A stretch of DNA of 64,000 nucleotides. Origin: Alitta virens (taxonomy: Eukaryota > Annelida > Polychaeta > Phyllodocida > Nereididae). Position numbers and translations under genes: made by a program. Location: contig OW028579.1 in the NCBI GenBank assembly GCA_932294295.1, positions 4,311,370-4,375,369 of the forward strand, in the 5' to 3' direction. The notes under the pieces are model-generated. The model did not search any database. It was not told where the DNA came from and saw only the letters and a list, made by a program, of their open reading frames with translations. This document shows positions 1-64,000 of this stretch, piece after piece; position 1 is the first letter of the stretch; the number at the start of each line of letters is the position of its first letter.

Positions 1-3000
1 TAAGGGTGTCTGCCAGGATAGCAACTTCTGACTGACTGGTGGTACATGCTATGGCATCTACAAATGTTCCACCTTACAGCTGCCAAGTCTGACTATTGCC
101 CAGTGAAAGCACTTCCCTCTGCTTCTTAATGCAGCACCACCTGAAGTTGAGATGGTGTCCCTAATTGATCCATTGTTTACTGTAGTAATTGGTGGATTAT
201 TTTCATCCAGCCATTCTCTGATCTCATTCATGATTCATGGCACCATATGCATCCATGTTTTCTACCCATGATGTTTGTGCAATGTTTTTGTTGGGTATAT
301 ACTGAGAATAATAGACTTTTTAATAGTTTATTAACAAAATAGGAGGCTTGAAATTGGAGCTTCCACCTGGCATAAGTGGCCAGTAATATACCACCAAGCA
401 CAATACCATGTACTTGCATAAGAAGGTTGCATCACAGGCGTTTGCCAACATATATTTCATTGCTCAGTGATGACAGCACTTTTACTTTAACTAAGGCTAC
501 TGACTGCCTTAATTGGCTTCTCATCTCAAGAGGAAGCTATGTCATTTGCAACAGCCTATCAGAATGTAGCTGAATACATTAGGAAATGCCCTGAGCTTGA
601 TGGCAATTCTTTTACTAGTTTACCAGTTAGACTCAAATACAAACAAATTTGCCTAATAGCCTACAGACTGGCTTATGACATTGAATGTCAAACACTTTAA
701 ACGTGAAATTGCATATCAATTAGTTTGTTTGCATTGAGTACACACAAGTCTTAAACACAGATTGCTCAGTTAGGTCACTCAATTGGCTTAAAGCTGACAG
801 CACACAGTTGGGAGATATCAAATCAAGAAGCACCATCATTTGTGTAGATGAAATATTCAAATTAGCTGCCATAAGAGATGAGAGTTGAAGATTCCCAGCG
901 TACAGGCAAGGAATTCCCCAAAAACCAGTGGTAAATACCCATAAATAAATTAAGTTATCACTAAGAATAAGAAGGAAAATTATTTTTGTGTATAATATTG
1001 CCATTTTCGAAGTGTAATATAATGTTATTGACTGAAACTGGCCCTATCCTTGAAGGCAGTTACAGGGGGAGTAAAAGCTGTTCTTGACAAAGTCAGTAGC
1101 CTTGGTCTTATGATGGCAAACGCCCGTTGTTGCATTGTAGATTGCAAACAGATACATACCAGAACAAAGCATCACATTGCTATATGTTGTCTTATCATCC
1201 AAGACCTTTTACACATATTATTTTCTCTAGCTGTGACAATGAAGCATGTCACAGGATCCAATCTAGAAATTATGACACTGAACAGGACACCTCATTTGGA
1301 TCAGTTATGATGACATGGAACAGGATTTCAAGAATTGGATGCTGTCTTGGCTTCAGATATCTAGAAAGACCAGGGAATTAAATGATGTTTGAAACACAGT
1401 ACAGTGATAACATCTTGTAAGTTCTGAATGCAAAATAAGCTTTAAAATCTACTATGTGAACTTGCTTAATATGCTGTGCAGCATCTAATATTTACAAGTT
1501 GTGCTTTTAATGTAAGGCTAAATTAATAAAATTCTGTGATTTGAACCATTGTAGTGATAGTTTTAGTATCAAGACTCTGGGGACACTATGGAAGACAATT
1601 TGAACAATTAACTCTTAACTTCTATACAAAAATTTGAAATTGAACCTATAAATATAAATTTAAAAAACCCCTAAGTAGTGTTTGCTATAGTGACAAAAGA
1701 AGTTTAACTTCATGGGTATGTGTTAAACCTGGCCTAAATCTTAAAAAAGGCCAATATCATGCAAATTCACTTTTCGTAAAATTTGTAAAAAATGCAGTTA
1801 GGGTAACTTGGTCTATGCATGTAAACTATAATTTACGTTTAATCAACACCAACACCACCGCTGTGCAAAGCCGATTTGTAAGATAGGGTAAGATGAATAA
1901 CTAGAAGACTATATACCACAGAGCAACAGTTACTGTCCTCTACCATTAGAAAGCTACTGTCATAAGGCTATAATACATGCTCCCCTACAAGATGCTCACT
2001 CATTCATTAATGCTCCCTGAATCATTTATACAAATTATTACACAAAAGTATAACAATCCTAGGAAATTTCCAAAAGCATCTTTGAGCATGCCCATCTGCA
2101 GCTGCTCCTGCCACAGGCCAGCCTGGCCACTTTAGGCCAAGTATTTAACCTGCACTGGGCCCTCCTCTAAACAGAGAGGGAGGCACAGAGGGAGGGAGGC
2201 ACAGAGAGAGACAACATCTGCAGGACAGCAGAGAGTTCTGGCTATTTAGTCATGTATTCTTGAGTGAAGGCTGATCTCACATAGAACATTTCAATATGTA
2301 ATTCTTTGGACTTTGTGGGGAACACACAGTTTAATATGACTATGCAATAAACCATTCAACTTTACTTTGGACTCCATCTTCATTTAACTTTAACTGGATT
2401 GAACTAAGGCTTCAGATCCTGGACCCTCACTGCTAAGCGAAATATCCACTTCATTAAACACTAGAAGCTTTAGTGCAACACTAAGAATTTGAGAAAGTTT
2501 TTGCGATTTAAATCATGTTGATATCTTTAATAAAACAAAAGTTATAAATAAAAACATAATCGTGTTGAACTGAAGTGTAAATCAGAAAATACAGTAACAG
2601 TGTAACACTTATTGGTTTAAAGCATTGCAATAAGTCATACTACACACCATAAGGGCAAATATAAGTTAATTCAATATTTGGCCTTCTAAATCAAGTATTT
2701 TGAATTTTTGATAATTTTTGTATCAATGCACATACAGCCGCATTACCGGGTTATGTCCCTTTGTAGAAGAGTAAACCCACCCTTGCCAGGAGCAGGGTAG
2801 GGTATCCTATCACCATAAAGTGTCAAACTAAATTGTCTACCGAAACTTTTTCTGCCCCCTTTTTAAGATTTGGCTCCTGGACTGCTAGGCCTTATAGAAT
2901 ATCAGCCTCATTTTACCTGCTGTTAATATATATACTGAGATATGTCAGGATAAATATCAAGTAAATCATAGCTGTATGTCAAAGGTTCAAAAATCTGGCG

Positions 3001-3352
3001 TATGAAATATAAATTAAATTTGAGAGGGTCATGCGGTCCGGACCCTTGATTGATTTGACATGTAGTATTGATTAAATCCACAAATTTTGACACTAGGCTT
3101 TAATAATTTTCGTATGTCACAATTTATGACCACTGGGCAGTTGTGTTTCGACTTACTCAATTTCTGCACCTGTCTGTCAGATTTAACACAATTACTGTTA
3201 CAACTTTGAGCATGACTTAAAAAATTACAACACCTTTTAGCAACATATATACATTTTATTTACAAGCATGAATCACATAGTGAAAAACCATGACAAGACT
3301 AAGTATATACATTGATATGTTATAATTGTCCCTAAACAGAATAAGACAATTA
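1..3352. other. Intergenic/repeat-rich stretch without a supported gene
   Basis: All six frames are broken into pieces under about 95 codons, and I recognise no protein family. The sequence is AT-rich. Around 2081-2480 the composition changes: there are purine-rich tracts near 2170-2215, a TATTTAA-like motif before them, and an AATAAA at about 2347 followed by a T-rich end. This resembles a solitary LTR, but I could not fix its borders. Nothing else stands out. Confidence 0.6.
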
Positions 3353-6300
3353 TTAGAAAGCCAAGGCTTCGGTTAACATTACTTTAGTCTCAATTATATC
3401 CTTGAGCCACTTTTCTCTAAATCTTGAGTGTCCTGGTCTGAAATAAGTCAATATTTACATAAATTTGCTTTTCAGTGTACGGTGGGCCAAGGTCCACAAA
3501 TTAATTAGGTATGCCTTTACCATCATAGAAGTAGTCTGAATTAAGTGGTGATAACGTTAATTGCAAGGATATTTTTCGAACTCAGCAAAATTTCATTATC
3601 TAGATGCATGTCTGTGGACTTCTATTAAAAGTGGGGTGCAGCGGTGACACAATTTAAACATCTTAGTAGGGTTACCCAGCTCCAAACTATTCATCGATTT
3701 GTTTTATTTATTACTAATTTAATAATTGACGTAAAGGAGCTTAAAATAAATGGAATCTGAATCTGGCAGTATTCATGTCAGTCATACATACTTGTCAGAC
3801 CCCAAATGCGTTTATGATAGTACAATATTTTTCCATACACATTTTACGATACTGACAGCAATGATATACTTTGTATATAATGATTTTAAGAAAATGATTA
3901 ATTGATCTGAATAAAATATCAAAATTCTTGGCTCATACTTACTGATGGACAAGCCGGTTGCCTTCAAACACGTAATATACTTGCACTGGATAGTCCTGAA
4001 TATATAAAATATATACATGTAAGCTACAATTACAAAAGAGATGTGCAGCTCCCTAACTTGAGTTCTTGCCATTCCCTAGGATTTATGGATAAGCTACTCA
4101 ACGAGAAACTTCCATATATATTAACCACTACAACCCACAGGACTTAGGCATTTTTATCTTAGCAGAGAAGCTGAATAAAATGTGCGGGTAGAAGTTCAAC
4201 GTTCTTAATATATAATATTATAAGAAAAAAATTAGAGGCATTTACGAACAAAATCGATACTGGGAGAGCAACTTACTTTTGGTTTAATTTTAGAAACTTC
4301 AAAGGTAAAATAAATACAGGCAGTTGATCGAGGAATTGGTTTTCTCCTTGTAGGAATGCTCCATCGCACTCTGAATCTGTGACGGGTGTCATACTGATGC
4401 TCATCCTCTCCAATATAATCTATGCAGTAGAGCCAACTGTCCTGGTAGTCCCATGTCTAGATGATAGGGAAAAATAACAACACTGATTTATATTACGTTT
4501 ATGTATATACTGTTAAAAGTATCTACCTAACTCCGACCAGTATAACATAATCCTTAACTATTTATTATTTTATTGTTACAAATAGCTAGTACTGATTTCA
4601 TGCGAGTGATCCTTTCCAGTGAAGCAGCTGTCTACTTTGCAGTACCTTTTTTCTGATCTGCTAAAAAATTTGTATTGCAAATAAAACATTTACTTTTACT
4701 ATAGGTGGTCCCTCGATAGCGGCACCTAAATGTCTTAGAGGGTTCTCCTCCACTGAATTATTTTTATTTTTATGTTGATTATGTATCATTTTGTTCAATA
4801 TAGTGGTGAATAAAATGATTGAACTTGAACTTGAATATACATGAACAACTGAATCAAAATGAATTGTCAGTCAGATTTGTTTGTTGAATTTGTAAATTCT
4901 CCAAAACAAACTTCATTCAATAGGCAAAAGAGGCATAGCACATAAATGGCGTTCAAGCTACTTAGGGAATAGATCATAATTTACAGAATATTTATCACAC
5001 AAATCCATGCTCAGAAATATCAGGTGTGGTGCCCCGCAAGGCTCCATCATTGGTCCTTTGCTTTTTTTCTATATGAATGATCTCACCTCAGTCTGCCAAA
5101 AATCTAAATCAATATTATTTGCAGATGACACCACCCTGCTTTTCAGCGATAGCTGCCCCGACACTCTCATCAAAAATGTCAATACAGAACTGAATACTGT
5201 TTCCAACTGGTTTGCAACAAATAAGCAATCCTCTAATTAACATAGATAAAACTCAATTTATACACTTTGAAAGACCCCACAGTAGAGCACACTTAGTAGA
5301 AACTAATTTATCATCAAATATTAGGATTAATGGAGTAAGCATTTAGCAAGTAGATTTTGTTAACTTTTTAGGCATTATCACAGACAAGAAAATGAAATGG
5401 AATGAACATATATCTAGGACATGTAGCCAAATTTCAAAGACAATAGGAATACTATCCAGAATTAAAAACTCGCTGCCACAAAGAATACGCTTAACCATCT
5501 ATAACTCACTTATTGTACCCCTGTTTAAAAAAACACAAATTAGATAACTACAATCCAATATGCCTAATCCCCAATTGCTACATATGCAATAATTCCTAGT
5601 AAAATTACCACCACTATCAAGCCCCATCCAAATCATATCGTCATTCATCAATCATCCATATTACCGTAATCTGGGGTGATAAGGGACAATTGGGTGACAA
5701 AGGACACAAACCCAGAAAGTTATTAATGATGTCATAGAGGTGCTTTTTTGTGTCCTTTGTCACCCCATCGTCCCTTATCACCCCAGATTACGGTACCTAT
5801 TTTTGTTAATCTGTCTATCTTTGTCAATTTGTTTTATTATTAACTCTACTTGTTCATTTAATTAATTAATTTTTTTTAAATTATTATTGTTTTTTTTCTC
5901 TTCCTTTACTTGATTATTGTGTTTTTTATAAAAAGTTTCTGCTATTTTTACCTAATATAAACTTGTAGGCACGTATTAACAGCGCACTAAAGCTCTGATG
6001 CCTGACCTAAGCATCTGTCCTACCTTAATGTAATTTTTTGGGGCAAATTTCAAATTATAAATAGCTTTCATGAGGACAACTTCACTTATTCTTCCTTCAT
6101 TTTCAGGTTTATGTATTCAAAAACAAACATTAATAATTATCATAGTTTAGGCATATAATACTTAGTTTTATACCTTGATAAATTCATGTATCTTTTCCTC
6201 GGCTCTGTTCACAGAAAATTCTTCAATTGTCAGCCATTCAATATTTTGAATATCATAATCTTCTTCAAGTTGTGGAGGATCTGACTCAAAGACTATGGTG

Positions 6301-6440
6301 GACTCTCTGGATAAATCAAATCTCACAGCAGATCCAGTTGTTGTTGGACGCTGACCAGTCAACTGCTTGATGGCGCTGTCTATCACGAAGTCCACCAAGC
6401 GATTGGCTTGCTCCTCGTATATGGCACTTGATGCACTCAT
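3353..6440 (-). CDS. AKAP14: A-kinase anchoring protein 14 (AKAP14/AKAP28), 4 exons, 194 aa
   Basis: The protein anchors PKA through its RII subunit in ciliary axonemes and sperm flagella. I read four exons on the minus strand: 6440-6174, 4456-4277, 3995-3943 and 3437-3353. All have AG/GT borders, and the phases join cleanly (0, 0, 2). The first exon holds an amphipathic helix, residues about 13-28 (RLVDFVIDSAIKQL), suited to binding the PKA RII dimer. It also holds the conserved IEWLTIEEFSV block. Exon 2 holds WDYQDSW, the YDTRHRFRV segment and a TFEVS strand. Exon 3 holds VYYVFEGNRLVH. The last exon holds RFREKWLKDII and ends in TAA. Length and block order match vertebrate AKAP14 as I know it. 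It lies head-to-head with CDC16. The RII-helix role is inferred from the family. Confidence 0.85.
4457..5006. repeat. AKAP14 intron 1 segment containing a LINE-like 3' tail (about 4703-4836)
   Basis: This lies inside AKAP14 intron 1. The segment 4703-4836 contains GGTGGTCCCTCGATAGCGG and CTTAGAGGG, and ends in a degenerate TTGAACTTGAACTTGAA tail. The same head motif recurs in the insertion at 27057-27236. I take both as 3' ends of one non-LTR retroposon family. Nothing else was seen here. Confidence 0.5.
5007..5530 (+). mobile_element. Fragment of a non-LTR retrotransposon reverse transcriptase
   Basis: The open stretch 5007-5240 encodes the RT core: a GAPQGSIIGPLLF segment followed by FADDTTLLFS, the FADD catalytic box of non-LTR (LINE) reverse transcriptases. 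After a stop and a frame change, similarity to the thumb side continues to about 5530 (INIDKTQFIHF, then FLGIITDKKMKWNEHI, then RIRLTIYNSLIVP). The piece is truncated at both ends and frame-broken, so it is a dead copy in AKAP14 intron 1. A CR1/Jockey-like clade is possible, but the clade is not assignable by eye. Confidence 0.85.
5662..5795. mobile_element. 134-bp palindromic MITE
   Basis: The two ends form an inverted repeat of about 49 bp. The left arm begins TACCGTAATCTGGGGTGATA and the right arm ends with its reverse complement. Only a couple of mismatches fall near GACAATTGGG/GACGATGGGG. The loop is about 36 bp. TA at both edges suggests a TA target site. There is no coding capacity. 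It sits in AKAP14 intron 1. Confidence 0.8.
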
Positions 6441-7013
6441 TTTCCGGACACAGCAAAAGCGCTCTTTAATTGAAAAAAAAAATTAGTACCACAATAACTG
6501 TTATATCGAATTAACAAAATATGGACATTGTCATGCATATATGCTGGTTAATGCAGACAATGAACAAAGCAGGGGTGTAAGATTGCCTTGCATCTATAGC
6601 AAAAAAATGATGGTCTTCTCTAATTGGGCAGCAGGTGCCCCTCCCCTCTGTCCTCGCTCAGTCTTCCAATTAATGATCGGCTATCCTGAAAATTATCCAG
6701 CATTGTCAGCTACAATATACATGACAGACATGAAGTCCATACCAAAAACTTACTAAATTATCCAATCATTCACTTCAGGTGTTCTTTAAAACGTGGGAAA
6801 TGCCAAAAATACTATATTATTACTATGGTAAACAATCCGTTGCCAAGAAGCCACTACAATCGACAGATGGCGCCTTTTTTCTTTGTTAGCGCCCTCTTCT
6901 GGAAAATATTTAGACCAATAGGAGAGCTCGACAGAGACCTCATCGTATAATTTTGTAACCTTGATTCTTATTGGATGAAATTTGATCCATTATCATGTCA
7001 ACTTCCGGTCGCT
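6441..7013. promoter_or_regulatory. Shared bidirectional promoter region of AKAP14 and CDC16
   Basis: The start codons of AKAP14 (6440, minus) and CDC16 (7014, plus) are 573 bp apart and point away from each other. A CCAAT box occurs at 6915-6919 and an inverted one (ATTGG) at 6970-6974, both close to CDC16. The sequence before the CDC16 ATG (ACTTCCGG) resembles an ETS site. I see no TATA box at the expected distance. The promoter role is inferred from geometry and motifs. Confidence 0.6.
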
Positions 7014-10000
7014 ATGGCGGGCGAGATTGAAAGGAAAATGTCTGTGAATTTGGAAAAGTTACGGACGAAAGTTCGAGAATATGTTGAAAGGGTGAGTAGA
7101 CAACGATTATACTGTGCATGAGTTAATGAAAATCGATGCTTTGTGTTGCAGTGAATTGTAATTATTCGCAAACTTGCAGGCTTTTTAGTTACACACACTA
7201 TCGCCCACTCAGCTGCACTTGAATCTTGATTCTTGAATTTGTCCATTGAAAAAAGAATGTATACATTCAAAACAAAAAGGGTGTAAATGCTATACATGCT
7301 TCTACAAATCATGTAAATTGTATATTCTTTCAATTTAGGTTTTTTTCAATTTTTACAGCATCAATATGAGACCGCATTATTTTGGGCTGACAAGATTGTC
7401 GCTCTCTCTGCCGGTATGTTTGCCTCAACTTAATTGAATGATGTAGAATACAACAATAAAAAGGGAATGTCGTATACTCCACTGAAAACCGGCAAACGTT
7501 CTGCTGCCAAGAATGACGTATACCCGATTTGCATGACAAGGTTCCTCTAATAGTAATATCCATGTCCCGGACCACGTTACTTTCTCTAGCCAATCAGAGA
7601 CTATCTCCTGGACATTTGAACGTTCCAATTTATTGTGGAGTGTGCGACCTTCTTATCATTAGTATTAAGTAAACTGAATATTCCATTAAATTTACCAGCT
7701 GTAGACCGTGATTAAACTGAATATTTCAATTAAATTTACCAGCTGTAAACCGTTATTTCACTGAGTAAATGTCTTTCAGGTGAACCTCAGGACTTGTACT
7801 GGTATTCTCAATGTCTTTACATGACTTCCCAGTATCACCGAGCTGCTCATTTGTTGAAATTAAACCAGCTTGACAAGGTATACATTTGAAAGACTTTCTT
7901 ATACATCGTTATTATTTTATAATGGTTAACTGTTGATCAATGTTGAACCATTCATGGGTTTTTGTGATGACTTTAGACGGATCATATTGTTTTGTATATT
8001 ACATTCAAATTGGGTGTTATATGTATATATTTAATCTGTTGATGATTTTTTGTTTGCTCTTTCAGAAGTACCTTGCATGTCGTTATTTGGCTGCAAAGTG
8101 TCATGTAAGTATCTTATGTTATTATCTGTAACGATTCATCCCTTCTTCTGCAGTCTTCCCGAAGTACGCCGGACCTGACCGGCAAAATTTCATTCGGTCC
8201 GGCAAAAGACAACCTATTTTACAATGATATTTCATAAAGACAGAGGCTCATTTTTACATTCGGTCCGGCAAAGGACATTTGAACTTTGGGGAGACTGTTC
8301 TGTGTAAAAATACTTATTCATTTTGATTGTAATTATTCTAGTATGAAAGCCGAGAATATCAAGAAGCTTTGGATATACTAGATCAGGCAGAAGTTATAAC
8401 TGGTCTGTCATGCCGCGCATCTTTAACAAGCGATTTTCTTCCGAACACAATTCCATCTGAAAGGATGGAGTCTTCCGTGTGTCTCTTACGAGGAAAGGTA
8501 ACCAATATTATAGCTTCACTCTGCTCCACAGTAGTACTGCTAATTGTCATTTAACTCGGTGCCAATATCGGGTCAATTAAGGTCAAATTCCTAGGCATTG
8601 TGTAAAGGTTAAAAAACGTCAAAGCTTTGGCTGTTTTGTAGTGATATGTTGCTGATATGCTTTGAATACCTCGTGATATTTGTAAACTATAGGTTTATGA
8701 AGCCATGGGTAACAGAGGACTCGCTGCCGAATGTTTCCGTCAAGCTCTGCAACACGACATTTGGTGCTTTGAGGCGTACCACAATTTGGTGCATCATCAT
8801 ATGTTGTCTGCACAAGAAGGTTGGTAGATTGACCATGATTATTGCTGCTGTAAATTTTGTTATTTACTGACGTATCATTTAGTTCATGAATTTGTCCATC
8901 TTTCCGGATCACTTACTCACGCATCTTTGTTGGGTCACATTGTATATTCTGGCAGGAACGCATTAGCAGCTGATTAGTGTCATTAGTTGGGGTATCTAAT
9001 TTATAAGTTGGATCGTTATATTGACATTTTAGGAAACTCGTCTACTTCTATATATTTTATGGAGAGTTATTCTCTTGTCAATCACAAAAAGCACCTGATA
9101 CGAATCTGTTAATTATAAGCCTTTGGAGAAATTCTGCAATAAACATTAATTACAATCAAGCTGGCCACACATGTATGATCATCACATCAAAGGGGTCCAA
9201 AACTTAATACATTAGCTTTAATCCACTGCCGTAATTGCAATGGGCATTGGGCAATATACTTGGGAGTATGTAGCTGTCATTGACCTTGTCAATTAAATCT
9301 TCTGCCTCAATTTGTCAATTGTAATGGTTTGATAAAATTTATGTGATTTTGATGAAATACGTAATTATTATGCTCCTTGCTCTTCCGGGTATTCGGACAG
9401 AATATACACGATATTACACAGTGCATTTGTAAGATCATTTGGGCTATGAAACCTTGTGGCCAATTTGGTCTGTAGCTGCATATTTTTTGGCCGTCTGGAA
9501 GCGTGGTCATTTACTACTGTGGCCGTTAACGGTTTGTGGCCGTTCTGATCCTACTTCTGTCTAGCTATTGTTTGATTTTTTTATCAATAAAAATTTAGTT
9601 TTTCCTTTTTTGTAGATTTAGTCTGTGGTTTATCAATTAAATTAAATTGAATCAGTATTTTCTGTTTTGTTACTGGCTTCACGGATTGAAAATGCCTATT
9701 CTTTCTTTTATTTCAGAAAGAGAACTTCTAGATTCATTGCAGTTTTCTTCGCAGTGTAGTAATGATGAAATAGAACTGGTCAAATTTTTGTATGAAATTC
9801 GTTTGAAGAAGGTAAGAATCTAGCGGGATATTTTGATGACTAATCTATTGGCTAATTTTGCTTTAATTTATTACTACCACATATAATATTTATCCGATGA
9901 AAGTCTTAATATTCCTCTTTACATTCAGTATGACAAACCTAGTGACCTAATGGTGCCTGGTAACCTTGAAAAGTTGAGTGAAAATTTGGACGTTGCGGTA

Positions 10001-13000
10001 GCCCTGGCTGAGCGACATTATTACAACTGTGATTTTACTCAGAGCTTTAAACTGACCACTGCGTAAGTTCCCCGTGATTGATTAATGGCCGTAAATTTGT
10101 GACTGTTTCCAGTCAACAGATTCTAATATCTTATGTTTTTTTTTTTTTTTTTTAACAGGGTGCTTAACAAGGACCCCTACAATGAACACTGTCTTCCATT
10201 ACATATTGCCATACTTGTCGAATTGCGGAAATCGAATGGTGAGTACAGTGTATGTCTATCGGTAAATTTCTTTTAACTGTATAACTATTCGCTTAATTTT
10301 GTCAGTTTTGCTTCATAATAAACTTTCATTTACGTATTACTGCACTTAACATGATGATCGGGTCATAAGACCAGCAATTGAAGAATTATTCACATATAAT
10401 GAACTCTGAAACACATTTGATAAATATTTTATTACTCTTCAATATACCTACATGATGACGTCCTTGAACTCGTGGCAATCCCTTGCAAATGCTAAGCTGA
10501 AGTTATTGTCTTTCTTTACAGTTCTCTTTTATTTGGCTCACAAGTTAGTTGACCTGTACCCAACCAAAGCGGTGAGTATGCTGCGAAATGTGTGAATAAT
10601 TCTTGAAGTTGAATATTATCAGCAAATGATGCCTACTGCATAAAGCCTTTGATGAAATTTAAATAAAAAAATTTTTATTTTATTTTAGGTTGCATGGTTT
10701 GCTGTAGGTTGCTATTATTTACTGGTCGGGAAAAATGACCCTGCCAGAAGGTTTTTGAGGTAAGGGAAGCTTACGAACAAACAGTTTATTCGAGTTAAAT
10801 AGCAAATATCTCAGTCATGTGGTAATTTTCTGAAGGTTTATAGTATAACATCACTGTAACTCAGAATATGATGGCCAAAACTTTTTGTGCCGAAATTTGA
10901 TTGTTTATCACTTCAGCAAAGCTACGACACTAGACAGAGTTTACGGACCTGCTTGGCTGGCCTTTGGTCATTCCTTCGCTGTAGAAAATGAACACGATCA
11001 AGCTATGGCTGCCTATTTCACAGCTGCTCAGCTTATGAAGGGGTTTGTTAACTTTATCTTTAGTTAATACAAGAAATTTGACATGGCTAATTTATAATAA
11101 GCGTCTTTTGGCCAGGTTGATATTATTCAGTTTTTAAAACTTTTTTTTGAGGGACCATGACAATATGTATTTTAATATATAGGCATTTTGGTTCAACCTG
11201 AATTAGCCCACATTTATATTACTGATATGTTATAAAAAAAAGTAATTTTTTATGAGCTTCATGGCTAAATACCGACTTTGCTTTTAGAATTAAGGAATAC
11301 ATAGGAAAACTTTGCCTGATCAGATGTTTTTTTGTTCTCATTTTCAGGTGCCACCTTCCTGTATTATATATTGGCCTCGAATATGGACTGACAAACAATA
11401 CAAAATTAGCACTGAGGTTTTTTAGCCAAGCACTCGCCATCGCCCCTGAAGATCCATTTGTATTGCATGAGATGGGAGTAACAGCTTTCCAGAATAAAGA
11501 GTATGTATTTTGTCATCTATTTCAGTTTTTGTGTATGTTTCTTGTGTATCGTTTACTGTCTATCACAGCTAAAACTAGATATATTAGATGTGAAGCAAAG
11601 TGTGACATGCGTTTGATTTCTTATGGATAAAAAGTGTTTATTGATGGAACTAATGTTGATATTTTTCAGTTTGAATATATTTTGTGTGCATAGCTTGTTT
11701 GATGTTTTCCTATCAATTGCTCAAAACTAGATGCTTGACAAGCATATATTTGACTTTCCCTACTTGTGCAGATGTAATAAGCATTTTGCACTGTAATGTA
11801 TGACACAATTAGGTATCAATAGAATAAAATAAAATTATAGAATTTTCTCATATAGACAAGCATCATGAAATACCCAAGTATACACTTGTACTTGTGCTTA
11901 CATTTAAAGCTGCATTGTCAGTCGGTTTTTGTACCAACAAAAAGGCTATCCAAATGAAAGAAAATGCTTCTTACTGATGAATTCGATAACCCAAACTGTC
12001 TAAATTGTACTAAATTATATTTCACCGTCATTTTATGAAAAATTGAGGTCAGAATTGTTTCAATTTATGCAAAAAGCGAAACACCTACACATTTTTTTAC
12101 ATAATAAACTTGGAATTTTAAAAATTGGACGAAAATTGAAGGCACACAGTAATAAAATACATTAAGAACCGACGATGCTAATGACGTTAGTTTATGCCTC
12201 GTTTTCATTTCATTGGCCATAAAAGCACTTGCAATGTAAATAAATCGGCAATTTTTGATGGCATGAAAAATTAAATGATAGGGTATGTTTATAAATGTTA
12301 TAGAGATATAGTGAACCTAGCAAGGCCCTGATGGGGATTTAATCTGTTTTTTTTAGAAGCAATGAAATGAATGCAACCGATTTTGTCATATTGAGTGACA
12401 ATGCCGATTTAAACAGTGAAATGTAGAAAATAGTTTAACTTGAAACATGGTGACTTTGCTTTCTTTTCAGCTGGGAGCAAGCGGATGAACACTTCAAGAA
12501 AGCCCTCGATATGGTGAAAGGAATAAATGAGGAAGTCTTAGCAGAAAAATGGGAACCTTTGTTAAATAATCTCGGCCACACTTGTCGGAAGTTAAAGTAA
12601 GCACTGTGATATCATTGATAAGTGGAATTTAATTACTGTAATTTAAATAAATTGCATGAAGACCGAATGAACATCAGCTACTAGCTCTTTAGTGCATAAA
12701 TATGTTTTACACTGTAGGTAGCTCCGTTGTGGAAAACGACTTAAAATATTGGATAAGCAGAAATGGGTGGAAAAAGTGCAGTATAGCAGACTCAGCTTTA
12801 TGACCATATTTAACCTATTTCACGAGCCTCATTGCCAGGCCTATGACGTAATAAGGCTTGAAATCTCTTTATGACGTCACAAACTAATTAAGTTATGACG
12901 GCGGTTTTCATATTCACGGTAAAGACTGTTATTTTTGCTTTTCTAGGGGGCTACCGCTGCCAAACCCCCGCTACTTTACACAAAATGGTATTCTAATTGT

Positions 13001-14579
13001 GCTAGAACTTCAATCTTGTGAAATATTTGATAAAACTTAAGTTTTAATGGACGCCAAATATGGGCATAGATTCGGGTCCGCTATACTGCACTAAACCCAA
13101 ATGGGTTAGATACCATGCATGGTAGTGTCTTTGATTAGGATTTGTATGCAGGTTATCATTTCTATCCTGACATTTTAGTGAAATACATTTTTTGGGTACT
13201 TTCTTTCATTTTTAAGGCCACGATGTATAATCAAAATATTTTTAGGCTCAATTATAATGTAAGACTTTTTTTGCAGAAAATATGACGATGCTTTGGAATT
13301 TCACCGTCAAGCTCTTGTTTTGTCACCTCTTAATCCTTCTACGTTATCTGCGATGGGTTATGTTAATGTCCTAATGGGTAATCCTAGTGCAGCAGTGGAC
13401 TACTTCCATCAGGTTAGTTGTGTGTTTTATGGATAATGTTCTAGTGATTGCTCTCCTTATCTTAAGTTCTGAGTGGTGTCATCCCTACCTAGAAAAATTG
13501 CAAATCTTCGCCACTGTAGGATGTGACTTGACTGTCTGATTAAAGGATTAAGAGGCTTTTTCGACATAAAGGTATTTATTATTTGACAAGTTGTGTTTTA
13601 ATATTTGTGTATTGTTTGACAGGCTCTCGGACTACGAAGAGACGACACGTTTTCAACAACGATGCTGGGTCATGCAATCGAAGAACTTCTATCAGAAATG
13701 CCTCCGTGTGAAGGTGAGAATGCAATTTAACTGCTACTGAATACTACTGAATAACCGAGAAGTGATATTGAATTGTGCAGGGATGTGATTTTTCAGTTTT
13801 TTTCCGGGAATATGTTTTTTTTGGCATGTGAAATTGACCCTCGTGATTCATACAAATTCAATTTTTTTCTTTCTTAATTTGGGGGGGGGGGGGGAGGAGG
13901 AGTTTTCAGCCTTATTATACCATGCAAGTATCATGATTTCAGGGTAAGTATAGTGTGACTCAAGGTTGCAGACACAAGAAGTCTTGCCTTGTAATACCTA
14001 GAAGTTGCCCCTCAGATAGCTTGAAATGTCGTTATTTTGGTTATTTGTTAAACAATTTTCCCGGGGGGAGGGGGGCATCCCTGCGGACCCCCTTTACTGA
14101 TCCTGACATTTTCATGATTTTTCATCAATGATCAATCACATCCCTGATTGTGATACATTAATATCACCGTTGTCGAAAAGTGTAATCAACCGGTAGTGAT
14201 TATCTTTGGCATATGTTGCGATGAAATCATTGGACATAGTCTGTTGTTGTGCACGTACATTATAAATGTCGGGTTATTTGCCTACCATCATGTGCCATGC
14301 CATTGTGCCAGTTTTGTCTCATTGAATAAAGTCCTTTGATCATTATGGATAAATAAATAATTTTACTTCCTTCTCATTCCAGGTGTCCCAGATGAGTTGC
14401 CTATTTACACATACGATGGAAAACTGGACATATCGCAATCCTCTACATCAGAATTAGAACCTGCGCAATTATCTTTGTCTCAATTAGACTCTATGACCGA
14501 CAGTGTGGCTTCAGAAAAAGACATTTCACTTGCCGACAGTAGTAATATGGCAATAGACACAGACATGGAAGAAGGATAG
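7014..14579 (+). CDS. CDC16: Cell division cycle protein 16 / APC subunit 6, 17 exons, 603 aa
   Basis: CDC16 is a TPR scaffold subunit of the anaphase-promoting complex (APC/C), the ubiquitin ligase that drives mitotic exit. The exons are 7014-7091, 7359-7413, 7780-7877, 8066-8104, 8342-8497, 8693-8819, 9717-9811, 9929-10062, 10159-10238, 10522-10571, 10689-10759, 10917-11042, 11348-11500, 12471-12596, 13277-13412, 13623-13713 and 14383-14579. Every junction is GT-AG and in phase, giving 1812 nt. Diagnostic blocks are LFWADKIVAL, YNCDFT, KATTLDRVYGPAWLAFGHSF, HDQAMAAYFTAAQLMKG, IGLEYGLTNN, FSQALAIAPEDPF, WEPLLNNLGH and ALGLRRDDTFSTTMLGH. These belong to the C-terminal TPR superhelix. The length is close to the roughly 620 aa of vertebrate CDC16. 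The tail after the TPRs is acidic and Ser-rich, as in the family. No lesions were seen. Confidence 0.95.
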
Positions 14580-15449
14580 TGTTTCTAGTAATGATTAATT
14601 TGTAAATATTAATATTTTTATTGTACTTTTTTTTATAAACAAAGAATCCATCAGTACACAACCATAATAATACCTTAACTGCCAATGACCTTAATTGTAT
14701 TGCATAAAAGTTAAAGCTGTATTGTCTGTCAAAATTGCAAGTTTCTAAGACTTTATCAAATAATATTAATATTGCCTAAATACATCAAGACACACTTACT
14801 TTATATCAGCTAGTCAGTCTATCAGGCATTAATTACAAAAAAATAATCATAAATTGTTAACATATTGAATTTTTGATGGCATGAAAAACTCTATATTAAT
14901 TATTGTACTTTAAAGTGAATTGCTGTGCACAAATGAGCATGATATGTATACCTAAGAATATTTATAGAAAACCTTCATAATTATGTGTACTTGTATGCCT
15001 GATGTAAATACAAAATGCATGAATATACATATATATATATATATAAACCTTATAAGGGTCCCACTGTCAATAAACAAAAATGAATGTCATTATTGGAGAC
15101 TTATTTGGCAAAATACACTGACAGTGAATTCTTTATGAAACTGCTTTTTCAGACAGCATGTGAATTTCATCAAATACATTTTGTCAATTTAATTTGAGAG
15201 ATTACTGAACAAATACAGTGTTCTAATTCTGGTTCATTCATAAAAAGTGGCCCGCATCCTTTTTTCTGCTTCATTTGGAAGTCAATTTTGTCAGTCGCTC
15301 CGATTGTCTGTAGATCACTATATATAGTCTCTGTACCATAATTCAGGAATTGCATTCTTCAATTGATGCTCATGCCCATAAAGTGTGTAAAGCTCAGTGA
15401 TAGCCATTAAAGTATAGTTTAAGAAAGCAAATCTTCATATATTCACCGT
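14580..15449. other. CDC16 3' flank, no gene
   Basis: AT-rich sequence between the CDC16 stop codon and the mag-like element. It presumably contains the CDC16 3' UTR. There is an (AT)n run near 15028-15045. No clear consensus poly(A) signal, open frame or RNA gene is visible. Confidence 0.6.
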
Positions 15450-15606
15450 TGTAATAGTTTGTGTTTCCAATACTATCAATAAGCACAGCATGATGCGTTA
15501 AGAGTCCGACATTTTATTTACGAAGAGAACAACTAAATCGCGCATGCGCGCTGCAATGCTAAAAGGCAGACCCAGCGCGCTTAACTAAAATGCGTAACAT
15601 GCGACA
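15450..15606 (-). repeat. 3' LTR of the mag-like element (157 bp)
   Basis: Reads TGTCGCATG...CTATTACA on the minus strand, with the usual TG...CA ends. It matches the 5' LTR copy apart from a few substitutions, one extra A and a 3-bp gap. The minus-strand tract AAAAAAAGGGAGA directly before it is the polypurine primer for plus-strand synthesis. Confidence 0.9.
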
Positions 15607-15653
15607 TCTCCCTTTTTTTAAAAGATAATCATTACTTCAGTATACATGAATAT

Positions 15654-15871
15654 TGTGATGACCCCAGGTCACTGACCTTACTAGGTCAGTGACCGACTTG
15701 ATGCGCACTGGGTGACCCGGACCACGTGACCACGGGGTCTTGGCGGGAATACACCCAGACCACGTCAGTAGCTGAAGAAGCAGACGTTAGACAGGCTGTG
15801 CGGCGGGGCAGGGCAAAATAAAACTTTAAAACTGGAATATTAACACTTTGTCTTTATTGGGGAACCTTACA
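15654..15871 (+). repeat. 5' LTR of gypsy copy 1 (218 bp)
   Basis: TG...CA ends (TGTGATGACC...CCTTACA). It differs from the 3' LTR only in CCACGTC versus CCGCGTC and AATATT versus AAAATT. It holds two inverted AGGTCA palindromes near its start, a CACGTG E-box at 15723-15728, and an AATAAA at 15817-15822 that is the likely poly(A) signal of the R region. Confidence 0.93.
15666..15695. promoter_or_regulatory. Two IR-1 nuclear-receptor-type palindromes in the LTR
   Basis: AGGTCA-C-TGACCT lies at 15666-15678 and AGGTCA-G-TGACCG at 15683-15695. These are inverted hexamer half-sites with a 1-bp spacer, 17 bp apart start to start. The pair is unchanged in the 3' LTR (24434-24463) and in copy 2 (57968-57997). 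IR-1 elements are known sites for RXR heterodimers such as FXR and the ecdysone receptor. Function here is inferred. Confidence 0.6.
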
Positions 15872-15874
15872 AAT

Positions 15875-15897
15875 TGGAGCCCGATGTGGGACTTGAA
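15875..15897 (+). promoter_or_regulatory. Primer-binding site, tRNA-Lys-like (copy 1)
   Basis: It begins TGGAGCCCGATGTGGGAC, 3 nt after the LTR. The second copy (58176) reads TGGCGCCCGATGTGGGACTC. That complements a lysine tRNA 3' end of the type ...CGGGCGCCA, as used by several retroelements. Copy 1 has C-to-A and C-to-T changes. Confidence 0.75.
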
Positions 15898-16180
15898 GAC
15901 TCGATTGTAGGGTTCCCCAATGGACGAAAGACATGGATGACGCATGGACATAAAGAACTTTTTGAAAAAAATAACTTTACGACAGCCACGCTGGATAAAG
16001 GCGTTCGCGACCGCGTGGTCTGGTCAGTTGCAGCGTAACACAGGAACCGTCAGCATCTACATTGAGCGTCAGCAGCATCAACGTTGCGACTTGATAACTT
16101 CAGACTACACGTATCTACAGTTAAGTAGAATTCACACTACAATACTTTATCTTATTTAGTGTGTTTTGCCCCGCCGTACA
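15898..16180 (+). other. Untranslated leader of gypsy copy 1
   Basis: This lies between the primer-binding site and the first gag ATG (16181). It is nearly colinear with the same region of copy 2 (58199-58478). There is no ORF longer than a few dozen codons. It probably holds packaging signals, which cannot be identified by eye. Confidence 0.6.
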
Positions 16181-17570
16181 ATGCTTGCGAAGTTGCGTAG
16201 GAGACCTGGCTTGGTCACAGCCGAGACGAGTGAACCCGCATCGACTCCGGTGCCGGGCCCCTCGCAAACGGCGGATGAGTCAGTTCTACGTGCTTCGGCT
16301 AGGAGTAAAGTAGTGCGAACGCCGGGACGCCCTCGTAGACGAGAGGCCCCGGCGGATAGGACCCCCAGTCCTGGACTCGCAATGGCGAGCCAGGAGAGTA
16401 GGCGGATGACCAGTGATCGAGGGCACCGAAAGGAACCCTCGCCAGCTGGATATGAATCGAATGATTCCTCCGCGTCGACGCCTGTTTCCTCGCCTGAAGG
16501 GCGGCCCCCCGTCGCCGAGCGTGCGGAACCACGTGGCTCGGCCCGGGCTGTCATGGCGGCTGATAGTACTCCGGAAAGGAGTATAGGCTCCTCGAGGTAC
16601 AGGCGGAGAAAGGAAGCAATTCCTCCTAAATATGACGGCCAGGGTACGGCCTTCATTGATCATTTAGACGAGTTTACTCGAGTCGCCACCTTCAATAAGT
16701 GGACAGACGAGGAAAGGTGCTTTCATCTTTGGACCAGCGTCACTGGTCAAGCAAAGCTGAAAATGAGGCCCTTAACTTATCGGGACGATTGGAGAGAGAT
16801 GGTGAGCCAGTTGACGGCCCTGTTCTGCTCAAATCGTGCCCTGGATGCATATAGAAATAAATGGTTTAATGCAAAACGGGGGCCCAGAGATGGACCTCGA
16901 AACGTATGGGTTGTTCTTGTTGGATTTATCCAGGAAAGCGAATCCTGCTTCCACCCCCGCCGAGCAGGAACGCTTTGCAAAAGAGCGTTTCATGGAAACG
17001 GCTGGGTCTACGAGTATGCGATTTTGGTTGGCGGCGTTAAAGCCACCTACACTGCAAGAAGCCATTGATCTGGCGGTGCAGTATGAAGCAGCGTACGAGG
17101 CCATTAAAACGAGCAAGCCTGAAGTCGGGCCGGCTGGCGCTGTCGCCTTGCCTATAATACAGCCCGAGGCTTCGGTGGCTGCTACTACTTCAGCCTCTAC
17201 ACGTGTCGGCCCGCCTTCTGAAAAAGAGGGAGCCATCACGAGGCAAGATCTGAAAGACCTAGTTTATTCTATCATGGGCGAGGTTATGGCTAAGGAGCCT
17301 AAGGGAAAGGTCTACAGCAATACTCGCCGACAAGAGCAGGATTATTCCCCTGAATCACAGAGATGCTACCGGTGCAAAAAGACCGGACATCTCCACAGGA
17401 ACTGCCCTAGGCGTCAAGCCGATGACGATCGCTCTACGAGGAGGGCGTCCAGCAAGGACAGGGAGCACCGGTCAGACAAATACGGTGATAAACGCTCCAA
17501 AGGGCGTAGCGATCGGGGTAAAAAGGGGGGCAAGGATAAAAGGGAGAGGAAGCAGTCGGAAAACGAGTGA
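16181..17570 (+). pseudogene. gag of gypsy copy 1 (frameshifted)
   Basis: Gag forms the intracellular particle. The N-terminal part is Pro/Ser/Arg-rich and disordered. Then comes a retrotransposon-gag helical domain (about residues 155-260; FIDHLDEFTRVATFNKW), then one CCHC zinc knuckle (CYRCKKTGHLHRNC) and a Lys/Arg-rich tail. Compared with copy 2, a run GGGGGCCC near 16878 has one extra G. This shifts the frame after NAKRGP. The second frame continues to TGA at 17568. The end overlaps the pol frame: GAA AAC GAG TGA in gag becomes GAA AAA CGA GTG after a -1 slip, so pol may be made by -1 frameshifting. Confidence 0.9.
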
Positions 17571-19651
17571 GGGTGGAGGAAGTATCCGTCCCGGATCCTT
17601 CACCTGCTGAAAAAGCAGCCCCTCATCCTCCAGAATGTTGGGAAGGGGTAAAAGTGGGACAGCATTGGCCCCAACATGTGGCCATGCAAAACTCGAGTGC
17701 ATCCTGGTATATCACGATCAGTGTAGGAACACGTCACGTGGACCTCTTGATCGATACTGGAGCACAGGTATCACTGCTGAGCAAGCAGGAATATGACGAG
17801 ATACCGGGTGCAAATCGAGAGAAGTTAAGACCTGTGGAAGGCAAAATTTCAGCTGCCAATGGCGGACCTATTAATATTTATGGTAAAGTTGAGCTCACTC
17901 TCTGTTTAGAGAGGATGCTCTATCCTTGTGAATTTTTGGTAGCGGATATCGGAGGTCTCCCTGGTTTATTAGGGATGGACTTCTTGAAGAGACACGGTGC
18001 ATTGTTAATGAGTTCAGTAGGGATGCTGAGACTGGGAGGCGTTGACATTGCGTGTATAGAAGGTCGCCCTGGAAAAACAGGCCGAGCAATTATACACGAA
18101 GACGTCCATATACCAGCTCGCCATGTGTCGCAGGTCTCAGTCAATTTGGTATCCTGGGGCGTATCTGACGGGGGCGACCTCGTATTTGAGTCTTTGCCCA
18201 CGGTTTGCCAGGATTTACACATAATGATACCTAGAGGGCTATTGAAATCCCAATGCTCTGGTGCCCACGTGTGGATAGCCAATCCCACGACTGAGAGTGT
18301 TCATATCGCAAAAGGTCAAGTGGTAGGTCAATTGAGCGAGGTCGAAAAAGTGGATCCACCGAAAACGGTGCATGCTGCTGAGGTCAATCATGAACTCAAG
18401 CGGAAAAACACTGAAACACGACTGCCCGTTCATTTGCAGCCTCTTTTGGACGAAACTGACGATTTGACAGCAGATCAATGGTCAGAGCTCAAAAAGGTCT
18501 TGATGGAGTATGAACATTGCTTTGAGGGAGGTAAATACGGGCTGGGACGTACGAGTCAAGCCACGCACAAAATTGACACGGGTGACAATCGGCCTTTCAA
18601 AGTGCCGGCCCGGAGATTAGGGTGGGCTCAAAGCAAGGCGCTGTCAGACGAAGTGGATAAGATGCTGAGACTCGGAGTGATCGAGCCCAGTAATAGCCCC
18701 TGGTCTAGCCCCCCTGTGTTGGTTGGAGAGAAAGATGGAACTTTCAGGTTTTGTGTGGACTATAGGAAATTGAATTCGTGCACTAAAAAGGATGCTTATC
18801 CTTTGCCACGCATTGATGACTGTTTAGACACTTTATCAGGGGCCAAATGGTTTTGTACCCTGGACCTGTCGTCTGGCTATTGGCAAATAGCCATGGACGA
18901 TAGAGACAAAGAGAAAACCGCATTCACTGCTCCTAGAGGGCATTTTCACTTCACAGTGATGCCCTTTGGAGTCACAAATGGACCAGCTACACTGGAACGT
19001 TTGATGGAGCTAGTGTTAGGAGGACTGGACCTGTCCACTTGTCTATGTTACATGGATGATATAGTGGTACAGGGTTCCACATTCCAGAAGTGTCTAGGTA
19101 ACCTGATAGTTGTACTGAAACACATTAGCCAGGCTGGGTTAAGGCTAAAAGCTAGCAAATGCGAGTTATTTAAGAGTGAGGTCTCCTTTTTGGGGCATGT
19201 GGTTTGTAGAGAGGGAGTGAAACCAGATCCTAAGAAGATAAAGGCGGTGCGAGAGTGGCCAGAACCAACTACAGTACAGGAGGTGCGCTGCTTTGTAGGA
19301 TTCGCATCGTACTATAGGAAGTACGTGCGGGACTTTGCTGGACTAGCAGCACCACTACATGCTCTTACAGCGCACCAGGCCGTCTTTAAATGGGATGAGA
19401 CATGCAGAAACGCTTTTAAAAGGTTAATCAGGGCCCTTACAACTGCACCAATCTTGGTGCTACCTCGTGAAGGTTGCCCTGTCATCTTGGACACGGACGC
19501 CTCTGATCTTGCGATAGGGGGTGTATTGTCGCAAATTATTGAGGGAGAGGAGCGCGTAGTTGCCTACGCCTCGCAGTGTCTGTCTTCATCGCAAAAGCAT
19601 TATTGCACGACATACAAGGAATTGCTAGCTGTGGTCAGCCTCGGCCAGTGA
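17540..19651 (+). pseudogene. pol part 1 of gypsy copy 1: protease, RT, partial RNase H
   Basis: Aspartic protease: DLLIDTGAQVSLLS at about residues 58-71, counted from 17567. Reverse transcriptase: LPRIDDCLDTLSGAKWF, LDLSSGYWQI, then the catalytic CYMDDIVV. The FLGHVV connection follows, then RNase H with its first two acidic residues (VILDTDASDLA; TYKELLAVV). RNase H stops abruptly at about 19636. The distal half (the DHKAL block) is missing, and the frame runs to a TGA at 19651. The pol frame is open from 17540, overlapping gag in the -1 frame. YMDD in place of the commoner YLDD/YIDD is a small oddity. Enzyme activity is doubtful because of the RNase H deletion. Confidence 0.92.
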
Positions 19652-21480
19652 CCACAGTCGGCTCAGGAGAAGCCGAGGAACCCCAGGTGCGAGTGTGTGT
19701 GGCAGGGGCTGGAGAAACGGCTGGAGAACCGGCTGGAGAAACGGCTGGAAAGGGAAACATAAGATCTCTGGATCCAAACTGGATAGAGTCTTTCACCTTG
19801 GAGGAAATACGGTACGCTCAGGGCCAGGATATGGCCATAGCGACCGCCAAGAAGTGGCTAGATGCTGGACAGCGCCCGCCGTATCACGACATTGTCACGC
19901 ACTCGGCCCAGGTGCGGAATATATGGGCCCAGTTCTATTGCTTGAAATTGCAGCGAGGCATCATGTATCGAAGCCACAAGCTGCCTACAGGTGAATTAGT
20001 CAGCCAGATGGTGGCCCCAGCAAGCATCAGACGCAGCATCTTCAACCAGCTTCATACGTCTCGTCTTGGTGGCCATATGGGGATTAACAGCCTCATATCC
20101 AAGTTGAGACGGAGGTTCTATTGGCCTGGCTACAAGGAAGACGTGATACGGTGGATAGGTTGGTGCGATGTGTGTCAGAAGCGGAACCAGGGTGGCCTGA
20201 AAAGGGCTCCCCTGCACCAGGTGCCAGTTGGAATGCCGATGGAAAGAATGGCCATTGATATTATGGGACCATTGCCTGTCACGAAGTCCAATAACAAGTA
20301 TATAGTAGTCGTGGCCGACTACTTTACTAAGTGGACAGAAGCCTTCGCCCTTCCTAATCAAGAGGCTTATACGGTGGCTGATTGCTTGGTAACCAACGTG
20401 ATTTTGCGATTTGGGGCTCCCTATCACTCGCATAGTGACCAAGGGACTAATTTCGAATCGAAATTATTCCAAGAAATGTGCAAAATCTTGGGGATTAATA
20501 AGACCAGGACCACGGCTTATCATCCCCAGAGCGATGGGCTGGTGGAACGCTTTAACAGGTCATTGGGTGACATGCTGTCGAAGCTGGTTAATGACAGGAG
20601 GGATGACTGGGACGACATGCTTCCTTACGTGATGTGTGCTTATCGGGCTACGCCCCATAGATCCACAGATATCACGCCAAATAGGATGATGTTGGGCAGG
20701 GAGGCGATGCTCCCTGTGGACCTGATGTATGGCCACGCTCTCCAGCATAAGCACCACTGTCCAGTGGAGTATGTGGAGTAAATCCGTGATGCCATGGAAG
20801 AGTCCTTTGAGAAGTGCAGGTCGCAGATGAAAAGAGCAGCACAGAAGCAAGCTAAGCACTACAACAGGTTGGCGATGGAGCAGTCATTCCATATTGGAGA
20901 CTGGGTTTTGTTAATTTATCCGCCCCTGGCTAAGCAGAAGTTAGCTTTGAAATTCTTGGGTCCATACAGAGTTACGAGAAAGATGGGAGAAGTCAATTAT
21001 GAAATTGAAGCTCCAGCGACTGGCAAGAAACGCCTCGTTCACATTAATCAGCTCAAGATGTACTTAGCTGAGGTGACTCCAGACGACATGATCCGGATCC
21101 CTGATATTCCATCAGACGATCCGTATTTGGACCCATCACTGTACGAGGACGGAGCAAGTGCGACCCCCCTCGACGAGGGGCGGGATCCGCCCTTGCCCGG
21201 AGAATTGAGTGGTGACGCAGCGCAGCCTTGGTCTGGGCGGCCAGAGCGGGGCGGAGCTGCGGGGACTGGAGGACACAGGGGGCGCGGCTTGCAAACACGT
21301 GGTCCCCTGGACACGAGGAGTTTGACAGATTCGAGTTTGAATCTGGATACGGCTCCTTTTCCGGATTTGGAGCTGCCCTCAGCTCCTTTTCGGGAATTGG
21401 ATCCGGAGGCGGCTCCATTTCTACCAGGTAGGCTGAGGAAGCCACCTGATAGGTTAGGCCACAATGTAGGCTACCAGTAA
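19640..21480 (+). pseudogene. pol part 2 of gypsy copy 1: integrase with GPY/F domain and stop codon
   Basis: After a short Gly/Glu-rich repeat (GETAGEPAGETAG, from 12- to 15-bp DNA repeats) comes the integrase. It has an HHCC zinc module (LHTSRLGGH ... CDVCQ) and a DDE core: MAIDIMGPL, HSDQGTNF, and YHPQSDGLVERFN with the catalytic E. It ends at TAA (20779-20781), where copy 2 has TGG. The same frame resumes at 20782 and encodes the GPY/F module (LKFLGPYRV) and a Pro/Asp-rich tail with repeated LELPSAP-type units. The core looks otherwise sound. The stop makes this copy defective, unless it is a sequence error. Confidence 0.9.
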
Positions 21481-22647
21481 CTTTAAGACTCTGGTTCCTG
21501 CATATCAGAGGGAAATAGCACTTATTGCTTGACTTCTGGCACTTTGTTTTTGAGAATCTAGTGATCACATGTTTATACAATAAATACCAGTTGTAGTTCC
21601 ATTTAGACAATATATAGTTTGATTTTACTTAGTCTTCCCCATGCACATGATTTTTATTTAATTTTTTATTAAGGATTCTCTCAAACACGTAAATGTCGAC
21701 ATTTTAAAGAGGTGCGTCGCAGCAGTCACTTTTCAGTGACTGGACATTTCGTGTACCTGATTCTCATGGACGGAACACGTGGTCGTGTCCTGCAGAGTGG
21801 GTTTTTAGACGTGCCACCCAAATGGTCACTACAAGTGCAGCCCTTTTTGAATAAAAGAGGGAGGAATACTGCAAAGGTAGAATTTGGGCACTGCTGGTTA
21901 AAAGCAGGGGCAAACACGAAATTAGGTAATAAGAATGGGAAAAATGCCTCATAACACTGGTAATATCAGGAAAATAACTTAATTGGCAAGAATTAAGGGC
22001 TGTAGTGGTTATGGAAATGTTTAAATCCCATGGTAAACTTTATATGGCTGGTTGGGTAATCTGGATAGGTCAGCAAAAGGATATAATTTGCTAGACTATG
22101 GTTACAAGGATAAATGGTTATTTTCTCGGAGTATTGTGGTAAAATGATAAGGAATTGGCTATTTTGTCATCATGGAACGTGAAACGTTCCTGATGGTTTG
22201 TTTTCTTTGGCTCACAAAAGTTGCTAAATGACACATTTCTTTCCTAGGAAATTCTCACTTTCTATATTTCCTGAAACTGTGTCACTGCTTCCAGTGACCT
22301 GCATTCATGGAAAATTTCCACTGGCGGAAAAGGTCAACCAAGTTCGAAATTCGAACAGGCACCCCTTTGTACTAATTTTGTCATTTTCGGTGCAGTCCTC
22401 AATTAAGAAATTTTATAGAGGGGGGGGGGGATGAAGGGTCAACTGGTCAACAAGGTGATTAGGGTCACATGACCTGTGATTCTGGTCACCTGACCTGTGA
22501 TTTTAGTCACATGACCAAGAAAGTGCGGCAAAAAGCTGGAGGGAGTGGGGCGCCCTGTCTCACACCTTCTGCAACCAGCGAAGAGAGAACACATAGCCAT
22601 TCGGAAATTTTGAAAGCATAACCACGAGGACTTTCTGCATTTAAAGG
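21481..22647 (+). other. Spacer between integrase and ORF3 of copy 1, with a conserved short frame
   Basis: About 1.17 kb, nearly colinear with 60652-61846 in copy 2. A short frame (21712-21954, 80 codons; core GHFVYLILMDGTRGRV...FLDVPPKWSL) is open in both copies and differs at few residues. Recent common ancestry explains this as well as selection does. There is a G-run at about 22422-22431, then three GTCAC[A/C]TGAC palindromes (see 22464-22515), then the ORF3 leader. It may carry an internal promoter or a splice acceptor for ORF3. Confidence 0.55.
22464..22515. promoter_or_regulatory. Three GTCAC[A/C]TGAC palindromes at 21-bp steps
   Basis: GTCACATGAC lies at 22464, GTCACCTGAC at 22485 and GTCACATGAC at 22506. 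They sit at exact 21-bp intervals, two helical turns. Each contains an E-box-like CANNTG core. Copy 2 keeps all three (61659, 61680, 61692), but the last interval has shrunk to 12 bp. They lie 130-185 bp before the ORF3 ATG. A regulatory role is inferred. Confidence 0.45.
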
Positions 22648-23797
22648 ATGTCTTCAGCAAACCAGACCATTGAGGAGGCTACTGCTGTGCCAGCAGTGCC
22701 CCTGGAAGACGAGAGACAAGGACAAGACGAGGGACCCCAGCTAACGTCAGAACAGACTGACATGGTGTGGGCTGCCATGGAGGCAGCGGGCCTCGAGGTC
22801 GGGGCCGAGCTTGAGGTCTCTGCCAGCGACGCTGAGGTGGCTGCCGTTTGCGGCTTGTCACCCACGTCTGAGGTTCAAATCTCCCTTGCCCCGGATTATT
22901 GGAGCCAGCAGAGGTTGGGACTCCTGCACCTGGACATGTGGGCCTACATGTCCAGGAAGGAATACGAGTCAGAGGACCCGGCGGTTAAGCAATACGGGTC
23001 GGCTACTTTACCCGAGATGGCGAGGATGCGACGGTATCTTCGTCTCCGCCCCCGGAGAGAAGACATGCCGATCCACAGTGGTTGGATCATCGGAGACCTG
23101 GGTGTTGCGACCACCCAGGAGGAGGTAATGGAGAATCTAAGGAGGCGACCTTGGTACGCCAAGGAGAGGGTAACCAGGCCAGGTGCAGAGGCCGAGGTCC
23201 CTCGTCCCGAGGCTACCAAGTCGCCTGCCCAAGACGCAAAGGCAGCTCTGCCAACGGAGGCTGCCAGGGGGGAAATCACCACGACTCCGGCAAGAGCCGA
23301 GAAACGGCTGGAGGGAGAGAGCATCGACAGCGCAGGGGCCACAGACAACGGAGGAACCGAGAGTGACGTTTCGGCCCCAGACAGCACCCCCCAAAGTCGT
23401 CCTGCCAGCTACGCCCCGGGACGTAACAGGGCTTAATTATATGTGCGCTACCTGCGGGAAGCGTGTGAGAGACCGCAAGTCTCTCACTCGCCACGTGAGC
23501 GTGGCTCACGCAGTAGCGTATGTGGGCTTCCAGTGCCCTGAGTGTCCCGCTGCGCTACCATCAGACAGGAGGACGAATTTCCGGCGACATCTGGAAAGGT
23601 CGCATGGATACACCCGCTTACGGGCTGAGGAGGTGACAGCGGCCACGGGACTGACAAAAATCCAAGGGCCGAACACCGATGGATCTCTGCCGGCAACACC
23701 GGAGATGAGGGCCCTGGTCAGCAGGGCGCCTTCCTCTCAGGCCACTGCGTCCACGAGCACCAGGGTGGTGCCGATGCGTGATACGATGGTACGATGA
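22648..23797 (+). pseudogene. ORF3 of copy 1: C2H2 zinc-finger accessory protein, broken
   Basis: The extra gene in the env position. The N-terminal 170 residues (from MSSANQTIEE) form an unrecognised domain with blocks APDYWSQQRLGLLHLDMWAY and LRLRPRREDMPI. An acidic, Ala/Pro-rich linker follows. The frame then breaks at a C-run (about 23385-23390), which is one base longer than in copy 2. The shifted frame encodes two C2H2 fingers: CATCGKRVRDRKSLTRHVSVAH and, after 13 residues, CPECPAALPSDRR...HLERSH. Copy 1 then ends at TGA (23797) because a deletion removed the coiled-coil tail seen in copy 2. There is no signal peptide or membrane span, so it is not an envelope gene. Function unknown; DNA or RNA binding is likely. 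Confidence 0.85.
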
Positions 23798-24421
23798 CCA
23801 ATGATGACGACCTGGAACGCGCCCCCCACGAAATGGCACCTGGATACGGACTGGACTTGAACGCTGGATATCAACACATCACGCAGAGGCGGATCACACA
23901 CCACGCGGGGAGCCAGGAGGTAATGCAGCGATGGGAGAAGTTATGACTTTTATAATGGCCAAGTAGAAACCTTAAGGCCTGGAAAATTATGGATACTGGC
24001 TAATTATAACAATGTCATCACTCGAAATTACGAGCAGCTGGTTTTCCCGCGCAAAAAGACCTTGCAGATCCAGAAAGCAGTACTGGCCCTTGTCCAAGGC
24101 GGAAGATGGACATGGATAATAGACTCTGTGTGTATTGTATGTCTCTGTGTGTTGTGTGTTATGTTTGCAGCAGTGGCAAGAGGCAACCATGAGGATAGCG
24201 GTCCAGTCCAGTGGAATAACCAGGCCTGGGGGTGAGCGTGACAGCTCTCTAGTGTCATGTCGTAGGCGATTGTCATTTATGATTTATCATTTATGATTTT
24301 TTGATTTTTGTGAATTGTATGAATGAATCTCGTTTATTTATGTCGTCCTGATCGTCGTCGTACAGCCTACTCAATGTATTAGTTTGAATATGGGGGCATA
24401 TTCCCAGTAAGAAGGGAGTAA
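23798..24421 (+). other. 3' untranslated region and polypurine tract of copy 1
   Basis: Colinear with 63370-64000 of copy 2, with no ORF. It ends with AAGAAGGGAGTAA just before the LTR, which serves as the polypurine tract. Confidence 0.7.
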
Positions 24422-24639
24422 TGTGATGACCCCAGGTCACTGACCTTACTAGGTCAGTGACCGACTTGATGCGCACTGGGTGACCCGGACCACGTGACCA
24501 CGGGGTCTTGGCGGGAATACACCCAGACCGCGTCAGTAGCTGAAGAAGCAGACGTTAGACAGGCTGTGCGGCGGGGCAGGGCAAAATAAAACTTTAAAAC
24601 TGGAAAATTAACACTTTGTCTTTATTGGGGAACCTTACA
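24422..24639 (+). repeat. 3' LTR of gypsy copy 1 (218 bp)
   Basis: Same length as the 5' LTR, with two differences. It is followed by the second ATAT of the target duplication and then by the resumed 3' UTR of the mag-like element. Confidence 0.93.
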
Positions 24640-25082
24640 ATATAATATCTGTATGACTTCTTAATAAGTTCAGAGTTCGCATTTAAAATGTCCAGATGTA
24701 ATAATATCGTTTGGCTGTCAGTTTTACAATTGTACTAGTCACATTTAGGGTGATATTTTAGAGAGAGTCAGTACCTTACAAAACTAAGACTTTGGCAAGT
24801 TTGAGATGATACTAGAACACACATAAATTTGGCACTAGGGTTGACTACAAGAATACACATGAGATGCTGTATAGGTAGACACATGTTAAGACAATAATAT
24901 TCCTACGTAATTACAATGCAAATTACAAAGGGTGACATGTAGTCCCGTAAACATCAACTTTTGTGAGATTCAACATATAAGCAAGACAGTAACTGTGAGT
25001 GAGGTATGTACAAACAAAATATATATGATGTACATACAGTCTTATGTAGGTGCATTCTACAGATTACATCAAGAGTCACAGT
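24640..25082 (-). other. 3' untranslated part of the mag-like element
   Basis: Non-coding AT-rich DNA between the nested insertion and the end of pol. Together with 15620-15653 it forms the host element's 3' UTR. Nothing else was seen. Confidence 0.6.
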
Positions 25083-28000
25083 TTATAAATCGAGCCACGT
25101 TGCTCTTTTAGAGATGCGACCACTTCTGGTTTTAGTTGCACCGTCAGGGGTGTTGCTACGAGTGGGGGTTCCAGGTTTGGAAGCACTTTCTGGGGGCTCG
25201 TCTCGAGCAGGTGTCTGTAGGCGAGGCGTCTGGGCATTGGGGAACAGAGGGGTCACAGGGGGAGTTGATGGTCTGGCCGGGGAGTAAGGGAGCTGTTGGG
25301 ACACAGGGGTTTGCACATTGGGGGTTTCACGAATGTGCTGTCTGTTTCTCCGGACAGTATTGCCATTGGTGTCGCGAACGATGTATGATCTGTCACTGTG
25401 TTTAGCAACTATCACGGCAGGGTGCCAATGTCCGTTGGGTTGTTGGACATGTACGGTCTGGTCTGCTTGCAGATCTGGGAGTTCCTGTCGTCTTGCATGA
25501 CGGAAGTCAAAATTGGCTTTCTGAGTTTCCTGGCGAGCTTGAAGTGCTTGGAACGTATTTTCGTGGTCCCGTGAGTGGGTTGCGTTTGTGGGGAGTGTTG
25601 AGCGTAGCTTGCGTTGGAAGAGTAATTCACCAGGGCTAGCGAGGTTGTGGGAGATTGGTGTTGCATGCCAATGGAGGAAAGCAAGATAGGGGTCCGTTTG
25701 GGAGTTTGATGCTTTCTCCAAGATGTGTTTGACCGTTTGCACATGACGTTCAATAAAACCATTTCCCTGGGGTCGTCGCGGGGAAGTTGTGATGTGGGTG
25801 AAGTTCCATGAACTGGCGAATGCTGCAAAAACATCACTGGAGAAGTGAGGGCCGTTGTCGGATATGACACGTTCTGGGATGCCCATTTCAGAAAAAGTTA
25901 GTTTGAGAGTGTCAATCACGACTGCACTAGGCGATGGACGTGGAAGTTTCCGGATGATTGGATATTTAGAGTAATAGTCAGTGATGAGCAGCCATTGCCT
26001 GTTTTCAGCTTCAAATAGGTCGACCGCAACATGGGACCATGCACATGATGGGATTTGTGGCTGTTTCAAGGGCTCCTTCTGCTGTGTTGGCTGGATTGAC
26101 TGGCACTGTGTGCAAGACTTGACGAGATTTTCGATGTCCTTGTTGATGTTTGGCCAGAATATGCACTCTTTGGCCAGCAGCTTTGTTTTTTCAATGCCAA
26201 GATGTGCAGTGTGTAAGGTTGTCAGAATATCCGATTGTAGCGAAGGGGGTATGACAATCTGTGAGCCTTTCACTGAAATGCCATCTGTGACTGACAGCTG
26301 GTCTCGGACATTCCAGTAAGGGCGAAGATCTGGCGTTAGATCTTGGATAGTGTCAGGCCAACCTTGCGTGATGACTGTAAGTAGAGAGGTCAGAGTTGCA
26401 TCTCTTGCAGTTTGTTCTCTGAGTTGTTGCAATTTTTTGTCTGTGAACCGGACAAAATCCACTCTTATGTCCAAATCAATCGGATCAGCATTTGTGCACG
26501 GCAGCCGTGACAAACCGTCCGCGAGTTGGTTGTCAAGACCCTTTCTGTATGTTATGGTGAAGTTGTAGCCTTGCAGGCGGATTAGCATGCGCTGCAGGCG
26601 ACCTGGTGCTGCCGTGAGTGGTTTGTCCACTATGGTCACAAGTGGTTTGTGATCAGTTATGACTTCAAAGTTTCTTCCGTACAGGTATGTGTGGAAGCGA
26701 TGGACTGCGAAGACGATTGCAAGCAGTTCGCGTTCGATACAGGCGTAGTGTTGTTCGGTTGGTGTAAGGCTCTTGCTTGCAAACGCCACTGGACGTAGAA
26801 CGTTGTTTTCATCCGTCTGTATGAGGGCTGCGCCTACGCCACGGAGACTGGCATCACAGTGCAGTTGTGCTGCTTTTGTAGGATCATAGTAACGTAAGAC
26901 AGATTGCGCTGTGACCAGTTGTTTGAGGTTGTCGAAACAGAGCTGGTGATGGGGTTCCCACAAGAAGATAGTGTCTTTCTTGAGGAGGTCTCTGAGCGTT
27001 GATGTTCTCTCGCTGAAGTTGGCAATGAATGGAGATAAGTACATGAGAAAACCCATTCTGGGTGGCCTCTCGATAGCGGTCTTAAGACCTTAGAGAGGCC
27101 TCCCACACATAGAGAAAAATACATTTTAAATATTTCTTTACTTGTTTATTTGTCTATTTTTCTATGTATGTTTCAAACAATGTCTGTATATGAAATGTGT
27201 GTCTCTTTGTGTAAATAAATGTCTTTGTCTGTCTGTCATAAAGCTTTGCAGCTCAGTTTTGTTTAGAGGGGCTGGCATTGTGGTCAGATCCTGGATCTTC
27301 TGAGGATCAGGCTTGACCCCTTCAGCGGAGTAGGTGTTACCGAAGAACGCTATTTCCTTAGCTTTGATGATGCACTTCTTTGAGTTGAGGGTGAGGCCAT
27401 GTGCTGAAGCGACCTGTAGAAAATTCAGCAGATTCTTGTCGTGTTCGGTTTCGCTTGAGCCATAGACGACAATGTCGTCTCCGATGCCACAAGCTCCTTC
27501 GCATCTCTCTAGGATTCTGTCCATTTCCAGCTGGAAGAGATCTTGTGACACACTTAATCCGAAGGGCAGGCGTTTGAAACAATAGCGTCCGAAAGGCGTC
27601 TGGAATGTAGTGAGTTTTTGGCTCACTTCATCTAATTTTACAGCCCAGTAGCCAGATTTGGCATCGAGTTTTGAGAAAACTTTAGCATTTCTGAACCTGT
27701 AGTTGATCTCTGGCACTGTCTTCATCATGTGCACAGGCCTGATCAGGGCCTTGTTGAGGTGTCGTGGATCCAGACAAACGCGAAGGCTGCCGTCACGTTT
27801 GGTGACGCATGTGAGGGAGCTAACCCATTCTGTGGGCTCCTCTATCTTCCTAATGACATCTTGTTTGACCATTGAGTCGAGTTCTTGTTTGATCTTGTCT
27901 TGCATTGCAATTGGTGTGCGTCGAGGGGCGTCAATGTGTGGCGGGACGTGAGGGTCTACGTGTAGTCTGTGGATGTTGGGGAAATTGCCAATGCGATCAA

Positions 28001-28690
28001 ACATGTCGGGGAATTGCGTGATGAGGTCACGAGTGTCCTGGATGGGTTTGTGGTCAGATACAGCGCAGTTGAGACTGACCACGTTCATGTCGATGCATGA
28101 CCGCAGCCCGAGGATGGCTGGGCCATGAACGTCAACAACAAAGAAGCTAACTGTGTGCCATGAGGAGTTCTGGGCTTTGCACAATATATCGACAGTTCCT
28201 GCACACTGGATTGGGGTGTTGTTGTAAGCACATAGAACTTTGTTGGTAGGTGTGACAGCATTGTGCATTGGAATGCCGTCTTCATCAACTTTGTGGGGCC
28301 ACATTTGACTGAAAGTTCTGAATGGCATTGTGTTTGCCTGGGCTCCAGTGTCTACTTTTACCCTGAATGTGTGGGTGCCTGGACGGCCTTGGACTCGAAC
28401 TTGCAGTGAGGTGAAAGCTTCGTCACGGTCTTGTTGCACTGTGGAGATCATCAGGCTGTCAAAAGTGAGGGCTTCCTGCCATTGTTCTGAGAGTTGCTCA
28501 TCAGATACGACATGCACCTTTCTGTTGTGTGTCGGGGTTTGTCGTCTCCTATTTCCGTTGTTGCCTGACTGTGGGTTGCGTGACGATAAACAGACAGATG
28601 CCCAGTGTCCTTCGTGGTTGCACTTGTCGCAGATGCTGTTGCGGGCTGGGCAGTGTTCTCGACCAAAAGATGACGGCGACCGCAGCATTT
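25083..28690 (-). pseudogene. pol of the mag-like element, interrupted by a 180-bp insertion
   Basis: Read on the minus strand. Second zinc knuckle: CDKCNHEGHWASVC. Protease: VKVDTGAQANTMP. RT: LDPRHLNKA, KLDAKSGYW, FKRLPFGL and catalytic GIGDDIVVYG. RNase H: LHCDASLRGVG, then YACIERELLAIVF and ITDHKPLV. Integrase: LHTAHLGI with CTQCQ; DDE residues in AVDLFEAE, ISDNGPHFSS and QGNGFIERH. The C-terminus ends SGRISKRATWLDL. GxGDD and integrase details fit the mag/SURL branch. Between TELQSF and YLSPF a retroposon tail (27057-27236) splits the gene. Pol is also offset from gag by one base at a T-run (about 28673), so the copy is inactive. Confidence 0.92.
27057..27236 (+). mobile_element. 180-bp retroposon tail inserted in the mag-like pol
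   Basis: Flanked by CAT at 27054-27056 and 27237-27239. Removing the insert restores a continuous RT-RNase H reading frame. It contains CTCTCGATAGCGG and CTTAGAGAGG, like 4703-4836, and ends AATAAATG followed by (TCTG)n. It is a 5'-truncated LINE or SINE 3' end. Confidence 0.75.
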
Positions 28691-29416
28691 GCAGGCGGAG
28701 AGTGATTTTGTTTGTTGTGTGGTAGGCTCACGTTTCTGTCTGAAGTTGCGAGATGTAGACTTGCCTTGTTTGGGGCGTGCTCCCCGTGATGCTCCAACTG
28801 CAGCAACTGGTACGGCAGGTTCTGCTGTTGCGACTGGTTGGAGTGAACGTATTTGCTTGCTATGCGCGTTGCTTGCCTCGTATGTACGACCAAGAGTGAT
28901 GGCTTGGGTGAGTGTGAATTTGTCATCTTTCTCTAACAATTCTTTCTGAAAGTCATCAATGGGTGTGCTGGCAGTCAGCAGCTCCAGTAGTCTAGAATGA
29001 AGTTCAGGATCAGAGAATTTGCACTTTCTTGCCATGAGCCTGCATCTATTTATGAAAGTGTCTACAGTTTCTGTAGGCAATTGTATGCACTTGCTTAGTT
29101 TTAATCTGCACACTCTGAAGTTTTCAGCTGGTTCGAGCTGGTCCATGAATGTTTGAAAAATAAAGTTTACATCTTTCTTTTGGTCTGCTGTGATGTCCCA
29201 ACTGTTGAACCGTCTGATGCCTTCGTCGCCGGTTGCCAGCAGTACGAGCGCGACTTTATCCTCGTCTTTGGTTTGCTTGACTTGGAAGTAGAGCTCAAAC
29301 TTTTGTTTGAAGAGCATAAAAGCTTCTGGTAGGTCCGATGATGACCAATCGAGCGTTGGCTTCATGTTATCGTTCGGCATTTTGCAGCTGTGTTGAGTGC
29401 GTTTTGCGTGTCTCAC
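28674..29416 (-). pseudogene. gag of the mag-like element
   Basis: Starts at the ATG at 29416 on the minus strand (MRHAKRTQHS), although the ATG 11 or 15 codons later is an equally good start. The retrotransposon gag/capsid region includes FMLFKQKFELYF, FNSWDITADQKKDVNFIF and LPTETVDTFINRCRLMARKC. A basic stretch and the first zinc-knuckle half (CKCCGRRH) follow. In this group the reading frame usually continues through a second knuckle into pol. Here it shifts by -1 at CTTTTGG, so the next residues (FGREHCPA) are read in the pol frame. A one-base loss from the T-run explains this; programmed frameshifting is the alternative. Confidence 0.85.
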
Positions 29417-29516
29417 GTGGTTTGGGACGCCGACTCATGGAGCCGTGTGTGGGATCGCCGTGGGTTGGGCGGATGCTGTGCGTCGTTTCCTGGGTTCACT
29501 GGATCATGTGCGACAT

Positions 29517-29535
29517 AATCCCGACGCTGCCACCA
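29517..29535 (-). promoter_or_regulatory. Primer-binding site of the mag-like element (tRNA-Leu-like)
   Basis: Directly abuts the 5' LTR on the minus strand: TGGTGGCAGCGTCGGGATT. The first 11 bases complement the ...CGCTGCCACCA end typical of leucine tRNAs. Confidence 0.65.
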
Positions 29536-29694
29536 TGTAATAGTTTGTGTTTCCAATACTATCAATAAGCACAGCACGATGCGTTAGAGTCCGACATTTT
29601 ATTTACGAAGAGAACAACAACTAAGCCGCGCATGCGTGCCGCAATGCTAAAAGGCGGACCCAGCGCGCTTAACTAAAATGCGTAACATGCGACA
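29536..29694 (-). repeat. 5' LTR of the mag-like element (159 bp)
   Basis: TG...CA ends. Matches 15450-15606 with about six substitutions and two small indels. Confidence 0.9.
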
Positions 29695-29711
29695 ACTGTC
29701 ATGTATTTCTA

Positions 29712-29901
29712 GAGGGGTGGGGCGTGGGGTTATCGTGGTCAGCTGGGCTTCCAACCACTGGGTCCTGGGTTCATTTCCCAAGTCCAACCTAAGTTGGATG
29801 GCTGTTTCATCCATCATCTCATTGCCATGGTTCCTGCCTGTCCTAATTAGCCCATGAGGTGAATACAGGACGTAAAGCCCTAATAAACCCACCACCCTTA
29901 T
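29712..29901 (+). mobile_element. tRNA-derived SINE, family 1, copy a
   Basis: Perfect 11-bp target duplication ATGTATTTCTA (29701-29711 and 29902-29912). The tRNA-like head is diverged and its box A is decayed. The body has the family blocks TTGGATGGCTGTTTCATCC, CCTGCCTGTCCTAATTAGCCC and ATACAGGACGTAAAGCCC. Confidence 0.9.
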
Positions 29902-29984
29902 ATGTATTTCTACTAATTTTGAATTCCATTCGCTGAGCTTGTAGGGTTTTTGTCAGGGTTAACCCACTTTTGGTGGATTAGTAA

Positions 29985-30480
29985 CACCTTGTAGAGTATA
30001 AAAAACAAATTCAGTGAACAACTGGTGAAGATCTGATCATTCAAATTAAGAAAGTTTTCAAAATTTAATCTACAGTAACAATAAACATGTTACAGCATGA
30101 TGCTGAGCCGCTATAGAGTATACAAATCAAATTTGAAGCAAATCGAATCGCCCTAACACAAGTTATAGCATTTTACCCTAACACAGGGTAATTACCCCAC
30201 GGCAACCATATAAGTGTATGACCGGTATCACCCTGTGCAGTATACAAACCAAATTTGGTGAAGATATAATCACCCAAATATAATATACCCCTCTTGGGGG
30301 TAATTACCCCAAGAAATTGTCCCGTGATAACAATATAAGCTACTGAATTCAGAACCGGTTTGCATCACCCTGTAGAGCAAATGAACCAAATTCAGTAAAG
30401 ATCTGATCACCCATAAAGAATTTTAACCATCATAGGGTAAGGTAACTACCCCAAGGCAACCACAGAAGTTTCAAAACCCC
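29985..30480. repeat. Diverged tandem repeat, about 125-bp unit, 4 copies
   Basis: Four related units begin near 29985, 30112, 30228 and 30364. Each has a form of CACCCTGTAGAGTATACAAA, then CAAATTTGGTGAAGATCTGA, then TAATTACCCCAAGGCAACCA. The units are strongly diverged, so the array is old. No coding capacity. Confidence 0.65.
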
Positions 30481-30562
30481 AACCCTTAGTAAAATCCCCT
30501 AATGTTATTCACTCAAAGAAGTAACCATGCATGGTCTCACTGAAATGTACCCTTTATGCACA

Positions 30563-30752
30563 GGGCGGGGGCCTAGCTCAGAGGTAGCGCTCTGGGCTTC
30601 CAATCGCTGGGTCCCGGGTTTGATTCCCGGTCGAGCCTACGTTGGATGGCTGTTTCATCCTTCGTCTCATTGCCATGGTCTCTGCCTGTCCTAATTAGCC
30701 CATCCGGTGCAGAAATACAGGACGTAAAGCCCAAATCACACACACACACATA
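30563..30752 (+). mobile_element. tRNA-derived SINE, family 1, copy b
   Basis: Complete head GGGGGCCTAGCTCAGAGGTA (box A) and GGTTTGATTCC (box B), the shared body, and a CACACACA tail. Confidence 0.9.
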
Positions 30753-30841
30753 CTCTTCCATAGAAGAGCTCAATGTATAACCAGAAGATGCTAAGGCAGC
30801 CAACACCAACCACGCCAAGCCAACAACGCCGACTGAGTCAT

Positions 30842-31033
30842 GAGTGGGGGCCTAGCTCAGAGGTAGCGCTCTGAGCTTCCAACCGCTGGGTCCCGGGTTC
30901 GATTCCCGGTCGAGCCTAAGTTGGATGGCTGTTTCATCCTTCGTCTCATTGCCATGGTCTCTGCCTGTCCTAATTAGCCCATCAGGTGCAGAAATACAGG
31001 ACATAAAGCCCTAATCCACCCACCCACCCACCC
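30842..31033 (+). mobile_element. tRNA-derived SINE, family 1, copy c
   Basis: Perfect 11-bp target duplication GACTGAGTCAT (30831-30841 and 31034-31044). Intact box A (TAGCTCAGAGGTAGCG) and box B (GGTTCGATTCC). The tail is (CCCA)n. This is close to the family consensus. Confidence 0.93.
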
Positions 31034-31044
31034 GACTGAGTCAT

Positions 31045-31869
31045 ACCTCGTTTAAGCTAGGTCGTCTGTTAAAAAAGGAAACGTGCAATACTATTTAATG
31101 TTTTGTTTAACATACAGTTTTTTATATAAAATAAAACCGCCAGTAAAGATTAGCAGACTAACGTTAACCTGTGTCAATGGTTAACACTCCCCCCCCCCCC
31201 TTTCTGTGAATGAAGCAAATAATACATATTAAAAATAACTAAATTTAAGCTAGGGCCACTAATCAGATTCAGCCTACTGATCTCCACATGCAGATAATAA
31301 TAAATTGTAGGTCAATTGAATTGAATTGAATTGAATTTATTTAGCCTCCTGATATCATACATGCATGTACATACATCAATTATTACAATAACACTTTTCA
31401 CATGGCTTTAAATCACTAATTATTATGTAAAAACTAGGACGCTGGGTCAGGCATCTGAGCTATAAGCTGTTTGAATGATGCCTGCCTGTATTCTATATGA
31501 GAAAAGAGAAGATTTTAACCGTAGAAAAATAAAAAAATATATAGAAAAATACAATGATAGATATTATCTCTGTGATGAACCGAAAATGTACAGCTGAAAA
31601 AACATCCCTAATTATTATTTTATCTTTATTAGAACATCTGAATGTGTAGTTCAAATTTCAATCATACATAGAGTTATAGACCATCCCATTCTCTAACCTC
31701 TAGTATCTTGTTTGACCTAAAAACAATGTACCTTAATACTAAGTCTTGTCTTATCTTGGCTAGTTAACCCATAAACTTTGCCTTTACTATGCTGATATTT
31801 TATAACTGACAATGTATATTAAATTATCTGCACACAGGTTTTGTGATTCATACTGTTCATAATTTGATA
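31045..31869. other. DHRS11 5' flank
   Basis: AT-rich with a C-run at about 31190 and a (TTGAA)n run near 31315-31340. No gene-like frame. The DHRS11 promoter must lie here, but no TATA or CCAAT box could be placed with confidence. Confidence 0.5.
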
Positions 31870-34800
31870 ATGGAACGTTGGGTAGGCAGGGTTGCCTTGG
31901 TAACAGGTGCATCGGCGGGAATAGGTGCATCAGTTGCTACAGCCCTTGTTAAACATGGGATGAAGGTGGTTGGATGTGCTCGTAATGTGGACAGAATCAA
32001 GGTATAAAATTATATATATATTATAATATTTATTTCAGCCCTCGAAGGTCCTGGGCCTCCACGCGGCGAGGGTGGAAACACTTGGGGTGAAGTCCTCTAT
32101 CCCCAGTGGCTAAAACAGGACAGTGCGCATTGCACAAGCTGCTCTAGCTATCCAACGCAGACACTTATTGATTTTTTGCATGCTTCTGGTTTCTACTACC
32201 AACTATGGATGATCAATCTTACCTAGAGATCCTCTACATAGCCCACTCAGGTGCTGATGAGGCGTTAAACAATAACACTAACTAACTAACTATCCTACAA
32301 ACATGAAAAGTTGAGAACAAAATTTGTGGTGCCTGATCATGCCACTGCCTTCATGATGTCATTTTATGAATTCATGATCTGCATATTGATATGGTCATGA
32401 GATTTTTAACCTTGTCAAATCATCAATTAATAAAGCATACAAAATCATGTTGGTTCGAATTCTAATCCAACAGGATTTGTAATGGACAATTCACAATCCT
32501 AGTTCATGACGGCAATGACTACGTGGAAAACTACAGCTAAGCAGAATGAAGGGCCACATAAAATACTGAATAGTTCAAAGCATGTATGATGCCTGGTTCC
32601 TTCCTCATTCGAAACTTTCAAGGTTGTTCTGACAAATCATAAAACTCTGAAGGATCTTTTCAGCCAGTACAATTTTTCATTATTGATATGATATGAAACA
32701 AAAATTTTATCATTTTTTGTTTATTCAAAATTTAGACATTATTTATTTGTTTATTTAAAATGTGTGGTAACTTTGAGCGTATAAACTGTTCAATTTAAGC
32801 TACTGATTTTAAAACTCAATTGAAAGTAAAAAATTGAAAAACTATTCATATATGTGGGTGAAAGGCTAATTAATTGGTAATATTGCTGGTGTAAGACGAG
32901 GCAATGGATTATTCGCATTAAATTGTGTCGGATATATCTTATAATATAGTAGCAAAGGAGGCAGTGATAAAAGCATTTCAGCTGAGTCATAGCTCCTTGA
33001 TCTACGATACTCTTGATGTTACATTTATTCTTTGTTATCTGATTAAATTGAAGTCAAAATATATGAATCTAATTGGGCAGATTCTTGCCCGTCATCAGCG
33101 TATAGAGTTAATATATCCAAATATATATGAATTCAGCTGGGTGTTCTAGTGGTAAGATGCTTGCCTGCTCCACTGAAGGACCCGGGTTCAATTCCAGTCC
33201 TGGGCAACCTTTCATGAGCATCACCCCAGCTGGATGTCGTCCGGATGAGATGTTAAATTGGTGGTCCCTTGTACTCAGTGTCTATGCTGAGGCAAGTAAA
33301 AGATCCCATCCATGGGGTAAATGTTTAACTTGGGTGGACTCCTCTCTCTCACCTCATCAATCAACCCGCGATAGTGTCAAGAACATGCCTTAGAGGGCTG
33401 TACTTTCAACATATTTCTATCTATCTATCTATCTATCCATCCAAATGATGCTTACTCCACAGTTATACCTGTCTTGCTATCCCATACCTAGCACAGACAT
33501 ACATGTAAATAGCATTACCAATTAACTCCTCGTTAAACAAAATATCACTTACTCAAATATGATATATGTAGGACATTATGTGCATGCGAAAAGAATTCTC
33601 TCTTTCTCCTGAAGCAAGCCCTCGAAGGTCCTGTGCCTCCACGCGGCAAGGGTGATAACACTTGGGGTGAAGACCTCTATCCCCAGTGGCCAAAACAGGG
33701 CAGTGTGCCATGCACAAGCTTGAGCAGGGGCATAGCTCAGAGGTAGCGCTCTGGGCTTCCAACCACTGGGTCCCGGGTTTGATTCCCGGTCGAGCCTACG
33801 TTGAATGGCTGTTTCATCCCTCATCTCATTGCCATGGTCCCTGCCTGTCCTAATTAGCCCGTCAGGTGCAGAAATACAGGACGTTAAGCCATATCACCCA
33901 ACCAACCAACCATCTCCTGAAGCAAAGGCAGCAATTGTCGATCCAACTTATGCAATATTGATGAGTCACTAATCTTGCACTGGTGTCTATATATATCCTG
34001 GGACAAGTGAATGGAGCAAATATGTAGCATGGGTGGGACTCTAAAAGGGCATTCCCACTGTCACGAGTGGGGATGGTGAGTGAGCGCAGATTACGAATAA
34101 TAAATTTTACTCCTGCTTATCCTTGTTCATAATCAAATCGGCGAGCAATGTATGGATACTCGTGCTAATCCGTAGATCACTTGTGAATATCGGTGGAGAG
34201 GGCAAAAACTTTTAAGCATGGCGAGTAAAATTGTTTACGCGAGTCATGATGAGCGGTTGGCGAGTGATCTAAGGACGTACCTGGCCATTTTTTTCAGCCA
34301 CTCGTGCTCACTTGCGGCTACACGGGAGGCTGTCCATACTATACGCGCCCATCGTTCTTCTGTTAACCGTGTGCGCTGGCACTGTAATCATCCCTGGCCC
34401 ACCCTTGCCCATACCTGGCCACCTTTGCCCATCCGTAGCTCTCTCCTTCTTCACTCGTTAAAGGGCGGGGGCCTAGCTCAGTGGTAGCACTCTGGGCTTC
34501 CAACCGCTGGGTCCCGGGTTCGACTCCCGGTCGAGCCTAAGTTGGATGGCTGTTTCATCCTTCATCTCATTGCCCTGGTCCCTGCCTGTCCTAATTAGCC
34601 CATCAGGTGCAGAAATACAGGACGTAAAGCCCTAATCACCCACCCACCACCCTTCTTTACTCGTGAACCACTCGCCGAGCGATCTACAAGAGCCTCACGG
34701 ATGCTCGTCTTAATAATTTATACGTGATTAACAGATCCATGACTGAGCACAAGTGAGCCCGTATAGTCCCTCTTTGACGTCCCTGGTCGCTGGGCTCTCT

Positions 34801-37800
34801 TACTCGTGATAGTGTGAAAGGGGCTTGAGCCTTTTCAATATGCTTCTGCAGCTGGTCATATAACAATGTATAAACTGGCTAAGCTTCATACCAATACAAT
34901 ACAATACAATACAATACATTGGCAACATACTTTTTACACAAGTAAATTTTTGATTCTAGGTTGTTTTCCCCCTGACAAGTAAGTAACAAGAAATAGACAA
35001 GTAAGAAGAGTACGCGTCGAAACACAGTAAATTCTATTGGGGAGGGGCTGGTATACATATTGTTTTCTGCAATTTATGTTTGATGACATTCAACAGATTA
35101 TGAAATATTTGTCAGACATGAATATACCGGGCCTTGGCGTTCTCAACACTACTTTTAATAGCAATGTGGTCGTTTTGGTCGTATTGGTGTAGATTGGTCT
35201 AAATATTTAAATTAAAAATATGCACACCAAACCATATTTTTATATTTATCAAAGTTATGAATACACTGTACTGTTTGACCCTTATTTTATAATCAATTAT
35301 CACCTTCCAGGAGTTATCCAGTACATTGTCAAGTGAGAAAGGAACATTGTATGCTGAGAAGTGTGACCTGTCAATAGAGACGGATATTTCATCCATGTTT
35401 CAAAGGATCAAAGAGCAACATGGAGGGGTTGATGTGTGCATTAACAATGCTGGGCTGAGTCATGAAGCACCTTTGCTGACTGGCAGGACAGATCAGTGGA
35501 GAAACATGCTAGAGGTAGGCTCTTTTGCTTGTCATAGAAGAAAAACAATTCTAAGGTATTGCAGGGCGGGGGCATAGCTCAGAGGTAGCGCTCTGGGCTT
35601 CCAACCGTTGGGTCCCTGGTTCGATTCCCAGTCGAGCCTAAGTTGGATGGCTGTTTCATCCTTCGTCTCATTGCCATGGTCTCTGCCTGTCCTAATTAGC
35701 CCAACTGGTGCAGAAATACAGGACGTAAAGCCCTAATCACCCACCCGCCCTTCTAAGGTATTGCCCTATGTTTGTATACATTTGCAGTGTTCAGTGGCAA
35801 ATTCATTGCACATTATAATCTATTCTTCTGAATTGAACATTTAAATTAAACCCAACTTCTAACCTCTGGCTAAACCAAGGCACTACTTTTATTCAGCAAC
35901 AAACAGTTGTTTGTGGCCTGGATTTGTTTATTATTTGTAAAAGATTGTTATTAGGACCAAGAAGGAATTCTACCTTGTAACTGTTTTGCTTACTGTGAAC
36001 ACTGGCCATTTAGTACTAATATCACTACAAAAAAAAAATCACTACATGGCCAAATGTGTTTTCCATGAGAAGGATAAACGCATGGAAAACGCATGGTTTT
36101 TGCCTAATTAAAATGAGGTGAAAACCATGCGTTTTCCATGTGTTTATCCAAACGCATGGAAAAAGTACGTAACACATTTGGCCGTGTACAAAAATGAGCC
36201 CTTAGGTATTGGCAATTTCAGTTTGAGTCATGAGCTGCTCCACAGGATGTGATGTGAATACAGGACTGAGGGTCCTGGATTCACATGACTTCCTCTGGAG
36301 CAGTTTGCTCTGGAGCAGTTTGCTCTGGAGCAGTTTGCTCTGGAGCAGTTTGCTCTGGAGCAGTTTGCTCTGGAGCAGTTTGCTCTGGAGCAGTTTGCTC
36401 TGGAGCAGTTTGCTCTGCTCAGGAGTTTAGATTCCAATACCATGAAATTGGCTGTAAAATGGAAAAACGTTATGGATACTTTGTATATTTGCAACAGGTT
36501 AATGTACTTGGTCTGAGCATTTGCACACGAGAGGCTTACAAATCAATGCAAGAAAGAAATGTCACTGATGGGCAGTTTATTTACATCAACAGGTATAACA
36601 TGCTGTACTTTATATTCTACAATTGAAGGTTTCATATAATTTGGATCATATATCAAAACAAATATAAATTCTCTGTTTCTTTTTCAGTATGTCAGGACAC
36701 CGTGTTCTGGCCATGCCAAGGGGTCACTTTTATTCGGCTACAAAATTTGCTGTCCGTGCTTTGTTGGAAGGTCTGAGGAATGAACTCAAAACAACTAAGA
36801 CAAATATCCGCGTTGCGGTACGTGACAACGAAAAGCATATCATGACATTTTTTCTTCCGACTGGATATGCTCATGAATTTAGTCTGGCAATGTGGTTTTT
36901 TGCTTCATTATCTTTAATTGTGCTCTTGATTTTAATTCAGGAAATAAGTCCGGGTGCCGTTGAAACGGAATTCTTTGCTCGGATGTCTGGAGAAGAGGTA
37001 GCAAAAGAATTGCTCAGTAGATTTAAGGTAATTTTCTTCATCTGAATCACGAACGTATGATTAACAACACTGGGTTTTAACCGTGGTTGTTGAAAATAAG
37101 AAATTGTATGCCTTCTAGTTACTTTGAACATTAGTCTGCGATATCGACTTGCTGACATGCCAAGGACACTGTGCTGTCACCTAATGGCCCAGCGACATAA
37201 TTATGGACATTATTTGCTGGTTCACCTAGTTGAACAAAATAAAAAATAAAATTGGTTAAATTGTGTAAACATGAACATCTAATTATTCTGTAATTTTATT
37301 GTTAGACTTTTAATACCATAAGCCAGCCTATGGTCTATCAGTGAAATTGATTGATTTACTTTAAATGAATAAACTAGCAAAACGTGCCTAATTCTCAGTG
37401 AGCATACAAGTATAGGTTTTTTGTGAACGTCTTTGCTGAAGGGGAGACGGGGGCCTTTTTGGGACATTTTTGACACAAAATGAAGCATGTTTGATACTCG
37501 GTGACATAGCCTCATATGTAGGCAACAGTTTTGTAGCAGCAAAACATGGATATTGAAATTCATCAACTGGTGAGGCATCATTTTTGTGATCTTAAAATTT
37601 TTCCCAATGGTCACTGGGCATAGGGTACATTGGGGCATAGCCTGGGGACCACTGGGACATTGAAAACAACAGTATTTGTCAATTTATTTTGCACTGAGCC
37701 AACTCAGTTTGGATGCACACCATTTGAACTTTTTTTTATACTATTGAATTTAACCAATAAAGATTCATCTTTTTTTAATAATATAGATCAAAATTTAAAT

Positions 37801-38570
37801 AAATTGTCAAACAATGAAAGACCAACTACCTCTGACACAATTCTCAATTACATAGAAATTGGTTGAGACTGTGAAGTATAACAAACAAGTCCCAGTCATA
37901 ATTTGAAACTCATTATAATAAGCATCAGATAGAAAATGGCCTTTCTGGATGTAAACATATAACCATTAAAAGCTAAAATATTGACCTCATTGTCTGGTTT
38001 ATACTGTACCAGTTTCATATACCTGTGGAGACCAGAATTTTAGCTGTTTAGTATCAAGTGCCTTGACAGTCTGGCACACATCCTTGATACTTCCTGTATT
38101 TCTGCACCGGATGGTCTAATTAGGACAGGTAGGGACCATGGCAATGAGATGAAGGATGAAACAGCCATCCAACATAGGCTCGACCGGGAATTGAACCCGG
38201 GATCCAGTGGTTGGAAGCCCGGCGCGCTACCACTGAGCTATGTCCCCACCCCTGTGGAGATGGAAAGTTTGCATGCTTTAAAAGGTCTTTTCTCTGATCC
38301 AGAAGTTTCATTACATGGCATTAAGTTTATCAACGATTATTATTTTTCAGCATTTGTCAGCAGATGATATAAAGGATGCTTTGGTGTACATTTTGAGTGC
38401 ACCGCCGCACGTAGAGGTACATAAAATTATATATTTTATCTTATCATTATGAATAGTACTTTATTGTTAAATTTTCCTTTTATCCTTAGCATATCTTAGT
38501 ATTAAAAATCTATTTAATTTAATTTCAGGTACATGATGTCCTAATGAGAGCAACAGTCCAGCAATTTTAA
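31870..38570 (+). CDS. DHRS11: Dehydrogenase/reductase SDR family member 11, 7 exons, 251 aa
   Basis: A classical NADP(H)-dependent short-chain dehydrogenase. Vertebrate DHRS11 reduces keto-steroids and alpha-dicarbonyls in the cytosol. Exons: 31870-32001, 35311-35514, 36498-36592, 36688-36817, 36941-37027, 38351-38416 and 38529-38570. All have AG/GT borders in phase, 756 nt in total. The start MERWVGRVALVTG matches the family. Visible motifs: TGASAGIG cofactor loop (residues 12-19), GCARNV (Arg for NADP preference), CDLS, NNAG, catalytic Ser in INSMSGHRV, and YSATK with catalytic Tyr and Lys. SPGAVETEF follows. All four tetrad residues (N, S, Y, K) are present and no lesion was seen. Introns are rich in SINEs, a MITE and a minisatellite. 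AATAAA at 38681-38686 is the probable poly(A) signal. Confidence 0.95.
32038..32293 (+). mobile_element. Retroposon with LINE-shared tail (head family H), copy 1
   Basis: Lies in DHRS11 intron 1. The head runs from GCCCTCGAAGGTCCTGGGCC to about TGCACAAGCT. The tail, ATTGATTTTTTGCATGCTTC to GCGTTAAACAATAACAC(TAAC)n, matches the 3' end of the LINE fragment at 55456-55794. It is a SINE that borrowed a LINE tail, or a rearranged LINE end. Confidence 0.75.
32294..33132. other. DHRS11 intron 1 segment, nothing recognised
   Basis: AT-rich intronic DNA. Short open frames at 32790-32990 and 32925-33149 have no family features. Confidence 0.5.
33133..33440 (+). mobile_element. tRNA-derived SINE, family 2
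   Basis: The head has TCTAGTGGTAAGATGCTTGCC (box A-like) and GGGTTCAATTCC (box B). A body with CACCCCAGCTGGATGTCGTC and CCTTAGAGGGCTGTA follows, ending in (TATC)n. It is unrelated to family 1 outside the tRNA boxes. The CTTAGAGGG near the end echoes the tails at 4703 and 27057, so it may use the same LINE partner. Confidence 0.75.
33618..33912 (+). mobile_element. Chimeric retroposon: family-H head fused to a complete tRNA-SINE
   Basis: The family-H head (33618-33722) runs straight into a complete family-1 tRNA-SINE (33726 to about 33905) with a (CCAA)n tail. One perfect 13-bp target duplication, TCTCCTGAAGCAA (33605-33617 and 33913-33925), encloses both parts. They therefore arrived as one molecule, probably by template switching. 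Confidence 0.88.
34044..34824. mobile_element. Non-autonomous element with CACTRTCACG ends, copy A
   Basis: The ends are CACTGTCACGAGT and the inverted ACTCGTGATAGTG. The interior has several short GCGAGC/CTCGC-rich motifs and shares ACTCG[T/C][G/A]CTAATCCGTAG and AGTAAAATTGTTTA-like blocks with copy B. A family-1 SINE is inserted at 34465-34651. No coding capacity. Confidence 0.6.
34465..34651 (+). mobile_element. tRNA-derived SINE, family 1, copy e
   Basis: Inserted in the element at 34044-34824. Target duplication CTTCTTCACTCGT/CTTCTTTACTCGT with one mismatch. Boxes A and B are clear. The tail is (CCCA)n. Confidence 0.9.
34825..35310. other. DHRS11 intron 1, 3' part
   Basis: AT-rich. A (CAATA)n run lies near 34892-34916. 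Nothing else was recognised. Confidence 0.5.
35563..35750 (+). mobile_element. tRNA-derived SINE, family 1, copy f
   Basis: Lies in DHRS11 intron 2. Perfect 14-bp target duplication TTCTAAGGTATTGC (35549-35562 and 35751-35764). Confidence 0.93.
36043..36188. mobile_element. Hairpin MITE, copy A (146 bp)
   Basis: Nearly perfect self-complementary element. The left end TACATGGCCAAATGTG matches the right end CACATTTGGCCGTGTA inverted. Internally, AAACGCATGGAAAACGCATG pairs with CATGCGTTTTCCATGTGTTT. The loop is about GCCTAATTAAAATGAGG. It lies in DHRS11 intron 2. A second copy is at 54665. Confidence 0.85.
36294..36418 (+). repeat. 15-bp minisatellite (CTGGAGCAGTTTGCT)n, about 8 copies
   Basis: Essentially perfect tandem units just upstream of DHRS11 exon 3 (36498). 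The unit length is a multiple of three, so it reads open in several frames, but it is intronic. It grew out of a short palindromic repeat that contains GGGTCCTGGATTCACATGAC (36268-36287). Confidence 0.9.
37028..38089. other. DHRS11 intron 5, nothing recognised
   Basis: AT-rich intronic DNA. Open frames at 37279-37638 (minus) and 37630-37866 (plus) lack any family features. Confidence 0.5.
38090..38252 (-). mobile_element. tRNA-derived SINE, family 1, copy g
   Basis: In antisense orientation in DHRS11 intron 5. Boxes B and A are visible on the minus strand (GGGTTCAATTCC; CATAGCTCAGTGGTAGCG). The 3' tail is truncated at TACAGGA. Confidence 0.88.
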
Positions 38571-38875
38571 TTTAATTTCCTCCAGTAAGATGATATATCC
38601 GTTAAACCTTGTACAAACTACAAAGCATGGGACTTTTAAAATAACAATTTGTGAAATGGGCATGTATAGTTAGAAGTTCAAATAAAAAGAGTAAGCTTAT
38701 ATGATTAAAGTTGTTCATATTTCAAAACTCTTGATATATGTGTGTGCTACAGATTTGCCTTGGTGACAGGTGCATCAGCAGGAATAGGTGCATCAGTTGC
38801 TACGGCCCTTGTTAAACATGGGATGGTTGGATGTGCTTGTAATGTGGACAAAATTAACGGGTAATAAAGTATTTC

Positions 38876-40044
38876 TGAATCCGATATTTTGAGGTTATTT
38901 CAATACAAATGTTACTTGGATTATATCATCAACAGGGCAATTCTATATACGCTCAATGTGTGGTACATATTGCCGTTAAGTGCTGACCAATCTTCTGTTA
39001 ATTTGTGGTTCCTGGGCCTCCTTGTCATTTTCCGACTTTGTAGGCTATCCTAAGCATCTAAGTCCTAATTTTATTAGACTATTATAACACTGTCTTGAAA
39101 TTAGATGATCATTTTCCATTCTGCTCACGTTTACACAATATATTGATTTAGCATTTTTCATTTTTTAATACAAAGTAAAAGACAGTGATAATAATTAATA
39201 GCAGGGTCCACTGAGAATTGGCCATTTTCCGTTTTGGCCAATTTGAGCCTGTTTTTAAATCGGTCACTTATAACACATTTGCAATTTCAATCACTGCCTT
39301 CAAAACCAATAAAGCTTGGCAGTTTATATCATACAACATTACAAGTAACACTGATTTAAACAAGCACTACATTTATTTCCCTTGGTTGAATGTATACATG
39401 TTTACTGTCGCACTGAGAAAGCCAATTGACTTTGCATTAGAGGAATCACTTTACATTTTTAAAGTTACATTGAGAAATTCATTACGAAATTAGCAACATC
39501 AAAACTGCATGAGAAAGATTTAAATGAGCAGGTTCCAATGCGATTAAAATAAATCAGTCCAATAGTACAAAGTACATGTTAGAAACGGACTCTGCGGCAT
39601 CTGAGTCAAAATTACATTCATACATGTATGGGATAAAACAATCAATGTCTAGACATCACTAACATAATAACTGTATGAGGCAAGTCAAAGTGATTGAAAT
39701 AAATTGGTCCATTAATACACAACGAAAGTCAGAACCTGGCTTGGCAGCATATGAATCCTTGAAATTAAAAAATATACAACATTTGCTTCTTGACATCAGC
39801 GCAAGTTTGTGTGATTGACATAAGTCGTTACAATAATACTAAAACTAATGTGCAGGAAATGGGATAAAACGAAGTACTGCATCTGCCTCCAGACATCAGA
39901 AACATCAAAGCTGTATGAGGCAAGTTAAAATGAACCAATTAGTGTGTGATTGAAATAAATCAGAAAAACCCTTCTGGGGCCATTCAAGATGCAATATAAC
40001 ACCAATTCCAATCCGCAATAAAATTGTTTCACCTGTAAAAAGTC
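38876..40044. other. No gene recognised
   Basis: AT-rich. The frame 39218-39493 (91 codons) has no domain features. From 39500 to 40000 loosely repeated phrases (GAAATAAATCAGTCCAATA, AACATCAAAACTGTATGAG) suggest an old diverged tandem repeat of about 130-150 bp. Confidence 0.45.
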
Positions 40045-40727
40045 TTAAGGGGTGTTCACACTATCACGTATAAGAGCTACCTATGACGACGGATGGATTT
40101 TTTTTACTCTTGCTCATCCTTGCCCATATGTGATTCACCCGCTGAGCATTTTACGTATACTCGCACTAATCCGTAGGATGCTCCTGTTCACGCTTGACAA
40201 CTCATGACCTTACGTGGAGAGTTTAAAACTTTGGCGGATGTTTTACGAGTAAATTGTTTATATTAGTTACATAACTTAATCGGGGGTCAGTCGGCGAGCG
40301 TCCTATGTACGTTCTACGTATGTACGTGGCCATATGTAGCCACTGTCCATCCATATATACTTGCCATCCACTCGCGTCTACTTGAAAAAACACTAGTAAA
40401 ACGCTCGGCAAACGTCCATCGTTCGTTCTATGAGTGCCTCACGGATACCTGACAGACGTGCGGCGAGCGTTTGACGGACGTCTGGCGAGCGTTTTATAGA
40501 AGTCCGTCGGGCCATCTACGAGTGCCTTATGGATGCCTCAAGGATATTCGGCGAGCATTTGACGGACATCCGGCGAGCGTTTGACGGATGTCCGGCGAGC
40601 GTTTTACGGATGGAGGTTCATTTATATGTGATTAGCAGAGCCACGAGTGAGCACATATAGCTGCGTATAGCCCATTTTTGACGTACATGATCACTCGTAG
40701 GTTTTGTACGTGACAGTGTGATCTTTT
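40045..40727. mobile_element. Non-autonomous element with CACTRTCACG ends, copy B
   Basis: Ends CACACTATCACGTA and inverted TACGTGACAGTGTG. Shares interior blocks with copy A (ACTCGCACTAATCCGTAG). Between 40440 and 40620 a GGCGAGCGTTTGACGGA unit repeats imperfectly about five times. Confidence 0.6.
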
Positions 40728-41251
40728 CATTATATAAAATGAAAATTATTTTACAAAGTCCCTAACTTTGTTTAGGCAGATACTGTCATTAGATAGCATC
40801 TGCCTTCAGTAGACTAGATTCTAGAGGTTTGTTGTTTGGGAATATACCAAATTTACTATGAATGTGTATCGACGATACGCATCATGTATCGAATGAGAGT
40901 ATCGATGATGCATATCGTATCATTTGGATCTAACAATATAGAGCCCTAATTCACAGCTGGTCACCTGTTTTCTTCTGCAAAAGTTTGAATATATTTACTA
41001 TCATGTGTAATTGTCTTCAGATGCTCGGCCAGCAGCCATACTTTCGATACATTTGATGCAATCTGGCACCCTAATGTTGGAGTTGAACTATTCTCCAAAG
41101 ACTGCAAAAACCTGAATCTTTACTCAAAGTTATTTCTTGAAAACCAGCTATTCAAATGACTCAGAGAAGATGTGGAAAATGTATGTGGAAATTGTTGAAA
41201 AGCACTGAAGTTAGGTCATACATATAATATTCTTTATACAACTTACCATTT

Positions 41252-44200
41252 CGTCGGCCTCCTGATGAAACCTGCTATCTCCATTTTTGCCCAAAATGAG
41301 ATATTTGTTTGTAGCCCTTAGTTTTGAATACGCCCATGTTCTCATTAAAAAATATCACGTGATTTCTATTATTAATGAGGGCCAAAAGCAGGTTTAAAAT
41401 TCTGCTATGTCCAAACTGCTCAAAGCTATCCTAATAAAACCTGCTATGTCCCTACAGCTGTTATTGTGATTCCAGTCTCAGAGTATCTTGTCCTGATAAA
41501 ACCTGCTATGTCCAAATTCACAGCTCTTATTGGTTGGAATCATGACATCATGATAATTTTTCTTAAGCTCACAATCAATGTTTGTGCCAGTGGTGCCTGA
41601 AACTGGTAAGTTGTTTATTTTTCATACCTATTGTTCAAATCTTGGTAAATAGGACGATTGCCACTTAGTGGCTAAAAAGACAAACAGTGACGTCACATTG
41701 GGACAATCAGGGCCAGAGGTGGGTGTAGGGGGGGGGGGGGGGTGACATTGTGTGAATGCGTTTGTGCAGAAAAGTTTTCACAAAGGAATTAAGAAGTCAT
41801 GAATTATGAAGTACAGTATAACTTGGCTATAAACACTCAAACACATAATGGTCTTTTGTACACATTATTTCGAATGTTTCTCTAAAAAACACAACACAGT
41901 TACATAACAATACAATAGTAACTGTTCCAAAATTCAATCACAATTCAATCAAAATATAAATAAAATGTACCTTTGTAAAACTGCTCAGCTTTGTACTTAT
42001 TTCATTAATAGGTAATAATGAAGAAGTTCAGCCGAGGCTGGCAAATTCTTCAAAGAAGTGTGAAAACAAAGCCGAGAGAAGAGGTCTCTAATGAACAACC
42101 AAAAGATGTGAAAACAAAGCCGAGAGAAGAAGTCTCTAATGAACAACCAAGAGGTGTGAATACGAAGTCAAGAGAAGAGGTCTCTAATAAACAACCAAGA
42201 GGTGTGAAAACAAAGCCAAGAGAAGAGGTCTCAAAGGAACAACCGAAAGATGTGAAAACAAAGCCGAGAGAAGAGGTCTATAATGAACAACCGAAAGTCG
42301 TGAAAACAAAGCTGAGAGAAGAGGTCTCCAAGGAACAACTGAGAGGTCAATGCCTTATATACAAAGTTTTGCTGAGGCCTTTATTTATATCAAGATTATA
42401 ATAACATTATGATCATAATATAAATAAAAAATAATCAACAGATGATAGAATCCATTATGTGCATACCGTAAGTAATATTTTCAATTATTATTTTTTCAGA
42501 GTCCTCAACTCAGGAAAATGTAACTGCAGCAGAATTATTTGAAAGCATGTTCACTCAGGATTTCTCTGAGGATGAAATGGAGCCTGACCTTGAGCCCCCT
42601 TTGAGTACTTCACTTGCGGAGGAACTTCTTGAAGCCATGGGACTACAGATAGAAGTTGAACAGATGCAAACTAAGGAAACAGAGATTGAAATTAAAGAAA
42701 TAGAGATTGAAAGTGAGGAAATACAGATTGAAACTGAGGAAATACAGATTGAAACTGAGGGAGTCCAGTTTGAAAAGAAGGGAGTGCAGACTGACACTGA
42801 GAAAACTGATGTAGTTGAGGATGATGATCACCAGTTGGACCCAGACTACCTGCCATCTGACCATGAGTCCACTATCATTGACACAGAAGACACAGAAGAC
42901 ACAGAGGAGCCTCAGGTACTGCAAAGTGTCGAGAACATCCATACTGATGATAGTGCCATTGAAGAACAACCAAGAAAGAGAGCCAAGAAAGCCCAACCCG
43001 AAAAATGGAAGCAAAATTTGAACAAACAAAAGCGTGAAAAGGGAGATGTATATGAAGGCTCCAAAATTACTAGTGGTGCCAGAAATAAAGTAAGAAAGCC
43101 TGCCAAAAAGTTGAAAAATCGTTGTGCCTGCAAGGAATCGTCTAACCGAAAGTGCGGAATGTTCACTGAAGAGGACAGACAAGAAATTTTCAATTTAGTG
43201 TGGAAAAAGATGAGTTGGGGAGAGCGGAAAATCTGTGTGCAAGGGTTAGTAGATGTTGCACCCACCCAAAGGAAACGAACTGACGCCTTAAATTCAAAGA
43301 AGAGCAATACACTGAAATATTATCTGAAACAAGATGGAGAGTGTATGCAAGTCTGCAGGAAAATGTTCTTATCCACCACTGGGTTAGGAAGGTGGTCAGT
43401 TCACAAGTGGGCAGTACAGTCAAAGTCGCTAGATCAACCAGGCAGGGTAAGATCACAATATTACAAAAGAGCAGAGGCTGGCAGGGAGTTCATCAGATCA
43501 GAATTTCTAGGTAAACTGGCAAAGATGCCTTCTCACTATTGTAGAGCCTCGACTGCCAAAGAGTATTTGGAACCAATCATATCATCAAAGGCCGAATTGT
43601 ACAAACTGTACAGACAAAAGTGTTCCGAGCTTAACAAATCTCCTCTGTCTCAGCAAATACTTGATAATGAATTTGAAAACATGAACCTAGCTCTGTTTCA
43701 GCCTAAAAAGGATCAGTGTGATCTATGCGTTGGCTATGAAGTTGGTCAAATTTCAGAGGAGGACTGGACAAACCACAGACAAAAGAAAGATGAAGCGAGA
43801 CAGGAAAAAGTTAGAGACAAAGACCTAGCCACACAGTGCCTGAAGCCTGAATACAATGGTAAGAAAATCCTAGTTGCATGCATGGACATGCAGGCAGTGC
43901 TACTAGCTCCTTCACTACAGGCATCAGCACTGTACTACAAGCAAAAATTAGCTGTACACAATTTTACCATTTTCAACTTGGCAACACATGAAGTTGTGTG
44001 CTATGTGTGGCATGAGGGTGAGGGAGGCCTCACATCCAGTGAGTTTTCTTCGTGCATCACTGATTTTCTTTCAGAAAATTTGGATTATGATGAGTTCATC
44101 TTGTACTCAGATGGTTGTGGGTACCAAAACAGAAATGTGGTTTTGTCCAATTCCCTCTTGCGATTTTCTGCAATTCACAACAAAGTAATAATGCAGAAAA

Positions 44201-45443
44201 TATTAGAAAAGGGTCACACCCAAATGGAGGTGGACTCGGCCCATGCCAAAATCGAAACAAAACTTCGCCCTAAGCACATCCCTGTCTATGTCCCAGCAAC
44301 TTACATTGACATCATTAAAAGCGCTCGTATCCACCCCCAGCCTTTCAAAGTGAAATACCTGGAACACAGCTTTTTCAAAGATTTCTTGAATGTGGGCCCA
44401 TTTAAGTCTATCCGGCCAGGGAGCAAGGTGGGAGACCCAACTGTTTCAAACATTAGGGCACTGAAGTATACACCTGATAAGAAACTCCAATACAAGCTGT
44501 CTCACTCAGAGGCTGAGCACTGGAGTGTCTTGCCAGCACCTCGTCGTCAAAGGGCAGCAGGGACCCTAGCCCCAGGACCTGTTCCATTGTACTCAGAATC
44601 AGGGAAAATTTCTCCAGCAAAATGGCAAAATCTACAGGAGTTGAAGTCTGTAATTCCAGCCGATTTCCACAGCTTTTATGACAATCTTCGCAAGGAAACT
44701 GAGAATTAAATCTGTTTCTTCTCAGCTGTTTCTCCCTTTAAAAGGTTTTGATACATAATTGTAGACTCATGCCTTCACAAAGTAATTCATGATCAAATGG
44801 TTGTTGCACTAAATCAGATTATACCAATATAAGAAATCGAAATATTCTTCAGTTTTGTTGAATACAGTATTTTATGGTGTTTGAACAATATCAGTATCTA
44901 GAGTGTTTTTAAATCTTTTTAATGTAATTTTCAAACTGAAAAGATAATTTCTAATTTGGCTTGTGGTCAGGTTAGTTAATCAGTTGACAAATAAAAGTCA
45001 TTTTATGCAAATTTTATGTGTCTTTGTTTGAAGTTCTAGTGCCTGCACGAAATGTGTGATTTCCCCCTTTACTTTCAACCAACATAATCAGAAAGCACTC
45101 AAGGCGTGCAAACCTCTGGAGATGTTCACAATAACTCAAAATGATTTTTGTAATTATCTTAATTTCATAATTTTACTATTATAATTACTATTATAACAAA
45201 CATGACCAGCTATGGAAACCTGCTATCTCCAGAAATTGGGGGCTGAAAAACTGCTATGTCCCGTAGAATTGTGAGACTGGCCAGTTGATCCTAGAAGTGA
45301 CCAGAATCGACTTTATCTTTCTAATTTTGATAAATAATGGCACTAGCCACTTTAAATAAGCATTGTTACAAAACAAATACGTTTTTTGCTTCTCCTGAAA
45401 AATTGCAAATTTGGAGATGTCAGGTTTCATCAGGAGGCCGACG
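41252..45443 (+). mobile_element. DNA transposon, 4192 bp, apparently complete
   Basis: Terminal inverted repeats of about 30 bp (CGTCGGCCTCCTGATGAAAC at the left, its complement at the right). Target duplication ATTT at 41248-41251 and 45444-45447. The motif ACCTGCTAT[G/C]TCC recurs near both ends (left about 41269, 41402, 41442, 41503; right about 45212, 45250), suggesting multiple transposase-binding sites. Inside is one transposase gene (42018-44709). A 4-bp target size is seen in a few cut-and-paste superfamilies such as Sola; the superfamily is not proven here. Confidence 0.85.
42018..44709 (+). CDS. Transposase of the DNA transposon, 2 exons, 845 aa
   Basis: Exon 1 42018-42345, intron with GT...TTTTTTCAG, exon 2 42500-44709; phase 1 joins as GAG. 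Exon 1 is mostly tandem 16-residue units (KTKPREEVSNEQPKDV type, about 6). Exon 2 opens with an acidic segment of repeating IEIE/IQIETEE units, then a basic stretch (RKRAKKAQ). A Cys-containing segment (CACKESSNRKC) and a CDLCVGYEVG motif follow. The C-terminal half looks like an RNase H-fold DDE/D catalytic domain: ACMDMQAVL (first D), LYSDGCGYQNRN (second D), GHTQMEVDSAH (E or D candidates). I know this type as an uncharacterised protein repeated in many invertebrate genomes, but cannot name the superfamily. No internal stop; it may be active. Confidence 0.8.
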
Positions 45444-46221
45444 ATTTTGAATACTCCTTGATGTAATATTTGCAATCTCATTTGTGTAAACTAAACCCGG
45501 GCGAACACGCATGTATATTTACAGTTATTTAGATTTTTTTTTACATTAATTTGTGGTATGTCTTTAAATCAAAAATTGAAATACAATTGAGTCAGTTCAA
45601 CGATTAATGTGTTAACTTTCACATACTTTTTGCTCATATTTGGGTTATTATTGAACTAAATTGCCACCATATAAGTTAGAATGTTTTTGTATACCAATCA
45701 TGAGTAAAATTGTTCTTTATATTCACTTGATTTTTTGGTGTACTACGTGTATAATGCATAATACAATGTATTGTTTGTGCACATTTTTGTGTTATCTTTT
45801 CTGTTCCAGAATATACAACCTTTAAGATTAGTCAAATTGACTAAGTGTTGATGTTGGTCATTATGACTAATCATTTTATGGCCCAGATAACTGACCATAG
45901 TTGGTCAGAAATGCCAGGTTATGTTAGCCTTTTTGACTGACCTGAGTGGTATTAGTCATTTTGACCAACCCAAGTTGGTAATTTAAGACAGTCACAATGT
46001 CTAATAACTTAATTTGTCAAAAAAGGCTAACTTTATGGTCAAGAAAATTTTCAGTGTAAACAATATTATCCTAATGCATGATTCAATGGAGCTTCTTCAT
46101 TACACGCAGCGCAGCAATTATGTTATGCAGTTTTTCATTGAAATCTTGTAATGACACCAGCTGCCACTGCACACCTGATGGGACTTTCGAAGAAAGTAAA
46201 GTGGATGTTTGGATTTGTGCT
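45444..46221. other. No gene; cluster of TTAGTCA/TGACTAA motifs at 45825-46030
   Basis: AT-rich. Between 45825 and 46030 the words TAGTCA, TTGGTCA, TGACTAA and TGACCAA occur about a dozen times in both orientations, with roughly 15-30 bp spacing. No coding frame. Function unknown. Confidence 0.5.
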
Positions 46222-46335
46222 TTTACGTCTTGTATTTCTGCACGTGATGGGCTAATCAGGACAGGCAGGGACCATGGCAATTAGAGGGATGAAACAGCCA
46301 TCCAACTTAGACTCGACTGGGAATTGAACCCGCCT
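46222..46335 (-). mobile_element. tRNA-derived SINE, family 1, copy h (fragment)
   Basis: Minus-strand body plus part of box B (GGGTTCAATTCC). The tRNA head beyond box B is missing. Confidence 0.85.
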
Positions 46336-47047
46336 AAGAAAGTATGGTCTTATTTTTCTGAGTAAAATGTGTCGCAAACCTCAAAATGTGGTCTCAAATT
46401 TTTAGCCATTAAAGTGCAACAAAGATACAGTTCGAGGGAAGGAGTCAGACGTCTCAGTTGCCTGAACTTTGTGTGCCACTGGGATCGGTAGGTTTCATTA
46501 CATTAACTTGAATATTAGGTTCTCATTACATGGAAATATTATCCGCAAGCCTGCGTGCATGAGAGAATATTTATTGAATAAATAAGCCTCATTTAATTAT
46601 GGATGAAAAAACTGTGTTCATAAAGACACAAATGGTCAATATAGATTTTAAAACAGAAATACACCTCATAAATAAGTTACTTATATTGTAATATTTGTAT
46701 ACATGTATATCTGTAACTTATAAATGAACAATCTGAGTAAGATTAATCAACAAATCAATGAGCAGGAACATTGTATGCTGAGAAGTGTGACCTGTCATCC
46801 ATGTTTCAAAGGATCAAAGAGCAACATGGAGGGGATGATGTGTGCATTAATAATGCTGGGTTGAGTTTGCATGAGCAATCTGCTTTTCACTTACACGCCA
46901 TTATTTATAATCGGTTATTCATTGTGGACACTTTTTCACAGTCAGAGGACAAACAATAGACCGGGTTGTCTCACCTGAAATTCCTTGTTGCGTGGATTTT
47001 GGGGAAATGTACACTGATGAAACACTACTGTATACCAAAAATTATTG

Positions 47048-47957
47048 TTCTGCAATGAATATTAACAAAGTTATTGGCAATTTTTGACCACCCGCAGCTA
47101 TGTGTCGTGCAAACATGGGCCAATGCAGTGTTCTCTAACTGAACTAGCGTCCACTGAAAATAACTGATGATAAATTACTGCGCTAAAGTGAACAGCTCAG
47201 AAGCTCCGGCAAGGTTGAGTGATGATGCACCTCTGCTGACTGGCAGGACAGATCAGTGGAGAAACATGCCGGAGGTAGTTTTGCTTGTGATGAAAATTGT
47301 AGGACATGCACTGTGTAAATTTGATACTTGTGTTTTCTATGCTAAGAAGCCCTCGTAGGTCCTGGGCCTCCACGCGGCGAGGGTGGAAACACTTTGGGTG
47401 AAGTCCTCTATCCCCAGTGGCTAAAACAGGACAGTGCGCATTGCACAAGCTACTCCAGCTATCCAAAGCAGACACTTATTGATTTTTTGCATGCTTCTGG
47501 TTTCTACTACCAACTATGGATGATCAATCTTACCCTAGAGAGCCTCTACATAGCCCACTCAGGTGCTGATGAGGCGTTAAACAATAACACTACCTACCTA
47601 TCTGCAATGAATATTAACAAAGTTATTGGCAATTTTTGCCTGCCCGCAGCTATGTGTCGTGCCAACATGGGCCAATGCAGTGTCCTCTGACTGAACTATA
47701 GCATCCACTGAAAATAACCGATGATAAATTACTGCGCTAAAGTTAACAGCTCAGTAGCTCGGGCAAGGTTGAGTGATGATGCACCTCTGCTGACTGGCAG
47801 GACAGATCAGTGGAGAAACATGCTGGAAGTAGCCCCATGGGACTGCCTTGCAAGGCAGTCAGTTTGGGCTAGCTGGAGGTACAGTTTTGCTTGTGATGAA
47901 AATTGTAGGACATGCACTGTGTAAATGTGATACTTGTGTTTTCTATGCTAAGAAATC
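47048..47957 (+). repeat. About 300-bp duplication flanking a family-H retroposon
   Basis: 47048-47348 and 47602-47954 are the same sequence, from CTGCAATGAATATTAACAAAG to TTTTCTATGCTAAGAA. They have scattered differences and a 53-bp extra piece in the second (about 47831-47883). Both include the DHRS11-like exon 2 fragment. The retroposon sits exactly between them. Confidence 0.85.
47349..47600 (+). mobile_element. Retroposon with LINE-shared tail (head family H), copy 2
   Basis: Same head (GCCCTCGTAGGTCCTGGGCC) and same LINE-type tail ending GCGTTAAACAATAACACTAC(CTAC)n as at 32038. Confidence 0.8.
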
Positions 47958-48456
47958 CTGAAGTTAAGCCCTACACTTGATCGCATACCACACAAATGAT
48001 GTTATTTGTACTAATGAACCCATGTACCTTTGCAATATGGGAAGTTTCTATAGCATCCACTTTCAGGTAGGGTGATTAAAAAGAAAGACATTATTTTGTG
48101 TAATGGAAGGTGAATGTCCTAGTTCTGAGCATTTGCACATATGAGGCTTACACATCAATGCAACAAAGAAATATTACCGACGGGGGCAGTTCATTTACAT
48201 TAACAGGTAATACTATAAATAAAGAATTACCAGTCGTCTTTTTATTTAAAATTTGTATTTGACCTTTAAAAAAGATACATCTTTTTTCATAACTTCAGTT
48301 TATTTTGACATCGTGTACGTGCAAGTCCAAGAGCCATTTCTATGTGATGGCAACAAAATGCTGTTTGAAAAAGACATATTTCAGTTGCGATGAGTGTTAA
48401 CACATAGGTGTCCTTTTTTTCGTGTTTTTTTACCAGATGCGTTTTGCTGTGTCAAA

Positions 48457-48652
48457 GGGCGGGGGCATAGCTCAGAGGTAGTGCTTTGGGCTTCCAACCG
48501 CTGGGTCCCGGGTTCGATTCCCGGTCGAGCCTAAGTTGGATGGCTGTTTCATCCATTGTCTCATTGCCATGGTCCCTGCCTGTCCTAATTAGCCCATCAG
48601 GTGCAGAAATACAGGATGTAAAGCCCCAATCAGACACACACACACACAATGT
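48457..48652 (+). mobile_element. tRNA-derived SINE, family 1, copy i
   Basis: Complete head, body and (CA)n tail. Short target duplication TGTGTCAA on both sides. Inserted between exon-4 and exon-5 remnants of the DHRS11 pseudogene. Confidence 0.9.
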
Positions 48653-49139
48653 GTCAAGATCAATTAGGCGCTTTCCTTGAACATTGTTTAACTCCAGGAA
48701 ATAACCCTGGCTGATAATGATTCAGATTACTGCATTTGGATGTTTGGAGAAAAGGCAGAAAAGAAAAAAAAGGTCAGTATATTTCAGATAATTTTTCAAT
48801 CTAAATAATCAAAATTTTGTAGATTGGATTACTTGTGCAATTTCGCTAACTGATCTGTAATTGATCATCTATGATATGGTCTCATTGAAATTGAGCCCAC
48901 CTAAAGTTAGTATTGAGTTTGTATGTATGGTGGTAATGAAATAATCGATTTAAAGCAGAGCATTTTCTTGCAAACTAATTTTGTGATCCCCCACAGTATG
49001 CTTGTCTTTTATTGTTTATGTAATGTACTAACCGTATTGAACTACTACATACTGTGTACAAATAAAAAAAATTAAATTTTATCATGATATTATGGTGGCC
49101 GAGGAGTACACTTCGCGGTCTCGTGGTTTCGTGGGGAGT

Positions 49140-49285
49140 CAGTCACTTTCGCACCACGCCAGTCCCAACTTTTGCACCACGACAGTGCCAATTTCGTGCC
49201 ACGAAAGTTACCCATTTTTGCACCAGAAAAGTACCAACTTTCGTACCATGAGAGTACCAACTTTCGTGGAACGAAAGTTATGACT
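49140..49285. repeat. Degenerate 22-25-bp tandem repeat (ACTTTCGTACCACGA)
   Basis: About six units of a phrase like CCAACTTTCGTACCACGAAAGT, itself containing the palindrome ACTTTCGT...ACGAAAGT. It directly abuts a pyrimidine tract. Confidence 0.7.
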
Positions 49286-49286
49286 T

Positions 49287-49418
49287 TGCCCCCCTCCTCC
49301 TCCCCCTCCTCCTTCCCCTCCTCCTCCCCTCCTCCCCCTCCTCTCCTCCTTCCCCTCCTCCTCCCCTCCTCCCCCTCCGCCCCCTCCTCCCCCTCCTCCC
49401 CCTCCTCCCCCTCCTCCC
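49287..49418. repeat. About 130-bp pure pyrimidine tract (CCCCTCCTCC)n
   Basis: Nearly uninterrupted C/T run with repeated CCCCCTCCTC and CCTCCCC words; the minus strand is G/A only. Such tracts can form triplex or G-quadruplex DNA. Open frames here are artefacts of composition. Confidence 0.9.
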
Positions 49419-49431
49419 ATACATAAATGCA

Positions 49432-51649
49432 TTATTTGTCACATCAATAAGAAACCTTTCAGGTGTGCATTATGTAGTTATACCTATGGCTGGTATCAAA
49501 TACTAAACCAAGATTGTACACAACTTAAAAGTCGAAATACTATATTAAATCAACTAGCAGCTTAATGTCCCGCCCCCTTGCTGATTGTTTTTTTTTTGTC
49601 ATTAACACAATTAATATTGCATGTACAGCACTGTCATGGTGCGAAGAGCGAAACCTCTACTGTCGGGGGGCAAAACCTCTACTGTCGGGGGTGGTTAAAT
49701 CTGAAACAAATTCTTCCTACCTCAACATGCCTCCCCCTGATTATGTAGATTAAGCCATCAACCAGATCCTTTGCAGTCAATGACTGCATGCAAGAAAACG
49801 ATTGGTCATGATAATTAGTAATTTGATAATATTCCAAAGTTTCCAATAATTTACTAGTTGGAATTCAATTATCTCAACAGTATCCATTTAAGTCATGATT
49901 CTGATATGATATCAGTTGATGGTGCAGAACTACAAGAGGTTATAATTAAGTCATTGAAATTGATACATTATTGTCTGCGAACTTACAGGATAATCTTTGT
50001 AGACAGATTCAGCTATTTGCATTCCAGTTGATCCGTACATTTTCTTAAAGAAATTAACCTGATTCAACTAATCCTGGGCTAAGTTCCTGAAAGTTTTTAA
50101 AAGACATTACACTTTAGTGTTTGTTGCTGGAATTGTTTTCAACTTCTTTTTAACAGTGAGATTACAAATTTTGTTGTAATTGTTAACCAGCTTTCCAAAA
50201 TAGACACTTCCAAATCCATATGGAACTACCATCTTTAATTGCTTGGCCTAAGGAGTTGCAAAAAAGAACATGTGCAATATAGTAATACCACAAGGTGGCA
50301 GTTAAAGTTTATGTGTCAAATAGCGCCATCTATGGTTATAGAAAATTGTTTATGCTGACTGTCTTGTGACGTACTCGACCGGATCCCTAGAAATATTGGT
50401 GTCTGGAACAACAGGAAGCAGCTGTGGTGCCAGAACTATCTGACAGGACGGTTTTATTTTTTTGCAGAGTATTTTTTAATATGTTATCTGCCAGAGACAG
50501 AAGGAGCAGAAAGCTTGGATTATATGCTGTCAACACCGTTGAATTGTCTGATGATGCTTTGTACAAATTCCGCTAGGGGCGGTCGTGGCTGTATTGCTGT
50601 ACAGTGGCGTCCTCTGGTGCAAAAAAACCGTAGCATAGCGCGTTTTGTGTATAGCATGTCGGTGTTGTTTAACGAAATCCTTGACAGTTAGCGCTGAATT
50701 GGCAAGTACAACTATTTTAATGCATTAGAAATTGTATATATTTTTAAAATTAAAGATTTAGTAAAAGCCGATTGTTTTACAGTAAACAAAGATTTTACAG
50801 TAAAGAAAGATTTGCGGCAGCTCCATAGAAATCACGTGACTGAAAGAGTTTGTGACGCTCCGAAATTTCTCATAGACTAACCAACATTCAACCTCAATGA
50901 TTCAAAAACAGATTTACACACAATACCGGATGGAGCGTAAGCTCATGAATTCATTCACTTTCCGCTCCATAAAGTGTGAATTGAGCAGCAGGTAATCACA
51001 CTATTCTATTGAATATGAAAGACAGGTCTGTTACTGTTTGGTTCCCTGAGTGAATAAACACTCAGGTTGGGTATGGCTAATACTGTATTACATTCATTCA
51101 TTTTCTGCCCACCAGTAACGAGGTGTTACATCTTTTATATTTTATATTATATATGTACTTTTATACATTTGTTATTAAAACTTCATTATCTTCTATTTAC
51201 ATTTCATTTCACCCGGACCATTCAACACTAACTTATCTGCTTAGTGCCATCATGGAGCCTTCTGATGGCTCTATGGTCCCAATATCGCATACAATGACAT
51301 CTGTCTACTGCTAATATTGTTCACATTGCCGGATATCTATTATTTTTTTTTTTAAGAATTTTATTGTTATGGCAGCCAATGCTTTGCTACACAAAACTTT
51401 GCATCAGAACATCATTAACCAGCACACCACCTGTTATAGAACATTCAATCAAACTGACTACATTTCACATATGAAATTTATGGGAGTATCCATGTGATGT
51501 CATGCTGTTGTAAGAGGCTCTGGCCAATCCCTGAGTTTGCTGCTTGTACAAATAATTTTTGATTCCAGGGAGGGTTTTAAAGATTAAATGAGGGCCAGGT
51601 AGTTTTGCAGCAAGGTTTTTTATTTTTATTTAGTGGCCCCCTCCTCACC
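49432..51649. other. Gene-free stretch
   Basis: AT-rich with a few dispersed moderately GC-rich bits (50380-50660). Open frames are all under 65 codons with no family features. No RNA gene or recognised repeat. Confidence 0.5.
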
Positions 51650-51654
51650 AACTA

Positions 51655-51820
51655 GTTGGGCTTCCAACCACTGGGTCCCGGGTTCGATTCCCGGTCGAGC
51701 CTAAGTTGGATGGCTGTTTCATCCTTCATCTCATTGCCATGGACTCTGCCTGTCCTAATTAGCCCAACTGGTGCATAAATACAGGAGGTAAAGCCCTAAT
51801 CACCAACCCACCACCAACAA
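51655..51820 (+). mobile_element. tRNA-derived SINE, family 1, copy j (5'-truncated)
   Basis: Starts within the tRNA head at TTGGGCTTCCAACC. Box B and body are intact; tail ACCAACCCACCACC. Confidence 0.88.
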
Positions 51821-52056
51821 TACGTATCATCGATATCTTGAACCGATACACGATACATATTGTGGTACATAAATTGAGGTTGGCTTACCAAATTATAAAC
51901 GAGAAATGCAACATTTTTGTAAAATTTATTCAGGAGGATTTCATTATTATATCACACTGTGCAAGCTTTCAGAAAAATCAACATATTTACGGAATCAGCA
52001 TCAATTCTGTTGCTTTCAGCGGTAACTCTATCCCCAGCAGTACTGAATACTCGCGA

Positions 52057-52240
52057 GGGCGGGGGCCTAGCTCAGAGGTAGCACTCTGGGCTTCAAACCG
52101 CTGGGTGTCGGGTTCGATTCCCGGTCGAGCCTAAGTTGAATGGCTCTTTCATCCTTCGCCTCATTGCCATGGTCTCTGCCTGTCCTAATTAGCCCAACTG
52201 GTGCAGAGGACTTAAAGCCCCAATCAGACACACACACACT
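52057..52240 (+). mobile_element. tRNA-derived SINE, family 1, copy k
   Basis: Complete element with target duplication TGAATACTCGC on both sides. An 11-bp piece (AATACAGGACG region) is lost from the body. Confidence 0.92.
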
Positions 52241-52806
52241 GAATACTCGCTCTGAAGGCACGATTGATGCTTGAACTGCCAGATATTTTGCAGCAAGCTT
52301 GCTGAGACCTATGCAAGACAATTAAGTCATAAGTAAATGTTAATTTTATGTAGTTAACTAATTATCATGATAATTTAAGTAGAATTTGATAATAAAAAAA
52401 ATATACTATATTTACTTCTGCTGTAAACTTGACAATGGCTACTATCTCAGCCTAACATGCTTACAGTAGATTAAAATTTACCAGCAACAGATGGGTGTGG
52501 CTGCACCTCTATCTTTTGAATAATTGCTCAGGTCAGCTCTAGAAAAATAAAAGTAACATTGACCTGTTCAGGAGTCTACGAAGCAAGCTAGGACTTATCA
52601 ATGACAATAAACAAGTGACTGTTTGTAAAAGGGTGCATGTGCACCAATATTTTAATGCAATCATAACATTAGATAAATAGGGTGGGAATCCAAAAACCAC
52701 CGCAAATTTAAATTTACGTGGCAGATGGACTGCCAGATTGCTTGTGTTTCCATCTTTGCTGATAAAAACTTGTGAGCACAAGTGGCGTTTGCCACCATTA
52801 GGATGG

Positions 52807-53000
52807 GAGGGCGGGGGCCTAGCTCAGAGGTAGCGCTCTGGGCTTCCAATCACTGGGTCCCGGGTTCGATTCCCGGTCGGTCTAAGTTGGATGGCTGTTT
52901 CATCCTTCATCTCATTGTCATGATCCCTGCCTGTCCTAAGTAGTGCAACTGGTGGAGAAATACAGGACGTAAAGCCCTAATCAAGCACACACACACGCGC
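52807..53000 (+). mobile_element. tRNA-derived SINE, family 1, copy l
   Basis: Complete head and body with a CACACACACGCGCAC tail. No clear target duplication. Confidence 0.9.
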
Positions 53001-53014
53001 ACATTCTCTGAACA

Positions 53015-53175
53015 TTGCCCTTACGGTTCCGGGACCTCCTCATGGTACCAATAAGGTGCATAAAAACCTCGAACTCCAGTGGCCAACACATATGTCACTG
53101 CACTTTGACTACCCTGTTCCCTATACCATTGTACCGATGCTTATGACCTCCTGGGTTAAACAACAGACATACTTT
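53015..53175 (+). repeat. Diverged family-H retroposon
   Basis: TTGCCCTTACGGTTCCGGGACCTCC, CTCCAGTGGCC and GGGTTAAACAACAGACA correspond to landmarks of the family-H elements at 32038 and 47349, with heavy divergence and a missing middle. Confidence 0.5.
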
Positions 53176-54664
53176 CTATTTGCCATTCTGAGTCATCTGC
53201 TCAGCTCACTTTGTGGAATTTGAATACTTTCTTTATTTTTCTGTATACATAATGCATGCTAATTAACTCTTAATTTCTTATTTATTTCATCTGTAATTAT
53301 TTTCAAATTGTACACATACCTTCTCAGGAGGTGTATGTAATAAATTTGTATGTATTTATATATCACTCACTCTTGGAAACAGCATAAACACGTATATTGT
53401 CGTATAATTATGTTATGTAAATAACTTAGATAAAGAAACAGATTATCATAATAATCAACAAATTCTCAATTTATTATATTTTATTTTGCCCTGAAGCCAT
53501 CAATGGGCGAGATTCATTTGATATCTTCTGGTAGTTTATACCAGAGGTGAGGTGCAATAGTGGGTTTTCATGGAAGGTTCTCTGTATTTCCACCAGGTGG
53601 CTACGACAGAATACAAAAATTCTATTGGCTGAAAAAGTTCCCGCCCTTGACTCTGATTGGCTGAAGCAAATGCATCCTAGCAGCAGTATTTTTTTAGTGC
53701 ATTTCAATGTATATTTGACATCCTAGCATTTAGTTGATTTCAATTATTTCCCTGATAAAATTATATTTATATAATCAGTTAGTTATGATCTTCCATGTCA
53801 GAAAGGGAAAATTAGTAATAAGAGGAAAGGAAAGACTTATCAGCTTATGCCTTGCAGAAGTCAGGGCTGCTCAGTGAAAAGGCATATTTTACTAGACTGT
53901 GGCTGGGCCAGCAAATTGTTGGCATTGCTTTGGGGGATTGCATCAATAGAAATTACATGTATGTGGTTCAATTTTCAAAGCATTAAAATATCTTTGATGA
54001 TATGTCACGTAAAATTTTCCAACTTTCCCAGAAAATTTGCCTGCACCCAAGCATATGATTTACAGACAACATCATGACCTACACAAAGTTCAGGATACCA
54101 CTTAGAATATTACTTATGCACTGCAATGGGATTGAATGTGGGTTGATGGAATTGCTGCAAGACATGTTGGATGCAGATTTCATTTACGAACAGAAAATTA
54201 ATTTCAGTGCAAGTAATCTTGCCATAAAACGTGTCATAAAGCAGCACCTGCATTTCTCTGGAATTGAAATTGAACGGGTCAGTAACCTCAGATAATTTCC
54301 TTCGTGTAACAGGCTGAGATTCAAAATATTGCTTTGACACCGGTATAAAGGTATACAGTTTTACCCACTATAGTAAGATTCAACGTTATTCCTAACATGT
54401 TTTTCTGACATTTTTGATTCATAAGTTAATTATCATTGGAAGGGTATGAAACTTTAAATTATTTGCCACAAACTCTATTACAGAGGTTTTATTTTTATAT
54501 TTAGTAATCCAATTGTTCTTGCTTTATCCTTTATGTGGGAATATATTATGACAGAAAAACGTCGTGGACATTTTATCTTGCTACTTCATACTAATCTTAT
54601 TTAGGACATCATTGTTTGAAATATCAGTTATTATCAAGTGTGCTAAAAATGACAATTCTTTCAT
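53176..54664. other. No supported gene
   Basis: At 53847-53905 the phrase SVKRHILLDCG resembles the C-terminal zinc-binding end of LINE ORF2 (compare TIKHILLDC at 55550), so a LINE scrap is likely. The frame 54074-54295 (73 codons) has no recognised features. Confidence 0.45.
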
Positions 54665-54819
54665 ATCATGGCCAAATGTGCCACGTGCGTTTTCCATGAG
54701 TAAGATAAACGCATGGAAAACGCATGGTTTTTGCCTAATAAAAATGAGGTGAAATCCATGCATTTTCCATGCGATAATCCAAACGCATGAAAAACGCATG
54801 TAGCACAATTGGCCATGTA
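54665..54819. mobile_element. Hairpin MITE, copy B
   Basis: Same structure as 36043-36188: ends CATGGCCAAATGTG and CACAATTGGCCATG, AAACGCATGGAAAACGCATG in the left arm, and the same GCCTAAT[A/T]AAAATGAGG loop. More diverged than copy A. Confidence 0.85.
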
Positions 54820-55384
54820 AGAATGAAATTTCTTTCATAGCATCACAATTGACATTAACAAAAGTGCTACAACTGAACTTCATGTGTTTCACTGCACCTT
54901 GCGGTACTAATTCAATATTGAATGAGTTTACTGTTATTTCTATCGCAATGTAAGATAAAACACCGTTATATTCCAATACGCTATAGCAGAGTTGAACTGT
55001 ATAACCTCAGATTAATCCAGCTTCCTTAAGAAGACCCTATAATCTCAAACACCAAAAAAAACTCAATCTTAGAGACACTGAAATCGCTAAATTTTTCACC
55101 TGTTCATGTGAATTATTTCCCATCCTTCACTCCTCACCCTTTCATTGAAGCATAGGCTTCTCTAGTGCAGAAGGTGCATAAACTCAGAAAGTTCACCTTA
55201 AATTTTAAAGACAATTATATATAAACTCATCTTACATTAAATATAATTCTGATCTATGTAGACTCGACTGATACGTATAAACTAATTTACTTGTTTGTTG
55301 TTCTAAAATTACGGTAATTCGCAACATACAGTTTGGTAAGATTCCAAGGTATTCGCCAAAAAAATTGCTGACGTTTTTGTGTCA
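54820..55384. other. No supported gene
   Basis: AT-rich DNA without recognised features. Confidence 0.5.
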
Positions 55385-55455
55385 TAGACTTGGTAACCAA
55401 ACCCAGATGACGTCATGTGCATCCAGAACTTCATTGGCATTCTCTCAATGAGGGT

Positions 55456-55794
55456 TCAAGGAATATATCACAGATGCCTCATAGGACATTCAAGACTTAC
55501 ACATTTACACCTTTTAGTCAATGAACCGGCACCGGTATGCCAGAGTTGTCGGTGCCCCCTAACAATCAAACATATTTTATTAGATTGCAGCCACTTACAA
55601 CGCTTTAGAAGACCTTTGTTTCAAGCTAATACCTTACAACATCTCTTTACCAGATATCCAACCCAGACAATTATTGATTTTTTATATGCTTCTGGTTTCT
55701 ACTACCAAATATAGTTAATCAATCTTAACCTAGAGAGCCTCTACATAGCCCACTCAGGTGCTGATGAGGCGTTAAACAATAACACACACACACA
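55456..55794 (+). mobile_element. 5'-truncated LINE 3' end with a 14-bp target duplication
   Basis: Encodes the C-terminus of a LINE ORF2: IGHSRLTHLHLL, CQSCRCPLTIKHILLDC (a zinc-binding CCHC-like end), stop, then GATGAGGCGTTAAACAATAA and (CA)n. Perfect target duplication CTCTCAATGAGGGT at 55442-55455 and 55795-55808. The I/Jockey group is likely. It shares its 3' tail with the family-H retroposons. Confidence 0.88.
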
Positions 55795-55941
55795 CTCTCA
55801 ATGAGGGTCCTGGATTAACATGATGTCATCTGAAGTTTGCTCTCCAAGTTTATAAAAACTGCTGTAAGTCAGAAACTTGCGTTTCCATCAGTGGCAATTA
55901 TATAAGAGCAGATTTCATCGACTTGGAATGGGCGTGGGCCT

Positions 55942-56103
55942 AGCTCAGAGGTAGCGCTAGGGCTTCCAACCGCTGGGTCCCGGGTACGATTCCCGGTCGA
56001 GCAGAAGTTGGATGGCTGTTTCATCCTTCATCTCTGCCTGTCCTAATTAGGCCAGTAGGTGCAGAAATACAAGAAGTAAAGCCATAATCACACACACACA
56101 CAT
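55942..56103 (+). mobile_element. tRNA-derived SINE, family 1, copy m
   Basis: Target duplication ATCGACTTGGAA on both sides. Part of the body (the CATTGCCATGG block) is deleted. Inserted in the MITE. Confidence 0.9.
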
Positions 56104-56416
56104 CGACTTGGAAACTAAACTCCAGATGATGTCATGCGAATCCAGGACTCCCATTATTATGCAGTTCTCAACCAATGGGAGTCCTGGATTCACATGAGTG
56201 CAGTTGCTAAGTCTATGGGTCTAAGGCAGATACTTCAACATTAAAAAAAAAAGGCAAATTAATGCATATATGGATAAACCACCCCTCAGAAATCAGTTGA
56301 TAAGTTTAGAGCATTTTGAATACACACAGATAATATTAAATCAAACTTTAAATTTGACAAGCTAGTTGTGAGTGCTTGTGTCATGCAGTTATCTACATGT
56401 AGAAAATCACACCTAC

Positions 56417-56627
56417 TTCAAAGAGCAGATTCAGACAATTTGTGTCCTCCCCCATAGAGCAGAGATGACCCGCTGAATGAAAGACCAGCATTGCTAATGC
56501 ATACATCCACCCCACCATGGGTTTCCTTGATGAATTTAAACATTGCGAGTATGTCCTCTTCTTTCGGAAGGTCACATTTAAAACCGACAAACTTTCCTCT
56601 TTCCTGTGATAGTTCCGCTGACATTTC
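56417..56627 (-). pseudogene. Isolated DHRS11-like exon 2 with a 1-base frameshift
   Basis: Minus strand, bounded by CAG acceptor and GTAGGT donor, 211 bp. It encodes ELSQERGKFVGFKCDLPKEE, then ILAMFKFIKETHGGVDVCI and SNAGLSF, clearly the second exon of a DHRS11 paralogue, but quite diverged from the gene at 31870. NNAG is SNAG, so the catalytic Asn motif is altered. A G-run (ATGGGGGAGG) carries one base too many; without it the exon would be 210 bp and run in frame to LNLLFE at the donor. No other exons of this paralogue were found nearby. A decayed gene, or a real exon with a sequence error. Confidence 0.85.
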
Positions 56628-57416
56628 CTGATGGGGTCAACTGCCTGACGTCAATACATCATTGTTACATGGATGACATCACAATATATATGATGTCATC
56701 ATACAATACTTATCTGCTACAGTGTCAGTGACCTCTGGTGTTACTTTTCCTCCCTATGTTTCCAAGTCTATGAAATTGACTGTAGCAGAGTAACTATGAA
56801 GCCTGCTATTGCAAATCAACTTCAATGAATAGTACATTATGTGAACAATAATTTGGTTAATAGGTCAATGTTATCTGCATCCTCTCAATGTTCCTTGCAC
56901 ATCCTATGACTGTTAATCCATGCTGAGCGAGAGTCTTGGAAATTTCCGCTCCGATTCACCATGGCGACTCTTCCAGCCCATTTGTCAATTTTGCCTCTTG
57001 TTTGGTATCAACTGACAGCGTTTAACAGATGCTTCCTGTTGCTATCAGTATCAACGAATTAGATTGCTTGTAAACTTGCTGGTCAGCTTCTGCTATGTAG
57101 TGGTCAGTGCCCAGTGTATATATTTTTTATCAATTGCCTTATCTGCAAATGCAAATTTTGGGTCCTGTTTATAAAATTTTAAGGAGCATTCTATGGTCTT
57201 GTGTTAAAACAACAAAAAAAAAACAGGCCAGCTCATTGCAGTATTTTTTCCACATAAAATGTAAATTTACAATTAAGTTACCATTGGAGATTAATGGTTT
57301 TAATATTGAGGTGGTCTTGAACCGTAGGATTGCTTTAAGAAATTGTTATATATGTGGTACCTAAGTAATATACAGAGTATAACATATGAGACCAAACGTA
57401 CGGTGCCCTATTATTG
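56628..57416. other. No supported gene
   Basis: No recognised family. The frame 57107-57364 (85 codons) has no domain features. Confidence 0.45.
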
Positions 57417-57467
57417 TCAGTGTCCTAATATGGTCAGTGTCCTAATATGGTCAGTGTCCTAATATGG
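57417..57467 (+). repeat. 17-bp tandem repeat, 3 copies
   Basis: Three perfect units of TCAGTGTCCTAATATGG, followed by a degenerate fourth. Confidence 0.9.
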
Positions 57468-57955
57468 TCAATTTCAGTCAATGCTCCCTCATTTCATCTG
57501 TTGAGCAGTTACACCACTGACACAGAAGCTTTTTGACACTTCCGATATGTCTTTTCGTTTTGCAAGGTCATTCAAAGACAAATCATTCCAATTTGTATGC
57601 ACAATACATTTTTGCAATAAAGATATATCTAATGAACTTTCTGACATATGTCCTAATTGGCTGGGGTCACTGAGTGCACTTCACTACAGAGGGCTTTGCC
57701 ATTAAATGGAAAAGCATTTTTAACTCCTAATAAAAGAAAAACTATTAGGCCTAGATAAAAGATAGTGATAGAAGTGTGCATCCATTTTTCTCGTACGCAC
57801 AAAATGTTTCTCGTGCACACGACTTAATTAACTCGTGCGCACAGAAAATAACAAAAATCTGCCATGTCCTCTTAGGGGCTCCGTAGGAACCAGTAATATG
57901 TGCAAGACTTTTATTGATAGCTGTATTAAACGAAAACCTGACCATAATAAGGCAC

Positions 57956-58172
57956 TGTGATGACCCCAGGTCACTGACCTTACTAGGTCAGTGACCGACT
58001 TTGACGCGCACTGGGTGACCCGGACCACGTGACCACGGGGTCTTGGCGGGAATACACCCAGACCGCGTCAGTAGCTGAAGAAGCAGAGGATAGGCAGGCT
58101 GTGCGGCGGGGCAGGGCAAATAAACTTTAAAACTGGAATATTAACGCTTTGTCTTTCTTGGGGAACCTTACA
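57956..58172 (+). repeat. 5' LTR of gypsy copy 2 (217 bp)
   Basis: Matches the copy-1 LTR with a few changes (e.g. ACTTTGACGCGC for ACTTGATGCGC, GAGGATAGGC for GACGTTAGAC). The two IR-1 palindromes (57968-57980, 57985-57997) are unchanged. Confidence 0.93.
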
Positions 58173-58478
58173 AATTGGCGCCCGATGTGGGACTCGAAGA
58201 ATCGGTTGTAGGGTTCCCCAAGAATGGAAGACATGGACGACGCCTGGACATAAAGAACTTTTTGAAAAGAAATGACTACGACAGCCACGCTGGATAAAGG
58301 CGTTAGCGACCGCGTGGTTTAGTCAGTTGCAGCGGAGCACAGGAACCGTCAGCATCTAAATTGAGCGTCAGCAGCAGTGACGTTGCGACTTCAAATTTCA
58401 GACTACACAGATCTACAGTTAAGTAGAATTCACGCTATAATACTCTTTCTTATTTAGTGTGTTTTGGCCCCACGTACA

Positions 58479-59891
58479 ATGCCTGCAAAGTTACGTAGAA
58501 GACCTGACTTGGCTACAGCCGAAACGAGCGAGCCCGCATCGACTCCGGTGCCGGGCCCCTCGCAAACGGCGGACGAGTCGGTTCTACGCACTTCAACTAG
58601 GAGTAAAGTTATGCGAACGCCGGGACTCCCTCGTAGACGAGAGGCCACGGCGGATAGGACTCCAAGTCCTGGACTCGTAGTAACGAGCCGGGAAAGTAAG
58701 CGGATGACCGGCGATAGAGGGAACCGAAAGGAACCCTCGCCAGCTGAGTATGAATCGAATGATTCCTCCGCGTCTACGCCTGTTTCCTCGCCCGAAGGGC
58801 GGCCCTCTGTCGTCGAGCGTGCGGAACCACGTGGCTCGGCCCGGGCCGTCATAGCGGCCGATAGTACTCCGCAAAGGAGTCTAGGTTCCTCGGGGTACAG
58901 GCGGAGAAAAGAAGCTATTCCTCCAAAATATGACGGCCAGGGTACGGCCTTCATAGACCATTTAGACGAATTCACTCGGGTCGCCACTTTCAACAAGTGG
59001 ACGGACGAGGAGAAGTGTTTTCACCTTTGGACCAGCGTCACTGGTCAAGCTAAGCTGAAAATGCGGCCCTTAACTTATCGGGACGATTGGAGGGAGATGG
59101 TGAGCCAGTTGACGGCCCTGTTCTACTCCAATCGTGCCCTAGATGCATACAGAAATAAATGGTTAAATGCGAAGCGGGGCCCAGAGATGGACCTCGAAAC
59201 GTATGGGTTATTTTTGTTGGATCTCTCTCGGAAAGCGTATCCCGCTTCCACCCCCGCCGAGCAGGAACGCTTTGCAAAAGAGCGCTTCATGGAAACGGCT
59301 GGGTCCACGAGTATGAGATTTTGGTTGGCGGCTTTAAAGCCACCTACACTGCAAGAAGCCATTGATTTGGCAGTGCAGTATGAAGCAGCGTACGAGGCCA
59401 CGAAAACGAGCAAGCCTGACGTCGGGCCGGCTGGCGCTATCGCCTTGCCAATACTGCAGCCCGAGGCTTCCGTGGCTGCTACTGCTTCAGCGTCTATACG
59501 TGGCGGCCCGCCTTCTGAAAAAGAGGGAGCCATCACGAGGCAGGATTTGAAAGATTTAGTTTATTCTATAATGGGCGAGGTATTGGCCAAGGAAACTAAG
59601 GGAAAAGTTTACAGCAATACTCGCCAACAGGAGCAGGATTACTCACCTGAAACACGGAGATGTTATCGGTGCAAAAAGACCGGACATCTCCGCAGGAACT
59701 GCCCCAGACGTCAAGCCGATGACGATCGCTCATCAAGGCGAGCGTCCAGCAAGGACAGGGAACACCGATCGAGTAAGCACGGTGATAAACGGTCCAAAGG
59801 GCGGAGCGATCAGGGCAAAAAATCGAATGATGTTGGGCAGAGAGGCGATGCTCCCTGTAGACCTGATGTATGGCCACGCTCTCCAACATAA
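58479..59891 (+). CDS. gag of gypsy copy 2, intact core, fused tail
   Basis: Starts at ATG 58479 (MPAKLRRRPDL). Same layout as copy 1: disordered basic/Pro-rich N-terminus, gag helical domain (FIDHLDEFTRVATFNKW; LDAYRNKWLNAKRGPEMDLE), Ala-rich linker, CCHC knuckle (CYRCKKTGHLRRNC) and a Lys/Arg/Asp tail. No frameshift, unlike copy 1. After GKKS the deletion junction is read in the wrong frame, adding about 22 foreign residues before a stop at 59891. A nearly complete Gag may be made. It probably supplies particle protein if transcribed. Confidence 0.88.
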   Translation: MPAKLRRRPDLATAETSEPASTPVPGPSQTADESVLRTSTRSKVMRTPGLPRRREATADRTPSPGLVVTSRESKRMTGDRGNRKEPSPAEYESNDSSASTPVSSPEGRPSVVERAEPRGSARAVIAADSTPQRSLGSSGYRRRKEAIPPKYDGQGTAFIDHLDEFTRVATFNKWTDEEKCFHLWTSVTGQAKLKMRPLTYRDDWREMVSQLTALFYSNRALDAYRNKWLNAKRGPEMDLETYGLFLLDLSRKAYPASTPAEQERFAKERFMETAGSTSMRFWLAALKPPTLQEAIDLAVQYEAAYEATKTSKPDVGPAGAIALPILQPEASVAATASASIRGGPPSEKEGAITRQDLKDLVYSIMGEVLAKETKGKVYSNTRQQEQDYSPETRRCYRCKKTGHLRRNCPRRQADDDRSSRRASSKDREHRSSKHGDKRSKGRSDQGKKSNDVGQRGDAPCRPDVWPRSPT

Positions 59892-60651
59892 GCACCACTG
59901 TCCAGTGGAATATGTGGAGTGGATACGTGAAGCCATGGAAGAATCCTTCGAAAAGTGCAGGACTCAGATGAGGAGAGCAGCACAGAAGCAAGCTAAGCAC
60001 TACAACAGGTTGGCGATGGAGCAGTCATTCCACGTTGGAGACTGGGTTTTGCTGTTTTATCCGCCCCTGGCCAAGCAGAAATTAGCTTTAAAATTCTTGG
60101 GTCCATACAAGGTGACGAGGAAGATGGGAGAGGTCAACTATGAGATAGAAGCCCCAGCCACTGGAAAGAGGCGCATTGTCCATATTAATCAGCTTAAGAT
60201 GTACTTAGCTGAGGTGACCCCAGACGACATGATCCGGATCCCTGACATTCCATCAGACGATCCGTATTTGGACCCATCATTGTATGAGGACGACGCAAGT
60301 GCGACCCCCCTAGACGAGGGGCGGGATCCGCCCTTGCCCGGAGAATTGAGTGGTGACGCAGCGCAGCCTTGGTCTGGGCGGCCAGAGCGGGGCGGAGCTG
60401 CGGGGACAGGAGGACACAGGGGGCGCGGCTTGCAAACACGCGGTCCCCTGGATACGAGAAGGATGGCAGATTCGAGTTCGAATCTGGATACAGCTCCTTT
60501 TCTGGACTTGGAGCTGTCCTCAGCTCTTTTTCCGGATTTGGAGCTGCCCTCAGCTCCTTCTCGGGAATTGGATCCGGAAGCGGCTCCATTTCTACCAGGT
60601 AGGCTGAGGAAGCCACCTGATAGGTTAGGCCACAATGTAGGTTACCAGTAG
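59827..60651 (+). pseudogene. C-terminal remnant of integrase, gypsy copy 2
   Basis: Begins within the integrase end (NRMMLGREAMLPVDLMYG) and carries the GPY/F module (LKFLGPYKV) and the Pro/Asp-rich tail. The frame is open and reads Trp where copy 1 has a stop. It has one more LELPSAP-type unit than copy 1. All catalytic residues are deleted upstream. The same frame extends back to 59719, out of frame with gag. Confidence 0.88.
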
Positions 60652-61846
60652 CGTTAGGACTCTGGTTCCTGCATTTCAGAGGGAAATAGCACTTATTGCT
60701 TGACTTCTGGCACTTTGTTTTTGAGAATCTAGTGATCACATGTTTATACAATAAATACCAGTTGTAGTTCCATTTAGACAATATATAGTTTGATTTTACT
60801 TAGTTTTCCCCATGCATATGATTTTTATTTATTTTTATTAAGGATTCTCTCAAACACGTGGTAAATGTCGACATCTTAAAGAGGCGCGTCGCTGCAGTCA
60901 CTTTCTAGTGACTGGACATTTCGTGTACCTGATTCTCGTGGACGGAACACGTGGTCGTGTCCTGCAGAGTGGGTTTTTAGACGTGCCACCCAAATGGTCA
61001 CTACAAGTGCAGCCCTTTTTGAATAAAAGAGGGAGGAATACTGCAAAGGTAGAATTTGGGCACTGCTGGTTAAAAGCAGGGGCAAACACGAAATTAGGTA
61101 ATAAGAATGGGTAAAATGCCTCATAACACTGGAAAGATCGGGAAAATAACTTAATTGGCAAGAATTAAGGGCTGTAGTGGTTATGGAAATGTTTAAAATC
61201 CCATGGTAAACTTTATATGGCAAGTTGGGTAATCTGGAGAGGTCAGCAAAGGAATATAATTTGCTAGATTATGGTTACAAGGATAAATGGTTGTTTTCTC
61301 GAGGTATTGTGATAAAATGATAAGAAATTGGCTATTTAGTCATCATAGAACGTGAAACGTTCCTGATGGTTTGTTTTATTTGGCTCATAGAAGTTGCTAA
61401 ATGTCATATTTAGCAACTAGGAAGTTCTCACTTTCTGTGTCTTGTGAAACTGTGTCACTGATTCCAGTGACCTGCATTAACTGATTCCAGTGATCTGCAT
61501 TCATGGAAAATTTCCACTGGGGAAAAAGGTCAATCAGGTTCGAAATTCAAACAGGCACCCCTTTGTACTAATTTTGAAATTTTTGGTGCAGTCCTCAATT
61601 AAGAAATTTTATGAGGGGGGGGGGGATGAAGGGTCAACTGGTCAATAAGGTGATTAGAGTCACATGACCTGTGATTCTGGTCACCTGACCTGTCACATGA
61701 CTAGAAAGTGCGGCAAAAAAGCTGGAGAGAGTGGGGCGCCCTGTCTCACACCTTCTGAAACCAGCAAGGAGAAGACAACTAGCCAGTCAGAATTTTAGCC
61801 AGTCAGAATTTCGAAGATACAACCACACAACTTCATACATATAAGG
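60652..61846 (+). other. Spacer between integrase remnant and ORF3, copy 2
   Basis: Colinear with 21481-22647. Retains the short GHFVYLILVDGTRGRV frame (60908-61114), the G-run at about 61617-61624 and the three GTCAC[A/C]TGAC palindromes (61659, 61680, 61692). Confidence 0.6.
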
Positions 61847-63349
61847 ATGTCTTCTGCAGACCAGAACAGAGAGGAGGCGACTGTTATGCCAGCAGTGCCC
61901 CTGGACAACGTGGATGAGGGAGAAAGACCCCAGCTAACGTCAGAGCAGACTGACATGGTGTTAGCTGCCATGGAGGCAGCAGGCCTCGAGATCGGAGCCG
62001 AGCTTGAGGTCTCTGCCAGCGACGCTGAGGTGGCTGCCGTTTGCGGCCTGTCACCCACGTCAGAGGTTCAAATCTCCCTGGCCCCGGACTATTGGAGCCA
62101 GCAGAGATTGGGACTCCTGCACCTGGACATGTGGGCCTACATGTCCAGGAAAGAATACGAGTTGGAGGACCCGGCAGTGGAGCGGTACGAGTCAGCAACA
62201 CTACCCGAGATGGCCAGAATGAGGAGGTATCTTCGTCTCCGCCCTCGGAGAGAGGATATGCCCATCTTAAGCGGATGGATAATCGGAGACCTGGGTGTAG
62301 CGACCACCCAGGAGGAGGTTATGGAGAGTCTCAAGAGGCAACCTTGGTACGCCAAGGAGCGAGTGGCCAGGCCCAGCGCAGAGGGCGAGGTCTCTTGCAC
62401 CGAGGCTACCAAGTCGCCTACGAAGGAACCCCAGGCAGCTCCGCTTACGGAGGCTGCCATGAAGGAAGTCGTGACCACTCCAGCCAGGGCCGAGGAACGG
62501 CCAGGAGAAGGGAGGCTGGAGGAAATGGAAAGTGAGGGGACAACAGATGACGGAGGGGCGGAGAGTGACGTCTCGGCCCCGAGTGACGTCTCGGCTCAGG
62601 ATAGCACCCCCAAGGTCGTTTTGCCGGCTGCACCCCAGGACGTTGAGGGCCTCAACTATATGTGCGCCACCTGCGGGAAACGCGTGAGAGACCGCAAGTC
62701 TCTCACTCGCCACGTGAGCGTGGCCCACGCAGTGGCCTATGTGGGCTTTCAGTGCCCTGAGTGTCCCGCTGCGCTGCCCTCGGATAGAAGGACAAACTTC
62801 AGACGTCACCTGGAGAGGTCCCATGGCTATAACCGTACACGGGCTGAGGAGTTGACGGTGGCCACAAGTTTGACGACTATCCATGGGCCCAACTCGGACG
62901 GGTCGCTGCCAGCAACGCCCGAGACGAGGACCCTGGTCAGCAGGGCGCCTCCCTCCAAGACTACAGCATCTACAGGCACCAGGGTGGTGCAGATGCGCAG
63001 CGCAGAAGCAGCTTCGAACGTGTCGCCCCGAAGCCGCCAAACGACACCCAAGCGGCCCCATTCTGCAGCAACAGTCACCAAGGCACCAGCAGCAGTGGCC
63101 GAGGACATGGTGACCAGGGCCCAGTACCAGGACATCGTCCTGGAGGTGCATAGGGCCAGGTCGCAGACGGCCGCGTCGGCCCGCGAGAATGAGGAACTGA
63201 GGGCCAAGCTTCGCGCAGAAACAGAGCAACGCGAAGCCATGGCCCGGCAGTCTGACCTCCTATACCAGGAGGTCAAGAGGTTGACAGCTGACCGGAACAG
63301 ATGGATGGAGGAAGGAAGGGCAGCTGGATCCTCATCTGCAAGGCCTTGA
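61847..63349 (+). CDS. ORF3 of copy 2: intact 500-aa C2H2 zinc-finger / coiled-coil protein
   Basis: One uninterrupted frame from ATG 61847. Residues 1-170: unrecognised domain (TSEQTDMVLAAMEAAGLEIG; APDYWSQQRLGLLHLDMWAY; LRLRPRREDMPILSG). Residues 170-265: acidic Ala/Glu/Pro/Ser linker. About 271-320: two C2H2 fingers, CATCGKRVRDRKSLTRHVSVAH (C-x2-C-x12-H-x4-H) and CPECPAALPSDRR...HLERSH (C-x2-C-x14-H-x4-H). About 330-420: Ser/Thr/Pro-rich, basic. About 420-490: charged heptad-like segment (ENEELRAKLRAETEQREAMA), a likely coiled coil. No signal peptide or membrane span. Placed where envelope or accessory genes sit, same strand as gag-pol, with its own leader. Probably a nuclear or nucleic-acid-binding element protein; function unknown. 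It is intact although pol is gone. Confidence 0.88.
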   Translation: MSSADQNREEATVMPAVPLDNVDEGERPQLTSEQTDMVLAAMEAAGLEIGAELEVSASDAEVAAVCGLSPTSEVQISLAPDYWSQQRLGLLHLDMWAYMSRKEYELEDPAVERYESATLPEMARMRRYLRLRPRREDMPILSGWIIGDLGVATTQEEVMESLKRQPWYAKERVARPSAEGEVSCTEATKSPTKEPQAAPLTEAAMKEVVTTPARAEERPGEGRLEEMESEGTTDDGGAESDVSAPSDVSAQDSTPKVVLPAAPQDVEGLNYMCATCGKRVRDRKSLTRHVSVAHAVAYVGFQCPECPAALPSDRRTNFRRHLERSHGYNRTRAEELTVATSLTTIHGPNSDGSLPATPETRTLVSRAPPSKTTASTGTRVVQMRSAEAASNVSPRSRQTTPKRPHSAATVTKAPAAVAEDMVTRAQYQDIVLEVHRARSQTAASARENEELRAKLRAETEQREAMARQSDLLYQEVKRLTADRNRWMEEGRAAGSSSARP

Positions 63350-64000
63350 ACGCAAGGCCTTGTAGATTGATACAACGACGACGACCTGGAACGCGCCCCC
63401 CATAATACGACGCCTGGATACGGACTGGACTTGAACGCTGGACATCAACACGAAATGACACCTGGAAACAACTTGGACGCTGAACATCAACACATCATGC
63501 AAGGGCGGATCCAACGCCCTGCGGGGAGCCAGGAGGTAATGATGGAGACGAGTGGAATTGTGACTTTTATAATGGCCGAATTTAGAAACTGTGACGCCTG
63601 GAAAATTATGATACGGCTAATTATAACAACTGTCATCACTCGAAATTACGAGCAGCTGGTTTTCCCGCGTAAAAAGACCTTGCAGATCCAGAAATCGATA
63701 CTGGCCTCTGTCCAAGGCGAAGATGGACATGGATAAAGATAATGGACTCTATGTGTATTATGTGATTGTTGTGTGTTGAATGTTGTGTTTGCAGCGGTGC
63801 CAAGGAGTCAACCACGTGGATGATGGCCAGCTCAGGGGGAAGAACCAGGCCCGGGGGCGAGCGTGACAGCTTTTTAGTGTCACGCTGCAGGGCGATTGTT
63901 ATCGAATGATTGTATGCAAAATTGTGATTTTTGTGGAATTGTATGAATCTCGTTATTTTTATGTCGTCCTGATCGTCGTCGCACAAGCCTATTACATGTA
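63350..64000 (+). other. 3' untranslated region of gypsy copy 2
   Basis: Colinear with 23798 to about 24370. No ORF with features. The window ends before the polypurine tract and 3' LTR. Confidence 0.7.

Follow-up and report, generated by a model that had tools for sequence, protein, structure and literature searches.

ORF3, an unbroken frame of 500 codons (ATG to stop, 61847..63349, + strand) in the 64,000-nucleotide stretch of Alitta virens DNA analysed here (the window), is a third gene that purifying selection maintains in one Ty3/gypsy family and in the sister subfamilies. From the make-up of the encoded protein and from the motif arrays alongside it, we put at roughly one in two the probability that ORF3 encodes a DNA-binding dimer regulating its own LTR and its own gene, with arrays of the motif GGTCA as its target.

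Structure of the element and of its two copies in the window

The order of Pfam domains in the pol of copy 1, with gag-asp_proteas/Asp_protease, RVT_1 and RT_RNaseH followed by Integrase_H2C2, rve and p58_C, is that of Ty3/gypsy (Metaviridae) elements. The LTR termini, TGTGATG...CTTACA, fit the TG...CA rule, and a 4-bp TSD was found in all 12 insertions with both ends located (the other four of the 16 were not evaluable). The element plan, read from the more complete among 20 fetched copies and with distance medians that omit five copies, comprises an LTR of ~218 nt, a gag of ~468 codons, a pol of ~1440 codons, a spacer of ~1.1 kb, ORF3, a further ~690 nt and the second LTR.

Copy 1 (15654..24639, + strand) is bounded by LTRs at 15654-15871 and 24422-24639 with the TSD ATAT, and its gag, PR-RT-RH and IN frames are broken. 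Copy 2 begins with a 5' LTR of 217 nt (57956..58172, + strand; TSD GCAC) holding seven GGTCA/TGACC sites, including the inverted repeat AGGTCACTGACCTTACTAGGTCAGTGACC, followed by a primer binding site predicted from its sequence, TGGCGCCCGATGTGGGAC (58176..58193, + strand), the complement of which was found 258 times in the genome. The two LTRs of this copy are identical (217/217 nt). The gag frame (58479..59891, + strand) encodes a zf-CCHC domain and has its end altered by a deletion in pol with a junction near 59820. As ~3.15 kb of pol is missing from copy 2, only the integrase C-terminus (59719..60651, + strand; Integrase_p58_C and SH3_Tf2-1) stands before ORF3. The possibility of an amplified deletion family was rejected, the junction being private to copy 2 among the matches scored (spanned by 1 of 40, the best 40 of 337 candidates).

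The initial annotation had described a third frame between integrase and 3' LTR in both copies. The position was borne out, with ORF3 situated between the integrase end and the 3' LTR, and the frame of copy 2 is intact at 500 aa; however, copy 1 carries ORF3 (22648..23797, + strand) broken into two overlapping frames, 22648-23436 and 23183-23797, and copy 2 keeps the integrase C-terminus only and has its 3' LTR just beyond the window end (located in the fetched sequence L001).

Domains of the ORF3 protein

The N-terminal domain (aa 28-185; 61928..62401, + strand) had been noted as unknown and this held, with no match found in Pfam and none in the PDB at E < 0.1; AlphaFold returned a mean pLDDT of 45 and 43 for this domain (thin alignments) and no confident model. 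Outside the fingers the ORF3 protein (P0001) matched no Pfam family, and PDB matches at E < 0.1 fell in the finger region only.

Both fingers have the C-x2-C ... H-x3-5-H pattern of C2H2 zinc fingers with conserved ligands. C2H2 finger 1 (aa 271-294; 62657..62728, + strand) scored 27.4 bits against Pfam zf-C2H2, above the cut-off of 25.2, and finger 2 (aa 301-326; 62747..62824, + strand) lies within a two-finger Di19-type match (zf-Di19, residues 270-327). The annotated pair of C2H2 fingers is thus upheld for finger 1 at the Pfam cut-off, while the two-finger match is below its cut-off with the ligands unchanged. The eight zinc ligands were invariant, gaps aside, in 30 aligned ORF3 rows, and are also kept in P0003, the corresponding protein of a second family; the exceptions among sister copies were the first His of finger 1 in L039 (replaced by Q) and the first Cys of finger 2 in L043 (replaced by G). 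The finger helices were near-invariant, with VRDRKSLTRH in 31 of 36 parsed rows and SDRRTNFRRH in 32 of 36 (38 rows given; two not parsed and one mis-parsed).

A C-terminal long helix, predicted to form a coiled coil, spans aa 424-495 (63116..63331, + strand). The coiled-coil tail previously proposed was supported as a confident helix by AlphaFold, with block pLDDT of 86-97 over most of its length, but its heptad signal was weak (513 of 5000 shuffles were equally strong). A coding role for a frame of about 156-224 codons overlapping ORF3 was rejected, pS there being 0.285 vs 0.310 overall, and because pS is barely reduced we ascribed this frame to GC-rich sequence.

ORF3 accompanies pol and is under purifying selection

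The genome searched comprised 671,116,069 bases in 23 contigs. Among the best 86 of 959 candidates, 40 of the 47 matches covering ORF3 residues 1-500 were without a stop, so the open state of ORF3 is more than chance. Copies L009-L028 were picked by ORF3 match and are biased towards intact ORF3. Ten further copies (L029-L038) came from an integrase search, have an open pol of 1436-1440 codons and are absent from the ORF3 match list; ORF3 was open in all ten of these (10/10), two of them, L035 and L038, being cut by the edges of the fetched sequence (one 3', one 5').

Exact peptide motifs searched genome-wide gave 172 matches for the finger motif and 287 for the RT motif, with 0 and 0 for the reversed controls. 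The pairing of these motifs on contigs C1-C3 is free both of bias by ORF3 match and of bias by long pol. Among the matches listed there, 37 of 43 family RT motifs were followed, 2-7 kb downstream and on the same strand, by a finger motif; of the 44 finger motifs, 40 were paired with an RT motif in this way. Six of the 43 family RT motifs were without a finger motif in the set range, one of these having a finger motif about 1 kb away. Sister-type RT motifs were paired with the finger motif in 3 of 5 cases among the matches listed on C1-C3, RT classes being set by motif letters and the sister class being defined after the pairs were visible. The proposal that other RT classes lack ORF3 was rejected; 0 of 21 such RT motifs listed on C1-C3 have the exact finger motif downstream, yet the copy L047 carries a diverged ORF3.

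Median dN/dS was 0.138 for ORF3 vs 0.137 for pol across the same 12 copies (66 pairs), and larger sets gave 0.143 for ORF3 (20 frames), 0.173 for gag (11) and 0.144 for pol (14). A doubled dS was noted for ORF3. When ORF3 was divided into parts in 27 copies (of 30 ORF3 rows, three were set aside: L025, L015 and the L009 copy lying upstream), pN/pS was 0.617 for the tip (residues 1-27), 0.133 for the N-terminal domain, 0.416 for the first linker, 0.042 for the fingers, 0.281 for the second linker and 0.056 for the coiled coil (426-490), placing the strongest constraint in the fingers and the coiled coil. The ten young copies picked by integrase gave pN/pS of 0.000 for the fingers, 0.020 for the coiled coil, 1.009 for the first linker and 0.302 for the whole of ORF3. 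In the sister copies L039-L046 (n = 8), ORF3 is 49-77% identical to that of copy 2, with dN/dS of 0.12-0.21 (rough values, with dS > 1), and comparison of sister with sister gave a median dN/dS of 0.200 (28 pairs). The frames of sisters L039, L042, L043, L045 and L046 are broken or shortened.

A second family with ORF3

A second family was reached via another class of RT (15 motifs on C1-C3), leading to L047, in which a 556-residue frame (P0003) downstream of the RT has the same three parts as ORF3, the N-terminal domain being recognisable. P0003 and ORF3 share 29% identity over residues 32-493 (E 5e-44, BLASTP of the single pair). Genome-wide, 27 of 30 full-span rows for P0003 were without a stop among the best 78 of 976 candidates, and a P0003-like ORF3 lies downstream of 11 of the 15 second-family RT motifs on C1-C3. 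As judged from these alignments, the ORF3 layout is kept, with open frames, in the second family, and ORF3 is therefore old within the clade rather than a single recent capture. Searches of 5.8 billion proteins, one of them scoring the best 7995 candidates by shared words, returned a single ORF3 relative (P0002), which is nearest to young copies of this same genome (89-90% identity, with repeat-length gaps). No matches to ORF3 or pol were found in IMG/VR.

The initial annotation had named three outcomes that would count against a genuine third gene, and none was observed. Most copies do carry ORF3 (37/43 RT motifs paired; 10/10 copies with intact pol), its dN/dS of about 0.14 is equal to that of pol, and it was not captured only once, being carried by sister subfamilies (49-77% identity) and by the second family (29%).

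Arrays of GGTCA within the LTR and before ORF3

GGTCA emerged as the top 5-mer of the LTR with no prior choice of motif, with seven sites vs 0.55 expected (0/1000 dinucleotide shuffles; any 5-mer reached seven in 2/1000 LTR shuffles), and the LTR sites are arranged as inverted repeats of the AGGTCACTGACCTTACTAGGTCAGTGACC type. Upstream of the ORF3 of copy 2, a GGTCA/TGACC array at 61632..61690 holds five sites in both orientations. The 286 nt before this ORF3 thus contain five sites vs 0.80 expected (1/1000 shuffles; 0/1000 in a test of the densest 110 nt), and GGTCA is there only the third 5-mer, behind AAATT and CCCCC. Upstream of the copy 1 ORF3, the array at 22437..22516 comprises seven of the eight sites in 320 nt (0/2000 shuffles for eight sites in 320 nt; 0/1000 for seven in 286 nt), and 16 other fetched copies have 4-9 sites in the 286 nt before ORF3. 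Site density is 32 per kb in both 5' LTRs of the window and 17-24 per kb just before ORF3 (17.5 in copy 2), with ~4.6 in the rest of the spacer and 1.94 outside the copies; the 3'UTR stretches that were counted have none.

The upstream arrays vary by a unit of ~21 bp present in 1-3 copies, the number differing between sister families as judged by eye. Conservation of the LTR GGTCA sites across sisters was not significantly higher than that of the remainder (0.896 vs 0.838; 51/216 shifts), with sites 6 and 14 decaying. An unrelated gypsy element beside copy 1 had 0 GGTCA sites in 24641-25083, a weak control because its LTRs were not found.

With the motif fixed, LTR enrichment was seen in family 1 (0/2000 shuffles) and in the second family (four sites, 5/2000), where the 3'UTR (1200/2000) and ORF3 (777/2000) showed no enrichment. 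The second-family spacer has four sites in 105 nt at -309 to -209 before ORF3, a cluster reached in 6/2000 shuffles for a 320-nt window and in 2/1000 for the densest 110 nt of the spacer, both windows having been chosen after the site positions were known; the 286-nt window of family 1 contains only two sites there (164/1000). The LTR result of the second family is cleaner than the upstream one because the upstream windows were set after the positions had been seen, and both results come from one copy (L047). Upstream clustering of GGTCA is firm in family 1 and less firm in the second family.

Signals for an ORF3 mRNA

A candidate branch point and 3' splice site, TACTAAT...GGTGCAG (61566..61591, + strand), lies 255 nt before the ORF3 ATG in copy 2. 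This pattern was present in 19 of 22 copies and, in a looser form, in 7 of 8 sister copies; it was not found in L047, where a look-alike was noted by eye. The nine copies scanned yielded no conserved splice donor. A TATA-like stretch abuts the ORF3 ATG in copies and sisters. The conserved 3' splice-site-like signal of family 1 favours a spliced ORF3 mRNA, and the TATA-like stretch at the ATG together with the upstream array favours an internal promoter; either could serve to produce the putative ORF3 mRNA.

Proposed function of ORF3 and alternatives

The classical C2H2 fingers with near-invariant helices suggest that the ORF3 protein likely binds DNA, and its one confident long helix points to likely dimerisation. 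The GGTCA arrays are its likely target, as suggested by their co-location with the gene and their enrichment. ORF3 protein would enter the nucleus, pair via the C-terminal helix and sit with its fingers on both halves of the inverted GGTCA repeats of the LTR and of the region preceding its own gene, closing a feedback loop in which it would raise expression or keep silencing off the element. For the direction of this effect we infer activation or anti-silencing and not repression. Among the functions first proposed for ORF3, LTR regulation or counter-silencing is favoured by the arrays. The finger code for ORF3 presumably reads GAGG(T/A)C, partly matching AGGTC, and was given little weight, having been derived after the motif was seen. 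The presence of GGTCA sites in both orientations suits double-stranded DNA as a target.

The main alternative, which we regard as unlikely, is that ORF3 handles RNA in the manner of CERV, encoded by the C. elegans element Cer1: a nuclear protein, translated from a spliced mRNA, that would bind unspliced genomic RNA for export or packaging. The position of the two as third ORF after pol is the same, and CERV is described as a nuclear product of a spliced mRNA that may contain a leucine zipper and a C4 finger (PMC10309623). The branch-point/acceptor signal before ORF3 in family 1 and its sisters would fit such a protein, as would the folding of the LTR inverted repeat as an RNA hairpin (z -4.1 in family 1, z -2.7 in the sister L044). 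However, this hairpin is missing in the second family (z +1.4) although the TGACC sites persist there, and it was accordingly rejected as a feature common to both families; the absence of the acceptor pattern from L047 and of a conserved splice donor from the copies scanned also weighs against an RNA-handling role, as do the near-invariant helices of classical C2H2 type and the occurrence of the motif in both orientations. The mixed orientation of the sites, together with the loss of the hairpin in the second family, favours DNA over RNA as the target.

AGGTCA is the nuclear-receptor half-site, and inverted AGGTCA repeats are typical of nuclear-receptor sites. A host nuclear receptor or similar factor could therefore read the arrays, with ORF3 serving another purpose, such as a particle function or partnership with Gag. 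The motif is tied to ORF3 by position only, as a host reader would allow; against such a reader, two diverged families share arrays at both places, the LTR and the ORF3 upstream region, and within ORF3 constraint is strongest on the fingers, and we consider this explanation rather improbable. Directed integration, in which ORF3 would anchor the integrase complex at selected sites or on chromatin, had been among the functions first suggested, and would suit a protein encoded beside integrase with fingers of DNA-binding type. It found no support where GGTCA is taken as the guide, the flanks of 12 insertions holding six sites in 4314 nt (~1.4 per kb, not above background; 12 of 16 copies, the four with element sequence in the flank being left out), and the 4-bp TSDs of these 12 insertions differ in sequence, leaving it only a slim chance. 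ORF3 occupies the env position, but the view that it encodes an env-like glycoprotein, or is a passenger gene in decay, is scarcely credible for a protein with C2H2 fingers, a dN/dS of 0.14 and no membrane-spanning stretch (peak 19-residue hydropathy of 1.17 in ORF3 and 1.0 in P0003).

LTR retrotransposons are usually regarded as borrowing host transcription factors. If ORF3 is instead an element's own DNA-binding regulator, the escape of animal retrotransposons from silencing becomes directly testable, as the target arrays would be visible in the same sequence as the regulator, and one protein and two short DNA probes would suffice. More tentatively, an animal Ty3/gypsy lineage may encode its own sequence-specific, two-finger transcription factor, dimeric through its coiled coil, that reads GGTCA arrays of the LTR and of its own upstream region, switches on transcription or relieves host silencing, and has co-evolved with these arrays across families with regulators of only 29% identity.

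Comparison with known systems

Additional ORFs next to gag-pol are known in plant LTR retrotransposons, as with ORF3, and the words 'zinc' and 'finger' have no matches in the available text of the review describing them (PMC7264820). Surveys of annelid LTR retrotransposons cover gypsy elements, one naming Alitta virens (PMC8556966) and another being PMC8220671; no extra C2H2 ORF was found in their accessible portions ('orf' 0 matches in the former; 'zinc finger' and 'C2H2' 0 in the latter). The view of the initial annotation that a two-finger accessory protein is no described standard module agrees with the open-licence literature, in which titles, the starts of abstracts and term matches yielded no third ORF of C2H2 or other zinc-finger type from gypsy elements.

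CERV of the Ty3/gypsy element Cer1 is nuclear and is required for export of genomic RNA (PMC10309623). It resembles ORF3 in being a third ORF after pol preceded by splice signals and in being a predicted multimer, and it differs in having some N-terminal peptide sequence in common with Gag and a possible C4 loop (PMC10309623). ORF3, unlike CERV, combines two C2H2 fingers of classical type with arrays of a DNA motif alongside. CERV nevertheless comes closest as a precedent for a third ORF that acts in the nucleus.

The Tas protein of foamy viruses is a DNA-binding transactivator, and to our knowledge is without a C2H2 pair. Tas is encoded by an accessory gene in the 3' part of the genome and the virus has both an LTR and an internal promoter (PMC7828637). 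Foamy viruses differ from the present element in being retroviruses with env, and the internal promoter for ORF3 is putative. VANC, encoded by VANDAL elements of Arabidopsis, is an anti-silencing protein with demonstrated binding (PMC5735166); for ORF3, binding is predicted. As in the present element, its short motif is arrayed in non-coding parts of the element, and the arrays multiply by tandem repeats, much as the arrays upstream of ORF3 vary by their ~21-bp unit; unlike ORF3, VANC belongs to a plant DNA transposon and its arrays have one orientation (PMC5735166).

The self-regulation proposed for ORF3 resembles in its logic that of VANC or Tas. ORF3 also shows that Ty3/gypsy elements are able to carry, in the place of env, a long-lived and selected gene of nuclear type, and if ORF3 is the self-regulator proposed here it would be the animal counterpart of VANC and Tas combined.

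Divergence and length variation of ORF3

Across the same 12 copies of the family (among L010-L028, chosen by ORF3 match), synonymous divergence was 0.368 in ORF3, the third frame encoding two C2H2 fingers and a predicted coiled coil, as against 0.173 in pol, and ORF3 was the more divergent of the two in 63 of the 66 pairs. This approximately twofold synonymous divergence of ORF3 over pol contrasted with median differences of only 2-7% for the 3'UTR, the LTR and the spacer between pol and ORF3. GC3 was higher in ORF3. In L029-L038, copies chosen for long open pol frames, variation in both ORF3 linkers was found to come from the in-frame repeats QQAAPxTExAxEDV and TRTPAAA, and because of this the ORF3 open frame ranges from about 480 to 590 codons among copies. 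At one family locus, L009 (C6:15485831-15495830), two copies lie in tandem, apparently with one LTR in common and with an ORF3 in each.

G-run upstream of ORF3

The spacer carries a run of approximately 8-14 G (61615-61625 in copy 2, with ORF3 at 61847-63349), which was also present in the sister copies (ORF3 49-77% identical to copy 2) and in L047, a copy of the second family, and so occurs in both families. The run is similar to the G-rich tract preceding the 3' LTR and may serve as an internal polypurine tract from which plus-strand synthesis is primed.

Neighbouring features

A gypsy element of another lineage (25083-29416, minus strand; gag, RT, RNase H and integrase) adjoins copy 1 (15654-24639); the 443 nt from its last frame to copy 1 show no third frame, and its LTRs were not located. 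At 42005-44709, a 48-bp tandem repeat is followed by a frame of 720 aa for which no Pfam match exceeded the cut-off.

Mobility and LTR of copy 2

The LTRs of copy 2 are identical, yet PR, RT, RNase H and half of integrase are missing from it (junction near 59820), indicating either that it was mobilised in trans or that pol was lost very recently. The start of its 5' LTR (57956-58050) is a near-perfect inverted repeat, giving a strong RNA hairpin when folded (z -4.1). This stretch corresponds to two inverted AGGTCA repeats of the nuclear-receptor type and may thereby connect the element with a hormone pathway of its host.
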